64,000 bases of DNA from Parietichytrium sp. I65-24A. Taxonomy: Eukaryota > Sar > Bigyra > Thraustochytrida > Thraustochytriidae. The stretch covers positions 248,001 to 312,000 of the forward strand of contig BLSF01000040.1 in the NCBI GenBank assembly GCA_012862575.1, read 5' to 3'. Both the position numbers and the translations under genes were made by a program. The notes beneath the pieces are model-generated. The model searched no databases. It saw nothing but the letters and a program-made list of their open reading frames with translations, and was not told where the DNA came from. This document shows, one piece after another, positions 1 to 64,000 of the stretch (the first letter of the stretch is position 1; each line of letters opens with the position of its first letter).

Positions 1-2192
1 TGGAGCCTGTTAGTCTTCCGGTCCAGATTCCCCGACGCAAAATCGCTTTGCACCATTCTCTCCATCTCAGTGAGCAGCTTGATAAACCATCGGAATGACG
101 AAATCTCGGAATGACGCACGACAAAGTAAAAATTCACAGTTTTCGGCAAGAATCCTTTCCTCCACTTGTGCTTGAGGATGGACTGCAAAATGGCGGACGA
201 TGGGGTTAATCCTATGCCGGCTCCGACAAGCATCACCTCCTTGTATTCACTGTAGTGTTGCGCCGGAGCTGCATGAGGACCATCTACGCAAATGAACGGC
301 AAGCCGGTGGGGCCGAGGTATTTTCCAGGCTGAGAGAGCCCCTGGCCATCAAGATGAGTTAAATTCACGCAAAATTGGCCATCCTGAACAGACTTCAAAG
401 GCACCAGGTCCTCAAACATTTTACAGAAGCGATGAGTCCAGCTACCAGGCTCCTGTACACGAATATGCAAAGTCACGACCCCATTCTTGCTCTCGAGATC
501 TTCGTGAGCAGAGGATATGGTGAAGGGATGCCACTCCCATTTGGAAATGGATGGTGAAAGAAGATATAGATACTGTCCTTCCCTAAAATTGAAGCCACCG
601 GCCACCTCGGGAAAGAAGGAGAGGCACAAAACAGGTTTTTTGTACTCCACTTTGGCGACGTAAAAGACGCGCTGGCACTTTCGCTCCCGGTAGATTCTTT
701 CCAGAATATATGCAAGGATAGGTACTAAACCCCAGGCCCAGAATTTTGGAGCATGCATGATGAGGAAAAAGTAAAAGATCGTGAAGCTGTGATGCGACCA
801 CCAAAAGACTTCGTACGAAGCTCGCTTGACTCGATTCTGAGCGGCAGAGAAGATCACGTACATGGCTATTGTGATGACGTACCCACTTATAAAAGCCAGA
901 GGGGTGAAAAGAGTCGTTGTTGCCTCTGGGCTTTTCATGAAATTGAAAAAGTGAAAGAGAACGTGGCCGACCGTTCCACCCAAGACGAAGAGCGCAATGA
1001 ACTTGTGAAATACGATGTTTTTGCGCAACGGCGGCAAAAATCGACTGCTAGAACCAGTGTTGAGAGCTTGGACATTGTTGAGCTTTCGAATGAACGTCTT
1101 CAGCACGGGCAACAGGAGAAGGGCACAGTTGAAGTTCAGAGTTTGTCCAAAAGCTTTGGCGTATGGCGCATAGTCACTCGCACAGTCGTACATATTAAGC
1201 GGGCCACATGACCTCTGATTTGCCTCCACCAGATCGAACCACAGGAACAGCCTCTGAAGGAAAAGGACCAAGTTAATTGCTACGTAGATTCCCACAAAGA
1301 TAACCTGTCCGAGGTAGCCGATCTCTTCTTGCCTCTTGCGCCACTTTGTAAACCTTTGGTAGCCGGTGAGCTCGTTGAGAGGTTTGGAATCACCTTCATC
1401 CTGAACATTTGCTTTCTTCTTTCTGTGACAGAGGCAGTAAGACTCTTTCAGCAGAGTAGATTCGTTTATCACTTCGTTTCTCCTCCACGCCATGATATTT
1501 GACATTCCGGCAAAGAGGAGAGCGAATGCTGGCAACAAAGTTGGGTAGGAAAAGAAGCATCCTGAAGAACTCAAAGTATAAAATGCGCCCCGAACGATGG
1601 ACCGGCCGCTCTGTCCCTCACCGGGGAGCCAGGAAAGCTGTACCAGGCCTACAAAGTATTCTATAAACAACGTGACGACTCCCAGTGCAAGGGTATACAA
1701 TCCGCACCAGGCATTCACAAAGAGCAGTTCCGCCGACTCGGGCCTGTCTTCCGTTTCCATGAACCACAAGACTGCAATGGGGCCCGTTACAATACCGGAC
1801 AATCCCCCAGCGTAGGCGAGATTGTGCGCGAAGAGTGTGTATGGCGTTGTTTTCCTCCTAAAAGGCGTCTGGACTGGTGTGGTATAGTTCTTGGGCCCGT
1901 CCTGGATCGCCGGTGCGCCCATTATGTACATCGACGTCGGCACTGGCTCTGGTTTCGCAGGCTCGCTCTCCACTTTCGCGGGTAGTGGATATTGTATAGG
2001 CTGCATGTTGAACGCTGCTGGCTTCGTTGGGGGTTTTGGCGGCCGGGGTGGTGGACCAGATCGAGCACTTGCCTGCGTCGTTTGGCTGGCCCCGCTCGCA
2101 TTTGACACCTGGCTTCCATTGCTGCTTCTCTCTGCGGACGAATTCGCACCATGCGGCTGCAAGCCTGTGTCCTCTCCGCCTCCGACTAACAT
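1..2192 (-). CDS. NADPH oxidase / ferric reductase-type flavocytochrome, 3' truncated by window edge
   Basis: Membrane flavocytochrome expected to pass electrons from NADPH through FAD and two haems across a membrane to oxygen (NOX) or ferric iron (FRE). One open frame on the minus strand runs from an ATG at 2192 (in-frame TGA about 30 codons upstream) off the left edge, giving about 730 residues. A Pro/Ala/Ser-rich cytosolic start of about 90 residues is followed by several hydrophobic segments. Haem-ligand candidates are FHK (about residue 395), GHVLFH (about 410), WWSHH (about 462) and MHAP (about 480), spaced as in the ferric reductase domain. The FAD-binding motif EWHPFTISSAHED follows, then VDGPHAAPAQ and the NADPH pyrophosphate motif VGAGIGLTPSS (about 656), and a later FYFVVRHSE. 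The motif LNFNCALLLLPVL favours NOX. No EF-hand is seen in the visible part. Two or three additional hydrophobic hairpins precede the haem domain. Family assignment is firm; NOX versus FRE is inferred. Confidence 0.9.
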   Translation of the reverse strand, partial: MLVGGGEDTGLQPHGANSSAERSSNGSQVSNASGASQTTQASARSGPPPRPPKPPTKPAAFNMQPIQYPLPAKVESEPAKPEPVPTSMYIMGAPAIQDGPKNYTTPVQTPFRRKTTPYTLFAHNLAYAGGLSGIVTGPIAVLWFMETEDRPESAELLFVNAWCGLYTLALGVVTLFIEYFVGLVQLSWLPGEGQSGRSIVRGAFYTLSSSGCFFSYPTLLPAFALLFAGMSNIMAWRRNEVINESTLLKESYCLCHRKKKANVQDEGDSKPLNELTGYQRFTKWRKRQEEIGYLGQVIFVGIYVAINLVLFLQRLFLWFDLVEANQRSCGPLNMYDCASDYAPYAKAFGQTLNFNCALLLLPVLKTFIRKLNNVQALNTGSSSRFLPPLRKNIVFHKFIALFVLGGTVGHVLFHFFNFMKSPEATTTLFTPLAFISGYVITIAMYVIFSAAQNRVKRASYEVFWWSHHSFTIFYFFLIMHAPKFWAWGLVPILAYILERIYRERKCQRVFYVAKVEYKKPVLCLSFFPEVAGGFNFREGQYLYLLSPSISKWEWHPFTISSAHEDLESKNGVVTLHIRVQEPGSWTHRFCKMFEDLVPLKSVQDGQFCVNLTHLDGQGLSQPGKYLGPTGLPFICVDGPHAAPAQHYSEYKEVMLVGAGIGLTPSSAILQSILKHKWRKGFLPKTVNFYFVVRHSEISSFRWFIKLLTEMERMVQSDFASGNLDRKTNRL

Positions 2193-5007
2193 CTCTGCGC
2201 CTTTTTCAAATTTCTTCGGCGATACCGTGCGCACTTGTATCCAATTCGATTCTGGTCTCTCTCTCTCTCTCGGGACTTTTCCAAACCACCACTCACGCAC
2301 TCACAACCAATCCTCTTCACTGCGATCTGCAATGAACACCGCGTCACTGGCAGGCACTTGCCAAGTCCACGTTCTCTTTTGCTACTAGCAAAACCCAACC
2401 AGCCGCCTGAGCAACAGGGCTTCTTGAGCAACTGAGCAACTGAGCAACGGAGAGAACGTTCCGTCTCGCTAGCCAACACAGCGCACTCAGCACTCAGCAC
2501 TCACCGCTCACCGCTCACCACTAGGCCAGCGACCAGGGGCAGCGAAATGTCAACGCGAATCGAAACGAGAAGAAATGTATGGCACAACCTGGGCGACTTG
2601 GTTTGCACAGCGCTCAACTTTTCGACCGAATTGGCCCACGCCTGTGGAACTTCCTCCCGTTTCGTTTACTATCTGCCTACGCTTTCGCATACCAAGTCTC
2701 TATCTCTGCAAGTGGGCATGTCAAGTGCCGAGCCAGGGAGCAGCAGGTAAACATGAATTTTCAATAAGTTTTTTCATTTTCAGAGGAAGGTGAAGCCACT
2801 CGAGCGAGTGCTAGCCCCGAGCAGCTGGTGAACGCTGGGAACGACTCGTCTTTGGCGCGATAGGCCGACTTCCTTCCAAGCGGTCGGTGTTTTTCCCAGA
2901 ACATCGGCTTTCCATGCGGAACAGTGAGCAACTTGCTTCGATTCATCATTTAGTTTCTACCTTCGCTTCCTCTCTTCCTCGCCGAGCCTTTTATTTACTT
3001 TTTTGTTCTTTAAATAAATTCATTTATTTAAAGAATTAAAAAGGTCTGTTTGGCAATCCTTCGATCTCCGGCCGAGGCGATGATGGTGGTGGTGTATAAC
3101 GCGGGATGGTTACCGTTACCGGTAACATGAGTATTGGGAAACAAGACCACCCAAGGCGGACGAACGTCGGCGGAGACAACAACATAACAAAATCTTACTT
3201 TTTTGCTTGCCTTGCCTAGAATACAAGATTGTGGCAAGCGACAAGCTGAGATTCTGTTCATGAAGAGAAGAAGAGAAAACACGAAAAGTCATGTAGTCTT
3301 TGCTCAGAAAGTTTGGGCCATGCCAAGTGGCCATGAGGGACGAACACGCGATCTTCCAATGCGAGCTTCACGCCGAAAGACCTGTCGAAGGAAGAAAAGA
3401 AGGCCAAAGCTTGTTGGTCTTGAAAATCGTCAAACGAGGTACTCCGATGATGGATGCCAAACTGCTCAGCTGAATGCGGAGCGTCCAATGTTTCATTAAG
3501 GCGAAGGTGTTTTCCTTCGCAAGAAGAATCTGCGTCCACAGGGATGAATGAACCTCTGGTCTCCAAGCGCAGGACAGGGTTCGAATTCGCAACATTTAAA
3601 ACTCTGCAGTTTGCGCCAAACTGACGTCCGTTCAGCGCCCGTGGAGCAGCAGTTGCAGCTCTAGCTGCCCTTTCAAGAGAATCATGAGTTAAATTTTCAG
3701 CCGGTATTCAAGGAAGAGATTCCAAAGAACAAGATCCAACGCTCCGTCATGAAGAGAGTTCTCGCGGCTCGTGAGCAGACGAGAGCCCGCTTCGCTGGAA
3801 CTGCCGTAAGCGCAGTCGGTCCATCTGCGAAACAAGAAATTGCTTGTCTCCGACGGCCACAGAACTGCAAAATAGAGCTCACCTTCTCCATGTTGCTCAC
3901 CCATCGCTGAACCGAAACGCCGCAATACATCGAGAAATTGCAAACGTCAGGCGCCGCTGTCTTCAACCCTGCATTCTGACAACGCTTTCTTTCATCGCTT
4001 TCTCCAATTTGCAAAACAGAATGAAGAAAGAATGCTCAAAAGTCACTTACAGTTAATTTCTGAATCACAGTCAATTCACTAGCACAGATTGCAGTTCAGA
4101 TCATTCCATAGTGTTAACTGAACCGCTAGCGATAAATTGCTACTCTTAACTATTAAACCACTAATACTCAGTAGGCGATGAAACGGTGAGTCACTCGACT
4201 GACACCGAATTAATTATTTTGCGTCTAAGTGCTACTAATACACACATAACCTAACCAAACGTTGATACATCTTACCGTTGAGCGTAGTGGATGTAGTGGA
4301 GAGAGACTCTATCTGGGAAAGCCAGAAAACAAATTACATCTGGCCCACCCTAACAAACTCTTACATCGAAGCAGCTCTATTAGGACTCTTATATCGTAAA
4401 CTAATACCCCCAATAGCAGTACCTCATAGAAGCGCCTATCCGCGTCTAAGACTGTCACTATCCACAGGCCTACTTGCTGCGAGTAGGCTTCCTTTAGGAC
4501 TCAATTATTTAACAAGTTGACTAGAGTTGTGGACAAACCATTGGTACTGAGCGGCGATGCTACTGTGTACTAGTTTAAACGGTAAGGCTCGCACACGTGA
4601 GAGATGTGTTTCCATCTTTACCAAGTGAGACGAACCAAGAATCGCTTAGGGGAAAAGATAGAAAGCGGTTACGTACGCGACGCGTACGTCCCTGTACACC
4701 TCTGTATGCGCCCCTCAGCTGTCTCCGTGACAGAGCCTTAGGCCTTGGGAATAAATAGTGCGTAATAGTGAAGAGGGCGAAGAGGGGGAGAGGAAAAGAA
4801 GTTGCGCACACATTTGCAGTTGTGGGTGAGTGTACTCAGCGAAGGTGTACGTACGTACGTACATACGTATGTACACGGACTGATCGCGAGTGAGTATATA
4901 TATCTATGTATGAGCGCAATACGAGACAAGTGCTGAAGTGGGAGTGAGGAAGATCGACGCGCAAGGAAAGAAGGAAAGAGGTGGCGGGAATAGAACAGGG
5001 TGTGGGA
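2193..5007. other. Intergenic, divergent NOX / DEP-C2 promoter region
   Basis: No gene is supported here. A short GA tract on the NOX coding strand lies near 2256-2272. A (GTAC)n tract lies at about 4847-4874. Stretches at about 3250-3600 (either strand) and 3696-3912 (+) read as protein-like fragments but have no intact frame or family match (see findings). The rest is short, overlapping, uninformative frames. Confidence 0.5.
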
Positions 5008-8000
5008 ATGAGTGGCAAAGGTATGGGGCAATTCACGCTTGGTGGCAGACATGCATCAGCGTTTGCGGTGAAAGAGTGGCCGGCAGAGCTGCCTTTGCTG
5101 CATCCCAGAGCTGTGCACAAGCTACTTGATGCGAAGTTGGAGAAGAAGCGCACCCGGGGATTCGTGAACACATATCAGGACGCGTTTCATGGGCAAGAGG
5201 TCATCGAGCTCATTTCTGCGGAGACGTAAGTTGACGAAACGCGTGGCTTTTAGCATGGCGGTTTATGAGTGAGTTGAAGCCGCAGCTAACGAACATCTTG
5301 CCCCTCTCGTGCCTTGCTTCGTGCCTTGCTTTGGCGACGCTAATGCGCATTCGTAATTTGGTTTCCGCTGCACAACAGGAATCATGAAGAGGTGGCGAAG
5401 AACCCGAATGTAGTGTTGGAGTATTTAGAGCTTGCCAAAGTGATAGCGGTGGTTGGTCACTCCAGCAAACTGAAACCCAAACGTATGCAACGACTGTATC
5501 AGATGACAAATAGAGAGGAGCTCACGGTGAATTATGGTGTCTTATTTATAAAGGTTGGCGCCGGTGAGGGTTTAATGGCCGAAAATATGTCAGGAACTTC
5601 AAATCCTTTCGCAGTAGTCCGCGTGGGGGACCAGTCTGCTTCTACGAAGGTCGTTAGTCGGGAGCTGAATCCCAAGTGGAATGAGACGTTTGTTTTCTTT
5701 GTGGAATTCGACCAAGAATTGGCGCCACCAAGTCCTCGAAAGCGCAATATCACAAGCAACCCTTCTCAGGAGATGAGTCTCACAGTATCCGTGTACGGCC
5801 ATCGAAAGAGCAAAGGAAGTATGAAGCTCGGGATGACAAGCAAGGTGTTTGTCAAGAGCATCCAGCATTCGAAGAAGAGCTTGAAGTCTGTCGATCTTGT
5901 CCCCGCGGCTTGTTATGTGTTGAAGAGAGAACGCGCAAGAGGGTCAAGGCACGTGCTACTAACTTTAAGAACAGCTTTCAACAAAGAAGGCAACAAAACA
6001 GGGAACACAAACGGAGACTCCAAGTACACAACGAACTCAAGCACAGTCGAAGAAGACGAGAGTGACCTGCCGGATTTTGAGATTGACGGCGAGTCTGATT
6101 CGGATAATAGCGTAGACCACGACTTGAGCGGTGAGTTGGCGAGCCACGTAATGGCCCATGCCGATCAGCTAAAGTCCATCGAAGGCGCAGTAGAGTTGGA
6201 AGGGGCGGCCATTCAGAAGATGGGTTCTATCACTGCGAGCATGTTGTGGATGGCGCTGGTGAACGACAAAATGAACGTGAACTGTGACGAGCTCCGAGTT
6301 GAGAGTGTCGAAGATCTGCGCACAGTCTCGCCGCTGCTGCGCCCCGGCGCAGATCAAGTTGAGCCCCTTCCACTCCTGCCTCCTGCCAGCCCGCCCGTGC
6401 CGCCGTACACGCGGGCATCGTCGTTGCCTATTCCAGACTCGGCGTCAGTCAAGGAAGATGCTCACGGCACAAATCGCGCCAACGTGCAATCGGAGAGGCT
6501 TTCAAGTGGCCTACATTTTCGACCTGCTTCGTTACTGCGCCGAAGCTCCAGTAAAGCAATAAAGGCACTACGACACAGCAGCGATACCGAGGATGGCGAA
6601 AAGGGTGCAGCAAAGGACAACAAGCAAGGTAGGATGTCGCGAATGCTTTTTGCAACGAAGCGTCTTGCGCGTTGGAGTAATACCAGCTCCATGGCCGTGG
6701 ACGAGGGTACATCACAGACGAGTAGCTTCGGCGTCTCAAGGCATGTAATGTACGACAATCTGCGTCGAAAGTCAAAGATCATAGTCGAAGCTCGCTTGGA
6801 ACAAATCGAAGAGGAGCTCTTTGCCTATGCTACAGCCGAGTCGAATACCCCCGTAACCCGGAGCCCAGTAACAAAGGGCCTCCGATCCAAGTTCAACTCT
6901 GTAGACGAGGAAGACAGGGACTCGATTGCGGCCGTCAAGTGCTTCCTATTTGACCACCCGGATAAGGTGTTTGAATTCCTCTGCGACCAAGAGCAGCACC
7001 GGATCGTGAGGCCGATGTGGATTGCGCTAGCACCAATGTTCCCGCCTCTGTGTCACACCTTCAACGCGCATTACGTGTTTGATGGCTTGGTACTTGCGCA
7101 GCACGGGGAGCGAGCCACGCGGTCCGCGGCAATGAGCGGTCAGGTCCTCGCACTGAAATACCCGTCATTCCTTGCGTACGTGCGAGCTCTGCAGCAAGAG
7201 CGCGTTGCGTTGGAAAAGTCTAAACGACGGCTACTGGTGGACTTTCCCACTCTGGCAGATACATTGACAAATGGTGAGGAACGAGTGCTGCGCGTAATTG
7301 ACAGGGTTCGCGCGGGACGTCAAGAGTCGGCTTTCATGCGCGGCAAGTCCCAAAGCGGCGGGAAACTGGTCATCACCACCGGCGCAATTTACTATGCGAA
7401 GAAGCGTGTATTTCACCAGAATCAGATCATTCGCGAAGACATCTGGCATGCGGTACAGGTTATGGAGAGCAATGGTTCCGTCGACTACGGATTCATGATC
7501 GGGTTTTCAAACAAGGTTAAAACTGTTCCAGGAAGCCCAACGGACGACGCAGGGGAGCATTCTCCGATGCCGGTTGGACACGACGACACGCCGATGGTGG
7601 CGGATGATCTCGAGGGTTTGGACTTTCTCCGCGCGGACAATGACCTCGAACGAGAGATCAACAAGACCAAGATCTCCGGCTCTCAAGACAGTGAAGAGGC
7701 CAAGTTACTTCAATCTTTACTTGGCGGTGGATTGGAGGACCTCTCGGACGGAGAGGCTGCCCCCGAGCTGGAGAACCCCCCTGTCCCGCGCGATGCTGAC
7801 TTGAATAAGCCTCTGGAGAGGGAGCCGTCTGACTCTCAATCTCCAATAAAGGCAAAGTCAGGTGCTTCGGAGCTCTTTACGATTGGGAGGCCTTCGGTGT
7901 CTGTTGCAAGATACGCGGTGTTCCGGTTCCCTTCGAGTAACAGCTGGCGCAAGCGCGACGCCGATATTCTCATTCTGCGAGAGCTGATTGCGTTCCGCAT

Positions 8001-9351
8001 GTTTTGCGAGTGTGTAGTCCGCAAGATCATAGACGACCGCATCGAGGCATTCATCATGGCTGACGAAAAGCGGGTGACTGAAAAGGAGGAGTTTATGGAA
8101 AATGTTTTTTCGTGTTGCAGGCAGCTTCTCTTGCAGGACGTCACTTCGTACAAAGGTCTCTTGCGCATCTCCAAAGTGGAGTCCGGTGCCGCCTGGGACT
8201 GGCTGAACGGCGTCGATTCGTTTGAGGCTTTTGGTGATCGCTGGAATTGGAGAAAGTGGTCCCCGCTCGCCATTCTAACTCTAGTTTCGGTGGCTCTGCA
8301 GCCTCCCTCCGAGAAGGGAAATAAAATCAGACAGCAGTCTAACCACGCGTTGTACTGCCTCGCTCTGGACATGATCCAAGAGACCGCGGACCTTCTGAAC
8401 GTGAAAGTCGCATGGGCCAAGACCGCGCGCAAGCAAGTTTCCGTTCCAGTTGCTCTGCACACTCGGTTCCGCCACAGCGGCGCCTTTGAGTCGGCGTACG
8501 TTCGCAGCGACGAGATTGTGCACACGGGTGTATCGTTCACTTCATCGGGAGACAGGAGGAAGCGGTTGTCGTCGCGGGGGGCGAGCACGGTAGATAGTGA
8601 CACGAGCCTGGAAGAAGCGGGATCTAGCGACCAGCTCGTGCGATCCACGGATGATTGGTGGCTGGAATTTATGAGTCTTATGCAGACCGACATTGTGCGC
8701 TCGGCCGCAAAGCTCAAGAGCATGGGTCAGAATTTTGACCTGCTCAAAAGCATCGTGGCCCCGGCGAGGGATATTGCAAACGAAACGCTGGAGATCTACC
8801 GGAGCGTGGTGGCGTGGGAGAGTCCGACTTTCACAGTTGGTCTTGCGGTCACAAGCTTGTTCTTGATCTTCAGGGGGTACACGGCCTATTTTTTCGGGAT
8901 TCTGGTTGCGAGCCTAGCGCTCTACATGATTCAATTGCGCAACGTTCGGCACAGGCAAGGTTTTAACAAGCTTTACGTTCCTCCGCGTCGCAAGAAGACG
9001 CTCTTGCAAAAGTATCGAGATATCAAGATTAAATACACAAAGGCCAAGCACGCTTTGCAGCGCCTGAACATGAAGATGCTCAAGCTGCGCGCGGTGTTTA
9101 CCTGGGAGAACGAAGAGGTGACGTTTCGTGTGTTTCTGTTAGTCGGCGCGGTTGCGCTTATCTTGGCGTTCGCTCCTCGGATGTTTTACGAGCTAGTGAT
9201 TTGGGTGTACATATTCACGAAGCGGTTCCGGAGCGGCCGAACAAGCAAGCGGATCAAGGCGTACGTGCTGGACATGTGGGAAAAGGTGCCTCCAACTCCA
9301 TTGTGGGAGAAGAGCTACATGACCGCGGAGAAAGAAGGTGTCAATAAGTAG
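5008..9351 (+). CDS. DEP-C2 multidomain membrane protein, two exons
   Basis: Two exons, 5008..5225 and 5379..9351, separated by a 153-bp intron (donor GTAAGT, acceptor CAACAG); splicing gives about 1396 residues. Residues about 28-108 look like a DEP domain (FHGQEVIELI, split by the intron). Residues about 125-260 are a C2 domain (LFIKVGAGEGLMAE, then SNPFAVVRVG and ELNPKWNETFVF), which normally binds phospholipid, often with calcium. A long acidic and serine-rich linker follows. Around residue 734 a GRAM-like strand pattern appears (GKLVITTGAIYYAKK), then a conserved-looking helical region. Two hydrophobic hairpins near residues 1224-1260 and 1321-1358 anchor the C terminus, resembling the membrane anchors of MCTP or reticulon-like proteins. 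The overall plan recalls plant DUF639/GRAM proteins, but that is a guess. A role at the ER or at membrane contacts is inferred. ATG 5008 is the first in frame after the purine-rich leader. Confidence 0.85.
5226..5378 (+). other. Spliceosomal intron in the DEP-C2 gene
   Basis: GTAAGT at the 5' end and CAACAG at the 3' end. Removing it joins two frames that together give an uninterrupted DEP-like domain (phase 2). Confidence 0.85.
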
Positions 9352-9768
9352 GGTTAATTTTGTGCTTTGTTATTCGCGGCAAAAGCAAAACACATAGCAT
9401 TATTCGTTTGTCTACATTTGCTGTTCCCACTTCATGCCTGTATGCGTGCGTGTGCATGTGTTCTTGTGTCGGAATCAGCTGGACTGATCATCGACACGAA
9501 TTCACTCCTCAATCAGTCAATCATCAATTTTTAGTCAGAATCCGCCTTCTTTCCCACCCCCCCTCTTTTAGAGTATCCATATCTAACCATATCTATCGCA
9601 GCCCATGTCAGCTAGACTAGATGGCTTGCGAGTCTCGAGACAGAATGTTTGATTATTTAAAAAGAAACGCCTTTCCAATATCCGGAAGAGAGCTAGCGCT
9701 TTCGGAAATAAGCGAGCGTTTCCATCGTCGCCGGGGATAACACAAAGTACCAAACCCCCACCAGCAAA
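9352..9768. other. Convergent 3' intergenic region
   Basis: Lies between the stop of the DEP-C2 gene and the stop of the nitroreductase gene, which face each other. T-rich with no coding signal; presumably the two 3' untranslated regions. Confidence 0.5.
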
Positions 9769-10794
9769 TCACTTGTCCTTGTCGAAACCATCCAACATCT
9801 TTGACAGTTCCGCGAGGCCCGACGGATCCGACATGTCGGGCAGGTCCTCCGGCTTGTACAGCGGAAAGTCGAAAGAGTCCTTGCAGAAGACATCTTCAAA
9901 GCTAAATCTCGGTGACGGCAACGGTAGCGGGTCGGCGTCGGGGTCCGGCCAGCCCGAGGAGATGACCAGCGGCACGCTGTAGCGTTCCTGCGGCACGGCC
10001 AGCGCCTCCTTGACGCGGCGCGCGTCCATGCCTTCCATGGTGCTGGACTGGTAGCCCATGGCCGTCATCGCCAGCAAGTACGTCTGCGCAGCGATCATCG
10101 CATTCTTCACCGCCCACGGCTCCGGAGCGCTCACCGTCGGCGCTTGCGTCACCTGCGACAGCACCGACGAAAACGCGCGCTTTGCCGCCATCTCCGCCGC
10201 GTGCGCCGCCCCGGTCACCATTGCTCCCACTCCCGATGCGTCAGCATCCCCAGAAACACCAGAAACACCGGAAACACCGGAAACACCAGAAAGTTGCGCG
10301 CCACTTGTGCGCTGTCTCTCGCAGCTGGCGAGCGATCCGGCGAAGAACTCGGCGTTGGATTCAAGTCCGCGCAGAGCGTCCTCGGAGAGAACGTTCCGGC
10401 GTCGTTCCAGCATCAGCATGCGCTGCACAAGTTTGTCCGCTCTCAGGTCCGCCAGCCACACCACGCTCACGGGCGCCTGGCCCACTTTGCGGATGTTCCC
10501 GCCCACCATCGCGTGCGCCAGCTGCCGCCTAGTGTGCGCGTCGCGGACCACCACAGCGCGGTACGGCTGCAAATTGAACGCTGATGGCGACCGCTGCGCC
10601 ATCCACAGTGCGCGGCACACATCCCGCTCCAGCGTCCGCGCATCCTGTGCATCTTGTGCATCCGTGTCTTTCACGGTGTCCTCGCCGAGTACACCGAGAT
10701 GGGGTACGCGGGGTGCGCGGGGACCGAATGACCGTGCGCTGCGACGGGAGAGAACAGCACGCTCGAGCACGCTGAGTGACGCTTTGCGACCCAT
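9769..10794 (-). CDS. Nitroreductase-family flavoprotein
   Basis: FMN-dependent NAD(P)H oxidoreductase of the nitroreductase fold, about 341 residues from the ATG at 10794. An in-frame ATG at 10809 adds five residues encoded by a GA tract and is less likely. Family signatures are RRSARSF near the start (FMN phosphate), SPSAFNLQPYRAVVVRD in the middle and AMIAAQTYLLAMTAMGYQSS towards the end. The family reduces nitroaromatics, quinones or flavins; the substrate cannot be told here. A low-complexity insert of repeated Val-Ser-Gly, encoded by a tandem nucleotide repeat at about 10248-10293, sits in the middle of the fold, where other members have a variable loop. The C-terminal tail after PDPDADPLP is longer than in bacterial enzymes. 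No targeting signal is obvious. The stop faces the DEP-C2 stop about 420 bp away. Confidence 0.9.
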   Translation of the reverse strand: MGRKASLSVLERAVLSRRSARSFGPRAPRVPHLGVLGEDTVKDTDAQDAQDARTLERDVCRALWMAQRSPSAFNLQPYRAVVVRDAHTRRQLAHAMVGGNIRKVGQAPVSVVWLADLRADKLVQRMLMLERRRNVLSEDALRGLESNAEFFAGSLASCERQRTSGAQLSGVSGVSGVSGVSGDADASGVGAMVTGAAHAAEMAAKRAFSSVLSQVTQAPTVSAPEPWAVKNAMIAAQTYLLAMTAMGYQSSTMEGMDARRVKEALAVPQERYSVPLVISSGWPDPDADPLPLPSPRFSFEDVFCKDSFDFPLYKPEDLPDMSDPSGLAELSKMLDGFDKDK

Positions 10795-10970
10795 CTCTCT
10801 CTCTCTCACTCAATCGAGACAGATACAACAGATACAACAGATGCGCGCGCACTGCAACCGACGCGTCCCAAAAAGAGTCCCAAACAGTCCTCGCAAACAC
10901 GCCGCGTACCAAATGCGTAACGAATGCGTAACGAATACGTAACGATGTGTACGCGGGTTCTCTGCTCGCA

Positions 10971-11005
10971 ATTGGCGATTGGCGATTGGCGATTGGCGAT
11001 TGGCG
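10971..11005. repeat. Tandem repeat, 7-bp unit ATTGGCG
   Basis: Five near-perfect direct copies of ATTGGCG upstream of the nitroreductase gene. Confidence 0.9.
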
Positions 11006-11080
11006 TCTTCTGAATTCTGAATTCTGATGACTGCGGAGGAGAAAAGTAGATTTAGAAGAAGAGCTACTCGAGGCAGAGGG

Positions 11081-11132
11081 AGATAGATAGATAGATATGG
11101 ATGGATAGATAGATAGATAGATAGATAGATAG
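11081..11132. repeat. (GATA)n microsatellite
   Basis: About 12 GATA copies, interrupted once by TATGGATG. Confidence 0.9.
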
Positions 11133-11310
11133 ACAGAGAGACACAAAGGGATGAGCAGAGAGAGGCAAAGGCGACCAAGGCGAAAGCGTGCGCAAGAATT
11201 GCAAGGATGTGAACAATGTGAACGTGCATGGACGGTGTTGATAGTGATAGTGCAACGAATGTATGTTCACTTTGATGAAAGAAATTGCAAAATTCAAGAA
11301 AGATTGACCG

Positions 11311-11342
11311 TGAATGAATGAATGAATGAATGAATGAATGAA
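11311..11342. repeat. (TGAA)n microsatellite
   Basis: About eight perfect TGAA units, followed by a degenerate GAATGA-rich tail to about 11398. Confidence 0.9.
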
Positions 11343-11985
11343 AATGATGTGTGACAGAGAGTGTGAATGAATGACTGAGTGAATGAGTGAGTGAATTGCA
11401 ATGGCCGACGATAGGTAGAGAGCGCGAGGGATGGGATGGGAACTGACTTCATTCAGTGAACTCAGTCGACTTGAACGAAGGTCAGAGTTCGGACTGTGTA
11501 AGAACGTTGGATTTACGGTCAGCTGAGCCTGAGCGTTTGGCGAACCTTGGTCTTGTGTTTTGGTCGGTTGGCATAGGCGCTTTCAAAGTTCAATCGCCAC
11601 AACTCTCAATCCAATCGTCGACCTCGAGGGCCGAGCTCTCCAGGTGTGCCAGCCCCGAGCAAGCGCAACTGTTTTGGCACCCGATCAACGATGACGAACT
11701 TGGGCTGCGCTCGTGTATTGCGCTTGAACTCTCCGCGAGGCTTTCTGGTTCCGCTTACGGATGCCAGGTGCAGTCACGGTGCAGTGCGATGATGATGGAA
11801 CGGATCGGCGAGAGGTTTTGCCGAGAGAATACGACTAGAAAGTACATGGACAATAGAACAAAATCAGAAACTGTCGTTCGGGAAGCGAAGCAGCTCGCTA
11901 CGATAGACGGTGACTTCACCAGCGATAGTACGAACAAGCGACGAGCAGCGAAGACTAAAACATCGCGTCCGTCGCTTCCATCGCG

Positions 11986-12152
11986 CGATGGGTTTGCTTT
12001 TACGAAGCGGAGCTCTCGTAAAAAACAAAGTTGAACATGGCTTATAATACATGGAACATGAAACACGAAACATTAAAGCCTCTAGCAAGCTAGCTCTGGA
12101 GCACATCTCTGTCCATCGCGTCGATGGGTTTGCTTTCACGAAGCGGAGCTCT
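11986..12152. repeat. Pair of 31-bp direct repeats
   Basis: The 31 bases at 11986-12016 recur at 12122-12152 with a single T/C difference, and the similarity extends a few bases upstream (TCCATCGCG). The copies are 136 bp apart in otherwise unique intergenic sequence. Confidence 0.85.
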
Positions 12153-12698
12153 TGTTCGTCGTCGTCGCTGCCATGTTCTTCAACTTCAATGAACTTTGAA
12201 TGAAACAAGAACACCATTCAACACATGAACACATGAACACATGGAAGGCACTATCTCTAGAGCTAGCTACTAGATCAACAGCTCTCAGGCATTAGTGAAA
12301 CTTTGAACTGGTGAAACGTAACGTAACGAAACGTAGCGCAACGTAACGGCGGCGGTGTGCGCAGGTGTGTGCGGGCGTATGTGCGGGTGTACGCGGCACA
12401 CTACGGGCAGTAAGGGGCCATTGAATGGCCGTGAATGCGCGTGAAGGCATAGCGAGAGCAGAGGCCAAGAGCAGGAAAGGACGAAAGGACGAAAGGAGGA
12501 GTGGCAGATTGAACAGAAGCCTGCAGCTTGGTCGAGAGAGAGGTGGACTGAAATTCAAAGAGGAGACCCGCGGTCGGAATCGCTGCCAAGAACTCGCGTC
12601 GCCACATAGGAACAATAAGAACATAGGACGGCGAAAGGAGTGGATGTGTCGGTGAGCCATCAAACGGTTCGGGCCAGGCATATCAAACGCGACGGAAT

Positions 12699-13175
12699 AT
12701 GGGTGTGCTAGACGCTCTGCAGAGAATCACGCGAAAGATTTTGAGCTGGATTGCCGATGTTTTGGCAGCAAGAGAACTGGGCTGGAGTGCGAAACCGGCC
12801 ACTTGCAAGTGCACGGATCTGATTGTGCACCCAAAGTATGGGAGGTTTCCACGCGCGAGCCCTCGCAAGAAACAATTGCATGGCTGCCGCCTACCGGAAG
12901 AGCTCACCCCGTTGATCCTTTCCTTCGTGGATGCAGCCACTCTCGCAACGTGCTCGAGAGTGTGCAAGACATGGTTCTTCCTCTCCTATGCGGATTCGCT
13001 GTGGTACCGGCAGTGCTTGGAAAAGTACAACGTAGATCCTGCCGCGCTTCGCGACTATTGCCGGAAAGCGGTGTGCGCAAGAACCCTCTTCATTCATCTT
13101 ACGGAATCCCGTGCACGCCTATTAGCAGGAGACACCGCATTTCAAGCTGGGGGCATCGCGATCGAGGTTCACTAG
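12699..13175 (+). CDS. Small F-box protein
   Basis: 158 residues from the ATG at 12699. The F-box lies at about residues 65-110: CRLPEELTPLILSFVDA, then LATCSRVCKTWFF, then DSLWYRQC. F-box proteins bind Skp1 through this motif and bring substrates to SCF ubiquitin ligases. There are no WD40, LRR or Kelch repeats, so the substrate-binding part must be the short Cys/Lys-rich amino half or the roughly 45 residues after the F-box, or a partner. The protein ends 83 bp from the stop of the convergent membrane-protein gene, so the 3' ends probably overlap or abut. The motif match is clear; the substrate is unknown. Confidence 0.8.
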   Translation: MGVLDALQRITRKILSWIADVLAARELGWSAKPATCKCTDLIVHPKYGRFPRASPRKKQLHGCRLPEELTPLILSFVDAATLATCSRVCKTWFFLSYADSLWYRQCLEKYNVDPAALRDYCRKAVCARTLFIHLTESRARLLAGDTAFQAGGIAIEVH

Positions 13176-13257
13176 AGAGAGAGTGGGGCCCTCCCCAGCC
13201 CTACCTTCCAAGGTGATTCATTCAAAATATTCTTCGCAAACTCATTGTTTTCTACTT

Positions 13258-14931
13258 CTATATCAGCAAAGAGCTCTCATTAAAAGGAAGGCCGGGTACT
13301 TGTGCGTACAAGCGCTCGCAATACATGCTGTACATTGAGAAGCGGGGCATATTCTCATAGCAATAGCAAATGTCTTGGCCCTCGCATCGGGAATTCAAAC
13401 CGGTAGAGTGGCGGACGAGGCCGCCAGCAAGCACCCCGCTGAGCATTGCGGCAAGTATGATGGAAAGCAGGTGATATCGCGTAGTTTGGCGAAAAAAGTC
13501 AAGAAGGTCGTACCCTCTTCGAATTTCAAACGCAATACAAGGAAGATCTGTTCCCACTTCAAAGAGAAATTGTATGAGAGCAGGTCTCACCAAATTGTAG
13601 ACATCAATGTCTAAAGAAAAAGGCTGCTCGTATTTTGTAAAGAGCTCCAAGGGCGCCTGCATTCGCGCCGAATTGAAAATGACCATCAATCTAAAAAACA
13701 ATGTCCACGAAAAATTCGTCCGTTGTCAGTGTAAACCATAAAAGCAGAGAGACCGACATTAAACATCAGCTTGTCGCGAGACTTACAGTGGGGCAAAAAA
13801 GATTGCCATGTACTCCGATAGCAGCTCCCCGCAAATGAGCATTGAGTAAAATCTCTTTTGTGCTAATTGAACATCTACTCCGCTTACCACGAAGGTTTTC
13901 CCGCTGCCCGAAAGCACTTTGGCTGTTGACATTCCCCGCAACATATTCCGGGAGACAACAGCCTCGTTCATGATGCTTGGTCGCACAGAACCGCGCCGCT
14001 TGAAAGAGCCAAGTTTTTCATCCCTCCACACAAGCGTGAGTCTTGATGCAAGCTCCATAAGGCTCTGAAAGAGCGAAGCATACACAAGAGTAGAATCGTC
14101 ATCAAATCTTGTGAATAAGAGCCGCAGAACCAGAGAGCCAGACATCATTGGCCAGAAATAGAGCAGTCCAGCAAAATCCCTCCAGACTTTATGCGACTTC
14201 GCCACATTCATACTGAGGCAGTATGACCTGGTACTGAAGCGAGTTAAAACGTACATCGTTTCGCGCACTAACGGGAACACAAATACCGCAAAAACGACTC
14301 GCGCAGTATCTGTCGTGGTCGGAATCATCTGGAACGCCACTAATAAAACAAAAGCGAGGAACATCGCTGAATATAGCTTCGCAGCTTGCCTGAACAGTTC
14401 AAGCTCTCTCCTGTATATAAATCGGAGAGCCAGTATCGACATTGCGAATGGGAACATGATGCCCTGCGGGCCATGGTTCCCGAACGGCGACCGGATCAGA
14501 AACAAGATGTAACCGAGGAAGTTTGCCCCGTACAATAACACCTTGGATGCTAAAGCCGTCTCTGGAAGTATGAGCATCAAGGACACGGGGATGTAAGCAA
14601 AGATTGTGAAGTCCTCAAAAAGCTCTTCTTGCAAGTATTCCGCGAGAGTGGTATAAGAATGACCCGAGTTTATCATACTCTCGTTGACCCAAAACTTTGG
14701 CCGCATGGGTTCCAGTCGAGGATTGAACCTGTCCAGCACGAACGGTGTCAGTGCCCCGACGCAGGCCACGACGCCCAGTGCAACACTGTACACTGTGATC
14801 AGCAATGTCTGTACCAGGGCAGTCCGTGCAGACGCCCTCGCGCTCGAGCCTGGAGCGTCCATCGTGTCTGTGCTCCAAGACGTCCATCCACCGGACTTGC
14901 CTCCATATCCGGCTCGACCGACGGCCTTCAT
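13258..14931 (-). CDS. Multi-pass membrane protein, paralogue A of a tandem trio, two exons
   Basis: Exons 14931..13787 and 13690..13258 flank a 96-bp intron (GTAAGT...TTTTAG), giving about 525 residues. I do not recognise the family. About 10-12 hydrophobic segments are visible. Features shared with the two genes upstream: DRFNPRLE after the first segment, RPKFW, VFPLVRETMYVLTRF, LLYFWPMMSGSLVLRLLFTRF-like core, CGELLSEY just before the intron, PCIAFEIRRGYDLLDFF and a Cys-rich loop CEGQDICYC near the end. The paired cysteines in the last loop suggest an extracytoplasmic disulphide. The conserved Arg/Glu/Asp residues inside hydrophobic stretches would suit a transporter or channel, but no function is shown. 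ATG 14931 is the first in frame. Confidence 0.85.
13691..13786 (-). other. Phase-2 intron in paralogue A
   Basis: GTAAGT donor and TTTTAG acceptor on the minus strand. It interrupts the codon right after FFAP, at the same place as the intron in paralogue B. Confidence 0.85.
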
Positions 14932-15490
14932 TCTCGCGCGACATTGCTCAATTCATTCAAGTCCAGTCCCCCACTCTTGAATTTTCCCCCAACTAAGCGA
15001 ACAATACTAACACTCTAAGATCGGCCTGGCCGCACAAGGGAAACAAAACCCATTACCCACCCGCTATGGTATTCTAGTCGAAACTATATTGGTGTCCGTT
15101 GTACTTCTTCAGACAGAGATCTCCTCGATCAGCTGTCACGCACGATTTGCGACGCTCGGCGTTTCAAATCAAAAGCATCGTATTTCCTGTGCCGACACTC
15201 ACATATTTATTTGTTGTCCTCCACACAGCAAAACTTTGGGCAATGTTCACGTGCTTAAAAGTTTAAATATATGAAGCTTTCTTGACCTGATGTCCGTTAC
15301 GTTAATATCCCGGCGCCGACGAGGTTGCTTTCATTAGATAGTCCATCGGCAGCGATTTTCGGTAGTTTGAAATTAACAGACTTGCAGTCCGACACTCCGT
15401 AAGTGTGTAGTCCTCCACGTTCAGAGGCGAGACATTCTCGCGAGTACACTGGATCGTACTGTAATTTGCGTATTAACAGTAACAAAACAT
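14932..15490. other. Intergenic between paralogues A and B
   Basis: Promoter side of A and 3' side of B. No gene is supported. After the stop of B both remaining minus-strand frames stay open to about 15300, which may be chance or an alternative tail (see findings). Confidence 0.4.
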
Positions 15491-17116
15491 TCACAGTGGT
15501 CCGTAAAGGCTCGCACAGTACAGCTCAAATAATGTGTTGTTCGAATAATGATCAAAGCATGAACATGCATCCATGTTGTAGCATCTTTCTGAGAGTCCAG
15601 AGGAGATCTGAATCATTGCCATCGCCGGGATGCCACTGAACACGCCGGCGAGAAGGAAAAAGCACATCTGCTGCCACTCGATTTGTCGAAAAAAAGCGAT
15701 CAAGTTGTATCCTCTGCGAAGTTCAATCGCAATGCATGGTATATCGACGGCAAGCTCAAATGCAAGCTGCACGAAGAATGGACGTGCAACATCCCACGTT
15801 CGCACGGCTTTATCGAAAGGCTCTTCCAGGTGCGTGTAAAATTCCAAAGGTAACTGGAGACGAGCTTCTGAGTACAAAATTATCACTCTATAGCAAACAC
15901 ACGCACACATTGAAATTCATACATTGTCAGTTGCAAAAGAGCTCAATCCAAGCAACATCATGCATACTTACGCTGGAACAAAAAGGATGGCTGTGTACTC
16001 TGCGATTAATTCTCCACAGATGAGGGCTGAGATGAACCTTCTACTAGCAAACGTGATTGTCTCTGGCGAAGTGGCTATAACAAGATCTTGATCTCCTTTG
16101 CGCAAACTTGCGTTTTTAGCATCGCTGTTCGCGCGAGCTGCGGATATAACCACCGCGGCCGGAAACACCACTGCTGACTTTCTTCTGCAAAGCCATTGTC
16201 TTATTTTTCGATCTCGCCAAGGCAATGTGACTCGAAAAAACAATTCAACAATGCACTGTAAGAAAGAAGCTACGACAAGCGCAACGTCACTCTCGAATCT
16301 TGTGAAAAGCAACCTTAAAACTAGAGAACTGGTCAGTATCGGCCACATGTAAAACAAACTCATGGCTCGCCTGTTCACGAGGCCCTTCGCCGCGAGGCTA
16401 GCATTCAGCGACAAATTTTGCGCGCCAAAGCGAGTGACCGCGTACATGGCTTCACGTATCAAGGGAAACACAGCCACGGCCAAAACTACTCGAGAGAGGT
16501 CAGAATTGCTTGGAATGTACGTAAACACGAAGAAAAACGTAACAGCGACGAGGAGCGCGGCTACTTGCTTGCTGGCCTCAATAAAAAACGATTGCTGGCT
16601 CCAAAAAGCAATTCTCAGCCCAAGGACAGTAAACACCACGGGAGCCAGCATGGCTTCACTTCCCAACGGACCAAATTGAGAGCCGGCCACGTACACCACG
16701 ACGCCAATCGACGTGATGCCGAGGAGTGGTAGGTACCGGAGCGTCGGGAAAACAACTATCACGGCGAAAGGAATGTAAAAGTGAAACGTGACGTCCTCGA
16801 CGAAGTCTTCCACCAAGTAGTCTGAAATATTAACATACGAGCCAAAGTTGTGAAAGCGATTCAGCACCTGTTCTCCTTCCCAAAACGCCACTCGCATCTT
16901 CGCTGATGCTGAATTGAAGCGATCGTAAATAAATATGAACATGCACCCGGCAAAGGGTATCAAAGCGAGAGCGATGCTGAACAACAGCGTTTTTAACACC
17001 TCCTTTGAAAGTGGCTCTTTGACTGCGCCATCGTCTTCCAAAGGTGTCTCAACCCCATCTCCCTCGCGGCGCAACCTGACTCTTCCATCCCCCTCTGACA
17101 GGTGATGTGCCGACAT
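15491..17116 (-). CDS. Multi-pass membrane protein, paralogue B of a tandem trio, two exons
   Basis: Exons 17116..15972 and 15887..15491 flank an 84-bp intron (GTAAGT...CTATAG), giving about 513 residues. It is homologous along its whole length to the neighbours: DRFNSASAKMR, VFPLIREAMYAVTRF, SLFYMWPILTSSLVLRLLF, CGELIAEYTAILF, DIPCIAIELRRGYNL and a terminal CYNMDACSCF loop. The charged amino terminus (about 40 residues, acidic and Arg-rich) differs from A and C. The first exon is 1145 bp, the same length as in A, and the intron has the same phase and position. The protein ends a few residues after LYCASLY, a little earlier than A and C. Function unknown; an integral membrane protein is certain from the hydrophobic segments. 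Confidence 0.85.
15888..15971 (-). other. Phase-2 intron in paralogue B
   Basis: GTAAGTATGC donor, CTATAG acceptor; removing it restores the homology with the uninterrupted paralogue C. Confidence 0.85.
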
Positions 17117-17588
17117 GTCTGCAAAGCCTCCTCACGCACCCGCCATCAACCAACGCCCCGAGCAACCCGTTGTCTGAGCCACACAGGGCCTTCTCCTCCG
17201 CTTGCAACCTGGAGGAGACGGCCTCTCCGAGCGACTTGCGGAGTTGGGTGAAGTGAACCTTTTCTTCAGTTTCAGTTCACAGTTCACAGTTCACAGTTCA
17301 CAGTTCACAGTTCACAGTCAATCTGCTCCATCGTGTGACTCGCGGGCGCTAGCTAGTAGAGTTAGTAGGTGCCAAGTCACGGCAGGGCTGTAAGGTACCT
17401 CGCCAGCTGGTTGTTGTGGTGACAGTCCAAAATCAAAGTCGGAACACCTCGAAAACAAAACCACCAGCGGACACTTTACTAGCAGAAATGTACATGTTCT
17501 ATTTTAACCGATGCGGGGAAGGGGTGACTCAGATAATGGTGACGGTGGTCCAGACGAGTCCTTTGGGGAAGTGTGCAAGAAGTTCCCT
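17117..17588. other. Intergenic upstream of paralogue B
   Basis: Contains a 7-bp tandem repeat and otherwise no coding signal. Confidence 0.5.
17274..17318. repeat. Tandem repeat, 7-bp unit CAGTTCA
   Basis: About six uninterrupted copies upstream of paralogue B. Confidence 0.9.
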
Positions 17589-17851
17589 TTATTGAACTGT
17601 CAGTGATGTAAAGTCCCAGTCGGCAGGCTCCACTTTCACCTTGAAACGCGCATTGACTACTTCGCCTCGCTTTATCGCCTCTTGAGCTGCCTCCGTGGAC
17701 ATTAAATAGTTGTCAAAAACCGTGACCGTGGTGGCACCGTGGCCTCTGTGACCGTGACATTGGCCAACTTAACGGCTCTCGAGACATAGCACTCGTTAGG
17801 AAAAACAATTTTACCAGTCCTTTCACCACACACGAACAGTTCTCGTTGTAA
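17589..17851 (-). pseudogene. Gene relic with frame break, C-terminal piece of an unrecognised protein
   Basis: On the minus strand a protein-like stretch begins ELFVCGERTGKIVFPNEC, continues KLANVTVTEATV, then shifts frame and continues TVTVFDNYLMSTEAAQEA to a C terminus DWDFTSLTVQ and a TAA at 17589-17591. The break coincides with an 11-bp imperfect duplication of a GCC-ACGGT motif around 17728-17743. No ATG precedes the piece; an in-frame TGA lies just upstream, and the body of paralogue C starts about 45 bp further on. Composition in the two frames is strongly protein-like while the third is not. It may be the remnant of a gene displaced by the tandem family, or a real 3' exon with a sequencing error. 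No family is recognised. Confidence 0.45.
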
Positions 17852-17895
17852 TCATGTATAATAGTTATTTCATTCATCTCACAGTAAATCAGAAG

Positions 17896-19536
17896 CTAGA
17901 AGGACGGAATCCCGCCGTCGGGGTACAAGTGCCAGCAATAGAGGCTTAGCAATGTATCAGAGTGGATTCCATCCGGACCATTGCAATAGCAGATATCCCT
18001 GTCGAGGCACTCGGACGTGAGCCCGTCAACTTGAAAGATGACCGCTTGGAGCATTATTGCACTTAGTGTTCCAGACATCGCGAGAACTGCACAAAACGCC
18101 CATTTTTGACTGGAAAAGTGCTCCAGCAGAGGATAGCCCCGCCTTTGTTCCACAAAAACGCAAGGAATGTCAACAAGAACTTCGAATACGAACTGAATAA
18201 GCGCTGACCAGACGAGCTTTTCAAGGTCAACTGTGGGCAAAAATGGATTCTCCTCCAACACATAGAAATCGATCGGGAGCTGCAATTTCGCCTTCTGAAA
18301 CATGATGATCACAATTGGCATGGCAATAATTGCAGTATACTCCGCCAAAAGCTCACCACAAATCATCCCGGCGTAGAACCTTCGGTGGTAACGCTTGATC
18401 TCATCTCGATCGGTGACCACCAACACTGAGACTCCGAAGGATGAGATCCTCGCTGAGTTATATGGCTGCTTTACACTTGAATCTGACGACTTCAAGAACT
18501 CGTCAGGAACTACAATGGCCTCAACACCAACCTTGGAGCGCCGCAACCAGCTCAGAAGCCTCTGTACCTGTTTGTCACGCCAGGACAGCGTCAAACGCAG
18601 CACAAGTTCCGTCACGCTTTGGCACAAGGCGGCAAATGTAATTGTTGCTGTGTCACCAAAAGTAGTGAGCATGAGCCGAAGGAAAACAGAAGATCCCAAT
18701 GTTGGCCATAAGTACAACAAGCCAATTGCGCTCCGGCGAATTGTAGCCACTTTTGCAACTCGAGGGTCGAGTGAGAGGCCACGGGCACTAAACCTTGAGC
18801 ACGCGTAGATAATTTCCCGGACTACAGGAAATATCAGAACAGCAAACAACAATCTTTCCCAATTCCCTTCCGGCGTTGCCATTCGAAATGCAAAAAGCAG
18901 AACCAAAGCAGCTAACATGGCCAGTACTTCCTTGGAACAGTGCCAGAAGAGCGTTGGGTATCCCCAAAGCATAGCCTTGGTTGCAACCAAGGACGACAAG
19001 AAAGGAAGAGCGAGAGCATAGGACGCTGCATTCCCGAGTGGCCCGACCCACAAATATGCGACATAGCCGCAAAACACAATCAGCATTGCCATAACTTTCC
19101 TCCAGATTGAGATGGACTTGATAATAATTGCGAAGGTCACGGGCAAAAAGAAGAAAACGAGGAGATCCTCGAACAAATCTTCTTGTATATAATGCAGTAG
19201 GGATCGGTGTCCCCGTCCGGTGTATATCATCACTTGATTTTCCCAGAAACGTGGCCGCAGGAAGTCAAGCGCAGGATTGAACCTGTCTATGGAGAGTTGC
19301 ACGAGTGTCCCAGCGATGGTCACGCAACCGAAGACTATACTGTACAAGATGATCTTGAGGATACTGAGACACTCAGAGCCTTTTTGCCGCTTTGGCGGAA
19401 GGATACCGCTGCCCAATTGCGAAGAAAGGCTCAAAGCAGAAAAAACTCTCTTCATACCTTTGTCTTGCGTCTCAGCCCGAGAAGATGGCTCGCCCCAGTT
19501 GCCCCACCTGCCTTCAGGCGCCGCGTCGGGCGCCAT
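17896..19536 (-). CDS. Multi-pass membrane protein, paralogue C of a tandem trio, intronless
   Basis: 546 residues in one uninterrupted frame from the ATG at 19536. Same family as the two downstream genes: DRFNPALDFLRPRFW, VFPVVREIIYACSRF, GLLYLWPTLGSSVFLRLML, CGELLAEYTAIIAMPIV and DIPCVFVEQRRGYPLLEHF, ending with the Cys loop CLDRDICYC. The first about 55 residues are polar and form a cytosolic leader. The site where A and B carry an intron is here simply coding (between AMPI and VIIMF). About 11 membrane segments can be drawn. The start region is flanked upstream by two copies of a 34-bp repeat. Function is unknown; the buried Arg and Glu residues shared by all three copies are the likely functional centre. 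Confidence 0.85.
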   Translation of the reverse strand: MAPDAAPEGRWGNWGEPSSRAETQDKGMKRVFSALSLSSQLGSGILPPKRQKGSECLSILKIILYSIVFGCVTIAGTLVQLSIDRFNPALDFLRPRFWENQVMIYTGRGHRSLLHYIQEDLFEDLLVFFFLPVTFAIIIKSISIWRKVMAMLIVFCGYVAYLWVGPLGNAASYALALPFLSSLVATKAMLWGYPTLFWHCSKEVLAMLAALVLLFAFRMATPEGNWERLLFAVLIFPVVREIIYACSRFSARGLSLDPRVAKVATIRRSAIGLLYLWPTLGSSVFLRLMLTTFGDTATITFAALCQSVTELVLRLTLSWRDKQVQRLLSWLRRSKVGVEAIVVPDEFLKSSDSSVKQPYNSARISSFGVSVLVVTDRDEIKRYHRRFYAGMICGELLAEYTAIIAMPIVIIMFQKAKLQLPIDFYVLEENPFLPTVDLEKLVWSALIQFVFEVLVDIPCVFVEQRRGYPLLEHFSSQKWAFCAVLAMSGTLSAIMLQAVIFQVDGLTSECLDRDICYCNGPDGIHSDTLLSLYCWHLYPDGGIPSF

Positions 19537-21644
19537 GGTAACTCAAAATTTCGCCTGGAATGCTCGCGGCTCTACGAACGTGCGACGCCTCGAATGCTCG
19601 CGGCTCTACGAACGTGCGACGCCTCGCTGCATCTCACATCACCAGGGTTTGTGTGCTCGACGTGTGTGGCTTGTAAATATGTTTTACTCGTCGTACGATA
19701 AATGCAAAGAACAAGTCCCGTCATGCATGTCGGCGAGTGCTCTGACTGCATGGGTCGTACGAGTCAACAAAGCATTCCCAACCAAAACGAAGTCACTCTT
19801 CAGCGTTGAGGAAAACAAACTGCTTGCTACAAGCTTGGTTAAGGCCGGCAATCGTACCAAGTGTCACTTCCAGCGCCTGAGGGATGTGGGTTGAACGGAC
19901 ACTTGGGCAAGCTGCTGGCGAGCTCCCAAAGCAGTGAACTTAGTGCCAACGATGAAGTTTGCTACGAAAGAGCCAGGTTGCAATTATCAAGTTGGAATCC
20001 CCAAGATGCACCTGCTCTCGTTCCTCTCGCTGCAAGCAAGTGCGGTTTCAAAGTTGTTGAGATCCAAATCCAAAGAGGATCAGTGGCTTTTGCTCGCTTC
20101 GACATCCCGCAGTAGCCGCCTGTTATACTTTTCGCCAAATCCTGACACTCCAGCTCACCCTTACGCTTCTCTTTTCTACTCTGCTCAATCTTAAGTTTTC
20201 TTTTCCTCTTTTTTTGCTTGTTACAGACTCGGAGAGCTCGTTCACAACGATGTCATTCTGGAAAACGTAGGCCGCGAAACACATCGTGTGCCAACTTGCT
20301 TTTGGAGCTCGCGGCATATGTCGGTTGCATTCTTCGTTAAAATATTTGCGTTGCAAAGTGGAAGTGCTGCAAAAGACCAGACGGTATGTCATGCACGATC
20401 ATCTGAATTCTGAATCCTGACGGTCTTCTGATTCGTGGACATTGTAGTGTCAGATTCGGCCAAAATGACAGTCACTGTGTGAAAGAGACTCAACGGTAAA
20501 ATTGTTCGTGCAGCTCGAGGAAGGCCGAAACGCTATGTGCATGTAGCCACCTGCCTCGCTCGTTCTCATGCGACACACCGTTCCCTCACCGCGCTTACTG
20601 AGAATATTCGCATCGCTGCGCACTCAGGCTGGTGCCACTCGGCATCGTTGCTCAACTTCGCAAGACAAGACAACGTAGTTCTGGGCAGGCTTTGTAGCGC
20701 CCCCTTTCATACACTAGCACACTCAGCACATGCAACTTTCGGGATCATGATGTCTAAGACATCATCACGCGTCGATTTTCCTGCCGGGGAGGGAGGCTGT
20801 TGAAGAATGGAGCTGGAGAGACCCAAGACATGACGAGCACCTTTTTTCTCTCCATCGGAAAGCAAGACTTTTACTATTAACCAAAAAGAAAAGACGCCGA
20901 CCGGACACGTCCACCAAATAAAAACAGCCTCGCCTCTTCGTTTAATCCACGCCGCCGAGTCAACACTCAGGCCATTCCCGCAACCATGGCTCGCTCGCAC
21001 ACGATCCCTTGTCAAGTTCAATGGACATGAGCAAATTTTAATTAATGAGACTAAACGAGGCTGCAAACTTGAAACTTGTATCTTTTTAATCAACCCAAAG
21101 CGCGAACCGATGAAGAGCGGAAAGCGCAAAGTGGTTTTTCTCCTATCTCCAACTCCCCAAATGTATTCACAAGTTCATAAGCTCGATGAACCGACATATC
21201 TATTTAAACCCGTCCTGCCAAGCAAACGTTGACAAGGCGATCACCCTCATAGTTCTCGTTATTTGATTCAGTAACATAGAAACGAAGAACGCACCTGAAC
21301 TTTAATTGTGCGTTGCGAGGACTGTGAGCCGCGAGCTGCGAGGACCCTTGCGTACGGTATTCGCGCGTACGGATTTGTTAAGCTGTCCCGAGGACTTGGA
21401 GGTACTTGGAGCATAAGGAAAGTGTACGCGAAGGCAGGCGGGGAAAAACTGCCGCGGGAAGGCTTTCGCATTTCGCATTTCGCATTTCGAGCCGAGGAAC
21501 ACAAGTAACCGAAGTCTGTGAGACGTCCGCAGCCGCGCTTGCTGTACATCTCACAGACGAACATACGAACATACGAACATAAGCACCTGCGCGGGTACTG
21601 AGTTGTGCGTGCGAAGCAAAGAAGCAAAGAAGCAAAAGCGGTTT
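19537..21644. other. Intergenic, divergent paralogue C / LRR region
   Basis: No gene is supported. Frames such as 19277-19894 (+) and 20707-21129 (-) show no domain and overlap other frames. The region contains a tandem 34-bp duplication next to the start of paralogue C and short GCATTTC and CGAACATA repeats near 21465-21590. Confidence 0.45.
19558..19625. repeat. Perfect tandem duplication of a 34-bp unit
   Basis: Bases 19558-19591 and 19592-19625 are identical. The unit begins GAATGCTCGCGG and ends GCGACGCCTC. It sits 22 bp upstream of the start codon of paralogue C, so it probably lies in its leader or core promoter. Confidence 0.95.
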
Positions 21645-23516
21645 ATGCGGCGACCGCATGCATCACGCGCCGGCGGCGTGAGATCAGATGAGTTGCAAAA
21701 CGGTGGAGAAGGCCGAAGGAGCTCCAGCCGAACCCGAAAGAGCGGGCCGGGTGCCTCAGGCAAGGGGGGCAACCTGAAAATGGCACACAAGTCTGATAAC
21801 AGGCTTGACGCACTGGCAGTGCGCCAGAAATGGGCCACGCAACGGATTGGGCCCGAGAGCGCAGTGGCGGACCTAGGTGATTGCGGATTCCAGCTCGTCC
21901 CGAGATTGCCTGTGACGCTGTGCGTTCTGTCGCTGGCCAATAATGAACTGTCGGAACTGGGCCCCGGCGTAGAGCAGCTGGGCTGCTTGCAAGAGTTGGA
22001 CGTGAGCGGAAATCGGCTTAGGACCTTGGAAGGACTCTACCGAAGCTGCCACTCGCTCAGGACGGTAAATGCTGCGCGAAACCAGCTCAAGGCGGTGTCA
22101 GGCCTGGAGATCATGCAGCAGCTCAGGCATTTAGATGTGAGCGACAATTTCATTTCATCAATAAGTCAGCTGCGGGCGCTGTCATGCAATGTTGGGCTCG
22201 AGGAGCTTCGCGTGCGAGGAAATCCTGTGACTGCTTCCAAACTGAGCCTCCGGCAAACACTAATGGATCTGGTTCCATCGCTTAAAAGCTTGGATGACAC
22301 CATCGTGAGCATGTCGCCCCAGGTGGGGCCTGTGCAGACGAGCAGAACTTACAGTGCGATTTACGCTTCACGGAACAGCGGCGCAGCAAACAACCAATTT
22401 GATGATGGCGGAGAGCAGCGAGAAGAAAATGGTGTCTCGTTGACACGTGCAGGCAGTGCTTGCAGCTCTCCGAGAGAAGGTATGCGAAGCGGGCAAACGC
22501 TGCGACGGGTGAACAGCATGAAGAGCATCAATAGCGAAGGAGTGACTGCAAAGTCTCTTGGTCGCGCGAAGTCCGTGTATAGCGCCGGGCCCGCCCGAGA
22601 GGAAGCCTTAAGGGAGACGGCGATGAAGGCTCCACGCTCCAAGCGAGCACCTTCTTCAACGTTCTCACATGATAAAAGCCCAGGGTTCTATTATGGCTCT
22701 GGATCTCGGTCTCATGGTCAATCGAGTTCTTCATCAGCAGCGACTCCGATCAAACACACTTTACATCGAGCGAATAGTCTGCGCAAATCTCGGAACGGCC
22801 CGACCGTGAGACAAGTTGACCAACATGATCAGCGCCGTCCAAAGTCCGCTCAGTCTATTCGCCCCAAGTACGTATCCGAGCGAAAGTCTCAAGAAGGCTT
22901 AGCACGGAGTGCCTTGGACCGAATTTCCTTGGAGCAAGTCAAGAGGCAAGAAGACCTCATTTCTTTAGTTGGTGCTGATCTATTTGAAGAGTCGGAAATT
23001 GCATTTGATGATAATTTCGGAGACTCAGAAGGGCGTAGGACCGTGCAGCGAATGCAGAAGATGTCGTCTAGCAGGTCCGGAAAGCGACATGCCCCGGGGT
23101 CCTACGCAGATTACGGATCTGCGTACGGAAGCGGGCGCGAGAGTACAAACGCTTCGCAACCCGCGCTGTATGAACATGTACAATCGCTTCACAATGTTTT
23201 CGAATGGCTCGAAGACATTGACGGCCAGGAAGGCCACGCCCCAAGAACAAACAAGAGCCGCGGACGCCATGATTCTCTGCGCGAGATGGGCAGATCGCAG
23301 TCATTCTCAAGCCAAAGAGAAACAGCTCGGCCCCGCGAAACGTACGAATGGGACGCGGAATCCCACCACATTGATTCTGATGTAGAATCTATCTCTGATG
23401 ATGATGATGGGCCGCCTTGTCTTGGAGATGAGGTGTCCCAAAAAATCCGGGAGCTAATTCATCGAAAGAAAAAGTCTCTTCAGATGCTGACAGAAGCACT
23501 TGACAAATACCGTTAG
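21645..23516 (+). CDS. Leucine-rich-repeat protein with long basic/serine-rich tail
   Basis: 623 residues from the ATG at 21645; a second in-frame ATG at 21780 would give 578. Residues about 75-220 form an SDS22-like LRR block: VLSLANNELSEL, LQELDVSGNRLRTLEGL, LRTVNAARNQL, LRHLDVSDNFISSI, LEELRVRGNPV, followed by an LRR-cap-like DLVPSLKSLD. The rest is Arg/Ser-rich, low complexity and probably disordered, with a short acidic patch and a terminal basic helix EVSQKIRELIHRKKKSLQML. This layout is common in centrosomal, axonemal and protein-phosphatase-1-associated LRR proteins, so a cytoskeletal scaffold role is plausible but not shown. A CAAAGAAG-repeat purine leader precedes the start. The stop faces that of the PX gene. 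Confidence 0.8.
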   Translation: MRRPHASRAGGVRSDELQNGGEGRRSSSRTRKSGPGASGKGGNLKMAHKSDNRLDALAVRQKWATQRIGPESAVADLGDCGFQLVPRLPVTLCVLSLANNELSELGPGVEQLGCLQELDVSGNRLRTLEGLYRSCHSLRTVNAARNQLKAVSGLEIMQQLRHLDVSDNFISSISQLRALSCNVGLEELRVRGNPVTASKLSLRQTLMDLVPSLKSLDDTIVSMSPQVGPVQTSRTYSAIYASRNSGAANNQFDDGGEQREENGVSLTRAGSACSSPREGMRSGQTLRRVNSMKSINSEGVTAKSLGRAKSVYSAGPAREEALRETAMKAPRSKRAPSSTFSHDKSPGFYYGSGSRSHGQSSSSSAATPIKHTLHRANSLRKSRNGPTVRQVDQHDQRRPKSAQSIRPKYVSERKSQEGLARSALDRISLEQVKRQEDLISLVGADLFEESEIAFDDNFGDSEGRRTVQRMQKMSSSRSGKRHAPGSYADYGSAYGSGRESTNASQPALYEHVQSLHNVFEWLEDIDGQEGHAPRTNKSRGRHDSLREMGRSQSFSSQRETARPRETYEWDAESHHIDSDVESISDDDDGPPCLGDEVSQKIRELIHRKKKSLQMLTEALDKYR

Positions 23517-23968
23517 CGCGAGCCTCGCGGCCGCTCATTAGGAAAAAGCAGGCCGTCCAGGTCCCTTGCCAGGTCCCTTGCAAGGAAAACGCTTAGCGCG
23601 CAAGACCTGTTTTGCATTTTCATGAATGAAAGTACCTGTTGGAAAAATTCACAAATGTGGCGCTCTTTCTTCTCTTGAGCTTTCGCTTTGTACCCTCAAT
23701 CAAGTAGTTGTAGCACTTCTCAGATTTCACAATTTTGTTTTCACTGTCAGTCGATTGTTGTCCGCTCAGCTTTCTCACACCATGAAATCATATTGGCATG
23801 TCTTCATATTGACTTAAAGTGTGAAAGCTAGCAGGTGGATAATCACCCTCCATCGTGAATGACAGAAGGCTTTTACAGAAGTAGAAGGCAGATGGTATAT
23901 GTATACTGGTGAAATTTACTCTAGGAAAACAGGAAAGTCGTTGACTTTTGACCGCGGTAATTCGTTGA
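23517..23968. other. Convergent 3' intergenic region
   Basis: Between the LRR and PX stops. No coding signal; includes a short CAGGTCCCTTGC direct repeat near 23555-23582. Confidence 0.5.
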
Positions 23969-24532
23969 TCAGAGCTCCAGGAACTCGCGCATGCTGGAGT
24001 GCTGGACAATATCGCCCTTCTTAAGTTGATTATATAGCCACGCTTTCAATGCATTGCAGCGCTGCTCCAGATTATCCGCGTCCCGGTTTCCAAACCAGTA
24101 CATCTTGGGCGGAAACTCTGCAAGCTCGTCAATTACTTCAAGGTCGTCCGCAGCCAGGGCCTCCTTGAGCTTGAGAAACTCGCTGTACCTCCTAAACAGC
24201 GTCCAACTCAGCTCATTGCTATGCACGCATCCCTTTCTACACGTCGGCTTGCTCTCCGAGAGAGTTTCGCCTTTGCTCTCAGAGCTGCTCGACTCTGCTG
24301 CGGCGGACCTGCTCCCCATGACCTCTTCGTCCTCATCATCCACACCACGCTCCACCATCACCTCGAAAGCATCGTGGTCCACCATTCTTCGCCAGCCCTG
24401 CATGCGAACTGTGAAGAAATTGCCTCCGAATCTGCGCGACCATTGCTCCGGTGGAAAGAAGATCTCCTCTCCACGGCCGCATCCCGAGCACAGGTCAAAC
24501 TCGTGGCTCCCTGAGGTGTTGAGGGCTGACAT
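23969..24532 (-). CDS. PX-domain protein
   Basis: 187 residues from the first in-frame ATG (24532). The frame stays open upstream to about 24726 with an Arg-rich stretch but has no ATG, so a longer form would need an upstream exon. The PX fold is spread over the whole protein: an early strand pair GGNFFTVRMQGW and HDAFEVMVERG, a Glu/Ser-rich insert of about 50 residues, then the phosphoinositide-binding motif FRRYSEFLKLKEAL, the proline loop AEFPPKMYWFGN, and the final helices RCNALKAWLYNQL and MREFLEL. PX domains bind PI3P and place proteins on endosomes. With no BAR or other domain, it could be a small sorting-nexin-like adaptor. The RRYSEF and FPPK residues needed for lipid binding are intact. 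Confidence 0.82.
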   Translation of the reverse strand: MSALNTSGSHEFDLCSGCGRGEEIFFPPEQWSRRFGGNFFTVRMQGWRRMVDHDAFEVMVERGVDDEDEEVMGSRSAAAESSSSESKGETLSESKPTCRKGCVHSNELSWTLFRRYSEFLKLKEALAADDLEVIDELAEFPPKMYWFGNRDADNLEQRCNALKAWLYNQLKKGDIVQHSSMREFLEL

Positions 24533-26368
24533 GTTCACTTCCAAGCTCTTCCTTCGTCGGTCCCCCACTTGCCCCGCCGCGCAACACTTTCTACTTTGCG
24601 CACCTTTGTGCGAAAGCCTCCGCACGAATCGCCGCGCGAGTGCAACGAAGGACTGTGCTCTCCAACGGCTGCCGCTGCGCGGTGCTGGTAGCTCGCAAGC
24701 TGAGCTCACGAGGCCGTGGAGTCGAGAGATGTCACATGCATGTCACGGAGAGAGCGTGAAGTATCGATAAGATAGTTGGTAAGTAGCTCGGCTGGGCAAA
24801 GTGATCAAGCATGGACTCACGTTTCTCATAACGAGAATAACGAGCTGCGTAGCAACCTTTCAATGAACATGTTTAACTTACGAGCAGTACCAGCTTCCTG
24901 CCGCGTTGTAGTCTGGGTCGTCGCTTGTCCATTAGCGTTCTCTTTAGAGCTATACGCTTCCTTCCCCGCGACTGTCCCTTGTACTTGTCACTGCTTTGAA
25001 ATGAGTTGCAACTTGAAGCTGCTTCTTGTTGCTCTCGGTCTATGCAATAGAAGGCTCCGACGGTGCTGACTGAGATGACTGACGGGGAAATGCCGGGCTT
25101 TGAACTGGGACGCGGACTTTGCGGACCGTGGAAGGCATCTCGCCGTCCCATTTAGAAGAGAGGAGGGCTTTGAGTCCAGTTTGCGCCTTGAACCGTTTCG
25201 TACTTGAAGCCATGGAGAATGAATGGATCCTCTCGTCGATTGATCCTCTCGTTTATCGATCGGTTCCGGTCCTGCAGTCTCATCTCCTGTTTCATCTCCT
25301 GTTGGCCGCGGCGAATAGAGGGCGAGTAGATGGACAGAACATTCGCGCCAGACCTGTGTTTCCATCGATTTCGTTCATCGATTTCGTTCCCGATGGTGTC
25401 AGGTTTGATATCTCCAACGCATCTACCCTCCTCATGAGCTCATGACCGATCAAATCACTGCCGTCACGGCAGCGCGAAGCAACAAAAAGGAAAGACCGCG
25501 GCTTCCGATTCGGAAGCCTCCCGCAATTCACAAGAATTGCCTCTTCTATCGCCTCTGCATCTTTGTCATTGACCATTGACCATAGACCATTGATCATTGA
25601 CCATTGGCCATTGATCATTGACCATTGGCCATGGACTTGCTCTTGTTCGTCTTCGCGCTGTCTATAATGAGAATACATTTGTTCCCACCAAATTCCAAAT
25701 ACTCAGCTTGCCCACATTCACAAGCGCTCTGAATTCTGTTCTGCACATTTCATGGACTCATTCTTACTCCCTTCCTTAGCACTACCATAGCACTCCGTCG
25801 CGCAGCGGAACGCATTCGGGCATGCGTGACACGGTATGATACCGTAAATACGGTAGGTAAATTCGGTAGTCCTCGAATCTAAGCCTTCGTCTGTTGGGTT
25901 CTCCACAAGACGACAACCGGTTCTGCGCATTAACGATCATTAGGTAAACTCCGGTTCTCTATACTATACCTATCATTAAAGGCGCGGATAGGCTGCCGGG
26001 AAAAGGCGGACTCAGCTCTCGAGGTACTCTAGGCTAAGTTTATCCTACCTGCAGCCTACCTGACTCTGAGTCAGCTATGCTATGTTAAAGCACTATTTCG
26101 AGCGTACGATTACTAAAAAAAAAAATCCGGAGGAGCGGAGAGAGCGGCGACACCTCCGCATTGACTGCCAAATTCATACCCAGATCTCTCTCTCGCGTAC
26201 AGACAGACATACCGCACTCAGTACACTCAGTAAACACGTACGTACGTACTTACTTGCACGTATACACGCAACAATAGCAATAGGCGAGCACACAGGTCCA
26301 TTAATCGGAAACGCACGGGCGACATCTCGGTCCGAGGTCCGAAGGTTTGAAGGTTTGAAGGTTTTGAG
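24533..26368. other. Intergenic, divergent PX / HIBCH region
   Basis: No gene is supported; the frames present are short and featureless. A degenerate CATTGAC-type tandem repeat lies at about 25567-25632. A short A-run and a purine-rich stretch precede the HIBCH start. Confidence 0.5.
25567..25632. repeat. Degenerate tandem repeat around CATTGAC
   Basis: Eight to nine 7-bp units alternating CATTGAC, CATTGAT and CATTGGC. Confidence 0.8.
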
Positions 26369-27616
26369 ATGGTGCTCACGAACAGCTGTCGGCGCCTGGC
26401 GCTCATCAAGAATCACTTGCGTGTCTCAAAGCACGTGCGAATGGCGTCCACATCGTCCACAGCGTCCACAGTGGGCGAATCATCTGCGTCAGTGGCGTTC
26501 GAAGATAGCAACTCAGTGCGGCACATGAAGCTGAACCGACCGAAAAAGTACAACGCATTGACGCTGGAAATGGTGCGCTTGATCAACTCGTCGTACGATG
26601 AATTGGTCAATGCGCCAGCCAACGAGAGGAAGATGGTGCTAATGACTGGCGAAGGCAAGGCTTTCTGCGCTGGCGGCGACGTGATGGCGGTTCGCAATGA
26701 TTCGCTTGAGGGCGGGCCGACAAAGTACGACTTCTTCTACGAGGAGTACCAGCTGAATCATCGCATTGCGACCTGCTACGACAGCCACGGCATCATTCAA
26801 GTAGCCATTTGGGACGGGGTGACCATGGGCGGCGGTGTGGGTCTCTCGGTGCACGGAAAAATCAGGATTGCGACGGAGAATACCTCATTCGCAATGCCAG
26901 AAACTGCTCTGGGGCTTTTCCCGGACGTGGGCGGAACTTTCGCTCTCTCCAGGCTCAACCAGGGGAAGAACCTTGGAATGTACCTCGCCCTAACAGGGGC
27001 CCGGATCGGCACGGAAGACTGTTTGTATTGCGGCCTGGCGACGCATTACATGCCAAAAGAAAAGGTTCCAGAGCTTATCGATGGGCTGAAGAATCTCGGA
27101 CAGAGAGCCACCGATTTGGCAGCAGTTGAAGATCTGATCAAAAGTACGGCAGCTGGCGCAAAACCTGAAAAGGCCCCGGGCAAAGCAAAGCTGGAGGCAA
27201 ACATCGAAGGCATTAATGAGTGCTTTAGCCACTCTACCGTGGAGGAGATTTTGGCTGCTCTCGAAAAACGCTCACAGTCCAGCGATGAATCAAAGTCCAA
27301 GTGGGCGAAAGCAACACTCGAATCTCTCGCGAAGAGCTCACCGACGTCACTCAAGGTGACGTTGAAGGCCGTCCTTCTTCATGCTGACCCAAACGTGACG
27401 ATCGGAGACGCGCTAAAGAACGAGTACCGCATTGTGCAACGCATGTGCGAGAATGACGGGGATTTCTTCGAGGGAGTTCGCGCTATCTTGCTTGACAAAG
27501 ACAACAAAACCAAGTGGAACTTCGCAAGCGTCTCTGATGTGCCCGATGAAGAAGTCAACCGCTTTTTCGCGCCTTTAGAGAAAGACCACCCGAAAGGCGA
27601 GTTGACCTACCCATAG
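26369..27616 (+). CDS. HIBCH: 3-hydroxyisobutyryl-CoA hydrolase, mitochondrial
   Basis: Valine-catabolism enzyme of the crotonase superfamily that hydrolyses 3-hydroxyisobutyryl-CoA to 3-hydroxyisobutyrate and CoA. 415 residues from the ATG at 26369, close to the usual 385 plus a presequence. The amino end (about 30 residues) is rich in Arg, Lys, Ser and Thr with no acid, fitting a mitochondrial targeting peptide; Met25 could start a cytosolic form. Crotonase landmarks are GEGKAFCAGGDVMAV (about 94-108), the oxyanion-hole glycines in WDGVTMGGGVGLSVHG (about 148), and MPETALGLFPDVGG (about 178-190), which carries the catalytic Glu and Asp typical of HIBCH rather than enoyl-CoA hydratase. The C-terminal half has SPTSLKVTLKAV and FFEGVRAILLDKDNKTKW, also HIBCH-specific. 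The stop faces the dynein stop 251 bp away. Confidence 0.93.
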   Translation: MVLTNSCRRLALIKNHLRVSKHVRMASTSSTASTVGESSASVAFEDSNSVRHMKLNRPKKYNALTLEMVRLINSSYDELVNAPANERKMVLMTGEGKAFCAGGDVMAVRNDSLEGGPTKYDFFYEEYQLNHRIATCYDSHGIIQVAIWDGVTMGGGVGLSVHGKIRIATENTSFAMPETALGLFPDVGGTFALSRLNQGKNLGMYLALTGARIGTEDCLYCGLATHYMPKEKVPELIDGLKNLGQRATDLAAVEDLIKSTAAGAKPEKAPGKAKLEANIEGINECFSHSTVEEILAALEKRSQSSDESKSKWAKATLESLAKSSPTSLKVTLKAVLLHADPNVTIGDALKNEYRIVQRMCENDGDFFEGVRAILLDKDNKTKWNFASVSDVPDEEVNRFFAPLEKDHPKGELTYP

Positions 27617-27867
27617 GCATTCAGTAAAATGTCATATTTTATTTCATCGCACGTTTTGTTTCTTTTCAAATCACAAGAAGCTGAAAATGTTACCGCTTGC
27701 TTAGGGCACTTGCCCCCGGCTGCTCTTGTCAGAGGGAAAAAGAAGAAAAAAGTTCCTACAAATTTGATGCACTTTCACCCTTCTTACTGACGGACAAACT
27801 ATTGACACGGGGCTTTTCTTCGAAATATAAAACTAAAACGACAGAAAATATTCATTTTTGTTGTTGA

Positions 27868-30800
27868 CTAACGATAGTGTTCACGTGTGAACGCCAAGAC
27901 CACGCGGAGCGCCCCAGCGTCGTCAAAATTATTGGCACTGGGAATGTTGATATTGAACTCCTTTTGTTCGAGCAATGTTCGCTCGTAAACCTGCTCACTG
28001 TTCGAAAGCTGGTCCACAAAAAGACTATGGAATGTGCACACCTCACATTCGGTAGACTTGGCAAAAGTTTTATCCTCTGATTTAGGATTGGAAACTCTCC
28101 TCTTGTGCCCGCGCTCGAGCCATAAGCCAAAAGGGTCAAAGGGGACAATTGGATATAATGCAGTTGTCTTGACATCCTCGTTTGCTCCAGCGTAAACATA
28201 CAAATCCGGGAGAGCATACCGAGTGGAATCCAAAGCGCTTCTATCTACGCTCTTGCGAGAGTTGTTCCAGACTCCACCTTCCAGCGCGAGGCCGCTGAGC
28301 ACAAATGTAGGTTGCCGCTCAGGCTGGATTGGCCCAAAAGAAGCACGAGGACGAATGTCTTCAAGCATAACATTCTGTTCAGCAGCAAGGCTGGTCAACA
28401 GTGCCCATAGCATGGCTTTTGGACTTTGAAACGCCGACAGCACAATAGGAGTAGCGCAGATGCTCTCTGCGCTCGGTTGTTCTTCCTCCTCAAACAGCAG
28501 CGCCAATGTCTGCAGGATCCCGCGCTTGTCTAGGAGAAAGTTTGCAATGGACTTCAGCGAGAGATCGTCAGGCAATGCAAATATTGTTCGCAGAGACTCT
28601 GTAATCAATTGCAATTCCATTGGATTGTTCTCATCATCTTGCTTGAATCTGCTCCAAATTTCATCCTTCCACATGCGGATCTTCTTCCCGAACCAAAAGA
28701 CTTCGTTTTTCAGCGCCAGTGCTAAAATGCTTTTTGCCCCTTTCTTCTTCAGATTTAAAGGCAATGAAATCGGCTCGGAAGCCAGTTCTAACTTTTCAAT
28801 CACAAGGTGGTCCCTCTCAATCTGTTGCCTACCAGGATTGATGCTAAAACTATAGGCCAGATCCCTTCGGAAGGTCGCGCTCACCATAGACAAGTAAGCT
28901 TCATCCGACCCAGCTTCGAACCCTGCGCAACTGAGCCACGATCGATGTTGCTTCTTATCTGCCTGACTCTTCAGTGGGTCGTCCAGGCGGAAATTACAGA
29001 GCGTGGCCCAAGGCGCGCTTCTTACGGAGTAGCGCAACGGTGTGTTTTCCGCAAGAGGAACAAAGAGCTCCTGCGTCTTCAGTATGTGAAGCAAGATAAA
29101 GTCAAGGTCCTTCATCGAACTAAAGATATGTGACCCGCAGCTCAACTCTATGAAGAGATGCACAAGAGACCGCGCTTTTCCATAAATGTCAAATTGCATC
29201 ATGCGAATGCCCTCGTGCGCTTGTACCAAGTCTTTCACGATTGCCTGGTCCGAAAACTTCCTTGAAAAGTTGTGAGAGGGCGTCTTTCGTTTGCCAGTGG
29301 GAACCGGACGCACAATTCCCACCAATTTGTTGACATGCTGCTTCACGTTTAGCTCCGTGCACTGACCGCTTAAATATTGCTTTTCGAGTTCTGATATGCT
29401 GCTCAAGAACAAATTAGGATCAGGGCTCTCAAATAGACTTTTACGGTGCCCAAACGCCTCGTGCTGTTTGAGTATGGTCTTGAAAAAGCTAAAGGCGAGA
29501 AGAGCCAACTTCCAGATCAGGCATCCAGCCTCCCCAGCAAGGCCATCTTTACTTTCTGCCTTCTCCCAACTGTGAAGGTAAAAGTGAAACCGGTCTTCCA
29601 TATCGTAGGTAGCGTCGCCGCATCGTTTAAGCCACACAATATCTCCATGGAACCCGCGACTTTCTGAACGGTGGCCACTCTGGTTACAAAGCATGACACT
29701 GACCTTCCACTCGTCGTCTTGTGCCACTCCCCCGCCTCCTCCTCCCCCAGATGTGCTTGCGTCGTCCCAATCGACGCTTGAACTATCGTCCTCGTCTCCT
29801 CCGTCGTGGTTGCTGAGGCTCGAAACGAGTCTCCTACCTTTCGACGAACTGTATGCGAGAGGTGAACGACACAAGCTACTGATGCTATCCTTCACCTTGT
29901 CTGAAGCAATGTTGTAATCCAGCAGCAATATATTTTTGCGGCCTTCGTAAGCCTTGGAAAATATCTCCAGTAGCTGGTCCGGCGTTATTTCTGCAGCAGA
30001 AATTGCAAGTACCCCTTCTCCATTGAGAATCAGCGCTGCTTGCTCAGCAACTTCCATGATCGTTTCCATTTGCAGGTTTGGATAGAGAATCAAAACCGGC
30101 GTCCTCGTCGTCCGACTCGAAAGGAACAAAGCAAGTTCCTCCCCATTCATGACACCTTTTTGAAGAGATGCAGTTGACAAAATGGCCTCCGGGCGTTTTA
30201 AGCGGCTCGATAAGGAAGCCTTTCGAAGCTGTGCTTTGGGCGAAGCCTTATTGGCAGCGTAAATTGCTTCCTCAAGCTTTGCTGCTTCTCCAGCTACAAA
30301 CTTCTCCAGCTCCTTTTGCTGATCAAGCACGTAGAGGCGTAGGGCTTCTGAAAAATACTGAGGGCAAAGTGCAGTAATGATTGCAAAGTGTGCAAACGGA
30401 TCCATGACTTTGTCAAGGTTTGTTTTCCGGAATTCTTCTTGCAAAGCGCGAATGGGATCTTCGCTGCGCTTCAAGGTGAAAAAATTTGCCAGGTCGGAGT
30501 CCTTAGAAGCTAATGCGCTTGTCCTTGCGCTCGGAACGCAGACAAGAGCCCGATTCACAAGATACTTGACTACATCTGGCTCTCCTCCAGCATTGCGCCC
30601 AGCCTCGTCTGATTCTAGGAGTAAAAAGCCGATGATCCTCCGCCACTCGACTAGAGAAATCCTGGGACGGTCACCATAATTGCTCCTCGCAACACTCAGA
30701 ACACTCGCTCTCAGGCTACCGGCTCTGTTTGAAATAGAGCTTCTGGATAGTCTTGTGCGCCGGACCATCTTTGTGAGGTCCATTTTCGCTGTGTATCGTC

Positions 30801-33800
30801 GCAGGTCTCCATTTCGTCCGTGTCTTGCGGTGGATAAACGACGAGACTCCACCCCGTCAGATTGTCGCACGGATGCTTTTCTGTTGATGGGGCCGGTTAT
30901 TGCAGTGGACCGTCGAGAGGTCTGGGAACCTCTAACTCCCGGTGCCACGACACCTTGTCCAGCCGAGCTCCTGCGTCGTTGGATCTTTTGCGCGAGAGAA
31001 GTTATCTCGTTCACGTGCGACCCATCAAAAGGCAAGATCACGATGTGGTCTTTAAAATGGCCCATCTCTCTCTTCTCCACATCTACCCTGCAAGAATACT
31101 CAAGCTCCAAGAGAATAAGAGCAAAGAGAGCTTCACGCTGTTGAAGGGAAAGGGACTCGCTAAATAGCTCTCCAACCTCAAATCCGACTCTTACCATGGC
31201 TGCGTAAAGCTGGTCCCAAGTGAGCTTTTCCTGGAGAAGCGCGTCCGAGCTCTGAATTTGAGCCTCTTTCAAGTCCACCTTAGATCGCGACCTTGCCATC
31301 AAGTCAACTTGCTTTCGCCCAGCTCTTGCCGGCACTGGGGCGGCGGATGCTCCTATGTTTGAGCTTACAGTTTCAATACAATTCCAAAACGACGAGAACG
31401 AGCGCACGATGGCCGCGCTGAAACCGGCATACTCCGCATTGGCCACCAGTCCAAGCGATTTGTAGAAGCGGATGCATCTTGCGTAAAGCCTCCCACTAAA
31501 CTGTGCGGCTGGCCAGAACATCTGCAACTGCACCCCTAAACGCTCGCAGTACTCGAATTTCCATGAGTGGAATGTTTCCAGTATGCGCCGGAAATCGCCT
31601 CCGTTTACGAGAACCTGATCCATCACAGACTCATTCTCCAAAAGGACCTCGGCTGCAATCATTTCCCTGTCATTATTCCCCGAAGGCACATGTGAGTCTC
31701 CACCTCGATCGATGCCAGAAGAATCATGACCAGGAGACCGCCCTCCAAGCGCCTCCAAAAGCGAACTTTGAAGATTTACACGCTGCATTGCGGTGGACAA
31801 ATGGACCACTGCGAACGTGTGCCAGCTCTCAAGCAAGTTCAATGCTCGAGGAGCACCTGCAAACATGTGATAGAGAAATCCATTAGCGAAACAGTGCTCC
31901 TCCTTGTAAATGCAACCAAAGTCAAAGACGGCAAGGTGATCACGCAGCACCTCTGTGGAAGCGTCGATCATCTGTTCACAAGTTGCAACGAGAAGGTAGG
32001 GCGAACTAGACTCTCCTTGAATGTTTTTTCCATACGAAGCTATCGCCAATGCGAGCTCGGGAGACACGTTGTTTGTGAGCTTTTCGATGACTAGGGTCTT
32101 CCCGGTCCGTTCCGCAAGCTTCACAGCCTCATACACCAGCGCGCCAGGAGCAGAGCTGTCTATTACAATACAGCTGGAGGTGCCCTTGCAATAGCTCAGG
32201 ATCCATGATTTTCCAAATCCGTATGGATCTCGTAAAACTGGGATACGAAAAGCCCACTTTCCATTGTGATGAGATGTTCCGCTTTTGTATATTGTGAAAG
32301 AGTGCAGGTTGCTCTGTAAAACATGGGCAACCATGCAGGCCTGTGAGATTAGTGATCTTGCAAGAGGAAGGCGCGCCTCAATCCAGGTCTGGCAAACTTT
32401 CGAAGACGTCTCGTCCTTTAGAATCTCTCCCAGTGGGAAGCAAAAGTCAGTGTTGGTTCCAAACTCAATCGAGAGGTTTCCGAGAACTCCAGGAAGAGAC
32501 AAGCTGATACTCTCATCCTCATCGTCATCTTCCTCAATATCACTGTATCCTCCGTCAAGGTCGTCCTGACTTTGTCCTCCACCAACCTCTTCGATTGAGC
32601 CGCCGACTGCGACTGTACGGGGGTGATTCCAGCTTACGACATGAGTAGCGTTGCTCAAGCTCGGCTTCAGCCCCTTGTCAAGTAACAAACCCATCCATTC
32701 CCCCAGGCAAACAGCTTGAGTCGCTTCATCCATCATTCCAAAATAAGTGCAACACGCTGAGATCAAGATGGCGTTCGCGGCAAACATCCCGTCCGCAATG
32801 TCCTCCTCCTCCCGGTGCCGCAGCAGCTCGAGCTCCTGAACCCAAGATTCTCTGACCTGGTCTCCAAGACATTGGCAGAGCCGCATCGCACGCTCGGCCT
32901 TTGCCTTCGAGAGATCAATCTTGGTTCGCATGTCGTCCAGCTTCACCTTGAGAATGGAAACCTTGCCTTCCAATTTGTTTAGAGTCGCCGTCTTCTCAGC
33001 AATAGAGCGCGTTATTTCTTTGCGGACAACTTCCAAAAGCCCTAGGTCAGAGGTCAGTTCGCTCAAGTACTCTTGCTTTGGCTTCATGTTTGCAACAATC
33101 TCTCGGTACTGCACCACAGAGTGCAGCCAGCGATGGAGAACTTCCAGCACTTGCTTGCACTCAACAAAGGTGCGCTTGTTGTTGCCCCTCTCCCCGGAGG
33201 CGGCGGACCCTGGCTTTTCGCCGATGGCGGACGTGTCTCCCAGAACTTCTTGAACTGCGGGGGAGTTTAGAAGGTCCTTCACTTGCGCAACCACAACATC
33301 ATCAAGCCCATCCTTCTTTAAAGAGAGAAGACGAACAGTAAGTTTGGCATCTCCAAGGACTTGATGAGAAGTAGCACGACTCCAGTAGTAAGTTCTTGGA
33401 AGAAATTCCAGCTCCAACTCTTCAAGTCGCTTTTCCACCTCCGCTTCGCCGTGAATCTCTGTTTCATTCTCTAGAGTAGCCTTCTGGGCTTGCCAGATCT
33501 CTTCACGCTTTTGCAATCGTTCGTTGAAGAGAACCATGTAGAGCGACTGGACAATGTTCCTCATTGCGTTTGTTGGCTGCTTTTGTCCACGTAGCTCCAG
33601 AAATCTAGCTCGAGGGAGCCTTGTTAAACCCTCAGCTGCCGAGGCTAAAAGCGGAGACAGGTCGTCAATCGCCTTTTTCATTTCCTCGCGCAGTGCCGTA
33701 ACCTGAGAGTCCTTTTCCCGCCAGGCCTCTGTTTCAGACTCCAATCGGAGCTTCTCGGACTCCAAATCGCGGTTCAGTGCATCGATATCTACTTGCATGG

Positions 33801-36800
33801 AATCGTACGTCTCTTCGTTTTTCTGCATCTCAGGGATCAGCCTGCTCGACTCTTGGCGCATACTGATGGTTACCAAAGAGGTGATGTCAACAACTAATGT
33901 GGCCTGCTCCAGCCTCTCTTTGGTGATACGAAGCTTCTTTCGGAGCCCCTGTGTTGTTAGAGAGCAAAGCCATACCAGGCGAAGGAAGCTGGAATCTCCA
34001 ATGCTACCGCCATGGTCATTTCCCGCTCGTTCGCATAGCTGCGAGTACGCATTTTCAGCAACCACGTGCATCTCATACAATACGTCCACTACTTCCAGCA
34101 TATTTTCATGTGAACTGTCTTCCGATTGGCCGCGCGGAAAAAGACTGATGCAGCCCATACCAGCGGTATCTCCCATTGCGGAATTATTAACTTGCCGTAT
34201 GAGGTCAACGCCAATGTCGAACAGATTATGTTGTGTAGGAACCGGGGCTTGAACTAAAACAAAATGCCTCATTGATTGCTGAAGGCTCGTTGACATTTCC
34301 AACCCAAGCCTGTCTAAATCGCTCATGAGAAGAATCACAATGCGCAAATTTTTACGAACTGCCCCTTTGAAATATCTTAAGAGCTCCAGCTTTCCGTATT
34401 TTGTCGCGAGCTCGTCAGCATCTTTCTTCAAGAGAATCTGTAGCTGCTTCAGAACAGTGCCTCGAGCTGCCTTCCGCTCGACCCTCGCAAGAGCGGCTCT
34501 TGACCCTGGCTCATTGGGCGACGATCCATCGTCGTCATCAAGGTCCTGATCATCCTCATGCCAATCAAGGACCCCGTCACAATCCCCGGTCTCCATAAGT
34601 GTTACAAGATCCTCCATGATCTGCTCGGCTACCAACTGTTTCCTGGACAAGTTCACGTCCGTAGAGAAGAACAAGACACCATAGTCTATTGAAAGTACGT
34701 GTGTGGCCTGAGAGTCTAAGCCTGCAGCAATAATTACCTCTCGCAGACTCTGTTTCCATGTCAGCAAGTCAGGAAATGGATCCAGCTTGTGAGTGACAAA
34801 GTTTTGCGCCCGAACGCATTCACGCAAAATTGTGTCGTGCAGCCCAATGCCAACCGGATCCACCATGATTGTGCTATAGCCGAAACAAGAGGTGTTGTCT
34901 TCGTAAAACAGGTCTTGTCGAGGGATTGAGAGTACGCGAGAAAGTTTTGCGGTGCAGTTTGCCACATACTCGTTCTGGAAGAACATCAAGCTGTCTACAA
35001 CTTCTTGCATTGTAATTCTTCGAAATTGTGCCTCGAAGTCGGTCCCGCTCTCATAAATCATCGTCTCTAATCCTGCTTCACTCTTCTTGCTCGACATTCT
35101 CGCGAGAAAGTCACTCGCCGTTGTAGACGAAGAAGAGTCCTGTCTACTCATCAAGCTCGGTGGCCTCGAATGCGATGACTTGCTTTGAACTGGCCCTTCC
35201 TCATCGCTGCTGCTCGAACTGTCGCTCTCATAATTGGCGGAACGGGGTTTGTGTACACCTTCGGAACGGAGGGCAAGACCACTACGTCGTGAGATCGATG
35301 GGGCGGCTGCGATCGACGAACGCCGTTCTGCAAGGTTGTATGACTCTGCCCCCGCGCCCGATTCCTCATCGTTCGCCAGATCATACACGAGTCCCATTGT
35401 CGATTCTCGCCGTTTGTTAACCAATTTTGCGAACATTTGGTCGCCTTCGTCATTCCCTTCCTTATGACACTGATTGAGCTCTAATACCTCTTTCTCGATG
35501 GCGTTTAGAATACTATGTGCGGTTCTCGCCGACCACTGAGCATCGATCACTGTAGAGAACATCCCAATTGCCCAACATCTGATAAGGTTGGATGCAGACT
35601 CCAAGTCAGCATCAGCAGTCCTCAGAACAGCGCTAAAGACTTGTACCAAATGGTCGGCATGCACGCTCTTTGGAAACGCTCTGCGAAGTCTTACGCTCGC
35701 ATTTCCCAGTTCTTGCCCGAGTTCGATTAGATTCCAGTGTCTAGAGATCAACCGCGAGTGCATCATCTTATTAAATATAGAGCTTAGTTCCTGGTCCCCA
35801 AGCTCACTGATCTTTGCGTGAAAAGGAAATCGGCTAAGCATCCTCTGCAACCCTTGGTCCTGTTCGGAGCCCGTACCATTGTGGGATTCGGCAATTGAGT
35901 GAGCACCAATCATTTGCATCGACTGCAGCCGAATATCTGCGGCACCTTTGAAACCATGTATAGTGGAAGTTTCAAGAACGTGCCGAAGCATCTCTTGTGA
36001 CTGCCTGGGACACAAATTAAGGTCGTCAACAAATATAATCGTCTTTGCGGAGGGCTTTTGAAGTGCATCGAGCTGTACTTCGGCAGGCTTTGCAACATGA
36101 TTAGCCTTGGTAGCTTCGTTGGACTGCTGTGAAGAGACTGTATTGGATTTTTGCTGCTTTGCACCTCGAGCGCGTTTCTTGTGCGCCTTTTTCTGCATGG
36201 GTGCATTTAACTGAAAACCGGTGCTTAGCAAATTATTGCCAAAAGTCGGCGGGCCATATTGGGTTCCGTAATATTTTTGCATGCTGTGCAGGACCTCCGT
36301 CCTTACCATATCAGCGCGCTTCTTTGGCTGACACACGATGTGAGCAGATGTAGCGGCTACGCCGTTTGCCTCCCACTCCTCCCTGAGCTTCCGAATAACA
36401 GCAAGTATGATGGAGGTCTTCCCTGACTCAGCCGGCCCTCGAAGAAGCACCTGTACGTTGCAACGCAGAGCAAGTTGGAGGAACCAGCTCGCACGGTATT
36501 GGCCCAAAGACAACAAGCTGAGATTCGACATATTAAGCTCCATGGCAGGTACGTTTGCTGGCACGGCTGCCAGGTGCGAAGTTTCCCATGCCACCCACTC
36601 CCGCCTCGGAAAGTCGTACACGTAGTCTACAACACTCTTCTCTGTGGGAAGTTTTTCCAGACTTGCTGGGGAGAATATTTTCTTCGCGATTCTTCGAATG
36701 GTTTCATCAAATTCGTCTTGTCGCAGATCCAAAATTTCGTTTTCGAAGGACCAGACCAGACTAAAAAGAAATGCGCACTCAATTTCTATAGCAGCCTCGC

Positions 36801-39800
36801 CTTCTTTGTCTTGGTCTCGGAAGATGTGCGACTCGAATTGGACGAACAAGGAGTTCAGAACGGAAAGCATGTGAAGCGTGATACTCATCGACTTTTTGAC
36901 TGATTGTTGATGAGCTTGAACCGATTTGAAAGCCCGTGACAGCCCGCCATCAAATAACTCCTGCAGTTTCTTTTTAAAACTGCGGAATCTGACCGGAAGC
37001 AATGGGAATGAAGCGTCTCCGCTTGAGTGGCTCGAGTTTAACCATCGGAAGACAAGATTGTGCCAGGTGACTGAGTCGTCACCCATTAAGACGAGCTGGC
37101 AGCTTGCCACGACACCTGGACATGCATTAACCAGGGATGTGCTTTCGAACAATATCCTAGATTTGTTAGATACTGCCACCAGCTCGCCTTCGCCCCGGCC
37201 AGCACAGAAAGGATACGAAGACTCATCCAGAAGACGCTGAAGGCCGCCTTCAACCCACTCGCCGTGTGGGTTCCCGTCAAGAAGGAGCATCTTTGTGCCT
37301 TTGAGCAGATATGCCAATTCTTGGGCTGCATCGCTGTGGCTGACAGTTCCAAGGTAAACACTATCGTGGTGCTTTGAGCTCTGCAAAAGGGTCGGCAGGA
37401 ACGAAAATTTGCTACTCTGGCCCCAGTCTGATGTCTGAAGGTAAGACAGCGCTTCCAGCAACAGGCCTCTGTGAGTGTGAGCACCGCTTTCTCCCTCCGG
37501 TGATCCGTAAAAATCTTCCGCGTTCAGGGAATCAGGAAAAAGCCGCACGGCTTCAATTCCAACTCCCTTCAGCAAGTTTAGAGCAAAGAGAAAAACATTC
37601 AAGCAGGTTGTTTTCCCGCACATGTTTGATCCAACCAAGAGAACAGCACCGCTGGAACGGTTGTGGACAGACGCTGTTGTTTCTGTCAGTGCTTCAAAAA
37701 AGCCGAGAGCGTAGCACAGCTCCACGCAAACATCACCGAGCCTCGAACCTTTGCTTTGAAGACCTAATCTACTGCAAGCATGGTTGACAAGGATGTGCAC
37801 TAATTCGTCAAGCACTTGGAGTTTGTTTGTGGGATTGTGTTCAAGCTTGACTTGCTCCAAGGCCTCACTTTCCAGATGCGAATCTCGAGACACGGCTGGC
37901 TCTGATTCCATCGCGGAGTCTGTTTCTTGCAAGTCTTCATGAATTTGACCCGCGAGATTCAAATGTGCCTTCTTCATGTCCACATCACCATGGTATGCCA
38001 GAGCTTGGCTTGTCCGCTTCCTCCGAAATCTAGAGCCTCCGTTGAGATCCCCAGCAACAAAATTCCCAGTTCTGGGCCCATTAATAGCCCCATTCGCGAA
38101 AAGTGAGCTAAACACCGAAAAGGCGGCCTCTGTTTCGTGTCTTGGGCCAAAGCGTTCCAACAAAACGCGGATTGCTGCTTCGGGTGTGTGCTTACAGATT
38201 GTTCGCTCCTCAAACCACACTTCCCCTCTACTCTCTTTGACGAGAATCTCCCAAACCACCTGGATGATGAGGCGAGCATTTGTGATCGAGGCAACATTGG
38301 CCAATCCTGGAGAGAGGGATTCCACGGTCTCCAGACCGAGAGCAATCCGCTTCGCCACCCTCATGGCGGCGCTCGGTTCCAGGCCCAGGAGAATGCAAAC
38401 CTCGATTTGTGTTGCATGCTGAAGCGCTGGCGCAAGCAGCATACAAGGGCGAAGGAAGTTGCTCAAAGATTCTGGGAGCTTTGGTCTATGAAAGGCATCC
38501 CCCCGCGGAGAGAATGATGATGCTGCCATAAGTGCTGGACCCGTATAGCCTGCGACGGACATGCTCGCCGTGTTCACTCGAAGTGCGGTGACAAATTGAG
38601 AGACAAATTGAGCAATCGTTCCAATGCGATTCCCACAATCCAAGATACCGTCGAGAACGCCCCACGCGAGTGTCTCTTTTACCCCGCAAAGCTGTCTTTC
38701 AAAGGAGGATAAAGGCGCACTGCCAGAGCTTGATGCAGAGAAGAAGTTAGACAACGGAAGTTGCACCACTCTCTTGGCGCATATGTGACCAATTTCAGCA
38801 ATGCAGGCTGACTTTCCCACTCCATGCGGCCCGAACGCTGCTCCGACAGACACAGACGCGATTGTAAGCGCCAGTGAACGCAAGCACCGAATGGTCACCG
38901 GAGTAAGTACAAGACGTGATGTTGGTACCTGAAATTCACATCCATATGAGATCTTCGCCCCCAAAGTCCGGACTTCGAACGAGGGGCTCGAGGTATTGCC
39001 GCTACCAATGTCGTTTGTAGTGTCATAGACGCGGAGGCTGGTTTGCCAGGCAAGCTCATCTTCGTCGTTGGCGATGTCTCTGTAGTTCTGGAGAAGCGTA
39101 AATACCGCTCCAACGTTTTGCAAAAAGACCTTGCTGTGATTGCAGCCACCTCGCAAAGAAGAGGTTAGATCTTTAATCTCCCCGTTGATTCTGGAAGAGA
39201 CGCCCAGAAGTGAGTCAAACGGTGTTTGAGCCTGACTCGAGTTCTTCGGAGAATATGGAGAGCTAATCTCGTCATCCTGGCTGATCTTCAGTGTTGCGTC
39301 CTTCAAGCGAATTTTGTGGAATGGGTCGTCAACGGCGACAACTGCTCGAAGTACAGGCTGATTGCATTGGCCTTCTACGTTTGCAAATGCTTGATCTAGT
39401 TGTCGTGTGTATTCCAGCCTCAGAGCGGTGAGGGTTGCTTGCTGCGGTAGAGCGTAGCTTTGGGCAATGCTGGACAGCTCTTCAGAGAGCAAGAGCTGGG
39501 TAGCTTCTCTGATACGTATTGCAACGATCTCCTTAATCGTGGCATCAAGTTGATCCAGCCAAACCTCCACTTCAATTCGGCGGTCATTTGAAACGTTGCT
39601 GTCTTTGTTCCGAAGGCGATAGGCTACCGAAACTCCAAAGTCTGGGTAAATTTGAAGCACTGGTGAGAAGCCTCTCTTCGCTTGTTGCCCATCAGACAAG
39701 TTATTCTCGGCTCTTCGAGTGGTTCTGCCGGTCGCAGCCAGGGCCAAGTAAGTCGTTAAATCGTCTGCAGTGTACAAAGACTTGACGAGCAGTCTTTCGC

Positions 39801-42800
39801 TCTCAATCTCTTCTGAATCAGGGTTTGCTGACACAATTGAGCCGTACTTCTTTACAGCAGCTGCGTGTTCGTCAGAATCTTTCGCAAGCAGTTCCCAAAC
39901 CAGTTCTAGATGCTCTATGCCGTCGTATAGGAGAGGGACAAACCTTCGGAGTTCGGAGAAGTCGCTGTGGCTAGCACGAATGAGCTCAAGAAGCTGCGCA
40001 TCGTTGAAAAAATATAGTTTCGGGAAGACCTTGCGTTGCTTGTCGAGTCGGCTGCAAAGCTTTTGGTTGATCTCTTCCATACACTCGTTAAGATCCTCGA
40101 AAAGCTTGAGCGGAAGAATTTTCAGGTCTGAAAATTGAGGGTTCTCAGGATCGTCAAGTTCTTCGTCTTTGCCTTCAATCATTTGGACAACCTGAAACAA
40201 CGAAAGCTTGTGATCATGCAATGAGTTGACAAACTTCTTAAAAATGGCGTCCGCAAAGTGAAAAGACTTTACCTCCTTGTCGTCCATCTTGATAGCTGCA
40301 TTGTTGTCAAATTGCTGAGAATATATCGCCTCCATCGGCTCCCATCGATTCTGAAAATGAGTGAGCGCCTTGAGCCACTTTCTAAAATGCATGATCCCTT
40401 TGGCGTAATTTTTCACGCGATCCAACATGTGGCCAGATCGAGCATATTTGGATTGCTGCATATTCCTGAGGCGCACGAGCTGTTCGTCGAGGATAGCATC
40501 GATGGAATTCGCATCAAGCTCCAGCGCCATACTTCCCTCGCCACCTTCGGCATTCTCATCTATAGATTGCGGTGATGAAGGGTTTTTCGCCCCGGTCGCC
40601 TTTGCACTGGCTTTGACGGCCTTTGCTTCTCGGGCTTTACTTAGCACAACAGTGTGCGCTCCGCGGTTGGAGACCTGAGCCGTTTGAATTCGATGCCCGT
40701 GTAAAACCATCTCCATTTCGTCCAAGGTGTGTTCGATTTCGAATTCGCGCTCCGCTACCTGGCAGATTCTTGCGATTTCGTCTTCATATCGAGTGACTCG
40801 AAGACCATGCAGTTTGCCAAGCGTCAGCCCAGGGGCGTTAAGGGGCAAGTCCTCATTGACAGGTACGAGCCGTCCGGAAGACGTTGGCTCGGGATTTAGA
40901 TTCAAGAGTGACGTAAGTTGGTCGCCATCCATAGGGTTCATGATAGAAATAATTTGCTTCCAATGGCGAGCTTTCATCGCTCGGCTGCGAAGCATCTTGA
41001 TCAAAGGAAGGTACGCTTTAAACTCCAAGAGATTTGCTTGAATCTGAACGCAAACAGAAAGGGCAATGGGGTCGATTTTCTCGTCAAACTGGTGCACAAG
41101 GTGTTCAATCAGGTCAATCCATCCCCCCTTTGCTTCCAGATGTTGACTGATTGAATCTGGGTCGATCTCCATAAACGGTCCTTTATCCCACAGTTCCAAC
41201 GCTTCGCGCGAATCTGCAGCGAGCGTCCACATCTGGTAGAACTTTTCGAACTTGTTTCCAAGATTAAGCACCGCTTCGTAGACTTTAACGGCCTCTTCTG
41301 TGGTTTCGCTTGTCGTCACTTCTTCGCCATGCTTTTTGGCGACTTCAGGACGGTCATAAACTTTGATTCTATCTTTCAGCACTTCCATTTGGGACAGAGC
41401 ATTCGAGATCTCCTGATACAGTCTCTCCATATCCATGGCGTTCTCATTAGAGCTCTCCAGTCCACTCAAGACCCGTGCCTTTTCATAGCGTTGTTCTAGT
41501 TGCTTGATGACGAATTTTAACCGGTCCTTTTCCACGCAGAGTTCTGCAAGGAACCTGCGCGCCTTTTCCTTCGCTGCCGATACCATAGATTTGCACGTGT
41601 TAATAACTCGCGAAGGGGCAAGGTATGTGTCTTGTTCCATCTGGATCCCTGCTTGTGGCCGGAAATATCGAAGCCGGTCCAAAATGGTAAGCCGTTCCCA
41701 GGCCTTCACAATCAAACGTTGCTCAATGTCGGGGAGAATTTCGTCTTCCAGGTTGACCTCGATGTTCCATAAGCGAGACAAGTCCTCTGTGGAGCTGATG
41801 GCAGATTTCAGATTCGACATGAGTTCGTTGTACTCTGAAGTGGCTGACTTCAGAAACTCGTGCGATTGCTCATACAACGCATCCATCAAGCAGTTTGCCA
41901 GTGAAGTGCAGGAATCGAGTAGACCTGCTTTCGCCTCAGATGCATCAATCTTGAAGAGAGGAACTTCAAGCTCGGAAGAAAATCCAGCATGGATGCGGTC
42001 CTGAACCTCAAACAGCCGAAGGACTTCCTCCTCAAACCGGACAAGCATGGCCATTTCGGATTTGCTCGAATTCGAAAGCCGGAACTTGTCGTAAAGGTCG
42101 CTTAAAGTGCTTGGTAGTCTCAGCTTGGAGATGTCTTCCGATCCCATGGTCTCTTCACCTTCATCGCCTTCATGTTGACTCTTTTCCTCGTGGTCGTAAC
42201 GCTTCCAGTCGCTCCCTAGAGCGCCGCTGCCATTCGACCCGACTTCCTCGTCATCCTCACTCCGTTGTCTCCCTTCGGAAATATGTGCTAATACGTAGGG
42301 CTCTCCGTCTCCATCTGCGACACCGTTGTGTTTGGAATCTTGCGTCGCACCAGCTTGCACGACTGTGCCTGGCTCGTCAAGGTCAAAGTCCCCAGATGAT
42401 TCTGACGAGTCGTCGTCAAAGAGTCCAAAACTAGACACGGACCCATTCCGGGCGTGTTGGTCTAGCAGCGCTGAAGTGAAGGTGTCTGCTCCAGCTTGGC
42501 CCCTGTCTACATTTCTTTTCACCAGAGCTTTGGTGAACCATGTACAGTATAGTTCAAGGTCAAGGTCCGCCACGTGTTCGAGATCTGAGTTAACCCCTGA
42601 GAGGATGTCTTTCTCGACTTCTCGAACTGTATCCTCCAGCTTTGAAGCGTCAACAATTACTTCACTAACTAAAGCATCGATCCTGCACCTTGCTCCCCAA
42701 AGAAAGTCGGTGATGTATTCAATATGCTCGTGGCCGGAACGCAGCGTCCTGAAAAAGTTGTAGGTGCGAGACGAAGCCCTCTCTGACTTGACAGTAAAAG

Positions 42801-45642
42801 TGCTTTGCACATTTATTGGCAGGAGAGACACATGAGGGGGTCGATCGGAGGCTGCCTTCGAAGACTTTGCAGACCCGCTTGCATCATTTGCAGTTTGGTT
42901 GAGGGCTTTTAAAGCTGCCAGCACCGGGGTGAGGCCATGCGTTGGATCTTCCACATCCCTCAAATAATCCCCTGCTTTGGCCAGAGAAGACATAATTCGT
43001 GATTTGACGTCTTCCAAAGGTGGAGAGAACACGCCTCCTCTTGCAAAGCCAAATTTTAGAGAGAAGAATCCGGGCGCGTCACACTGAATCAGTCTGCGTG
43101 GCGAGAGGTCGACAACAATTTTCCGCTCGGAAACGGAATAAAAGGATGCGTTCAGACGGCAGGCAGCTTGGAACATGTCAATCCACGAGTCGATTGAAGT
43201 CTGCACATAGTTGAAAATTTGCTCGCGAAGCAGCAGTGTCGTTCTCCGCACGAGCTTATCAGCCGCAGATCCTTGAAACAAGTTCGGGTCGTTGATGTAA
43301 AAATCGAATGTACCACCTCCCGGGGCTGGGGAGCCCTGTAACCCCCCTAGCAGCATCATGGTGACCGTGTGCAGCCATTTGGAAGACAGGAGGTGAGTGG
43401 TTGTCTGCACATGAATATCTTGCTTTTTGGAGAAGAGATTGGCTGATATCGGCACCCCAAGCTCCTCCCTAGTTGCAAAGAGGGTCACTTCCCCGAATTC
43501 GTGCCCTGCTCCGTCTGCAAGATATCTGCCCAAGTTGATACTGATATCGTGCATTGAAGAAATCGCGTTGGCTAGGGCTGCATATGAACTGTAGTGAAAT
43601 CGTTTCGCAAGATTTACTGCGGATGTAAATGGAATGCTTCGCTCCGGAAGTGGAAGTATCGCAAACCTGTTTGTCCAAGCGCGGCGGGCTGCTAGCCGCA
43701 CGCGTTGTGCGCGTGCAACGTCCCATCTTTCAATTTCAATTTCGTAGTACTCATGCATTCCTGGTTTTGCCCACTTTGGAAGAGGTTCCCACTTCCTCTT
43801 CGTTTTGTTCCTCGTCCGCTTGAGAGTCGGAGTTGATTTAGTTGACAAGGCTAAATTGTATGCACAGGCTGCGTGGTGAAAGTGCTCTTCCGTGACCTCA
43901 ACGAGCTCCTTGGAGAGCAGTCGGCGCGCAGCTTTCACCATCCAAATTAGGGTAAACGGTACCCATTCATTTACCTTTGAGATGAGCTTGGTCTGCTGCT
44001 GCTTCCAAACCTCTCCCGGATCCGTTCGGCGCTGCTCCTCTTCCGCAATTATACTTGTGAAAATTGTTCTCACTAGATTCTCTGCGTCAAAGTTCTCAAC
44101 TGTTCCAAGTTGCTGAAGCGAAGTAACTCTCAAAAGAGTTCGCATTTCTCGCAGATATAATAACAAATTAAAGCTTCCAGAAGATGGATTCGGCGATAAG
44201 CACGCTGATGCTTCGGAATGCTGCCGAGCCAGGAGCTTTAGCGTGGGATTCCCATCGGCAGAGCTGGACAGCGAGTAGCGTTTTTCATTTAATATGATAG
44301 GCACGGCTCGAACTGAGAAATTGAGTGCAAGCTCAACGATTTTCTCTCGAAGGGCATATAGGCGGCTCACATTGGTGAAAGAGTCGGGGTGACTTTCCTG
44401 CGATGGTGGCGTCAAGCCATTTAAATACCCGCGAGCCGGTAAAGGGTGGGCGAGATGAAAGTTTGCTAGCCTAACCTGAAGCATTGCAATCTTCCGCAGA
44501 ATATGTGCAGTATATACGCGAAGCCTAAAGCATATTTCCGGCTCCGCCGCGAAGCGCAATAATGATCTGACACACCACTTTGTGACTACGACGGACTCTC
44601 CGTCTTTCGCAAATGTCAAAGTAACATAAAAGGTGTTTGTAACTGCATCATACCTTTTCACTTCGCATGGGATCTCCAACCCCTTCGTCTCGGATCCTGA
44701 GGAAACGAGCGTCTGCAAGAACGCAGGCGTCGAGCCTTTGAATCTTTGCGTCCTTGCACAGATTAAATTATCGTCCGACACCCATTCCTCATCTCGAAAT
44801 CCACAGTTTAAATTGCACTGCTCAGCATGGCCACACACGCCCGTGCCCACGTCGTAGTCGTGCAAGTAGTGTATGTGCCCGGTCTCGCCTTGGAAAACAC
44901 CCTCTTCCCAAGTTGGCAGTGTAAAAATCTCTCTCTGAGGTACTATTGCATCTGGAACAGAGTGCGGCTGGGGAAATTCTGCGAGTTCGACTTCTGAACC
45001 GTCTTGGTGTGCACTCGTTGCGGCTAGTCGTCTTTGAATTCTCCTTCTCTTTCGCTTGCTACGGACCTTGATTGCATTCAGTCTATAGTTTGGCAAAGTC
45101 AACAGCCTTTCGGAGCTGAACCCAGCTGCAATCCTCGAGCTCATTGAGTCTATCCGCTTTCCTAAGTGGACATCCTTGTCCTTTCCTCTTCCGCTTGATA
45201 GTGAGGAATCTTTGTGGCTCAAGCCGCGTTTTTTGGGAGTCAGATGCTGTCCGTGCCTTGGTGACTGGTTTCCCCCAAAATCAGATGGCGCACGTTTGTC
45301 AGGTCGCATCGGAAAGTAGTTGTGCTGCTCGGGAGCTTTGTAGGTTTGATAGGTCTTCCACGCCGCAGGCTCGCCTTCCGATCCTTCTTCTCCTTCTTCT
45401 CGAGTGATCGGTTCATCGGCCGAGCGTAGTCTGTCCGCTGACTCGTGGAAACTCTGTGATTCTTGATCATGGTCGTCCACTTCCTCTTCTTCTTCATCCT
45501 CGATATCGCAATCTTCTTCTCGGAAGTCTGTTCGCTCTGAGAAGCAAAGGTCTTTTCTGAGAATGCGGCCTTCACGACATTTTGAATCATCAGCCACCTG
45601 AATTGCCGCATTTCCTGTCGCCTCGATGGCCTCTTTGATCAA
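27868..45642 (-). CDS. Divergent axonemal-type dynein heavy chain, AAA1 apparently catalytically dead
   Basis: About 5924 residues in one uninterrupted frame; usual heavy chains are 4000-4700. The start is provisional: the frame opens after a TGA at 45685-45687 and has no ATG before residue about 113. An acidic amino extension (EEDCDIEDEEEEEV) leads into a tail with the late-tail signature SIDSWIDMFQA. The linker is clear (ARHWKQI, KWLKALTHFQNRWEPMEAIY, FPKLYFFNDAQLLELI). AAA1 has Walker A GPHGVGKS (about 2270), but the Walker B counterpart of FDEFNRI reads LDCGNRI. AAA2 has GSNMCGKTT (about 2667); AAA3 has GPAESGKTS (about 3068) with Walker B IIFVDDLNL; AAA4 has lost its P-loop lysine (VDPVGIGLHD, about 3592). 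The stalk follows at about 3910-4300, with coiled coil on both sides of a microtubule-binding insert and the MKPKQEYL landmark. AAA5 (DPYGFGKSW) and AAA6 (TPVLILYPN) come next, then a long C-terminal domain. The tail resembles single-headed inner-arm dyneins. Confidence 0.92.
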   Translation of the reverse strand: MIKEAIEATGNAAIQVADDSKCREGRILRKDLCFSERTDFREEDCDIEDEEEEEVDDHDQESQSFHESADRLRSADEPITREEGEEGSEGEPAAWKTYQTYKAPEQHNYFPMRPDKRAPSDFGGNQSPRHGQHLTPKKRGLSHKDSSLSSGRGKDKDVHLGKRIDSMSSRIAAGFSSERLLTLPNYRLNAIKVRSKRKRRRIQRRLAATSAHQDGSEVELAEFPQPHSVPDAIVPQREIFTLPTWEEGVFQGETGHIHYLHDYDVGTGVCGHAEQCNLNCGFRDEEWVSDDNLICARTQRFKGSTPAFLQTLVSSGSETKGLEIPCEVKRYDAVTNTFYVTLTFAKDGESVVVTKWCVRSLLRFAAEPEICFRLRVYTAHILRKIAMLQVRLANFHLAHPLPARGYLNGLTPPSQESHPDSFTNVSRLYALREKIVELALNFSVRAVPIILNEKRYSLSSSADGNPTLKLLARQHSEASACLSPNPSSGSFNLLLYLREMRTLLRVTSLQQLGTVENFDAENLVRTIFTSIIAEEEQRRTDPGEVWKQQQTKLISKVNEWVPFTLIWMVKAARRLLSKELVEVTEEHFHHAACAYNLALSTKSTPTLKRTRNKTKRKWEPLPKWAKPGMHEYYEIEIERWDVARAQRVRLAARRAWTNRFAILPLPERSIPFTSAVNLAKRFHYSSYAALANAISSMHDISINLGRYLADGAGHEFGEVTLFATREELGVPISANLFSKKQDIHVQTTTHLLSSKWLHTVTMMLLGGLQGSPAPGGGTFDFYINDPNLFQGSAADKLVRRTTLLLREQIFNYVQTSIDSWIDMFQAACRLNASFYSVSERKIVVDLSPRRLIQCDAPGFFSLKFGFARGGVFSPPLEDVKSRIMSSLAKAGDYLRDVEDPTHGLTPVLAALKALNQTANDASGSAKSSKAASDRPPHVSLLPINVQSTFTVKSERASSRTYNFFRTLRSGHEHIEYITDFLWGARCRIDALVSEVIVDASKLEDTVREVEKDILSGVNSDLEHVADLDLELYCTWFTKALVKRNVDRGQAGADTFTSALLDQHARNGSVSSFGLFDDDSSESSGDFDLDEPGTVVQAGATQDSKHNGVADGDGEPYVLAHISEGRQRSEDDEEVGSNGSGALGSDWKRYDHEEKSQHEGDEGEETMGSEDISKLRLPSTLSDLYDKFRLSNSSKSEMAMLVRFEEEVLRLFEVQDRIHAGFSSELEVPLFKIDASEAKAGLLDSCTSLANCLMDALYEQSHEFLKSATSEYNELMSNLKSAISSTEDLSRLWNIEVNLEDEILPDIEQRLIVKAWERLTILDRLRYFRPQAGIQMEQDTYLAPSRVINTCKSMVSAAKEKARRFLAELCVEKDRLKFVIKQLEQRYEKARVLSGLESSNENAMDMERLYQEISNALSQMEVLKDRIKVYDRPEVAKKHGEEVTTSETTEEAVKVYEAVLNLGNKFEKFYQMWTLAADSREALELWDKGPFMEIDPDSISQHLEAKGGWIDLIEHLVHQFDEKIDPIALSVCVQIQANLLEFKAYLPLIKMLRSRAMKARHWKQIISIMNPMDGDQLTSLLNLNPEPTSSGRLVPVNEDLPLNAPGLTLGKLHGLRVTRYEDEIARICQVAEREFEIEHTLDEMEMVLHGHRIQTAQVSNRGAHTVVLSKAREAKAVKASAKATGAKNPSSPQSIDENAEGGEGSMALELDANSIDAILDEQLVRLRNMQQSKYARSGHMLDRVKNYAKGIMHFRKWLKALTHFQNRWEPMEAIYSQQFDNNAAIKMDDKEVKSFHFADAIFKKFVNSLHDHKLSLFQVVQMIEGKDEELDDPENPQFSDLKILPLKLFEDLNECMEEINQKLCSRLDKQRKVFPKLYFFNDAQLLELIRASHSDFSELRRFVPLLYDGIEHLELVWELLAKDSDEHAAAVKKYGSIVSANPDSEEIESERLLVKSLYTADDLTTYLALAATGRTTRRAENNLSDGQQAKRGFSPVLQIYPDFGVSVAYRLRNKDSNVSNDRRIEVEVWLDQLDATIKEIVAIRIREATQLLLSEELSSIAQSYALPQQATLTALRLEYTRQLDQAFANVEGQCNQPVLRAVVAVDDPFHKIRLKDATLKISQDDEISSPYSPKNSSQAQTPFDSLLGVSSRINGEIKDLTSSLRGGCNHSKVFLQNVGAVFTLLQNYRDIANDEDELAWQTSLRVYDTTNDIGSGNTSSPSFEVRTLGAKISYGCEFQVPTSRLVLTPVTIRCLRSLALTIASVSVGAAFGPHGVGKSACIAEIGHICAKRVVQLPLSNFFSASSSGSAPLSSFERQLCGVKETLAWGVLDGILDCGNRIGTIAQFVSQFVTALRVNTASMSVAGYTGPALMAASSFSPRGDAFHRPKLPESLSNFLRPCMLLAPALQHATQIEVCILLGLEPSAAMRVAKRIALGLETVESLSPGLANVASITNARLIIQVVWEILVKESRGEVWFEERTICKHTPEAAIRVLLERFGPRHETEAAFSVFSSLFANGAINGPRTGNFVAGDLNGGSRFRRKRTSQALAYHGDVDMKKAHLNLAGQIHEDLQETDSAMESEPAVSRDSHLESEALEQVKLEHNPTNKLQVLDELVHILVNHACSRLGLQSKGSRLGDVCVELCYALGFFEALTETTASVHNRSSGAVLLVGSNMCGKTTCLNVFLFALNLLKGVGIEAVRLFPDSLNAEDFYGSPEGESGAHTHRGLLLEALSYLQTSDWGQSSKFSFLPTLLQSSKHHDSVYLGTVSHSDAAQELAYLLKGTKMLLLDGNPHGEWVEGGLQRLLDESSYPFCAGRGEGELVAVSNKSRILFESTSLVNACPGVVASCQLVLMGDDSVTWHNLVFRWLNSSHSSGDASFPLLPVRFRSFKKKLQELFDGGLSRAFKSVQAHQQSVKKSMSITLHMLSVLNSLFVQFESHIFRDQDKEGEAAIEIECAFLFSLVWSFENEILDLRQDEFDETIRRIAKKIFSPASLEKLPTEKSVVDYVYDFPRREWVAWETSHLAAVPANVPAMELNMSNLSLLSLGQYRASWFLQLALRCNVQVLLRGPAESGKTSIILAVIRKLREEWEANGVAATSAHIVCQPKKRADMVRTEVLHSMQKYYGTQYGPPTFGNNLLSTGFQLNAPMQKKAHKKRARGAKQQKSNTVSSQQSNEATKANHVAKPAEVQLDALQKPSAKTIIFVDDLNLCPRQSQEMLRHVLETSTIHGFKGAADIRLQSMQMIGAHSIAESHNGTGSEQDQGLQRMLSRFPFHAKISELGDQELSSIFNKMMHSRLISRHWNLIELGQELGNASVRLRRAFPKSVHADHLVQVFSAVLRTADADLESASNLIRCWAIGMFSTVIDAQWSARTAHSILNAIEKEVLELNQCHKEGNDEGDQMFAKLVNKRRESTMGLVYDLANDEESGAGAESYNLAERRSSIAAAPSISRRSGLALRSEGVHKPRSANYESDSSSSSDEEGPVQSKSSHSRPPSLMSRQDSSSSTTASDFLARMSSKKSEAGLETMIYESGTDFEAQFRRITMQEVVDSLMFFQNEYVANCTAKLSRVLSIPRQDLFYEDNTSCFGYSTIMVDPVGIGLHDTILRECVRAQNFVTHKLDPFPDLLTWKQSLREVIIAAGLDSQATHVLSIDYGVLFFSTDVNLSRKQLVAEQIMEDLVTLMETGDCDGVLDWHEDDQDLDDDDGSSPNEPGSRAALARVERKAARGTVLKQLQILLKKDADELATKYGKLELLRYFKGAVRKNLRIVILLMSDLDRLGLEMSTSLQQSMRHFVLVQAPVPTQHNLFDIGVDLIRQVNNSAMGDTAGMGCISLFPRGQSEDSSHENMLEVVDVLYEMHVVAENAYSQLCERAGNDHGGSIGDSSFLRLVWLCSLTTQGLRKKLRITKERLEQATLVVDITSLVTISMRQESSRLIPEMQKNEETYDSMQVDIDALNRDLESEKLRLESETEAWREKDSQVTALREEMKKAIDDLSPLLASAAEGLTRLPRARFLELRGQKQPTNAMRNIVQSLYMVLFNERLQKREEIWQAQKATLENETEIHGEAEVEKRLEELELEFLPRTYYWSRATSHQVLGDAKLTVRLLSLKKDGLDDVVVAQVKDLLNSPAVQEVLGDTSAIGEKPGSAASGERGNNKRTFVECKQVLEVLHRWLHSVVQYREIVANMKPKQEYLSELTSDLGLLEVVRKEITRSIAEKTATLNKLEGKVSILKVKLDDMRTKIDLSKAKAERAMRLCQCLGDQVRESWVQELELLRHREEEDIADGMFAANAILISACCTYFGMMDEATQAVCLGEWMGLLLDKGLKPSLSNATHVVSWNHPRTVAVGGSIEEVGGGQSQDDLDGGYSDIEEDDDEDESISLSLPGVLGNLSIEFGTNTDFCFPLGEILKDETSSKVCQTWIEARLPLARSLISQACMVAHVLQSNLHSFTIYKSGTSHHNGKWAFRIPVLRDPYGFGKSWILSYCKGTSSCIVIDSSAPGALVYEAVKLAERTGKTLVIEKLTNNVSPELALAIASYGKNIQGESSSPYLLVATCEQMIDASTEVLRDHLAVFDFGCIYKEEHCFANGFLYHMFAGAPRALNLLESWHTFAVVHLSTAMQRVNLQSSLLEALGGRSPGHDSSGIDRGGDSHVPSGNNDREMIAAEVLLENESVMDQVLVNGGDFRRILETFHSWKFEYCERLGVQLQMFWPAAQFSGRLYARCIRFYKSLGLVANAEYAGFSAAIVRSFSSFWNCIETVSSNIGASAAPVPARAGRKQVDLMARSRSKVDLKEAQIQSSDALLQEKLTWDQLYAAMVRVGFEVGELFSESLSLQQREALFALILLELEYSCRVDVEKREMGHFKDHIVILPFDGSHVNEITSLAQKIQRRRSSAGQGVVAPGVRGSQTSRRSTAITGPINRKASVRQSDGVESRRLSTARHGRNGDLRRYTAKMDLTKMVRRTRLSRSSISNRAGSLRASVLSVARSNYGDRPRISLVEWRRIIGFLLLESDEAGRNAGGEPDVVKYLVNRALVCVPSARTSALASKDSDLANFFTLKRSEDPIRALQEEFRKTNLDKVMDPFAHFAIITALCPQYFSEALRLYVLDQQKELEKFVAGEAAKLEEAIYAANKASPKAQLRKASLSSRLKRPEAILSTASLQKGVMNGEELALFLSSRTTRTPVLILYPNLQMETIMEVAEQAALILNGEGVLAISAAEITPDQLLEIFSKAYEGRKNILLLDYNIASDKVKDSISSLCRSPLAYSSSKGRRLVSSLSNHDGGDEDDSSSVDWDDASTSGGGGGGGVAQDDEWKVSVMLCNQSGHRSESRGFHGDIVWLKRCGDATYDMEDRFHFYLHSWEKAESKDGLAGEAGCLIWKLALLAFSFFKTILKQHEAFGHRKSLFESPDPNLFLSSISELEKQYLSGQCTELNVKQHVNKLVGIVRPVPTGKRKTPSHNFSRKFSDQAIVKDLVQAHEGIRMMQFDIYGKARSLVHLFIELSCGSHIFSSMKDLDFILLHILKTQELFVPLAENTPLRYSVRSAPWATLCNFRLDDPLKSQADKKQHRSWLSCAGFEAGSDEAYLSMVSATFRRDLAYSFSINPGRQQIERDHLVIEKLELASEPISLPLNLKKKGAKSILALALKNEVFWFGKKIRMWKDEIWSRFKQDDENNPMELQLITESLRTIFALPDDLSLKSIANFLLDKRGILQTLALLFEEEEQPSAESICATPIVLSAFQSPKAMLWALLTSLAAEQNVMLEDIRPRASFGPIQPERQPTFVLSGLALEGGVWNNSRKSVDRSALDSTRYALPDLYVYAGANEDVKTTALYPIVPFDPFGLWLERGHKRRVSNPKSEDKTFAKSTECEVCTFHSLFVDQLSNSEQVYERTLLEQKEFNINIPSANNFDDAGALRVVLAFTREHYR

Positions 45643-46188
45643 CTCAAGAGCCCTGTTGACCGCAGCGGCGAGATTAGCACGCGTTCATTTCACACACGTT
45701 AGTAGCGCTCGCATCCTGATAACAGCTTAAGCAAATGTGAAACTGAGAGAACAATTCCACGGCATGGTGGCCGCCCGTGCAGGCCACAAACACCAGAAAA
45801 ACTCACCGATCCCAGTCCACATCGACCTTCTCATCAGCAACATCCATCTTCGTTCCCCCCGTCACAACCTCGCTACCAATTTATCATCCAGCCCTGCGTC
45901 CCTCCGTAATTTCCCTCCAGTCTCCAGTCTCGAGAGGCGAATTGCGAATTGCGCCCTGCTTGCTCGCGCCGATCGAGCCAGCCAAATCAGTCTACTTTCC
46001 TATCCCGCTTTCGCTTCCCACGTTCGAGGCCCCACACTATCCCTTACAGCGCCGCAACCACAGTGCCCGACGTGGAGATAAGGAGATGAGGAGATGTGTA
46101 GAACCGGAAACTGAGTTCTTTCGCGGGTTCTCTCCTCACTTGCGAACCAGCTGCGCCGATTGCGACTCGCTGGCTTGTACTTTCCGCT

Positions 46189-46215
46189 TCTCTCTCTCTC
46201 TCTCTCTCTCTCTCT
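46189..46215. repeat. (TC)n microsatellite
   Basis: About 13 dinucleotide units; a purine tract on the dynein coding strand about 550 bp upstream of its open frame. Confidence 0.9.
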
Positions 46216-46952
46216 TGGTTTCTCACTCACTCACTCATGCCACCATCCCACTCTCTCTTGCTCTTCTCCAATATTTGCTTGCTTTTTGCCCCGTGTCGCG
46301 CACCGTGCGCCCGCGGTTTAAATCGGTGGGTGTTTGTTCACGCAAAAGGATAGAATAGTGTAGTCTTCATTTAAAACTGAGACGAGTTGCGGTGCTAGTA
46401 CGACCTGTGGAGTATTTGCCATAGGAGTGGTGGTAGGAGTTGTTCTTTTGGGTCACCAAGTACTACTGAAGTCTAGAGGTTTACCGTAGCCAGGCGCACA
46501 GCCGTTGGGGTCTTCCGACTACGGAAGTCCCTTGAATCCGTACGTCACTAATGGATGATCGTAATATCTCCTACCGTGGTCATCAGTAATTCTTACATAA
46601 ACATCACGCTAGAAACAGGTCCCAAAAAAGAGTTCCGCAGACGTTGGAAGTTGGGGTGGGGAGTGCTACCGTACAGGTAATGAAAAATGAAAACAAGCAC
46701 TTATCTGTCTACTGAAATCTCACACAAACACTCAGTCTAACAGACGGCGGTTTAGTAGCGAAAACGGTAGTCAGATGTCGAATGTGGAATGTATCATAAC
46801 GTATCAACTATGATCGATCAACTCTGACTATGACTGGGATGATTGATTGATGTTCTAATACCGGTATTTGCCAGTGATGTGATGATCCGGGATGTGAAAC
46901 TACAAGTCTCAGAAACTATGCGAAGATGTGAAAAGAGCAAAGAGTTGAGTGG

Positions 46953-46987
46953 CTCATCGGTCTCATCGGTCTCATCGGTCTCATCGG
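46953..46987. repeat. Tandem repeat, 9-bp unit CTCATCGGT
   Basis: Four direct copies, the last ending in CTCATCGGG. Confidence 0.9.
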
Positions 46988-47153
46988 GTTAGTTGAAAGC
47001 GCACGCCTGCAACGCGACAAAGGCGGAGCAATAAGTGCCGAGAAGCGGTAGAGCTTGTCCGGTCTTTGTTGGGTTTGTCGATCTGAGAGTTCTGAGAGTT
47101 CTGAGAGCGCGGAGCGAAAGGAGCAGAGAGAGGTGCGTAGAGGGGGCAGAAAG

Positions 47154-47459
47154 ATGGCGGCGACCTTGGAGAACGTGCATACGTTCACGACTTTCCAGCT
47201 GCGGCAAGAGTGCGAGCGGAGGCAGATCAAGCTGCCGCAGAGCGTGAACCATTCGAGCCTGATGCAGGCGGTGATCCAGCAGCTCATGCAAGACAAGGCT
47301 GAAGAGGAGAGGGTGCTGTACGAGAAATTGGATCGTGAGCAGGAGGAACGCAAGAAGGAGCTGGAGAGGAAGAAGATGGAGCGGAAAAAGGCTGCGCTGG
47401 AGCGGAGTCGACTGAGGCAAGAGGCGCAAAAGATAGAAGAAACCAGCACTAGTGTCTGA
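47154..47459 (+). CDS. Small SAP-like / coiled-coil protein
   Basis: 101 residues from the ATG at 47154. Residues about 10-48 (FTTFQLRQECERRQIKLP, then SSLMQAVIQQLMQD) form two predicted helices joined by a turn, reminiscent of a SAP motif (DNA/RNA binding), though the usual glycine is absent. Residues 50-95 are a highly charged Glu/Lys/Arg single helix or coiled coil. The protein ends in a polar tail ETSTSV. It could be a chromatin-associated or ribosome-associated small factor; the function is not recognised. The leader is purine rich and the start context AGAAAGATGG is good. A tract of about 810 bp separates it from the next gene in the same direction. Confidence 0.6.
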   Translation: MAATLENVHTFTTFQLRQECERRQIKLPQSVNHSSLMQAVIQQLMQDKAEEERVLYEKLDREQEERKKELERKKMERKKAALERSRLRQEAQKIEETSTSV

Positions 47460-48269
47460 CCTTCAAAGAGTTGAGCATGTCGCCGCGTTCTTGAAGATTC
47501 TAGACTCGCAGGTCACGGAAGGCTGCTCTAGCGAGACATGTCCGCCGGACGTGAGGCGTGGCGCGATGCTGCCTGCGGAAGATTGACATTCGGGCATCGG
47601 AACGAAGATCCCATCTCTACCAGCACCTTTTTGGCACTGCAATTATTTTCTGCCGTGCTCCCTGCCAATCCCACCACAGCCTCAGGCCACTCACCCTGTA
47701 TTTGCTTGCCGCAACTGTGTCCTGCGGGAAAGCACGAAGCTTCCAACAACCATAATTATCGAACCCCTATGTTCTAAAATCTTTTGGGAATTTCGATTGA
47801 AAAACTATCCCAATTCAGTCCTTCATAATTCAACAAAGTTGACCAAAAAAAAAGGTCCAGTCTTAGTGCGCACTAACCACCCTCTACCCCTTGCTCATGC
47901 AACGGCTATGAGGCTACACAATACACACATTTGTTATCATGAAGCATACAGCTCGGGTGCGAGTTGCTTTTCTTCACAGTCAATGAACATCACAGTCAAT
48001 CAACTGAATCTATCAGTGGAAGGCAGATTATCAAACAGGGGACAACGCCGAGGGCAAACGCAAACATACGCCGCTTGAACGCAGAGCGTCAGCGAGTTGA
48101 AACGAGGCGAAAGAATCGGCGCTGTCCGCTGGCGTTCTTCTGCACTGCGAAAGCACGCAAATCCGAGCAGTTTTCCGGTTTATAAATTCTTGGCAAGCAT
48201 TGTGACGTTCATGACGAAGTGAGCTGTCCAACCCGTTGCTTCTATCGGGAGGAGAAATCGGGCGGAAGA
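47460..48269. other. Intergenic between two co-oriented genes
   Basis: No coding frame of interest; presumably the 3' end of the small SAP-like gene and the promoter of the coiled-coil gene. Confidence 0.45.
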
Positions 48270-49571
48270 ATGGAGAGCTTGAAACCGGAGACAGAGGAGA
48301 GCGAGTGGATGCAAGTGCAAGAGCTACTGAGGGCGGAATGCACGGGCAAGTTTGAAAGCGTGCGTCTGGGGCTAGCGAGGGGTGAAGAGGATCGAAAGAG
48401 GAGCATAGAAAAGTTTCTGGCGCGTGATGATTGCCCACCGCAGCTGCAATCGATGTTGGTGGAAGCTGCAGAGCTCGATGCCTTAGCCTTCAAACTTATG
48501 ATAGATGCAAAGGAGAGGACATTTTACGCGGTGTGCGAGAATGTCAACCATGGGCAAGAACGGAATGCGCTACTCAAGGTCCGCGACCGGGATCTTCTTT
48601 TTCACTTTCTTAGTCAAGAGTTTAAGGCGGCATCGTCCAGAGAGCGCGAGTTGCAGGGGAATCTTGCTGCACTCCGCTCGGAAGATGAGCATCTGATTCT
48701 GGAACGAAGCTTGCTTGAGGAAGAGCGCGACAAATGCAACGCTGCGTTGCAGAATCAAAAGGAGAGGAGACAAGCAATTGAGTCTAATTTCGCGAAGCTC
48801 AAGCAGTCTCTTGATATTGCCCGTTTGAGGAGACATGCTGCGGTCTCAAGTTTGGAGAAGGAGATCCGAGAGCTCGAGCAACGGGTCTCGAGGGTGGAGG
48901 GCGCAAAGAGTGTCTCCGACGTGATCGCAGGCAATCAGAGCGAGGAAGACATCAAGCTTCAGGTAGTGAAAGCGGACGAGACGAAAAAGTTAGAGGAAGA
49001 GATGAGCGGTAGGTTGGAGACGATACAGAGGAAGAATGCCGACGAGCTCTCGCAACTTGAAAAGCGAACTCATCGAGAGTTCGATGAATATAGCAAACAG
49101 CTCGCGAAGGATATGACCAAAAAGTATGCAGGGTATGTGGAAGCCAAAAAGTTTGGCCTGCGAGAAACCGAGAAAGTTCTCCAAGTCGAGAGCGCAGATC
49201 TCGAAAATCTCCAAACGTTTTTGAATGCACAAAATGAATATGTAAGCCGGATAAAAAGTCTAGAGCAGAAACGCGATGCTCAAGAAATTGCTCTTCGACA
49301 GGAGAGCGCTGAGCTCATGAGAGCGAAACAAACCCTGAAAAAGTTATGGTCGGACCACCCGTCCTTGCTGTGCCTTTCGCCGTATGTGAACGCCTCACTT
49401 TCGGATGCTTCGATCCGAAAAAGCCGCCTCACCGAAACAGCTCTTGCCATGCAAGGGTTTCTCGATGATGTGGTGCTGCCGCGTGTGGATTTCCCAAACG
49501 ACAAAATATTGAGCGTGTACGAACAAACGAGCTCACAAGTGAGTCAGATTTTAGACAATGCGACAATCTAA
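48270..49571 (+). CDS. Coiled-coil protein of unknown function
   Basis: 433 residues from the ATG at 48270 (a GTG 51 bp upstream is in frame but unlikely). Residues about 1-110 are mixed helix, beginning MESLKPETEESEW. From about 115 to 365 the sequence is almost continuous heptad-like Glu/Lys/Leu helix (LQGNLAALRSEDEHLILE, SLEKEIRELEQRVSRVEG, LEEEMSGRLETIQRKNADEL). A compact C-terminal region follows, with a motif SDHPSLLCLSPYVNASLS and a leucine-rich end. The size and layout suit a kinetochore, centrosome or flagellar structural subunit, but no family motif is recognised. The stop faces the bHLH gene 245 bp away. Confidence 0.7.
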   Translation: MESLKPETEESEWMQVQELLRAECTGKFESVRLGLARGEEDRKRSIEKFLARDDCPPQLQSMLVEAAELDALAFKLMIDAKERTFYAVCENVNHGQERNALLKVRDRDLLFHFLSQEFKAASSRERELQGNLAALRSEDEHLILERSLLEEERDKCNAALQNQKERRQAIESNFAKLKQSLDIARLRRHAAVSSLEKEIRELEQRVSRVEGAKSVSDVIAGNQSEEDIKLQVVKADETKKLEEEMSGRLETIQRKNADELSQLEKRTHREFDEYSKQLAKDMTKKYAGYVEAKKFGLRETEKVLQVESADLENLQTFLNAQNEYVSRIKSLEQKRDAQEIALRQESAELMRAKQTLKKLWSDHPSLLCLSPYVNASLSDASIRKSRLTETALAMQGFLDDVVLPRVDFPNDKILSVYEQTSSQVSQILDNATI

Positions 49572-49816
49572 ATGAACTAATGTCAATAAGACAAGATGAT
49601 ACGCTGATTGTGAGCAACATATGTTTGGTTTTTTATATCATCGGAAAGAATAGGTATGGGTACAATTTCGTTCAGGTTTTGCAAGGGCAAGGGCTTGGCG
49701 ACAACACGAGCAGGAGTTGGAAAATTATAATCGGGTCGTAGTCCTGACAGCTTGGGCAGAAGACTATCGCTTTCGAAAAACATATTACACGAGAAAGCGG
49801 GTATCGATTCGGCAAC

Positions 49817-51172
49817 TCAAGATCTGTGCTGGGGATTATAGGACAGTTGAGCTTTGAATGCACCAAGCTCGCCTCTTAATTCTCGCACCTGACTCTTCAG
49901 ATTCTCGATTGTACCTATCGCAGTTGACAAGAGCGAGATTTTATCCAGTCGAAGCTTCATGTCAGATGGAATATCAAGGGCTCGATTCAGTTTGTCAAAC
50001 ATTGCGTTAACCTCTGATCTTCTCTGCTTTTCGCGGTTGTTCTTTCGTTCTCTCCTTGACACGTCGAAGTTCTCGCCATCCCCTGGCAAAGAGTCGTCCG
50101 AATTATGCGAAACGCTAGCAGCGTTCGATTTCTCCAGCGCGAGGTCTCCAACTTTACCTTCTTCAATGTCAGCCGCGCTTTCCCCCGAAACTTTTGCACG
50201 CTTGAGCGAATGCTTTTTGTTGCCTTCCACGGGACTTGCATCGTCCGAATTGTAACCTTCGTTGGACTCTTGACTTGAGCGCTTCTTGCCTTTTTTCGGC
50301 CGGGCTTTACCAACTTGAGATTTCGTTTGTTTTGCAGAGCTCTCACGCTTGCTATGATCGACACCAAACTTTGGGTCTCCTGGTGACGATTTAATAAAGA
50401 CGTTGTCTTTAACTAGATTGACCGAAGATGATGTGGAGTGCGGCGAGAAACCGCCCATTCCTGCGGTGTTCGCAAAATTGGTGTCTTTTTGCTGTCCTGT
50501 CTGGACTCCCATGTGCCACGGATTCCCTTGCTGCGAATACATGTGAGGCTGCTGACTAATGCTATGCTGCCCGCCTTGCTCGTGACCCCCGAAATTCACT
50601 CCGACTTGGCTGCCAAAGGTCTGCAAAAATGCAGGCGGAATATTTGCGAGTTGTTGGAGCTGGTCTTTGATTCCTTGGAGGCTCTCTTGTTTCATACTCT
50701 CCAGCTTGGACAGTTCGAGAATCATGCCGTCGCCTCTGTTTGAAGCTTTCATTTGGCCAGATTTTGAACTGTTGTCACAATCTTTTTCTTCCTTGGCGTC
50801 AACATCATCATCATCTTTATCTTCGTCTTCGGCTGGTTCGGAATTTCTCATGAAGATGGACGAGTTTGACTCTCGAGAAGCTAGCCTGGTCAAAGCAGCA
50901 GCTGCTTCTGGAGGAGTGGCCTTCGATAAGTTATTGTTTGTGGAGCGCTTTGAAGCCTCGTCGAGAAGCTTTCGTAAAATCGAATGTTGTGAATTCAGCA
51001 GATTTCCAAAGTCCTCGCCTTGCGACTGCAAAGTTCCTGGCATGGTAAACATCTGAAGCCCACTCGCGAAGTGTTGTGGTTTAAACGATGCAGTGGCTTC
51101 AGTAGTTGGTTCCTCGCCTTTCTTTTGCCTTGCATTGAAGTGTCCAGGTCTGTTCTCCATCTCCAAGTGCAT
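49817..51172 (-). CDS. bHLH transcription factor
   Basis: 451 residues from the ATG at 51172. The DNA-binding bHLH lies near the C terminus (about residues 368-430): basic region SRRERKNNREKQRRSEVNAM with the E-x-x-R-R core that contacts E-box DNA, helix 1 FDKLNRALDIP, a loop, and helix 2 LDKISLLSTAIGTIENLKSQ running into a short leucine-zipper-like extension VRELRGELGAFKAQL. The usual His four residues before the Glu is Lys here, so binding specificity may differ. The amino 360 residues are Ser/Gln/Gly/Asp-rich, low complexity and acidic (EDEDKDDDDVDAKEEKD), as in activation domains, with a basic KKGKKRSSQE patch that may be a nuclear localisation signal. The target genes are unknown. Confidence 0.88.
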   Translation of the reverse strand: MHLEMENRPGHFNARQKKGEEPTTEATASFKPQHFASGLQMFTMPGTLQSQGEDFGNLLNSQHSILRKLLDEASKRSTNNNLSKATPPEAAAALTRLASRESNSSIFMRNSEPAEDEDKDDDDVDAKEEKDCDNSSKSGQMKASNRGDGMILELSKLESMKQESLQGIKDQLQQLANIPPAFLQTFGSQVGVNFGGHEQGGQHSISQQPHMYSQQGNPWHMGVQTGQQKDTNFANTAGMGGFSPHSTSSSVNLVKDNVFIKSSPGDPKFGVDHSKRESSAKQTKSQVGKARPKKGKKRSSQESNEGYNSDDASPVEGNKKHSLKRAKVSGESAADIEEGKVGDLALEKSNAASVSHNSDDSLPGDGENFDVSRRERKNNREKQRRSEVNAMFDKLNRALDIPSDMKLRLDKISLLSTAIGTIENLKSQVRELRGELGAFKAQLSYNPQHRS

Positions 51173-54065
51173 TTTGTCGTCGGCAGCTCTTCACGACCCC
51201 TTCGCACTCCCTTCGGATCAAAAGTCTTTTTCGATGCAGTCGGAAAGCCGACCTCGCATGGCAAGGGTGAAAACAGTGAGAGCACCAGTCTCTGTCCCGC
51301 GTATTCTCTTCAATGGGCACGAAAGTCGGCGCGGATCAAGTGGTCAACCAGGTCCGGCGTCGCGCACGGGGTCACGCCTCAACAGCGTCAACGGGGCACT
51401 CTCGATGTGAACCAGACAGCGGTCAACGGAGGGAGAGGGACTGAAGATTGAATGTGCGAGCACACAGTTTCGACATTGGACGGAAGCCAACCACTAGTCC
51501 CCAAATCACGCAGCAGTCACTTTCAAAGGCCCCTTTCCTTCTCCTCACGCCGTAGCTCAAGTCTAATTTGGGTGGTATAACTTGGCACCAACCCTATTTC
51601 TGCGCCGTGGCCCAAAACATCGACACTTACTCGCCATGTATCCATCTACACAATCATCCACACAAGAGCGAAGCACCGGGATATCTGCAGGAGTTCAGAA
51701 AACAAGCACATCTTGGCCGGTGTGACGGAGCGCTCATTACTCGCAAACACAGGTTCAATCGTGCCTGAGCGCGTACCCGAAATATTGTCCTCCTATATAT
51801 CATCCACACCCACGGAGCGCTCTTTGCACTTTCTTTCAGAAAACTCATCCTCCATCCTTCTCGATGTGGTCATTTTGCTAACTGCATTTCGACCTCGAAA
51901 AACGCGCACGAGATAGATTCCGCGCTTCACCGCAAGTTGGCACGCGTCCTTTTCGAGCTATTCATTACCGGTACCCCGACTCGGAAGTCTTACCGTATCC
52001 ATTAAGTGCTGCCCAACACCCAGTGTGTGTACTGCCTCAGGCTTACCTGAATCGCTTAGCGCCGGTGGTGTCGTTGAAGAGGTGTTACAGGTGACTAGCG
52101 AGGAAGGGTAGAGGTCGAGGGGACTGGTAGATGAGAAATGATGAAAATGCAAAAGCAATGCAAATGGAAATGGGGAAAGACAGGATGTTGTTGTGACTGT
52201 GAGCTCAAGATGCGGCATTGTCTGGAAGACTTGAAGTGGCTTGAGCCATGAAAGTATCGATTGGGGGAAGCGCACTTTATCATGATATCATGATATTGTC
52301 AGTTGGAACTTGGCGATGAACTGGAGTACCGGTATTCTTGTGAAGCCAGCCAGAGAAACGAGGGTTGGTATTTCGCAGTATTTTCCATGGAATGCTGGCG
52401 CTGCAAGCGTGTGAATGGAAGCACTTACTGGAAACTCGGATTTGGTGGTGCTGGGAATGGTGCGAGTGGGTGGAAAATGGGGGTGACTGATTTTATTCTT
52501 CTCCATCGCAGATACCGAGTACCTGCTCAGCTGCCTTACCATCCAATGAAAGTTGGCGTCAGACTTGACTATTCCTCGCTCAGCTGGCTGACTCAGAGTG
52601 AAATCTTTTGAATGGATGGCACGGGCCCAGTGTGAATATCTGTTTACCTCCATGACTCAGCGATGATCGTCGCACAAATTCCCCCCCTTCGATCACCCCA
52701 CGTGATCAAACATTTCGTCGGTGCTTTCGTCGGTGCAATGTCAGCAATGCCATTCATTCATTTCTTCATTGTGAATGAAATTATCAATTTATTTTGGAAT
52801 GCGTTACCTGTTTTCAACGACTCACAGATTTGTCTGGGCAAAGCATTCGGATTGAAGCGTGCAAGCACGCATCATTGGCAAAGGGCTACACTATTATGAG
52901 TGGCCACAGACTTTGGAGAGTGGGGCCGCGTAAGCAACTTTGGGCCCACGCGTCAATTTTTCATTTCAAAAAATGCACAAGTTCGTGCAAAATCCATGTG
53001 AAGGTACTGTGGTACTGTTGCGATCTTTGTTGAACAAAGCCGGTAGGCTGATAACGAGTGTGAGCCATTCTGAGCTCTCCAGAGAGCTTACGTTTCTTTG
53101 TTCTATCGTTGTGTTGAAGCCTTCGATTGACGCTGCAAGAAGTGGAAATTACGGCCGGTTCCAACGCCAATGTGTTTGTTTTCCTTAGGCTGCCGGGTGC
53201 CACACGCGCTGCGATCTAAGGAGCAAGGAGCTCTCAGATGGGATGCAAGCCTCAATTAATTAGTACCGGTGCCCCAAAGTTTACCGTGGTTTTATTGGAG
53301 ACGAAACGTCCATCTCTTTGGGTGAAGCAGTTTCATGCCAGTGACTCGAATTGGAAAACTGTCATCGAAGTTTATCTGACGGAAGGCCTTGGCAGGCGCA
53401 TGGACTTGGCAGCCTATACTTTATTTTGCTTTTGCTCACAGTCATTTGCGGAAAGCGGACCATTGCTACCTCGCCGAAACCGTAACTGCGCCCAAAACCA
53501 CCGCCAGAAGCTGTCGTAAAGCTGCCTGCTCCAAAGAAGGAAGAAGCTTAGCATCGCCATTTTGGAACGCAGGCCATCGCTGTCTCCTCATCTTTTTAAC
53601 CCAGGACTCGCTGTCAGAACCCACTACGTAGTCCACATTTCGTCACATTGCCCCGAATGTCCCGATTGTCCCGTCACAAAACCTAAAGAAAGTTTGCTCA
53701 GCTCAATGAACATGAGGTCAACAAAGTCATAAAGAACAAAAGGGCATGACGACCGCGACGAAGAAAGAAGAAAGACAACCATCCGGGAATAGCTCTCTAT
53801 TCGCGAACGACGATGAACGGGACGAACCTTCCCAGTTCGTTCAACAACTGCCTTATCGCGTTGTCACCAATAACTAGTACCGAGTCCGCGAGGACGCTTT
53901 CAAAATAACCAGTTAGCGTGCGCATAACGAACGGCCGAGAGTCCCTAGCGAAAGCTCTAGAAAGTTACTACGCGCCGCACGGTGTACTCGAGGACCAGGT
54001 GTGGGGGCGATTCACAGTTAAATTTTCCTACTTTGCAGTCAATCCGAGCCGCGGTTGATAGAGGA

Positions 54066-54154
54066 CAGATAGATAGATAGATAGATAAACAGAGCGTGTG
54101 AAAGAGAGAGAGGAATAGATAGATAGATAGATAGATAGAGAGATAGATAGATAA
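54066..54154. repeat. (GATA)n microsatellite, two blocks
   Basis: GATA repeats at about 54066-54088 and 54115-54154 separated by GA-rich sequence, in the LSM14 leader or promoter. Confidence 0.9.
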
Positions 54155-54250
54155 ACAAGGTCGTGAAAGAGGAGAGAGGAGAGAGTGCGCGCGAGAGCTC
54201 GCACGTTTGTGAGTTTGTGAGTTTGTGAATTTGTCATTTGCGCTCGCACG

Positions 54251-54292
54251 AACGAAAGAGAGAGAAAGAAAGAGAGAGAGAGAGAGAGAGAG
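54251..54292 (+). promoter_or_regulatory. GA tract abutting the LSM14 start codon
   Basis: An uninterrupted purine run, mostly GA, ends directly at the ATG. The same coding-strand polarity is seen ahead of several other genes here. Its role as a 5' leader or promoter element is inferred. Confidence 0.5.
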
Positions 54293-55531
54293 ATGGCGTC
54301 TGTGCCGTATATTGGAGCCAAGATCTCGCTGTTGAGCAAGAGCGAGGTGCGTTATGAAGGCATTCTGTACAACATCAACACGCAGGAGGCCACTGTCGCG
54401 CTGCAGAATGTGAAAGCGTTCGGAACGGAAGGCCGCCGGCGCGACGGTCCTCAGATCCCGCCCAATGATTCGATCTTCGACTTTGTCATCTTCCGCGGCG
54501 CAGATATTAAGGACCTGGAGGTCTGCGAGGCTGCGCCAACCAGCAGCCAGAGCCAATTGTTCGAGGATCCTGCCATTGTATCGGCCAAGCCAGCATCCAG
54601 TAGCCCGCCTCAACCACCACCGTCAACCGTGTCTCAGCCCCAGCAACAACAACAGCAGCAGCAGCAGCAGCAGCAGCAACAGCATTACCAAAAGCAGCAG
54701 CAGCAGCAGCAGCCTCAGCAACACGAGATTAAGTCGCAGACAAGTGCTGCGGCTGCGTTCGGCGACAAGAGCGGGGCGGAGAAGGGATCTGTGCCGCAGA
54801 GGAGGACTGCGGAGCAAAGTTCAGGGTACCGTGGAGGAAGAGGCGGAAGCAGAGGTGGCCGCGGAGGAGCCGCTCCGGGAACGGGTACCCACCTCTTGTC
54901 GAAGAAGACTAGGAACTTCGGCGAGAATGCGCCAGAGGATAGGGATTTTGACTTTTCGCTAATGAACGAAAAGTTTGACAAAGAGTCGGAGTTTGCCAAG
55001 CTTTCTCTGCACGATGATAGTGAGCATGAGGCCGTCAATGCCCCTGTTGAGGATGCTGCGGAGAATTCTTATGACCAGTCGTCTTTCTTCGATAATATCT
55101 CTTGTGACATTACCGATAAGTCTGCGGGCAAGCCAACAAGATTATTTGGGGCAGAAGAAAGGGAACTAAACAAGGAGACGTTTGGCGCTATTGGGCTTAG
55201 CTATGGGAATAGATACAGGCGTGGTGGTGGCGGCCCAAGGGGGCGCGGGGGAAACTACCGAGGATACCGTGGCCCTTCGAACGGGCAATACAGAGGCTCT
55301 TACCGTGGCCGAGGAGGGTACAATCGGGATGGTGATGGAGCTTACCATGATGGTGGGTACCGCGGGGGGTACCGTGGGGGCCCGCGTGGCGGTCCTCGCG
55401 GCGGATCGCGGGGCGGTTATAACAACGATTTCAACAACTTTTCTCGTCCTTTTAATGATCAGAGCGAGAAATCAGCTCCTCCAGCAAGGCCGTCTTCGTA
55501 TGCCGCTGCAGCCAGCTCGTCAAACTCGTAA
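54293..55531 (+). CDS. LSM14 / Scd6 / RAP55-type P-body RNA-binding protein
   Basis: Translation repressor and decapping activator of the Scd6/LSM14/Trailer-hitch family; it binds eIF4E/eIF4G and Dhh1/DDX6 in P-bodies. 412 residues from the ATG at 54293. The amino LSm fold (1-80) has [40 protein letters not shown] and [15 protein letters not shown] proline-rich stretch precedes a CAG/CAA-encoded polyglutamine tract (about residues 117-142, broken by His-Tyr-Gln-Lys). A first RGG patch is followed by the FDF motif [20 protein letters not shown] (about 218), which docks Dhh1/Edc3. The TFG-like box [15 protein letters not shown] (about 298) comes next, then a long RGG/YRG tail likely to bind RNA and be methylated on arginine. 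The domain order is exactly that of the family. Confidence 0.93.
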
Positions 55532-55918
55532 CCTTTTGACATTGTCCCAAAAGGACGACGCGCGTATTCGGAACTTTTTCTATTCTCAGAAAACTTTTTT
55601 TTTTCGCTTTTATTTTGAGCAATCTAAAAATTTATACTGTTTGTTTCGTTCGCTTTGTTCAACCTCCCAGGTTTCAGCCACAGACACTTCTTCCCGCCAA
55701 TGCCATGCCATGCCATGCCATGCGCACATAGCCTTTGACGATATGAAAAGATGCCGTTTGTTCACTTTTGTTCCTCCTATCCTCCGCTTTCATAGTTGCA
55801 CACATAGGCAAATCGGTAGCGCTGGGGTCTGGCGCTCCAGCTCGCCAAGTGGCCCAACTTGAGTGCAACTGTGCAAAGCATTGCGAAGGCCGAAGCGCGC
55901 GACATAGCGACAGGCGTG
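55532..55918. other. Intergenic LSM14 to LC8
   Basis: The 3' region of LSM14 and the leader of the co-oriented LC8 gene; contains a four-copy CATGC repeat near 55701-55723. No gene. Confidence 0.5.
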
Positions 55919-56318
55919 ATGGCGAATTCCAAGCAAATAACGTTCGCGGAGGACATGACGGATGAGCGGCAGCATGTAAGTTTCACATGAAATACGGAGA
56001 AGGTGTTTGGTGTTTGGTGCTTGGTGTTTGTTTGACGGCGCACTGACCGGAAAGTGGCGGGGCGTGGTAATATGACCGCCGCAGGAGGTGCTCAATCTCG
56101 CCAAGGAAGTGTTCAACTCGAGTCATATAGCAGAGACGAGGGGTGAGACTCAGTATATCACGATCGCGAGGAAGATCAGGATGAAAATGGACGCGCGGCA
56201 CGGGAAGGGATGGTGCTGCATAGTCGGGAGAAACTTTGGGTCGTACGTAACCCACCAAATGAAGACATATATTCACTTTAGCATGTTCTCCGTGCATGTG
56301 CTTCTGTTCAAGCCATAG
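55919..56318 (+). CDS. LC8-type dynein light chain, two exons
   Basis: Exons 55919..55975 and 56085..56318 join in phase 0 across a 109-bp intron (GTAAGT...CCGCAG) to give about 96 residues. LC8 is a homodimeric hub that holds the intermediate chains of cytoplasmic and axonemal dynein and many other clients. The diagnostic CIVGRNFGSYVTHQ is intact and is followed by MKTYIHFSMFSVHVLLF, the strand and groove region. The acidic start MANSKQITFAEDMTDERQ matches the family's first helix. Compared with the usual 89 residues there are a few extra ones around HIAETRGETQ, between the two helices, so this is probably a divergent flagellar paralogue. A possible 56-bp intron (GTACGTATG...TCAACAG, 56366-56421) lies in the 3' untranslated region. 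It shares the window with the dynein heavy chain, about 10 kb away. Confidence 0.9.
55976..56084 (+). other. Intron in LC8 gene
   Basis: GTAAGT donor and CCGCAG acceptor; removing it (phase 0) joins a typical LC8 amino terminus to the typical C-terminal body. Confidence 0.85.
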
Positions 56319-56583
56319 TTCAAGATACGAACGAGGAGTGAACATGCGCTCTCGAGATATACAGTGTACGTATGCCAAATTCAAACGATATTGACTTGCT
56401 TTTTCTATTTTCCTTCAACAGACGGTAGTAGTTGGAACCCAGTCCAGGTCTTCATCCGCCAGTGCTCATCACAAAGACAGAGAGGCAGCAACCAAGGCAA
56501 GTAGACGCGCGCGACAAGTAGTCTTCAGAGTTCATTGCGTGCAAGAGTGTCAGGATCATTATTAATTGGGGACATTTTATAGA

Positions 56584-57507
56584 TCATGCATTAAGTTCCC
56601 GAAGAGCAGACTCGAGGTGCTCAATTGCCTTCGTGATGTCCTCCAGCTCAAGCGCCCGGACGGCAAATTTCGCATACTCGAGCGCATCTAAGCGCTGCTC
56701 GTCGGTGTAGTTCTGCATGGATTTGGGCACTTGCTTACTATAGCCTCTGCCAGCAGATCCAGGCTGTCTACTGCTGCTTGCAGGGGGCGGGGAAGTAGGA
56801 GTTGTTGGCCTGCTGGAGCTGCGGGAACTTGACTTGCGAGAGCCAAGATCCTTCTTCGGAGGGGGGCGGTAGTCATCTTCGTCATCAGTGTCGTGCCGGG
56901 GAGCTACAGCTGTTGTTGGCGCTGGAGGCGGAAGAAAATCACCATCATCGTCTTCATCTTCTTCTTCTTCACCGTCCGCCTCGCGAGCTCTTTGCTTCTC
57001 GGCCTCGGTGGGGCCAGGAGCCCGTCCTTCTTTGATGGCCTTGAGAATCTCCGTAGCTCTAAACTTGGCAAACAGGCTTTGCTTTTTAGTTGCCTCATCG
57101 AGCACCTTGTCATCGTTGAACGTCGCCAGCACCTCGAAAAAGCTTGCCGCGGCGTAATATCTCCTAGCGGTGTTCTTATCCGCAAACCCACTCATGTATT
57201 CATTTTCAGCTTCCGTCAGCTTCTCAACAGCATACGTGCGAACCACCCTGGCGCACTCCTCCGTATCTTCCAATTCGGGGTGCTCTCTCTTCGTACTCTC
57301 CAGTCTATCCATGAGCTCAATCAAGAACTTTTGGATCTCCGGCGTTCTGCCGCTCTTGCTCGACAGCTTGAGCCCCATCTCCATCGCATACGTCCTGCAA
57401 AAGTACGCCACCTTGAACGCTCGCGCATCTCCGGCCTTTTCCACTTCGCTCGCGCGTTTCACATACGGCGTCAGCTGCTTGAGCGCCTCTGGCACGTCGT
57501 CCCCCAT
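56584..57507 (-). CDS. VTA1: Vta1 / LIP5 ESCRT-III regulator
   Basis: Co-activator of the AAA ATPase Vps4 in multivesicular-body sorting, cytokinesis and membrane repair. 307 residues from the ATG at 57507; in-frame upstream codons are only the GA-tract leader. The amino 150 residues are the double-MIT-like helical domain that binds ESCRT-III: PEALKQLTPYVKRASEVEK, VAYFCRTYAMEMGLKLS, FLIELMDRLESTK and YYAAASFFEVL. A proline/serine/acid-rich flexible linker spans about 175-265. The C terminus carries the Vta1 dimerisation helical hairpin that binds Vps4 (LEYAKFAVRALELEDITKAI, then EHLESALRELN). The length and order match the family (yeast 330, human 307). Confidence 0.92.
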   Translation of the reverse strand: MGDDVPEALKQLTPYVKRASEVEKAGDARAFKVAYFCRTYAMEMGLKLSSKSGRTPEIQKFLIELMDRLESTKREHPELEDTEECARVVRTYAVEKLTEAENEYMSGFADKNTARRYYAAASFFEVLATFNDDKVLDEATKKQSLFAKFRATEILKAIKEGRAPGPTEAEKQRAREADGEEEEDEDDDGDFLPPPAPTTAVAPRHDTDDEDDYRPPPKKDLGSRKSSSRSSSRPTTPTSPPPASSSRQPGSAGRGYSKQVPKSMQNYTDEQRLDALEYAKFAVRALELEDITKAIEHLESALRELNA

Positions 57508-57514
57508 CTCCCTT

Positions 57515-57541
57515 GTCTCTCTCTCTCTCTCTCTCTCTCTT
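57515..57541 (-). promoter_or_regulatory. GA tract (on coding strand) just upstream of VTA1 start
   Basis: About 13 dinucleotides, purine on the VTA1 coding strand, ending 8 bp before the ATG; a regulatory role is inferred from recurrence at other genes. Confidence 0.4.
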
Positions 57542-57586
57542 TCACACACTCTCTCTTTCACACTTCAACTACAACACAGATGACCT

Positions 57587-57630
57587 CGCTTGCTTGCTTG
57601 CTTGCTAGCTTGCTTGCTTGCTTTGCATGC
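57587..57630. repeat. (GCTT)n microsatellite
   Basis: Nine to ten GCTT units with one GCTA interruption. Confidence 0.85.
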
Positions 57631-58531
57631 TTGTTCAGACTTTTTGATATGTCATCTCATGATCGATCGCTCATGTTCTCCTGCTCCTCCTGATACAATA
57701 GCTACAATGCAACTAGAGTGCTTCCCCACCAGGTGGATAACGATGTGTATACAGATAGATAGAGAGATGTGCTAGCTAGCTAGCTAGTAGCTATGGGTGA
57801 GATAGACAGAACTTGCTGCTAGTGCTGCTGTGGAGGTGTTAAATGCGCTAGTAGAGATCCTCGTAGATGGCTGGCTGGCTACGTTGGAGTTCTACTGGAC
57901 TGGGATGGAAAATCTTGGATGGGGTTTGTTTGTTTGTTTGTGTGTGCGTTGCTCTTCCATGTCAACAGCGTCGTTGGCATTGCCATTTGCGTTGTCAATC
58001 CTATCGTCATTGTCAATGTCGATGCTCATGGTTTTTTTCATTTCGGATTCACTCTGCTTCCGCAATGAAAGAAACAAGCTTGACAATCGTTGTCGAAGCG
58101 TTCGCAGTGTCCTACAGCCCTACCACATCCTACGCAACGAGCTAACCGCTCTGCGCTGGATCTCCCAGGCATCCTATGACATCCTACTCTTTTCCCTACC
58201 TCTCCCAGACCACCGCGATACTTGCCTACTGTTCCACACGCGCCATCTTATATAATTCACTAGTTCCTCGCAGCACCTGCCTGCCTGACATAAATAACAA
58301 AAATGACGTAATCCGTAAGCGAACAGAGAATCGGTTCCTCGGGGCGCTGGGTGCTGGGTGCCGAATTCATTGAAAACGAAGAGAAGGCCTTGAAGAGACA
58401 GACACTCTTGTGCGTACAGTACACTCTGTTCAGGTGTACTCGAGTACTGATTACAACACATTGCAAAGAAAGAGAAAGAAAGAGTAAGTAAGTAAGAAAG
58501 AAAGAGAGAGAGATAGAAGGGCAAGGAGTGG

Positions 58532-59392
58532 ATGGTGAGTATGCGTTGGTTGGTCCTAGTGGCCGCGTTCGTATTTGGTCATGTGCACGGCGTAGGGGTC
58601 CGTCAAAGTGGTGATGTGGAAGAAGCGAAGGCGCTCCAGCAGCGTATTCAGATGTTGACGGCGGAGCGGAGCAGTTTGCAACAGAAAGTTGCGTCCAAGC
58701 TTCACGAAACGGTGCAGCGAATTGAAAATGAGCTGCGGTTGATTGAAAAGCAGGTGAATTATACTTTGGAGGCGAACGCGACAATGGGCAATGCCACGGG
58801 GCGGCCAGATGAGAATGCCACTGCTGCAGGAGGGAACCTGACTTTTGCGAATTCCACTCATGCGCCGAAAAGTGCACCGATGGTCACGAATGCGACCGAC
58901 GCACCAGCTGCTACAAACCCAACAGCTGCGCCAACTGGGAATACAACGCTAGTGCCACATGAAAACGCAACTCATTCACCAACAACTGCACCGATGATCA
59001 CGAACGCGACCGACGCACCCGCTGCAAACTCGACAGCAGCACCTACAGAAAATTCAACGGCACCACCGACCGAAAATGCAACTGCACGTGGGATGAACTC
59101 GACGACGCCAAGCACAAACTCGACAGGCTCGCCCAAGCTAAACCCCACAAGCGCGCCAAGCGCGAACGCCACTGTAGCTTCCAACACAACTTCAATAACT
59201 GAAACAAGCGTGTCCGGTGGCAACGAAACGGAACTCCAAGGACTCCGTCTTGATCTCGAGAGAGTCAGCAAGACAATGCAAGAGCTTGCTGAGAGTCAAG
59301 CTAAACAAATTGAGACGTTGAACCGACTTGTGGAGGATGAAAAGAACATCTCGGCGAGAGCTGCAGACCTCTCGAATTCTGCCAAACATTGA
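58532..59392 (+). CDS. Secreted or GPI-like mucin-type glycoprotein
   Basis: 286 residues from the ATG at 58532. A clear signal peptide (MVSMRWLVLVAAFVFGHVHG) is followed by a coiled-coil segment (about 25-75, LQQRIQMLTAERSSLQQKV). The central 150 residues are rich in Thr, Asn, Ala, Ser and Pro and carry about 19 Asn-x-Ser/Thr N-glycosylation sites. A partly repeated block appears as TNATDAPAATNPTAAPT and later TNATDAPAANSTAAPT. A second coiled coil closes the protein (LDLERVSKTMQELAESQAKQ). There is no transmembrane segment or GPI signal at the end, so a secreted or wall/extracellular-matrix role is likely. The family is not recognised. The stop lies only 50 bp from that of the VASt gene on the other strand. 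Confidence 0.8.
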   Translation: MVSMRWLVLVAAFVFGHVHGVGVRQSGDVEEAKALQQRIQMLTAERSSLQQKVASKLHETVQRIENELRLIEKQVNYTLEANATMGNATGRPDENATAAGGNLTFANSTHAPKSAPMVTNATDAPAATNPTAAPTGNTTLVPHENATHSPTTAPMITNATDAPAANSTAAPTENSTAPPTENATARGMNSTTPSTNSTGSPKLNPTSAPSANATVASNTTSITETSVSGGNETELQGLRLDLERVSKTMQELAESQAKQIETLNRLVEDEKNISARAADLSNSAKH

Positions 59393-59442
59393 TTGTTGGT
59401 TTCTTTTATTAGTTTAACTGTATTTTACAAACTCTTCAGGAC

Positions 59443-62400
59443 TTATTTTTGTTGACCAAGCTGTTGGAGCAACGCATTCACGAGCTGATGTTGGTGTTGC
59501 TGCATCCGGTATATCTGGATAAGAAAGTAGATCATGACCAGAAAGAGAAAAACTAGAGCAAGCAACAGCATTTTCACCGCAGCCAACAGCGAGTCCATCG
59601 ACTCAGAGCCGTTTTGTCCAGAAGCGGGGCGATCGATACCTGCAGAGACAGGGCGAGGCTTGACAGGTATCGCTTGAGGATCATGTTGTGAGCGGGCATC
59701 AGCTGGGGCTTGATCAGTTTTCAAAGGGCATTCTCGTTCAAGAAACACCAAGAGGTCCGGGAGCCACTTTTTGTTGAAGACGTTATTAATCTCTTTGGCG
59801 CTCCCGGACTTGATCATTCCCTTCATCATAGTACTTGACAAAAAGTCAACGGCGTGGGAAACGATCACTCTAGTTTGGCTATCAGTCTCTGCAATGAGAA
59901 CCATCCGTATAAGAGTCCTGAAAGACTTTCCAAACGGCACCTCCGGATTTGAGGAAACCTGCTCGATCTGATAGCCTCTGTTGGGAACAGCCTGGATGTA
60001 CGTATAAGTCAAATAGCACCGATTCTTGGGAACGGGGCCGTTTCGTGGCATCAAGTAATTCATTTTCCTGCTGCTGCCTTGAGCCGATCCGTTCGTCCAC
60101 TTCTCGGCCTCTATTTCTGTGATCTTGTCTCTTTCGAACTGAGTGTCCTGAAAACCATCCTCGTGAAACAGAATCTCATTTAGGCGCTCTACCGAGGCTG
60201 GGAGCACTTGGTCGAGAACCTTGTTTTCCAATAACGGCGGCATCTCGAAGTTTGCAAGAGGAGGTGAATCTTCTGAGGGGGACAGAGGATCGACGCCTTG
60301 CTGGTCCGAGTCGGCAACGGCCTCTTTTAAAAGTTCTCCCCACCCGCGCTCAAAGGCTTTTTTTACTTCCCGCAAATTCTGGCTCTTAATATACCTCTTA
60401 AGCATCGTATTTTCCAGAAAGTCGATTTCATGACTGATCTTGAGGAGACAGCTGCTGGTCGACTCGCCAACGAGCGCAAAGCGGAGACGTGTGTTGAAAG
60501 TCTTTCCGTACGGCACTTCAGGGTTGCTAATGGTTTGATCCACATGATACCCCTCACCAGGACAAGATTGCCGTATCAACCATGTGCTGAAAGCGTTGTT
60601 GGAGGGCACTGGTCCGTTGCGGGGCATCAGATAAGATATTTTGCGTTCGCTGTTGGCATTACTCTCATTTGTCCACTCCGAACGTGTCACCTTGGTGAAG
60701 CCGTCTTTCTCATAGGCTTTATCGTGAAACTTATCCTGCTGAAATAACACTTCAAAAACTCTGTCGACCGAAACCGCAAACGTTAGCTGTAGGATGAGGT
60801 TCTCGAGGGGATCGGGAACCTGAAACGAACGCGAGCCGGCCTCTCCATTCTCTGAGAGTGCTTCTGAGGTCCCATGCACACGGATGTCACTCGGCGGCTC
60901 AGGCGTCAGCGTCAGCGTAGAGGGCAGCGACTGCCCATCCGTGGCGGCTGTTTCGATGTCATCTTCCTCTTCATCGCAAGAGTCGTCATCGTTGGATGCC
61001 ATCCTTCTAAATGGTGATCCATTGGGTGAGGTGTTCCCGCTTCGTGTGCGCGAGAGCAAATCTTGCAGTGAGGTAAGACCACCCTGCTTGTCGTCCCGGT
61101 CATTGGCAAAGGAGCCGATCAACCTCTTGATTCCATCTTTGCCTTTCCGAGAGTAGTTGCGAAGCCTTCGCGCAGTCTTCGGAGAAGAGCTCTTTTCCTC
61201 ATTTCCTGACCAATCGCTAGATAGTTTTGAGATGGACATAAGGGATCGAAAGGAGGAGTTTTCCAGGTCCGCCTCGAGACGCTGCCTAGTCGCATCTGCT
61301 GAATAGCTTGAGCTGATAACTTGTTTAAGAGCATTTACCCACCGAACCCGCTCTTCTTGGCTGTCGGCATTGACAAGGCGGGGCTTTGACTCTCCACTCA
61401 AGTGGAGAAGGAAGCGGCCTGGAAAATCGACAGAAGCAACAGAGTCGTCCACCTTGCACTCCTTATCCAGAGGCTTGATGTTGATCTGATTAGACCGAAG
61501 CTTGCTCCAGTCGATGCTGGCAAGATCACTTGCGGAAGACAATGCAGCAAATTTGGAAGTAAAGTGAGCAACAAATGCGACTGTGATGTTTGCGGGGCGA
61601 TTTTTCGACTCCATGTCGAGACTGCTATCATCCGTAGAGAGCATGGCGCCAAGGATGCAGTAGCGTGATTTCCATAGCATTCCCGTGGAGCGTCCTCGTA
61701 GTCCGAGCCAGCCTTTACATTTAATCCAGTCGGGAAGCTTTGGTGGGATGGAGGCTTGTACTCCCTCTTCAGCTTGAATGGGAACACGTCGACGGAACCA
61801 ACGGCGATGTCGCACCAACCAGCGCGCGCTCGCCTTTCCGCGCTGTGCGCCTTTGGCTTGCTTCGAGTCCAGTGCATTGAATTGCGTCTCGTAGCGCCAC
61901 CCATCTGCGTCACATCTGGCATGCGCAAGGCCACTGGTGTCAATGATGAATGGCGTTTTGATCTCCCATCCATCCGGGACGGGGAGATTGATCACTTCCT
62001 CAAATGATTTTGCTATCGTGTTTCCCACGCGGTCGCTGAAAGGTTTTCTCTCCTGGGGGAACAGCGCCGCGTGGCTCCATCCGCGCACCAACGTTTTATC
62101 TTTAACACTTAAGAAGTTCCAGCGCTCATTTTCCCAAACTTCGTCCTCCTCCTCTCCTGGGGCGAGGGGAGTTACCCATCTTTGAGACTCAGATTTTGGC
62201 GTGGTTCTTCGCGTTTGCAAGAGGGAAACTGAGCAGCTTCGAGCCCTATTTGAACCATGTGCGTATCCCAGCTCGTCATCGTCATCCTTGCAATCCTCGA
62301 ATTCGTCGTCTGCTCCGCCGAGTTCGTCGTGGAGCTGGTCTTGGAAGCTCTGCATCCTCGGGAAGAAGCTTCCCATGTAATCGATGAAACTCTTGCTTGG

Positions 62401-63210
62401 TAGGATCTCTGTGCTGTGCGAGGAGGTTTCCAAAGCCTCAACTCTTTTAATATACCTGAATCTCGTCTGGAACGTTGCGATGCGGGACTCCACCAGCTTG
62501 CGGCGCTCTACAAGAGCGTTGTCGTATCTCTTCAAGTGAAACAGGAGGAGCGCAACCCAGCGCGCAGCGAGTTCCAAATCACCGTCTTGCAAGGGTTTGA
62601 GCCTCAAGATTCCGTGCCGCGGCTCTTTCTCCTTCTTGCGGCCACAGTCCACGTACCCGAGCTGAAAAAAATATCGCGTCGGCGCAGATGCTGCTGCCTT
62701 GGTCTTGGTTGCGCACGCTTCGATGGTCTGAATTTTGGGCAGCTCAATGACGAGATCAGCCGATTCCAGGCCTTCACGGGACTTTCCCACCGACTTGTAG
62801 AGCTCCAGGGTCTGCTTTTCGCGATTGTACACGCAGTATCTCCTCTGCCAGGCGTCATGCTCGAATCTCAGAATCGAGCTCGCCTGTTTAACTGCTTTCA
62901 TCAACGCCTTGGCCGAAGTATCCATTGCAAGCCACCCGGCAATGCGGCGTTCGCATGTCGTTTCCGTAGCGTCGATTCCAGGTTGCTTGCTGTCACCAGC
63001 TAGCGCCACGCTCTCCCCGGCGATGAAAACTCCCGACCCGGCCGCTTTCTCGCCATCATCCGCCAGCTTTGAATGCTGCAAGCATTCGCATCGCCCAAGT
63101 CCAAAGTGGTTCTCCTCGTCGTGCGCTCGAACGACCACGTCTTCCAGCAGCTCTTCCGCAAGTCTGTACACGCGCTCCTCCGCCCTGGCGTCGCGCTGCT
63201 CTTCCTCCAT
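59443..63210 (-). CDS. PH-DysF-PH-VASt-VASt membrane protein, probable sterol transfer protein
   Basis: 1255 residues from the first ATG (63210); the frame is open further upstream but only through a minisatellite without ATG. Domains with rough positions: PH-like (92-223: GWLAMDTS, RRYCVYNREKQTLELYKS, WVALLLFHL); dysferlin/peroxin DysF-like module (375-470: RGWSHAALFPQER, GWEIKTPFIID, DGWRYETQFNAL, WLVRHRRWFRRRVP); a second PH domain (495-625: KGWLGLRGRSTGMLWKSRYC, WVNALKQVI). Two VASt/StART-like domains follow: 798-965 with ISYLMPRNGPVPSNNAFSTW, and 995-1158 with MNYLMPRNGPVPKNRCYLTY. A single membrane helix lies near 1210-1232 (LALVFLFLVMIYFLI). VASt domains in yeast Lam/Ltc and animal GRAMD1/Aster proteins carry sterol between plasma membrane and ER. 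PH domains replace the usual GRAM domain, with the anchor probably in the ER. Confidence 0.88.
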   Translation of the reverse strand: MEEEQRDARAEERVYRLAEELLEDVVVRAHDEENHFGLGRCECLQHSKLADDGEKAAGSGVFIAGESVALAGDSKQPGIDATETTCERRIAGWLAMDTSAKALMKAVKQASSILRFEHDAWQRRYCVYNREKQTLELYKSVGKSREGLESADLVIELPKIQTIEACATKTKAAASAPTRYFFQLGYVDCGRKKEKEPRHGILRLKPLQDGDLELAARWVALLLFHLKRYDNALVERRKLVESRIATFQTRFRYIKRVEALETSSHSTEILPSKSFIDYMGSFFPRMQSFQDQLHDELGGADDEFEDCKDDDDELGYAHGSNRARSCSVSLLQTRRTTPKSESQRWVTPLAPGEEEDEVWENERWNFLSVKDKTLVRGWSHAALFPQERKPFSDRVGNTIAKSFEEVINLPVPDGWEIKTPFIIDTSGLAHARCDADGWRYETQFNALDSKQAKGAQRGKASARWLVRHRRWFRRRVPIQAEEGVQASIPPKLPDWIKCKGWLGLRGRSTGMLWKSRYCILGAMLSTDDSSLDMESKNRPANITVAFVAHFTSKFAALSSASDLASIDWSKLRSNQINIKPLDKECKVDDSVASVDFPGRFLLHLSGESKPRLVNADSQEERVRWVNALKQVISSSYSADATRQRLEADLENSSFRSLMSISKLSSDWSGNEEKSSSPKTARRLRNYSRKGKDGIKRLIGSFANDRDDKQGGLTSLQDLLSRTRSGNTSPNGSPFRRMASNDDDSCDEEEDDIETAATDGQSLPSTLTLTPEPPSDIRVHGTSEALSENGEAGSRSFQVPDPLENLILQLTFAVSVDRVFEVLFQQDKFHDKAYEKDGFTKVTRSEWTNESNANSERKISYLMPRNGPVPSNNAFSTWLIRQSCPGEGYHVDQTISNPEVPYGKTFNTRLRFALVGESTSSCLLKISHEIDFLENTMLKRYIKSQNLREVKKAFERGWGELLKEAVADSDQQGVDPLSPSEDSPPLANFEMPPLLENKVLDQVLPASVERLNEILFHEDGFQDTQFERDKITEIEAEKWTNGSAQGSSRKMNYLMPRNGPVPKNRCYLTYTYIQAVPNRGYQIEQVSSNPEVPFGKSFRTLIRMVLIAETDSQTRVIVSHAVDFLSSTMMKGMIKSGSAKEINNVFNKKWLPDLLVFLERECPLKTDQAPADARSQHDPQAIPVKPRPVSAGIDRPASGQNGSESMDSLLAAVKMLLLALVFLFLVMIYFLIQIYRMQQHQHQLVNALLQQLGQQK

Positions 63211-63701
63211 CCTCCTCTGATCGCAACTGCAATCGGCGGCCACCACCCAGCCCCTGTCCACGGCCCACTGGCCACTGACCCCCCTTGCCACTCTTGTCAC
63301 TCTTGTCACTCTTGTCACTCTTGTCACTCTTGTCACTCTTGTCACGCTTGTCACTCTTGTCACTCTTGTCACAAAGTCCCGTATCACGCTCGCACAGGTC
63401 TCACAGGTCTCACGCTCGGAACGTTCCACGCGGCCAACGCTGCTGGAAACTTTTGGCCCACTGTGGTTGAGCTGTGGTTGAGCTGTGGGGACTGTGGGGG
63501 CTGTGGGATTTGATTCTCAACTGTGGGATACTCGTTCGTTACCATGGCCGATATTGGTTTTATGGTTTAGTTAGCTATGAACTGCTGTGTTACATCCATG
63601 GAATACTGTTAGTAGGGTAGGGAAGCTCGTGTACTTTTCTTTCTTCGAAAGTGGGATGTTATGTCCAGTGGATAGGCCGTTAGTTAGAGGCAAGCCCGGA
63701 G
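63211..63701. other. Upstream region of the VASt gene
   Basis: Contains a 9-bp minisatellite that keeps an open reading frame on the gene's coding strand, and otherwise no feature. Confidence 0.5.
63288..63371. repeat. Minisatellite, 9-bp unit CACTCTTGT
   Basis: Nine to ten direct copies with one CACGCTTGT variant; in frame with the VASt gene it would encode repeated Arg-Val-Thr, but it lies upstream of the first ATG. Confidence 0.9.
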
Positions 63702-64000
63702 TTAGAGAGACGGATCAACGAGCTCTTCAGACAAGCACAAGTAGCGTGGCCAAGAGATATAAGGCGTGGTCATACCCCTGAAAAGGATTAGCCCACAGGG
63801 AACCAGTGCATTTGAGTGCAACTTTTTTGGCTCCTTTAAAGTGGTGCCATCAATTGACGCCTTGATGTGGTCGCATGCAGCGGTTTGACCACGATGCTTT
63901 AGTTCATCCTTGACGAAGTCAAAGGAGTGTTCAGCTTCGGGATCAAAACCTCCAAGTACATATTTCACCATAGGAACCAGGAGTGCATGGGGAATCTTCG
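63702..64000 (-). CDS. Possible partial gene at right edge
   Basis: The minus-strand frame enters from the right edge (KIPHALLVPMVKYVLGGFD) and stays open to a TAG at 63702, about 99 codons, with composition that looks coding for the first 75 (FDFVKDELKHRGQTAACDHI, then IDGTTLKEPKKL). No domain is recognised. It may be the 3' end of a gene that begins outside the window, an exon, or chance. Confidence 0.35.
   Translation of the reverse strand, partial: KIPHALLVPMVKYVLGGFDPEAEHSFDFVKDELKHRGQTAACDHIKASIDGTTLKEPKKLHSNALVPCGLILFRGMTTPYISWPRYLCLSEELVDPSL

Follow-up and report, generated by a model that had tools for sequence, protein, structure and literature searches.

A very diverged thraustochytrid dynein heavy chain that has lost catalytic parts of AAA1 and is probably a non-motile structural dynein

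INTRODUCTION

Can a dynein heavy chain be kept as an intact gene when catalytic parts of its AAA1 site are gone, and what could such a chain still do? In active dynein, according to the excerpted text of PMC7215579, the ring closes when AAA1 binds ATP, which brings about release from the microtubule, and hydrolysis restores the affinity. The question is raised by a stretch of 64,000 nucleotides from Parietichytrium sp. I65-24A (the window), whose minus strand holds an open reading frame (ORF) of 5,924 open codons at positions 27868 to 45642. Judged by its sequence, the product belongs to the dynein heavy chains but has diverged strongly from them. An earlier note on this DNA had described it as a giant dynein with a lost AAA1 Walker B glutamate and had suggested a structural or regulatory pseudo-dynein. 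Residues are numbered from the TTG of this ORF (TTG = 1), and all features of the gene lie on the minus strand.

RESULTS

Domain layout and divergence

Four Pfam domains scored above their cut-offs: the linker DHC_N2 (PF08393; 161.3 bits, cut-off 31.9, E = 4.4e-47), AAA1 as AAA_6 (PF12774; 46.7 bits, cut-off 25.2, E = 2.8e-12), an AAA lid (PF17852; 56.5 bits, cut-off 23.1) and AAA3 as AAA_7 (PF12775; 40.7 bits, cut-off 25.8). The linker region spans residues about 1400 to 2215 (38998 to 41445), with the best stretch of PF08393 at residues 1461 to 1669, and is preceded by a tail (residues 1 to 1390; 41473 to 45642) in which Pfam found nothing above cut-off. The stalk and microtubule-binding match stayed below cut-off (16.6 bits versus 24), as did a weak Dynein_C match (PF18199) at 28177 to 28446 (18.3 bits, cut-off 25.7, E = 0.0015), and both Pfam and the profile alignment left AAA6 and the C-terminus barely recognisable. 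Linker, stalk and ring had all been described as kept; this holds for the linker, AAA1, the lid and AAA3 by Pfam and for the stalk by the model described below, but hardly for the AAA6 and C-terminal end.

Of the 230 columns that canonical dyneins conserve, the query keeps only 103, and its identity to every dynein class is 16 to 24%. Nevertheless, 72 PDB sequences matched at E 0.001 or better; nearly all of the 60 listed are dynein heavy chains or dynein-like AAA+ proteins, and a few, as long as dyneins, are named as other axonemal proteins. The top PDB matches were two Chlamydomonas doublet chains (8glv, which gives no class name), DNAH7 and DNAH1. In a protein database search, 175 proteins matched the linker and ring, the best of the 120 listed with 22% identity over 9% of the query, and the named top matches among those listed were mainly DNAH7 and DNAH3. 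A second protein search, with its words packed into the linker, gave three matches. Neither search found a close relative, a weak negative since exact shared five-residue words and a similar length were required.

Loss of catalytic parts in AAA1

The AAA1 Walker A motif GPHGVGKS (residues 2271 to 2278; 38809 to 38832) is intact, as had been noted before. For Walker B, the earlier note had taken LDCGNRI (residues 2334 to 2340; 38623 to 38643) and concluded that the glutamate was replaced by cysteine. The profile alignment, however, places Walker B at WGVLDGI (residues 2327 to 2333; 38644 to 38664), where most paralogs read WxCFDEF: Asp2331 takes the place of the Walker B aspartate and Gly2332 that of the glutamate, with a posterior code of 9 at both positions and a drop to 4 to 5 across LDCGNR. 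The same pairing was obtained with MAFFT, and the predicted Walker B strand, WGVLD (residues 113 to 117 of the modelled fragment, pLDDT about 60), ends at Asp2331. Pinning NRI to the canonical NRI, which would make cysteine the replacement, requires an insertion of four residues as well as a deletion of five and is not preferred. We prefer Gly2332 because the profile alignment needs just one single-residue gap; the supporting structure is of low confidence. The glutamate is missing whichever alignment is taken. Thus, the loss of the residue stands and its identity is revised.

The damage extends beyond Walker B. At the place of TMNPGYAGR, which we take to be sensor I, the query reads AASSFSPRG.. 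(38500 to 38529), whereas TMNPGY is kept in 16 of 17 paralogs by pattern and in the 17th (L024) by alignment. The motif HYDxG[LM]R, presumably sensor II, is likewise lost in the query and kept in all 17 paralogs. All 18 other heavy-chain genes read in the genome (the 17 in L010 to L026 plus L001; L027 was left out of this count) have kept [FL]DEFNR in AAA1. The features of motile dyneins that are absent from the query are therefore the AAA1 Walker B Asp-Glu pair and the residues of sensors I and II.

AAA2 to AAA5

The Walker A motifs of AAA2 (GSNMCGKT; 37609 to 37632) and AAA3 (GPAESGKT; 36415 to 36438) are intact. The Walker B motif of AAA3, FVDDLN (36016 to 36033), is followed by a stretch that is six residues shorter, and its Asp-Asp is of the same type as in 16 of 18 paralogs. 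Since this Walker B is of the ordinary Asp-Asp type, nothing marks AAA3 as a substitute engine. In AAA4 the P-loop region reads DPVGIGLHDT (34831 to 34860) and is degenerate. The earlier note had singled out the missing lysine of this loop; the loss of the P-loop is real and in fact larger, as the whole glycine-rich loop is gone, but the lysine by itself is uninformative, with Lys-to-Arg an ordinary change found in 9 of 18 paralogs. AAA5 lies around DPYGFGKSW (31963 to 32325).

Stalk and microtubule-binding tip

An AlphaFold2 model of residues 3560 to 4260 (mean pLDDT 69.6) shows two long helices around a helical tip. The stalk coiled coil is placed at residues 3883 to 4007 and 4155 to 4259 and the tip at about 4011 to 4135 (together 32866 to 33996); pLDDT is mostly 80 to 90 in the coil, 61 to 85 in the tip and 31 to 60 in much of AAA4. 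In a Foldseek search the stalk matched 8i3j, the stalk and tip of human inner-arm dynein d (TMt 0.75, rmsd 6.1), and 3wuq (TMt 0.76, rmsd 7.2). When the full stalk model was compared with whole dynein chains, rmsd rose to 24 to 36 Å and only the stalk fitted. Stalk and microtubule-binding tip are thus predicted to persist. The model of AAA1-AAA2 was poor (mean pLDDT 49), and the 50 structure matches listed for it were all dynein or dynein-bearing doublet entries. The alignments behind the two models contained 17 and 16 canonical paralogs, which pulls both models toward the dynein fold.

DISCUSSION

A dynein that is probably no longer a motor

The best explanation, which we hold to be probable, is a non-motile, microtubule-binding structural dynein heavy chain that no longer works as a motor. 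AAA1 may still bind nucleotide with its intact Walker A motif, but no turnover would be expected since the water-activating glutamate, the sensor-I asparagine and the sensor-II arginine are all gone. Without hydrolysis at AAA1 the ring would be unable to drive the power stroke of the linker, and a chain lacking the glutamate and both sensors would be stuck in one state. The kept stalk and tip could then serve as a passive cross-bridge or scaffold, with the tail anchored and the stalk on a microtubule. We infer the absence of ATPase activity, the expression, the flagellar place and the structural role. The suggestion of a pseudo-dynein fares well in this respect: with the linker, the AAA2 and AAA3 P-loops and the stalk kept and the AAA1 glutamate and sensors gone, a dead chain with a structural or regulatory role is the best reading. 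A dimer partner of an active chain would be compatible with the data but is not indicated by them, and the variant of a motor driven by AAA3 is not supported.

The nearest laboratory counterpart is a dynein in which the AAA1 glutamate was changed to glutamine and which, in the excerpt of PMC4359366, lost virtually all ATPase activity. It resembles the query in that Walker A is kept and the Walker B glutamate is gone, but it carries one engineered change in an active motor, whereas the query has lost many parts of AAA1.

A natural counterpart is vertebrate DNHD1, which we treat as a functional analogue and not as family: by analogy, the query would work like DNHD1. Both share the linker-ring-stalk plan and evolve fast; both have lost the AAA1 Walker B glutamate, sensor I and sensor II (as seen in four aligned DNHD1 rows) and kept the P-loops of AAA2 and AAA3. 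They differ in that a frog DNHD1 (P0190) lacks the AAA1 P-loop too, whereas the query keeps Walker A, and in that human DNHD1, with 4,753 aa in the excerpt of PMC9916431, is about 1,200 aa shorter. In the frog the P-loop reads GQDEGLRT, which takes the decay within DNHD1 one step further. A strict Walker B pattern occurred in none of 71 DNHD1-like matches but in 142 of 145 other dynein matches, and the relaxed pattern [FLWYIVM]DE[FWYLM]N was found somewhere in all 145; these counts refer to any place in the sequence and not specifically to AAA1, and some of the 71 are partial (e.g., P0131). The 71 matches are vertebrate where named. The query of that search was a fish protein, and scoring was confined to the 1,687 candidates with the most words in common, which makes the search little informative on protists.

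Malformed sperm flagella have been reported as a consequence of DNHD1 variants (excerpt of PMC9916431), and in dnhd1 morphant zebrafish the cilia were fewer and shorter (PMC9749982, as excerpted). Since defects of DNHD1 disturb flagella or cilia and the genome holds a broad set of axonemal-type dyneins, the most plausible site for the query would be the flagellar axoneme, among the active arms. In a tree, the 17 paralogs are scattered over inner-arm, outer-arm and cytoplasmic groups, so that the organism is probably flagellate.

Origin of the gene

DNAH1, DNAH3, DNAH7 and DNAH12 are single-headed inner-arm axonemal dyneins. As to origin, we lean toward a fast-evolving descendant of such a dynein that lost its motor independently of DNHD1. 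The named top matches among those listed, in proteins as well as in the PDB, point in this direction, and the highest profile score was that of the inner-arm set; this profile, however, has only eight members, and any long-branched query will score higher with classes that evolve slowly. The query resembles the single-headed inner-arm dyneins, which are among its best matches, in the Asp-Asp Walker B of AAA3 and in a stalk fold like that of 8i3j, but the single-headed inner-arm paralogs keep the AAA1 glutamate, sensor I, sensor II and the glycine loop of AAA4. Trees constrained to an inner-arm origin were not rejected (p-AU 0.93 for the motor, without DNHD1 rows, and 0.80 for the linker) and were 7.7 log units above the free tree in both cases, in the linker above the placement beside DNHD1, a difference that is not significant and comes from quick trees. 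Grouping of the query with DNAH6 was rejected in the linker (p-AU 0.0001). Against this origin stands the low identity to all classes alike.

All origin trees were calculated with a quick method and without the rows L009 and L027. The linker tree holds no paralog of this genome, as the fetched pieces end before the linker, and the later motor trees comprise 1,350 columns up to AAA5, the profile alignment having skipped AAA6 and the C-terminus. In two of the trees, which contain few taxa, two paralogs and an oomycete dynein form a clade with a support of 100. The position of two long-branched Ulva dyneins with canonical AAA1 motifs, P0059 and P0202, differs between the regions: the motor trees put them basal in the canonical group, the linker tree within this group and close to rows of inner-arm type and DNAH6.

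That the query instead represents, among protists, an ancient class of dead dyneins of the DNHD1 type, so that DNHD1 would not be restricted to animals, we regard as unlikely, although several observations favor it. The four aligned DNHD1 rows have the same AAA1 lesions, and trees join the query to DNHD1 (SH-aLRT 99 with 12 DNHD1 rows in two motor trees and 83 with 9 rows in the linker tree). The branch of the query, however, measures 2.7 to 4.1 changes per column, a setting for long-branch attraction, and 9.3 in a tree without divergent rows. Conserved columns were co-retained with the four DNHD1 rows more often than expected (66 to 72 versus 47 to 54), but this was also true for two other divergent rows (92 versus 83 and 85), and co-retention is not decisive since it is expected for kin as well as for dyneins freed from the same constraints. 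In the 75 to 85 columns where the query and DNHD1 both depart from the canonical residue, they agree in 13 to 17, which does not exceed the level of control pairs.

Profile scores were similarly divided. With linker profiles matched in size and diversity, the query scored 75 to 80 bits with DNHD1 and 51 to 80 bits with canonical dyneins, which puts it about equally far from both; with 12-row linker profiles the values were 98 and 113 bits, respectively. For all 10 control dyneins, in contrast, the DNHD1 score reached at most about 0.6 of the canonical one. Profiles of the whole motor favored inner-arm types over DNHD1 (186 versus 82 bits), also at equal size (164 versus 82 bits). Linker profiles that were equal in size only had given a ratio of DNHD1 to best canonical score of 1.25 for the query and at most 0.53 for 120 other non-DNHD1 targets, but the canonical profiles among them were less diverse. 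When diversity was matched, the lead of DNHD1 over canonical dyneins vanished and the difference from the 10 controls stayed. A kinship test on log residuals was dropped as well, the residual having tracked the number of sequences per profile, and so was a four-residue Walker B insertion in common with DNHD1, which had seemed likely by eye, since the DNHD1 rows align to the canonical Walker B without gaps. Altogether, descent from an inner-arm dynein fits as well as or slightly better than kinship with DNHD1.

Integrity of the gene

The stop-free frame extends from 45684 to the stop codon at 27868, and none of the approximately 200 stops expected in 5,924 codons from the triplet frequencies of the window is present; the uninterrupted 17.8-kb frame reported in the earlier note is therefore confirmed. 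The gene probably starts not with the TTG of the ORF but with a better ATG in an upstream exon. This predicted exon 1 of 41 nt (45807 to 45847), opening with MDVADEKVDVDWDR.. at the ATG at 45847, joins exon 2 in frame once a predicted intron of 154 nt (45653 to 45806) is removed. The intron has a GTGAGT donor and a CAG acceptor, and a TACTAAC box lies 52 nt ahead of the acceptor's end. Exon 2, as predicted from the ORF and the gene model, is the remainder of the heavy chain including the stop codon (27868 to 45652), and the two exons would encode 5,941 aa. The excess length, previously put at about 1300 residues, was confirmed as such but came to about 950 to 1,790 aa when the ORF was measured against 17 paralogs (4,149 to 4,993 aa), whose lengths are those of open frames, at least L014 continuing in another frame.

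Codon usage (RSCU) correlated with that of the 17 paralogs at 0.73 in frame, versus 0.38 and 0.25 in the two alternative sense frames and 0.64 in antisense frame 0. When 600-codon pieces were compared among the sense frames only, the true frame was best in 9 of 10, in two of them narrowly (0.39 versus 0.35 and 0.32 versus 0.31), and it was not favored at residues 1 to 600 (0.20 versus 0.33 and 0.36). Selection on the gene, as suggested in the earlier note, may be read from the intact frame and the codon usage. A genome search with the AAA1-AAA2 piece found no second copy of the gene; it returned the piece itself and at least 23 weaker matches with 21 to 36% identity.

A decaying gene in an early pseudogene state, or an unexpressed frame, is improbable in light of these data. 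The extreme divergence, the lack of an ortholog in the searches and the missing codon support for residues 1 to 600 would fit it, but 17.8 kb without a stop, the nine pieces that favor the frame, the intact start exon and intron and the kept P-loops and stalk speak against it, and such divergence without a stop would need long selection on the protein. Least probable is a chain that is still a motor, with another residue in place of the glutamate or, as had also been suggested, with AAA3 as the drive: AAA1, AAA2 and AAA3 do keep intact P-loops, but sensors I and II are lost too, the AAA3 Walker B is the Asp-Asp type common in the paralogs, and the Glu-to-Gln change at AAA1 alone virtually abolishes ATPase activity (excerpt of PMC4359366).

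On the 3' side, an enoyl-CoA hydratase-like gene (26369 to 27616, plus strand) converges on the dynein gene at a distance of 251 nt. Upstream of the dynein gene lie a TC microsatellite (46189 to 46215) and a 9-bp tandem repeat, CTCATCGGT, in 3.9 copies (46953 to 46987).

Novelty and implications

Among the literature matches listed, whose titles and abstract beginnings were covered, we found no protist dynein without the AAA1 glutamate; PMC12338079, as far as its excerpt goes, concerns outer arms. Within the literature and protein databases searched, a dynein heavy chain that is dead as a motor would be new outside the vertebrates. Whether independent of DNHD1 or shared with it, a dead dynein encoded by an uninterrupted frame of 17.8 kb in so distant a eukaryote would imply that loss of the motor with ring and stalk retained is workable and has been used in evolution outside vertebrates, and a role of dynein without ATP hydrolysis would become testable in a microbe. 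DNHD1 has been termed a "ghost gene", an orphan heavy chain perhaps turning into a pseudogene (excerpt of PMC8754002). A far-reaching and rather doubtful idea is that dead-motor dyneins form one ancient class, represented by DNHD1 in animals and by this protist, that has served as a fixed axonemal strut since early eukaryotes; if this were true, the "ghost gene" would be left over from a part common to flagella in general rather than being about to disappear.

Other observations in the window and genome

Two further dynein-related loci were seen in the genome. L009 (G000:C15:171400-181399) is a canonical paralog that extends over two frames near its P-loop GETGVGKS, probably because of an intron, and L027 (G000:C110:40000-49999), whose frame of 949 aa matches AAA_6 weakly and over a short stretch (26 bits), is not a full dynein. 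Elsewhere in the window, two tandem frames on the minus strand (13783 to 14931 and 15968 to 17116) encode 382-aa, membrane-like proteins that are 35% identical to each other and hydrophobic by eye; Pfam gave no match in this pair. A frame of 1,319 aa (5392 to 9351, plus strand) has a C2 domain and DUF639, which Pfam describes from plant proteins of unknown function. Finally, a frame of 1,328 aa (59443 to 63429, minus strand) combines VASt and PH domains, presumably as in sterol-transfer proteins.
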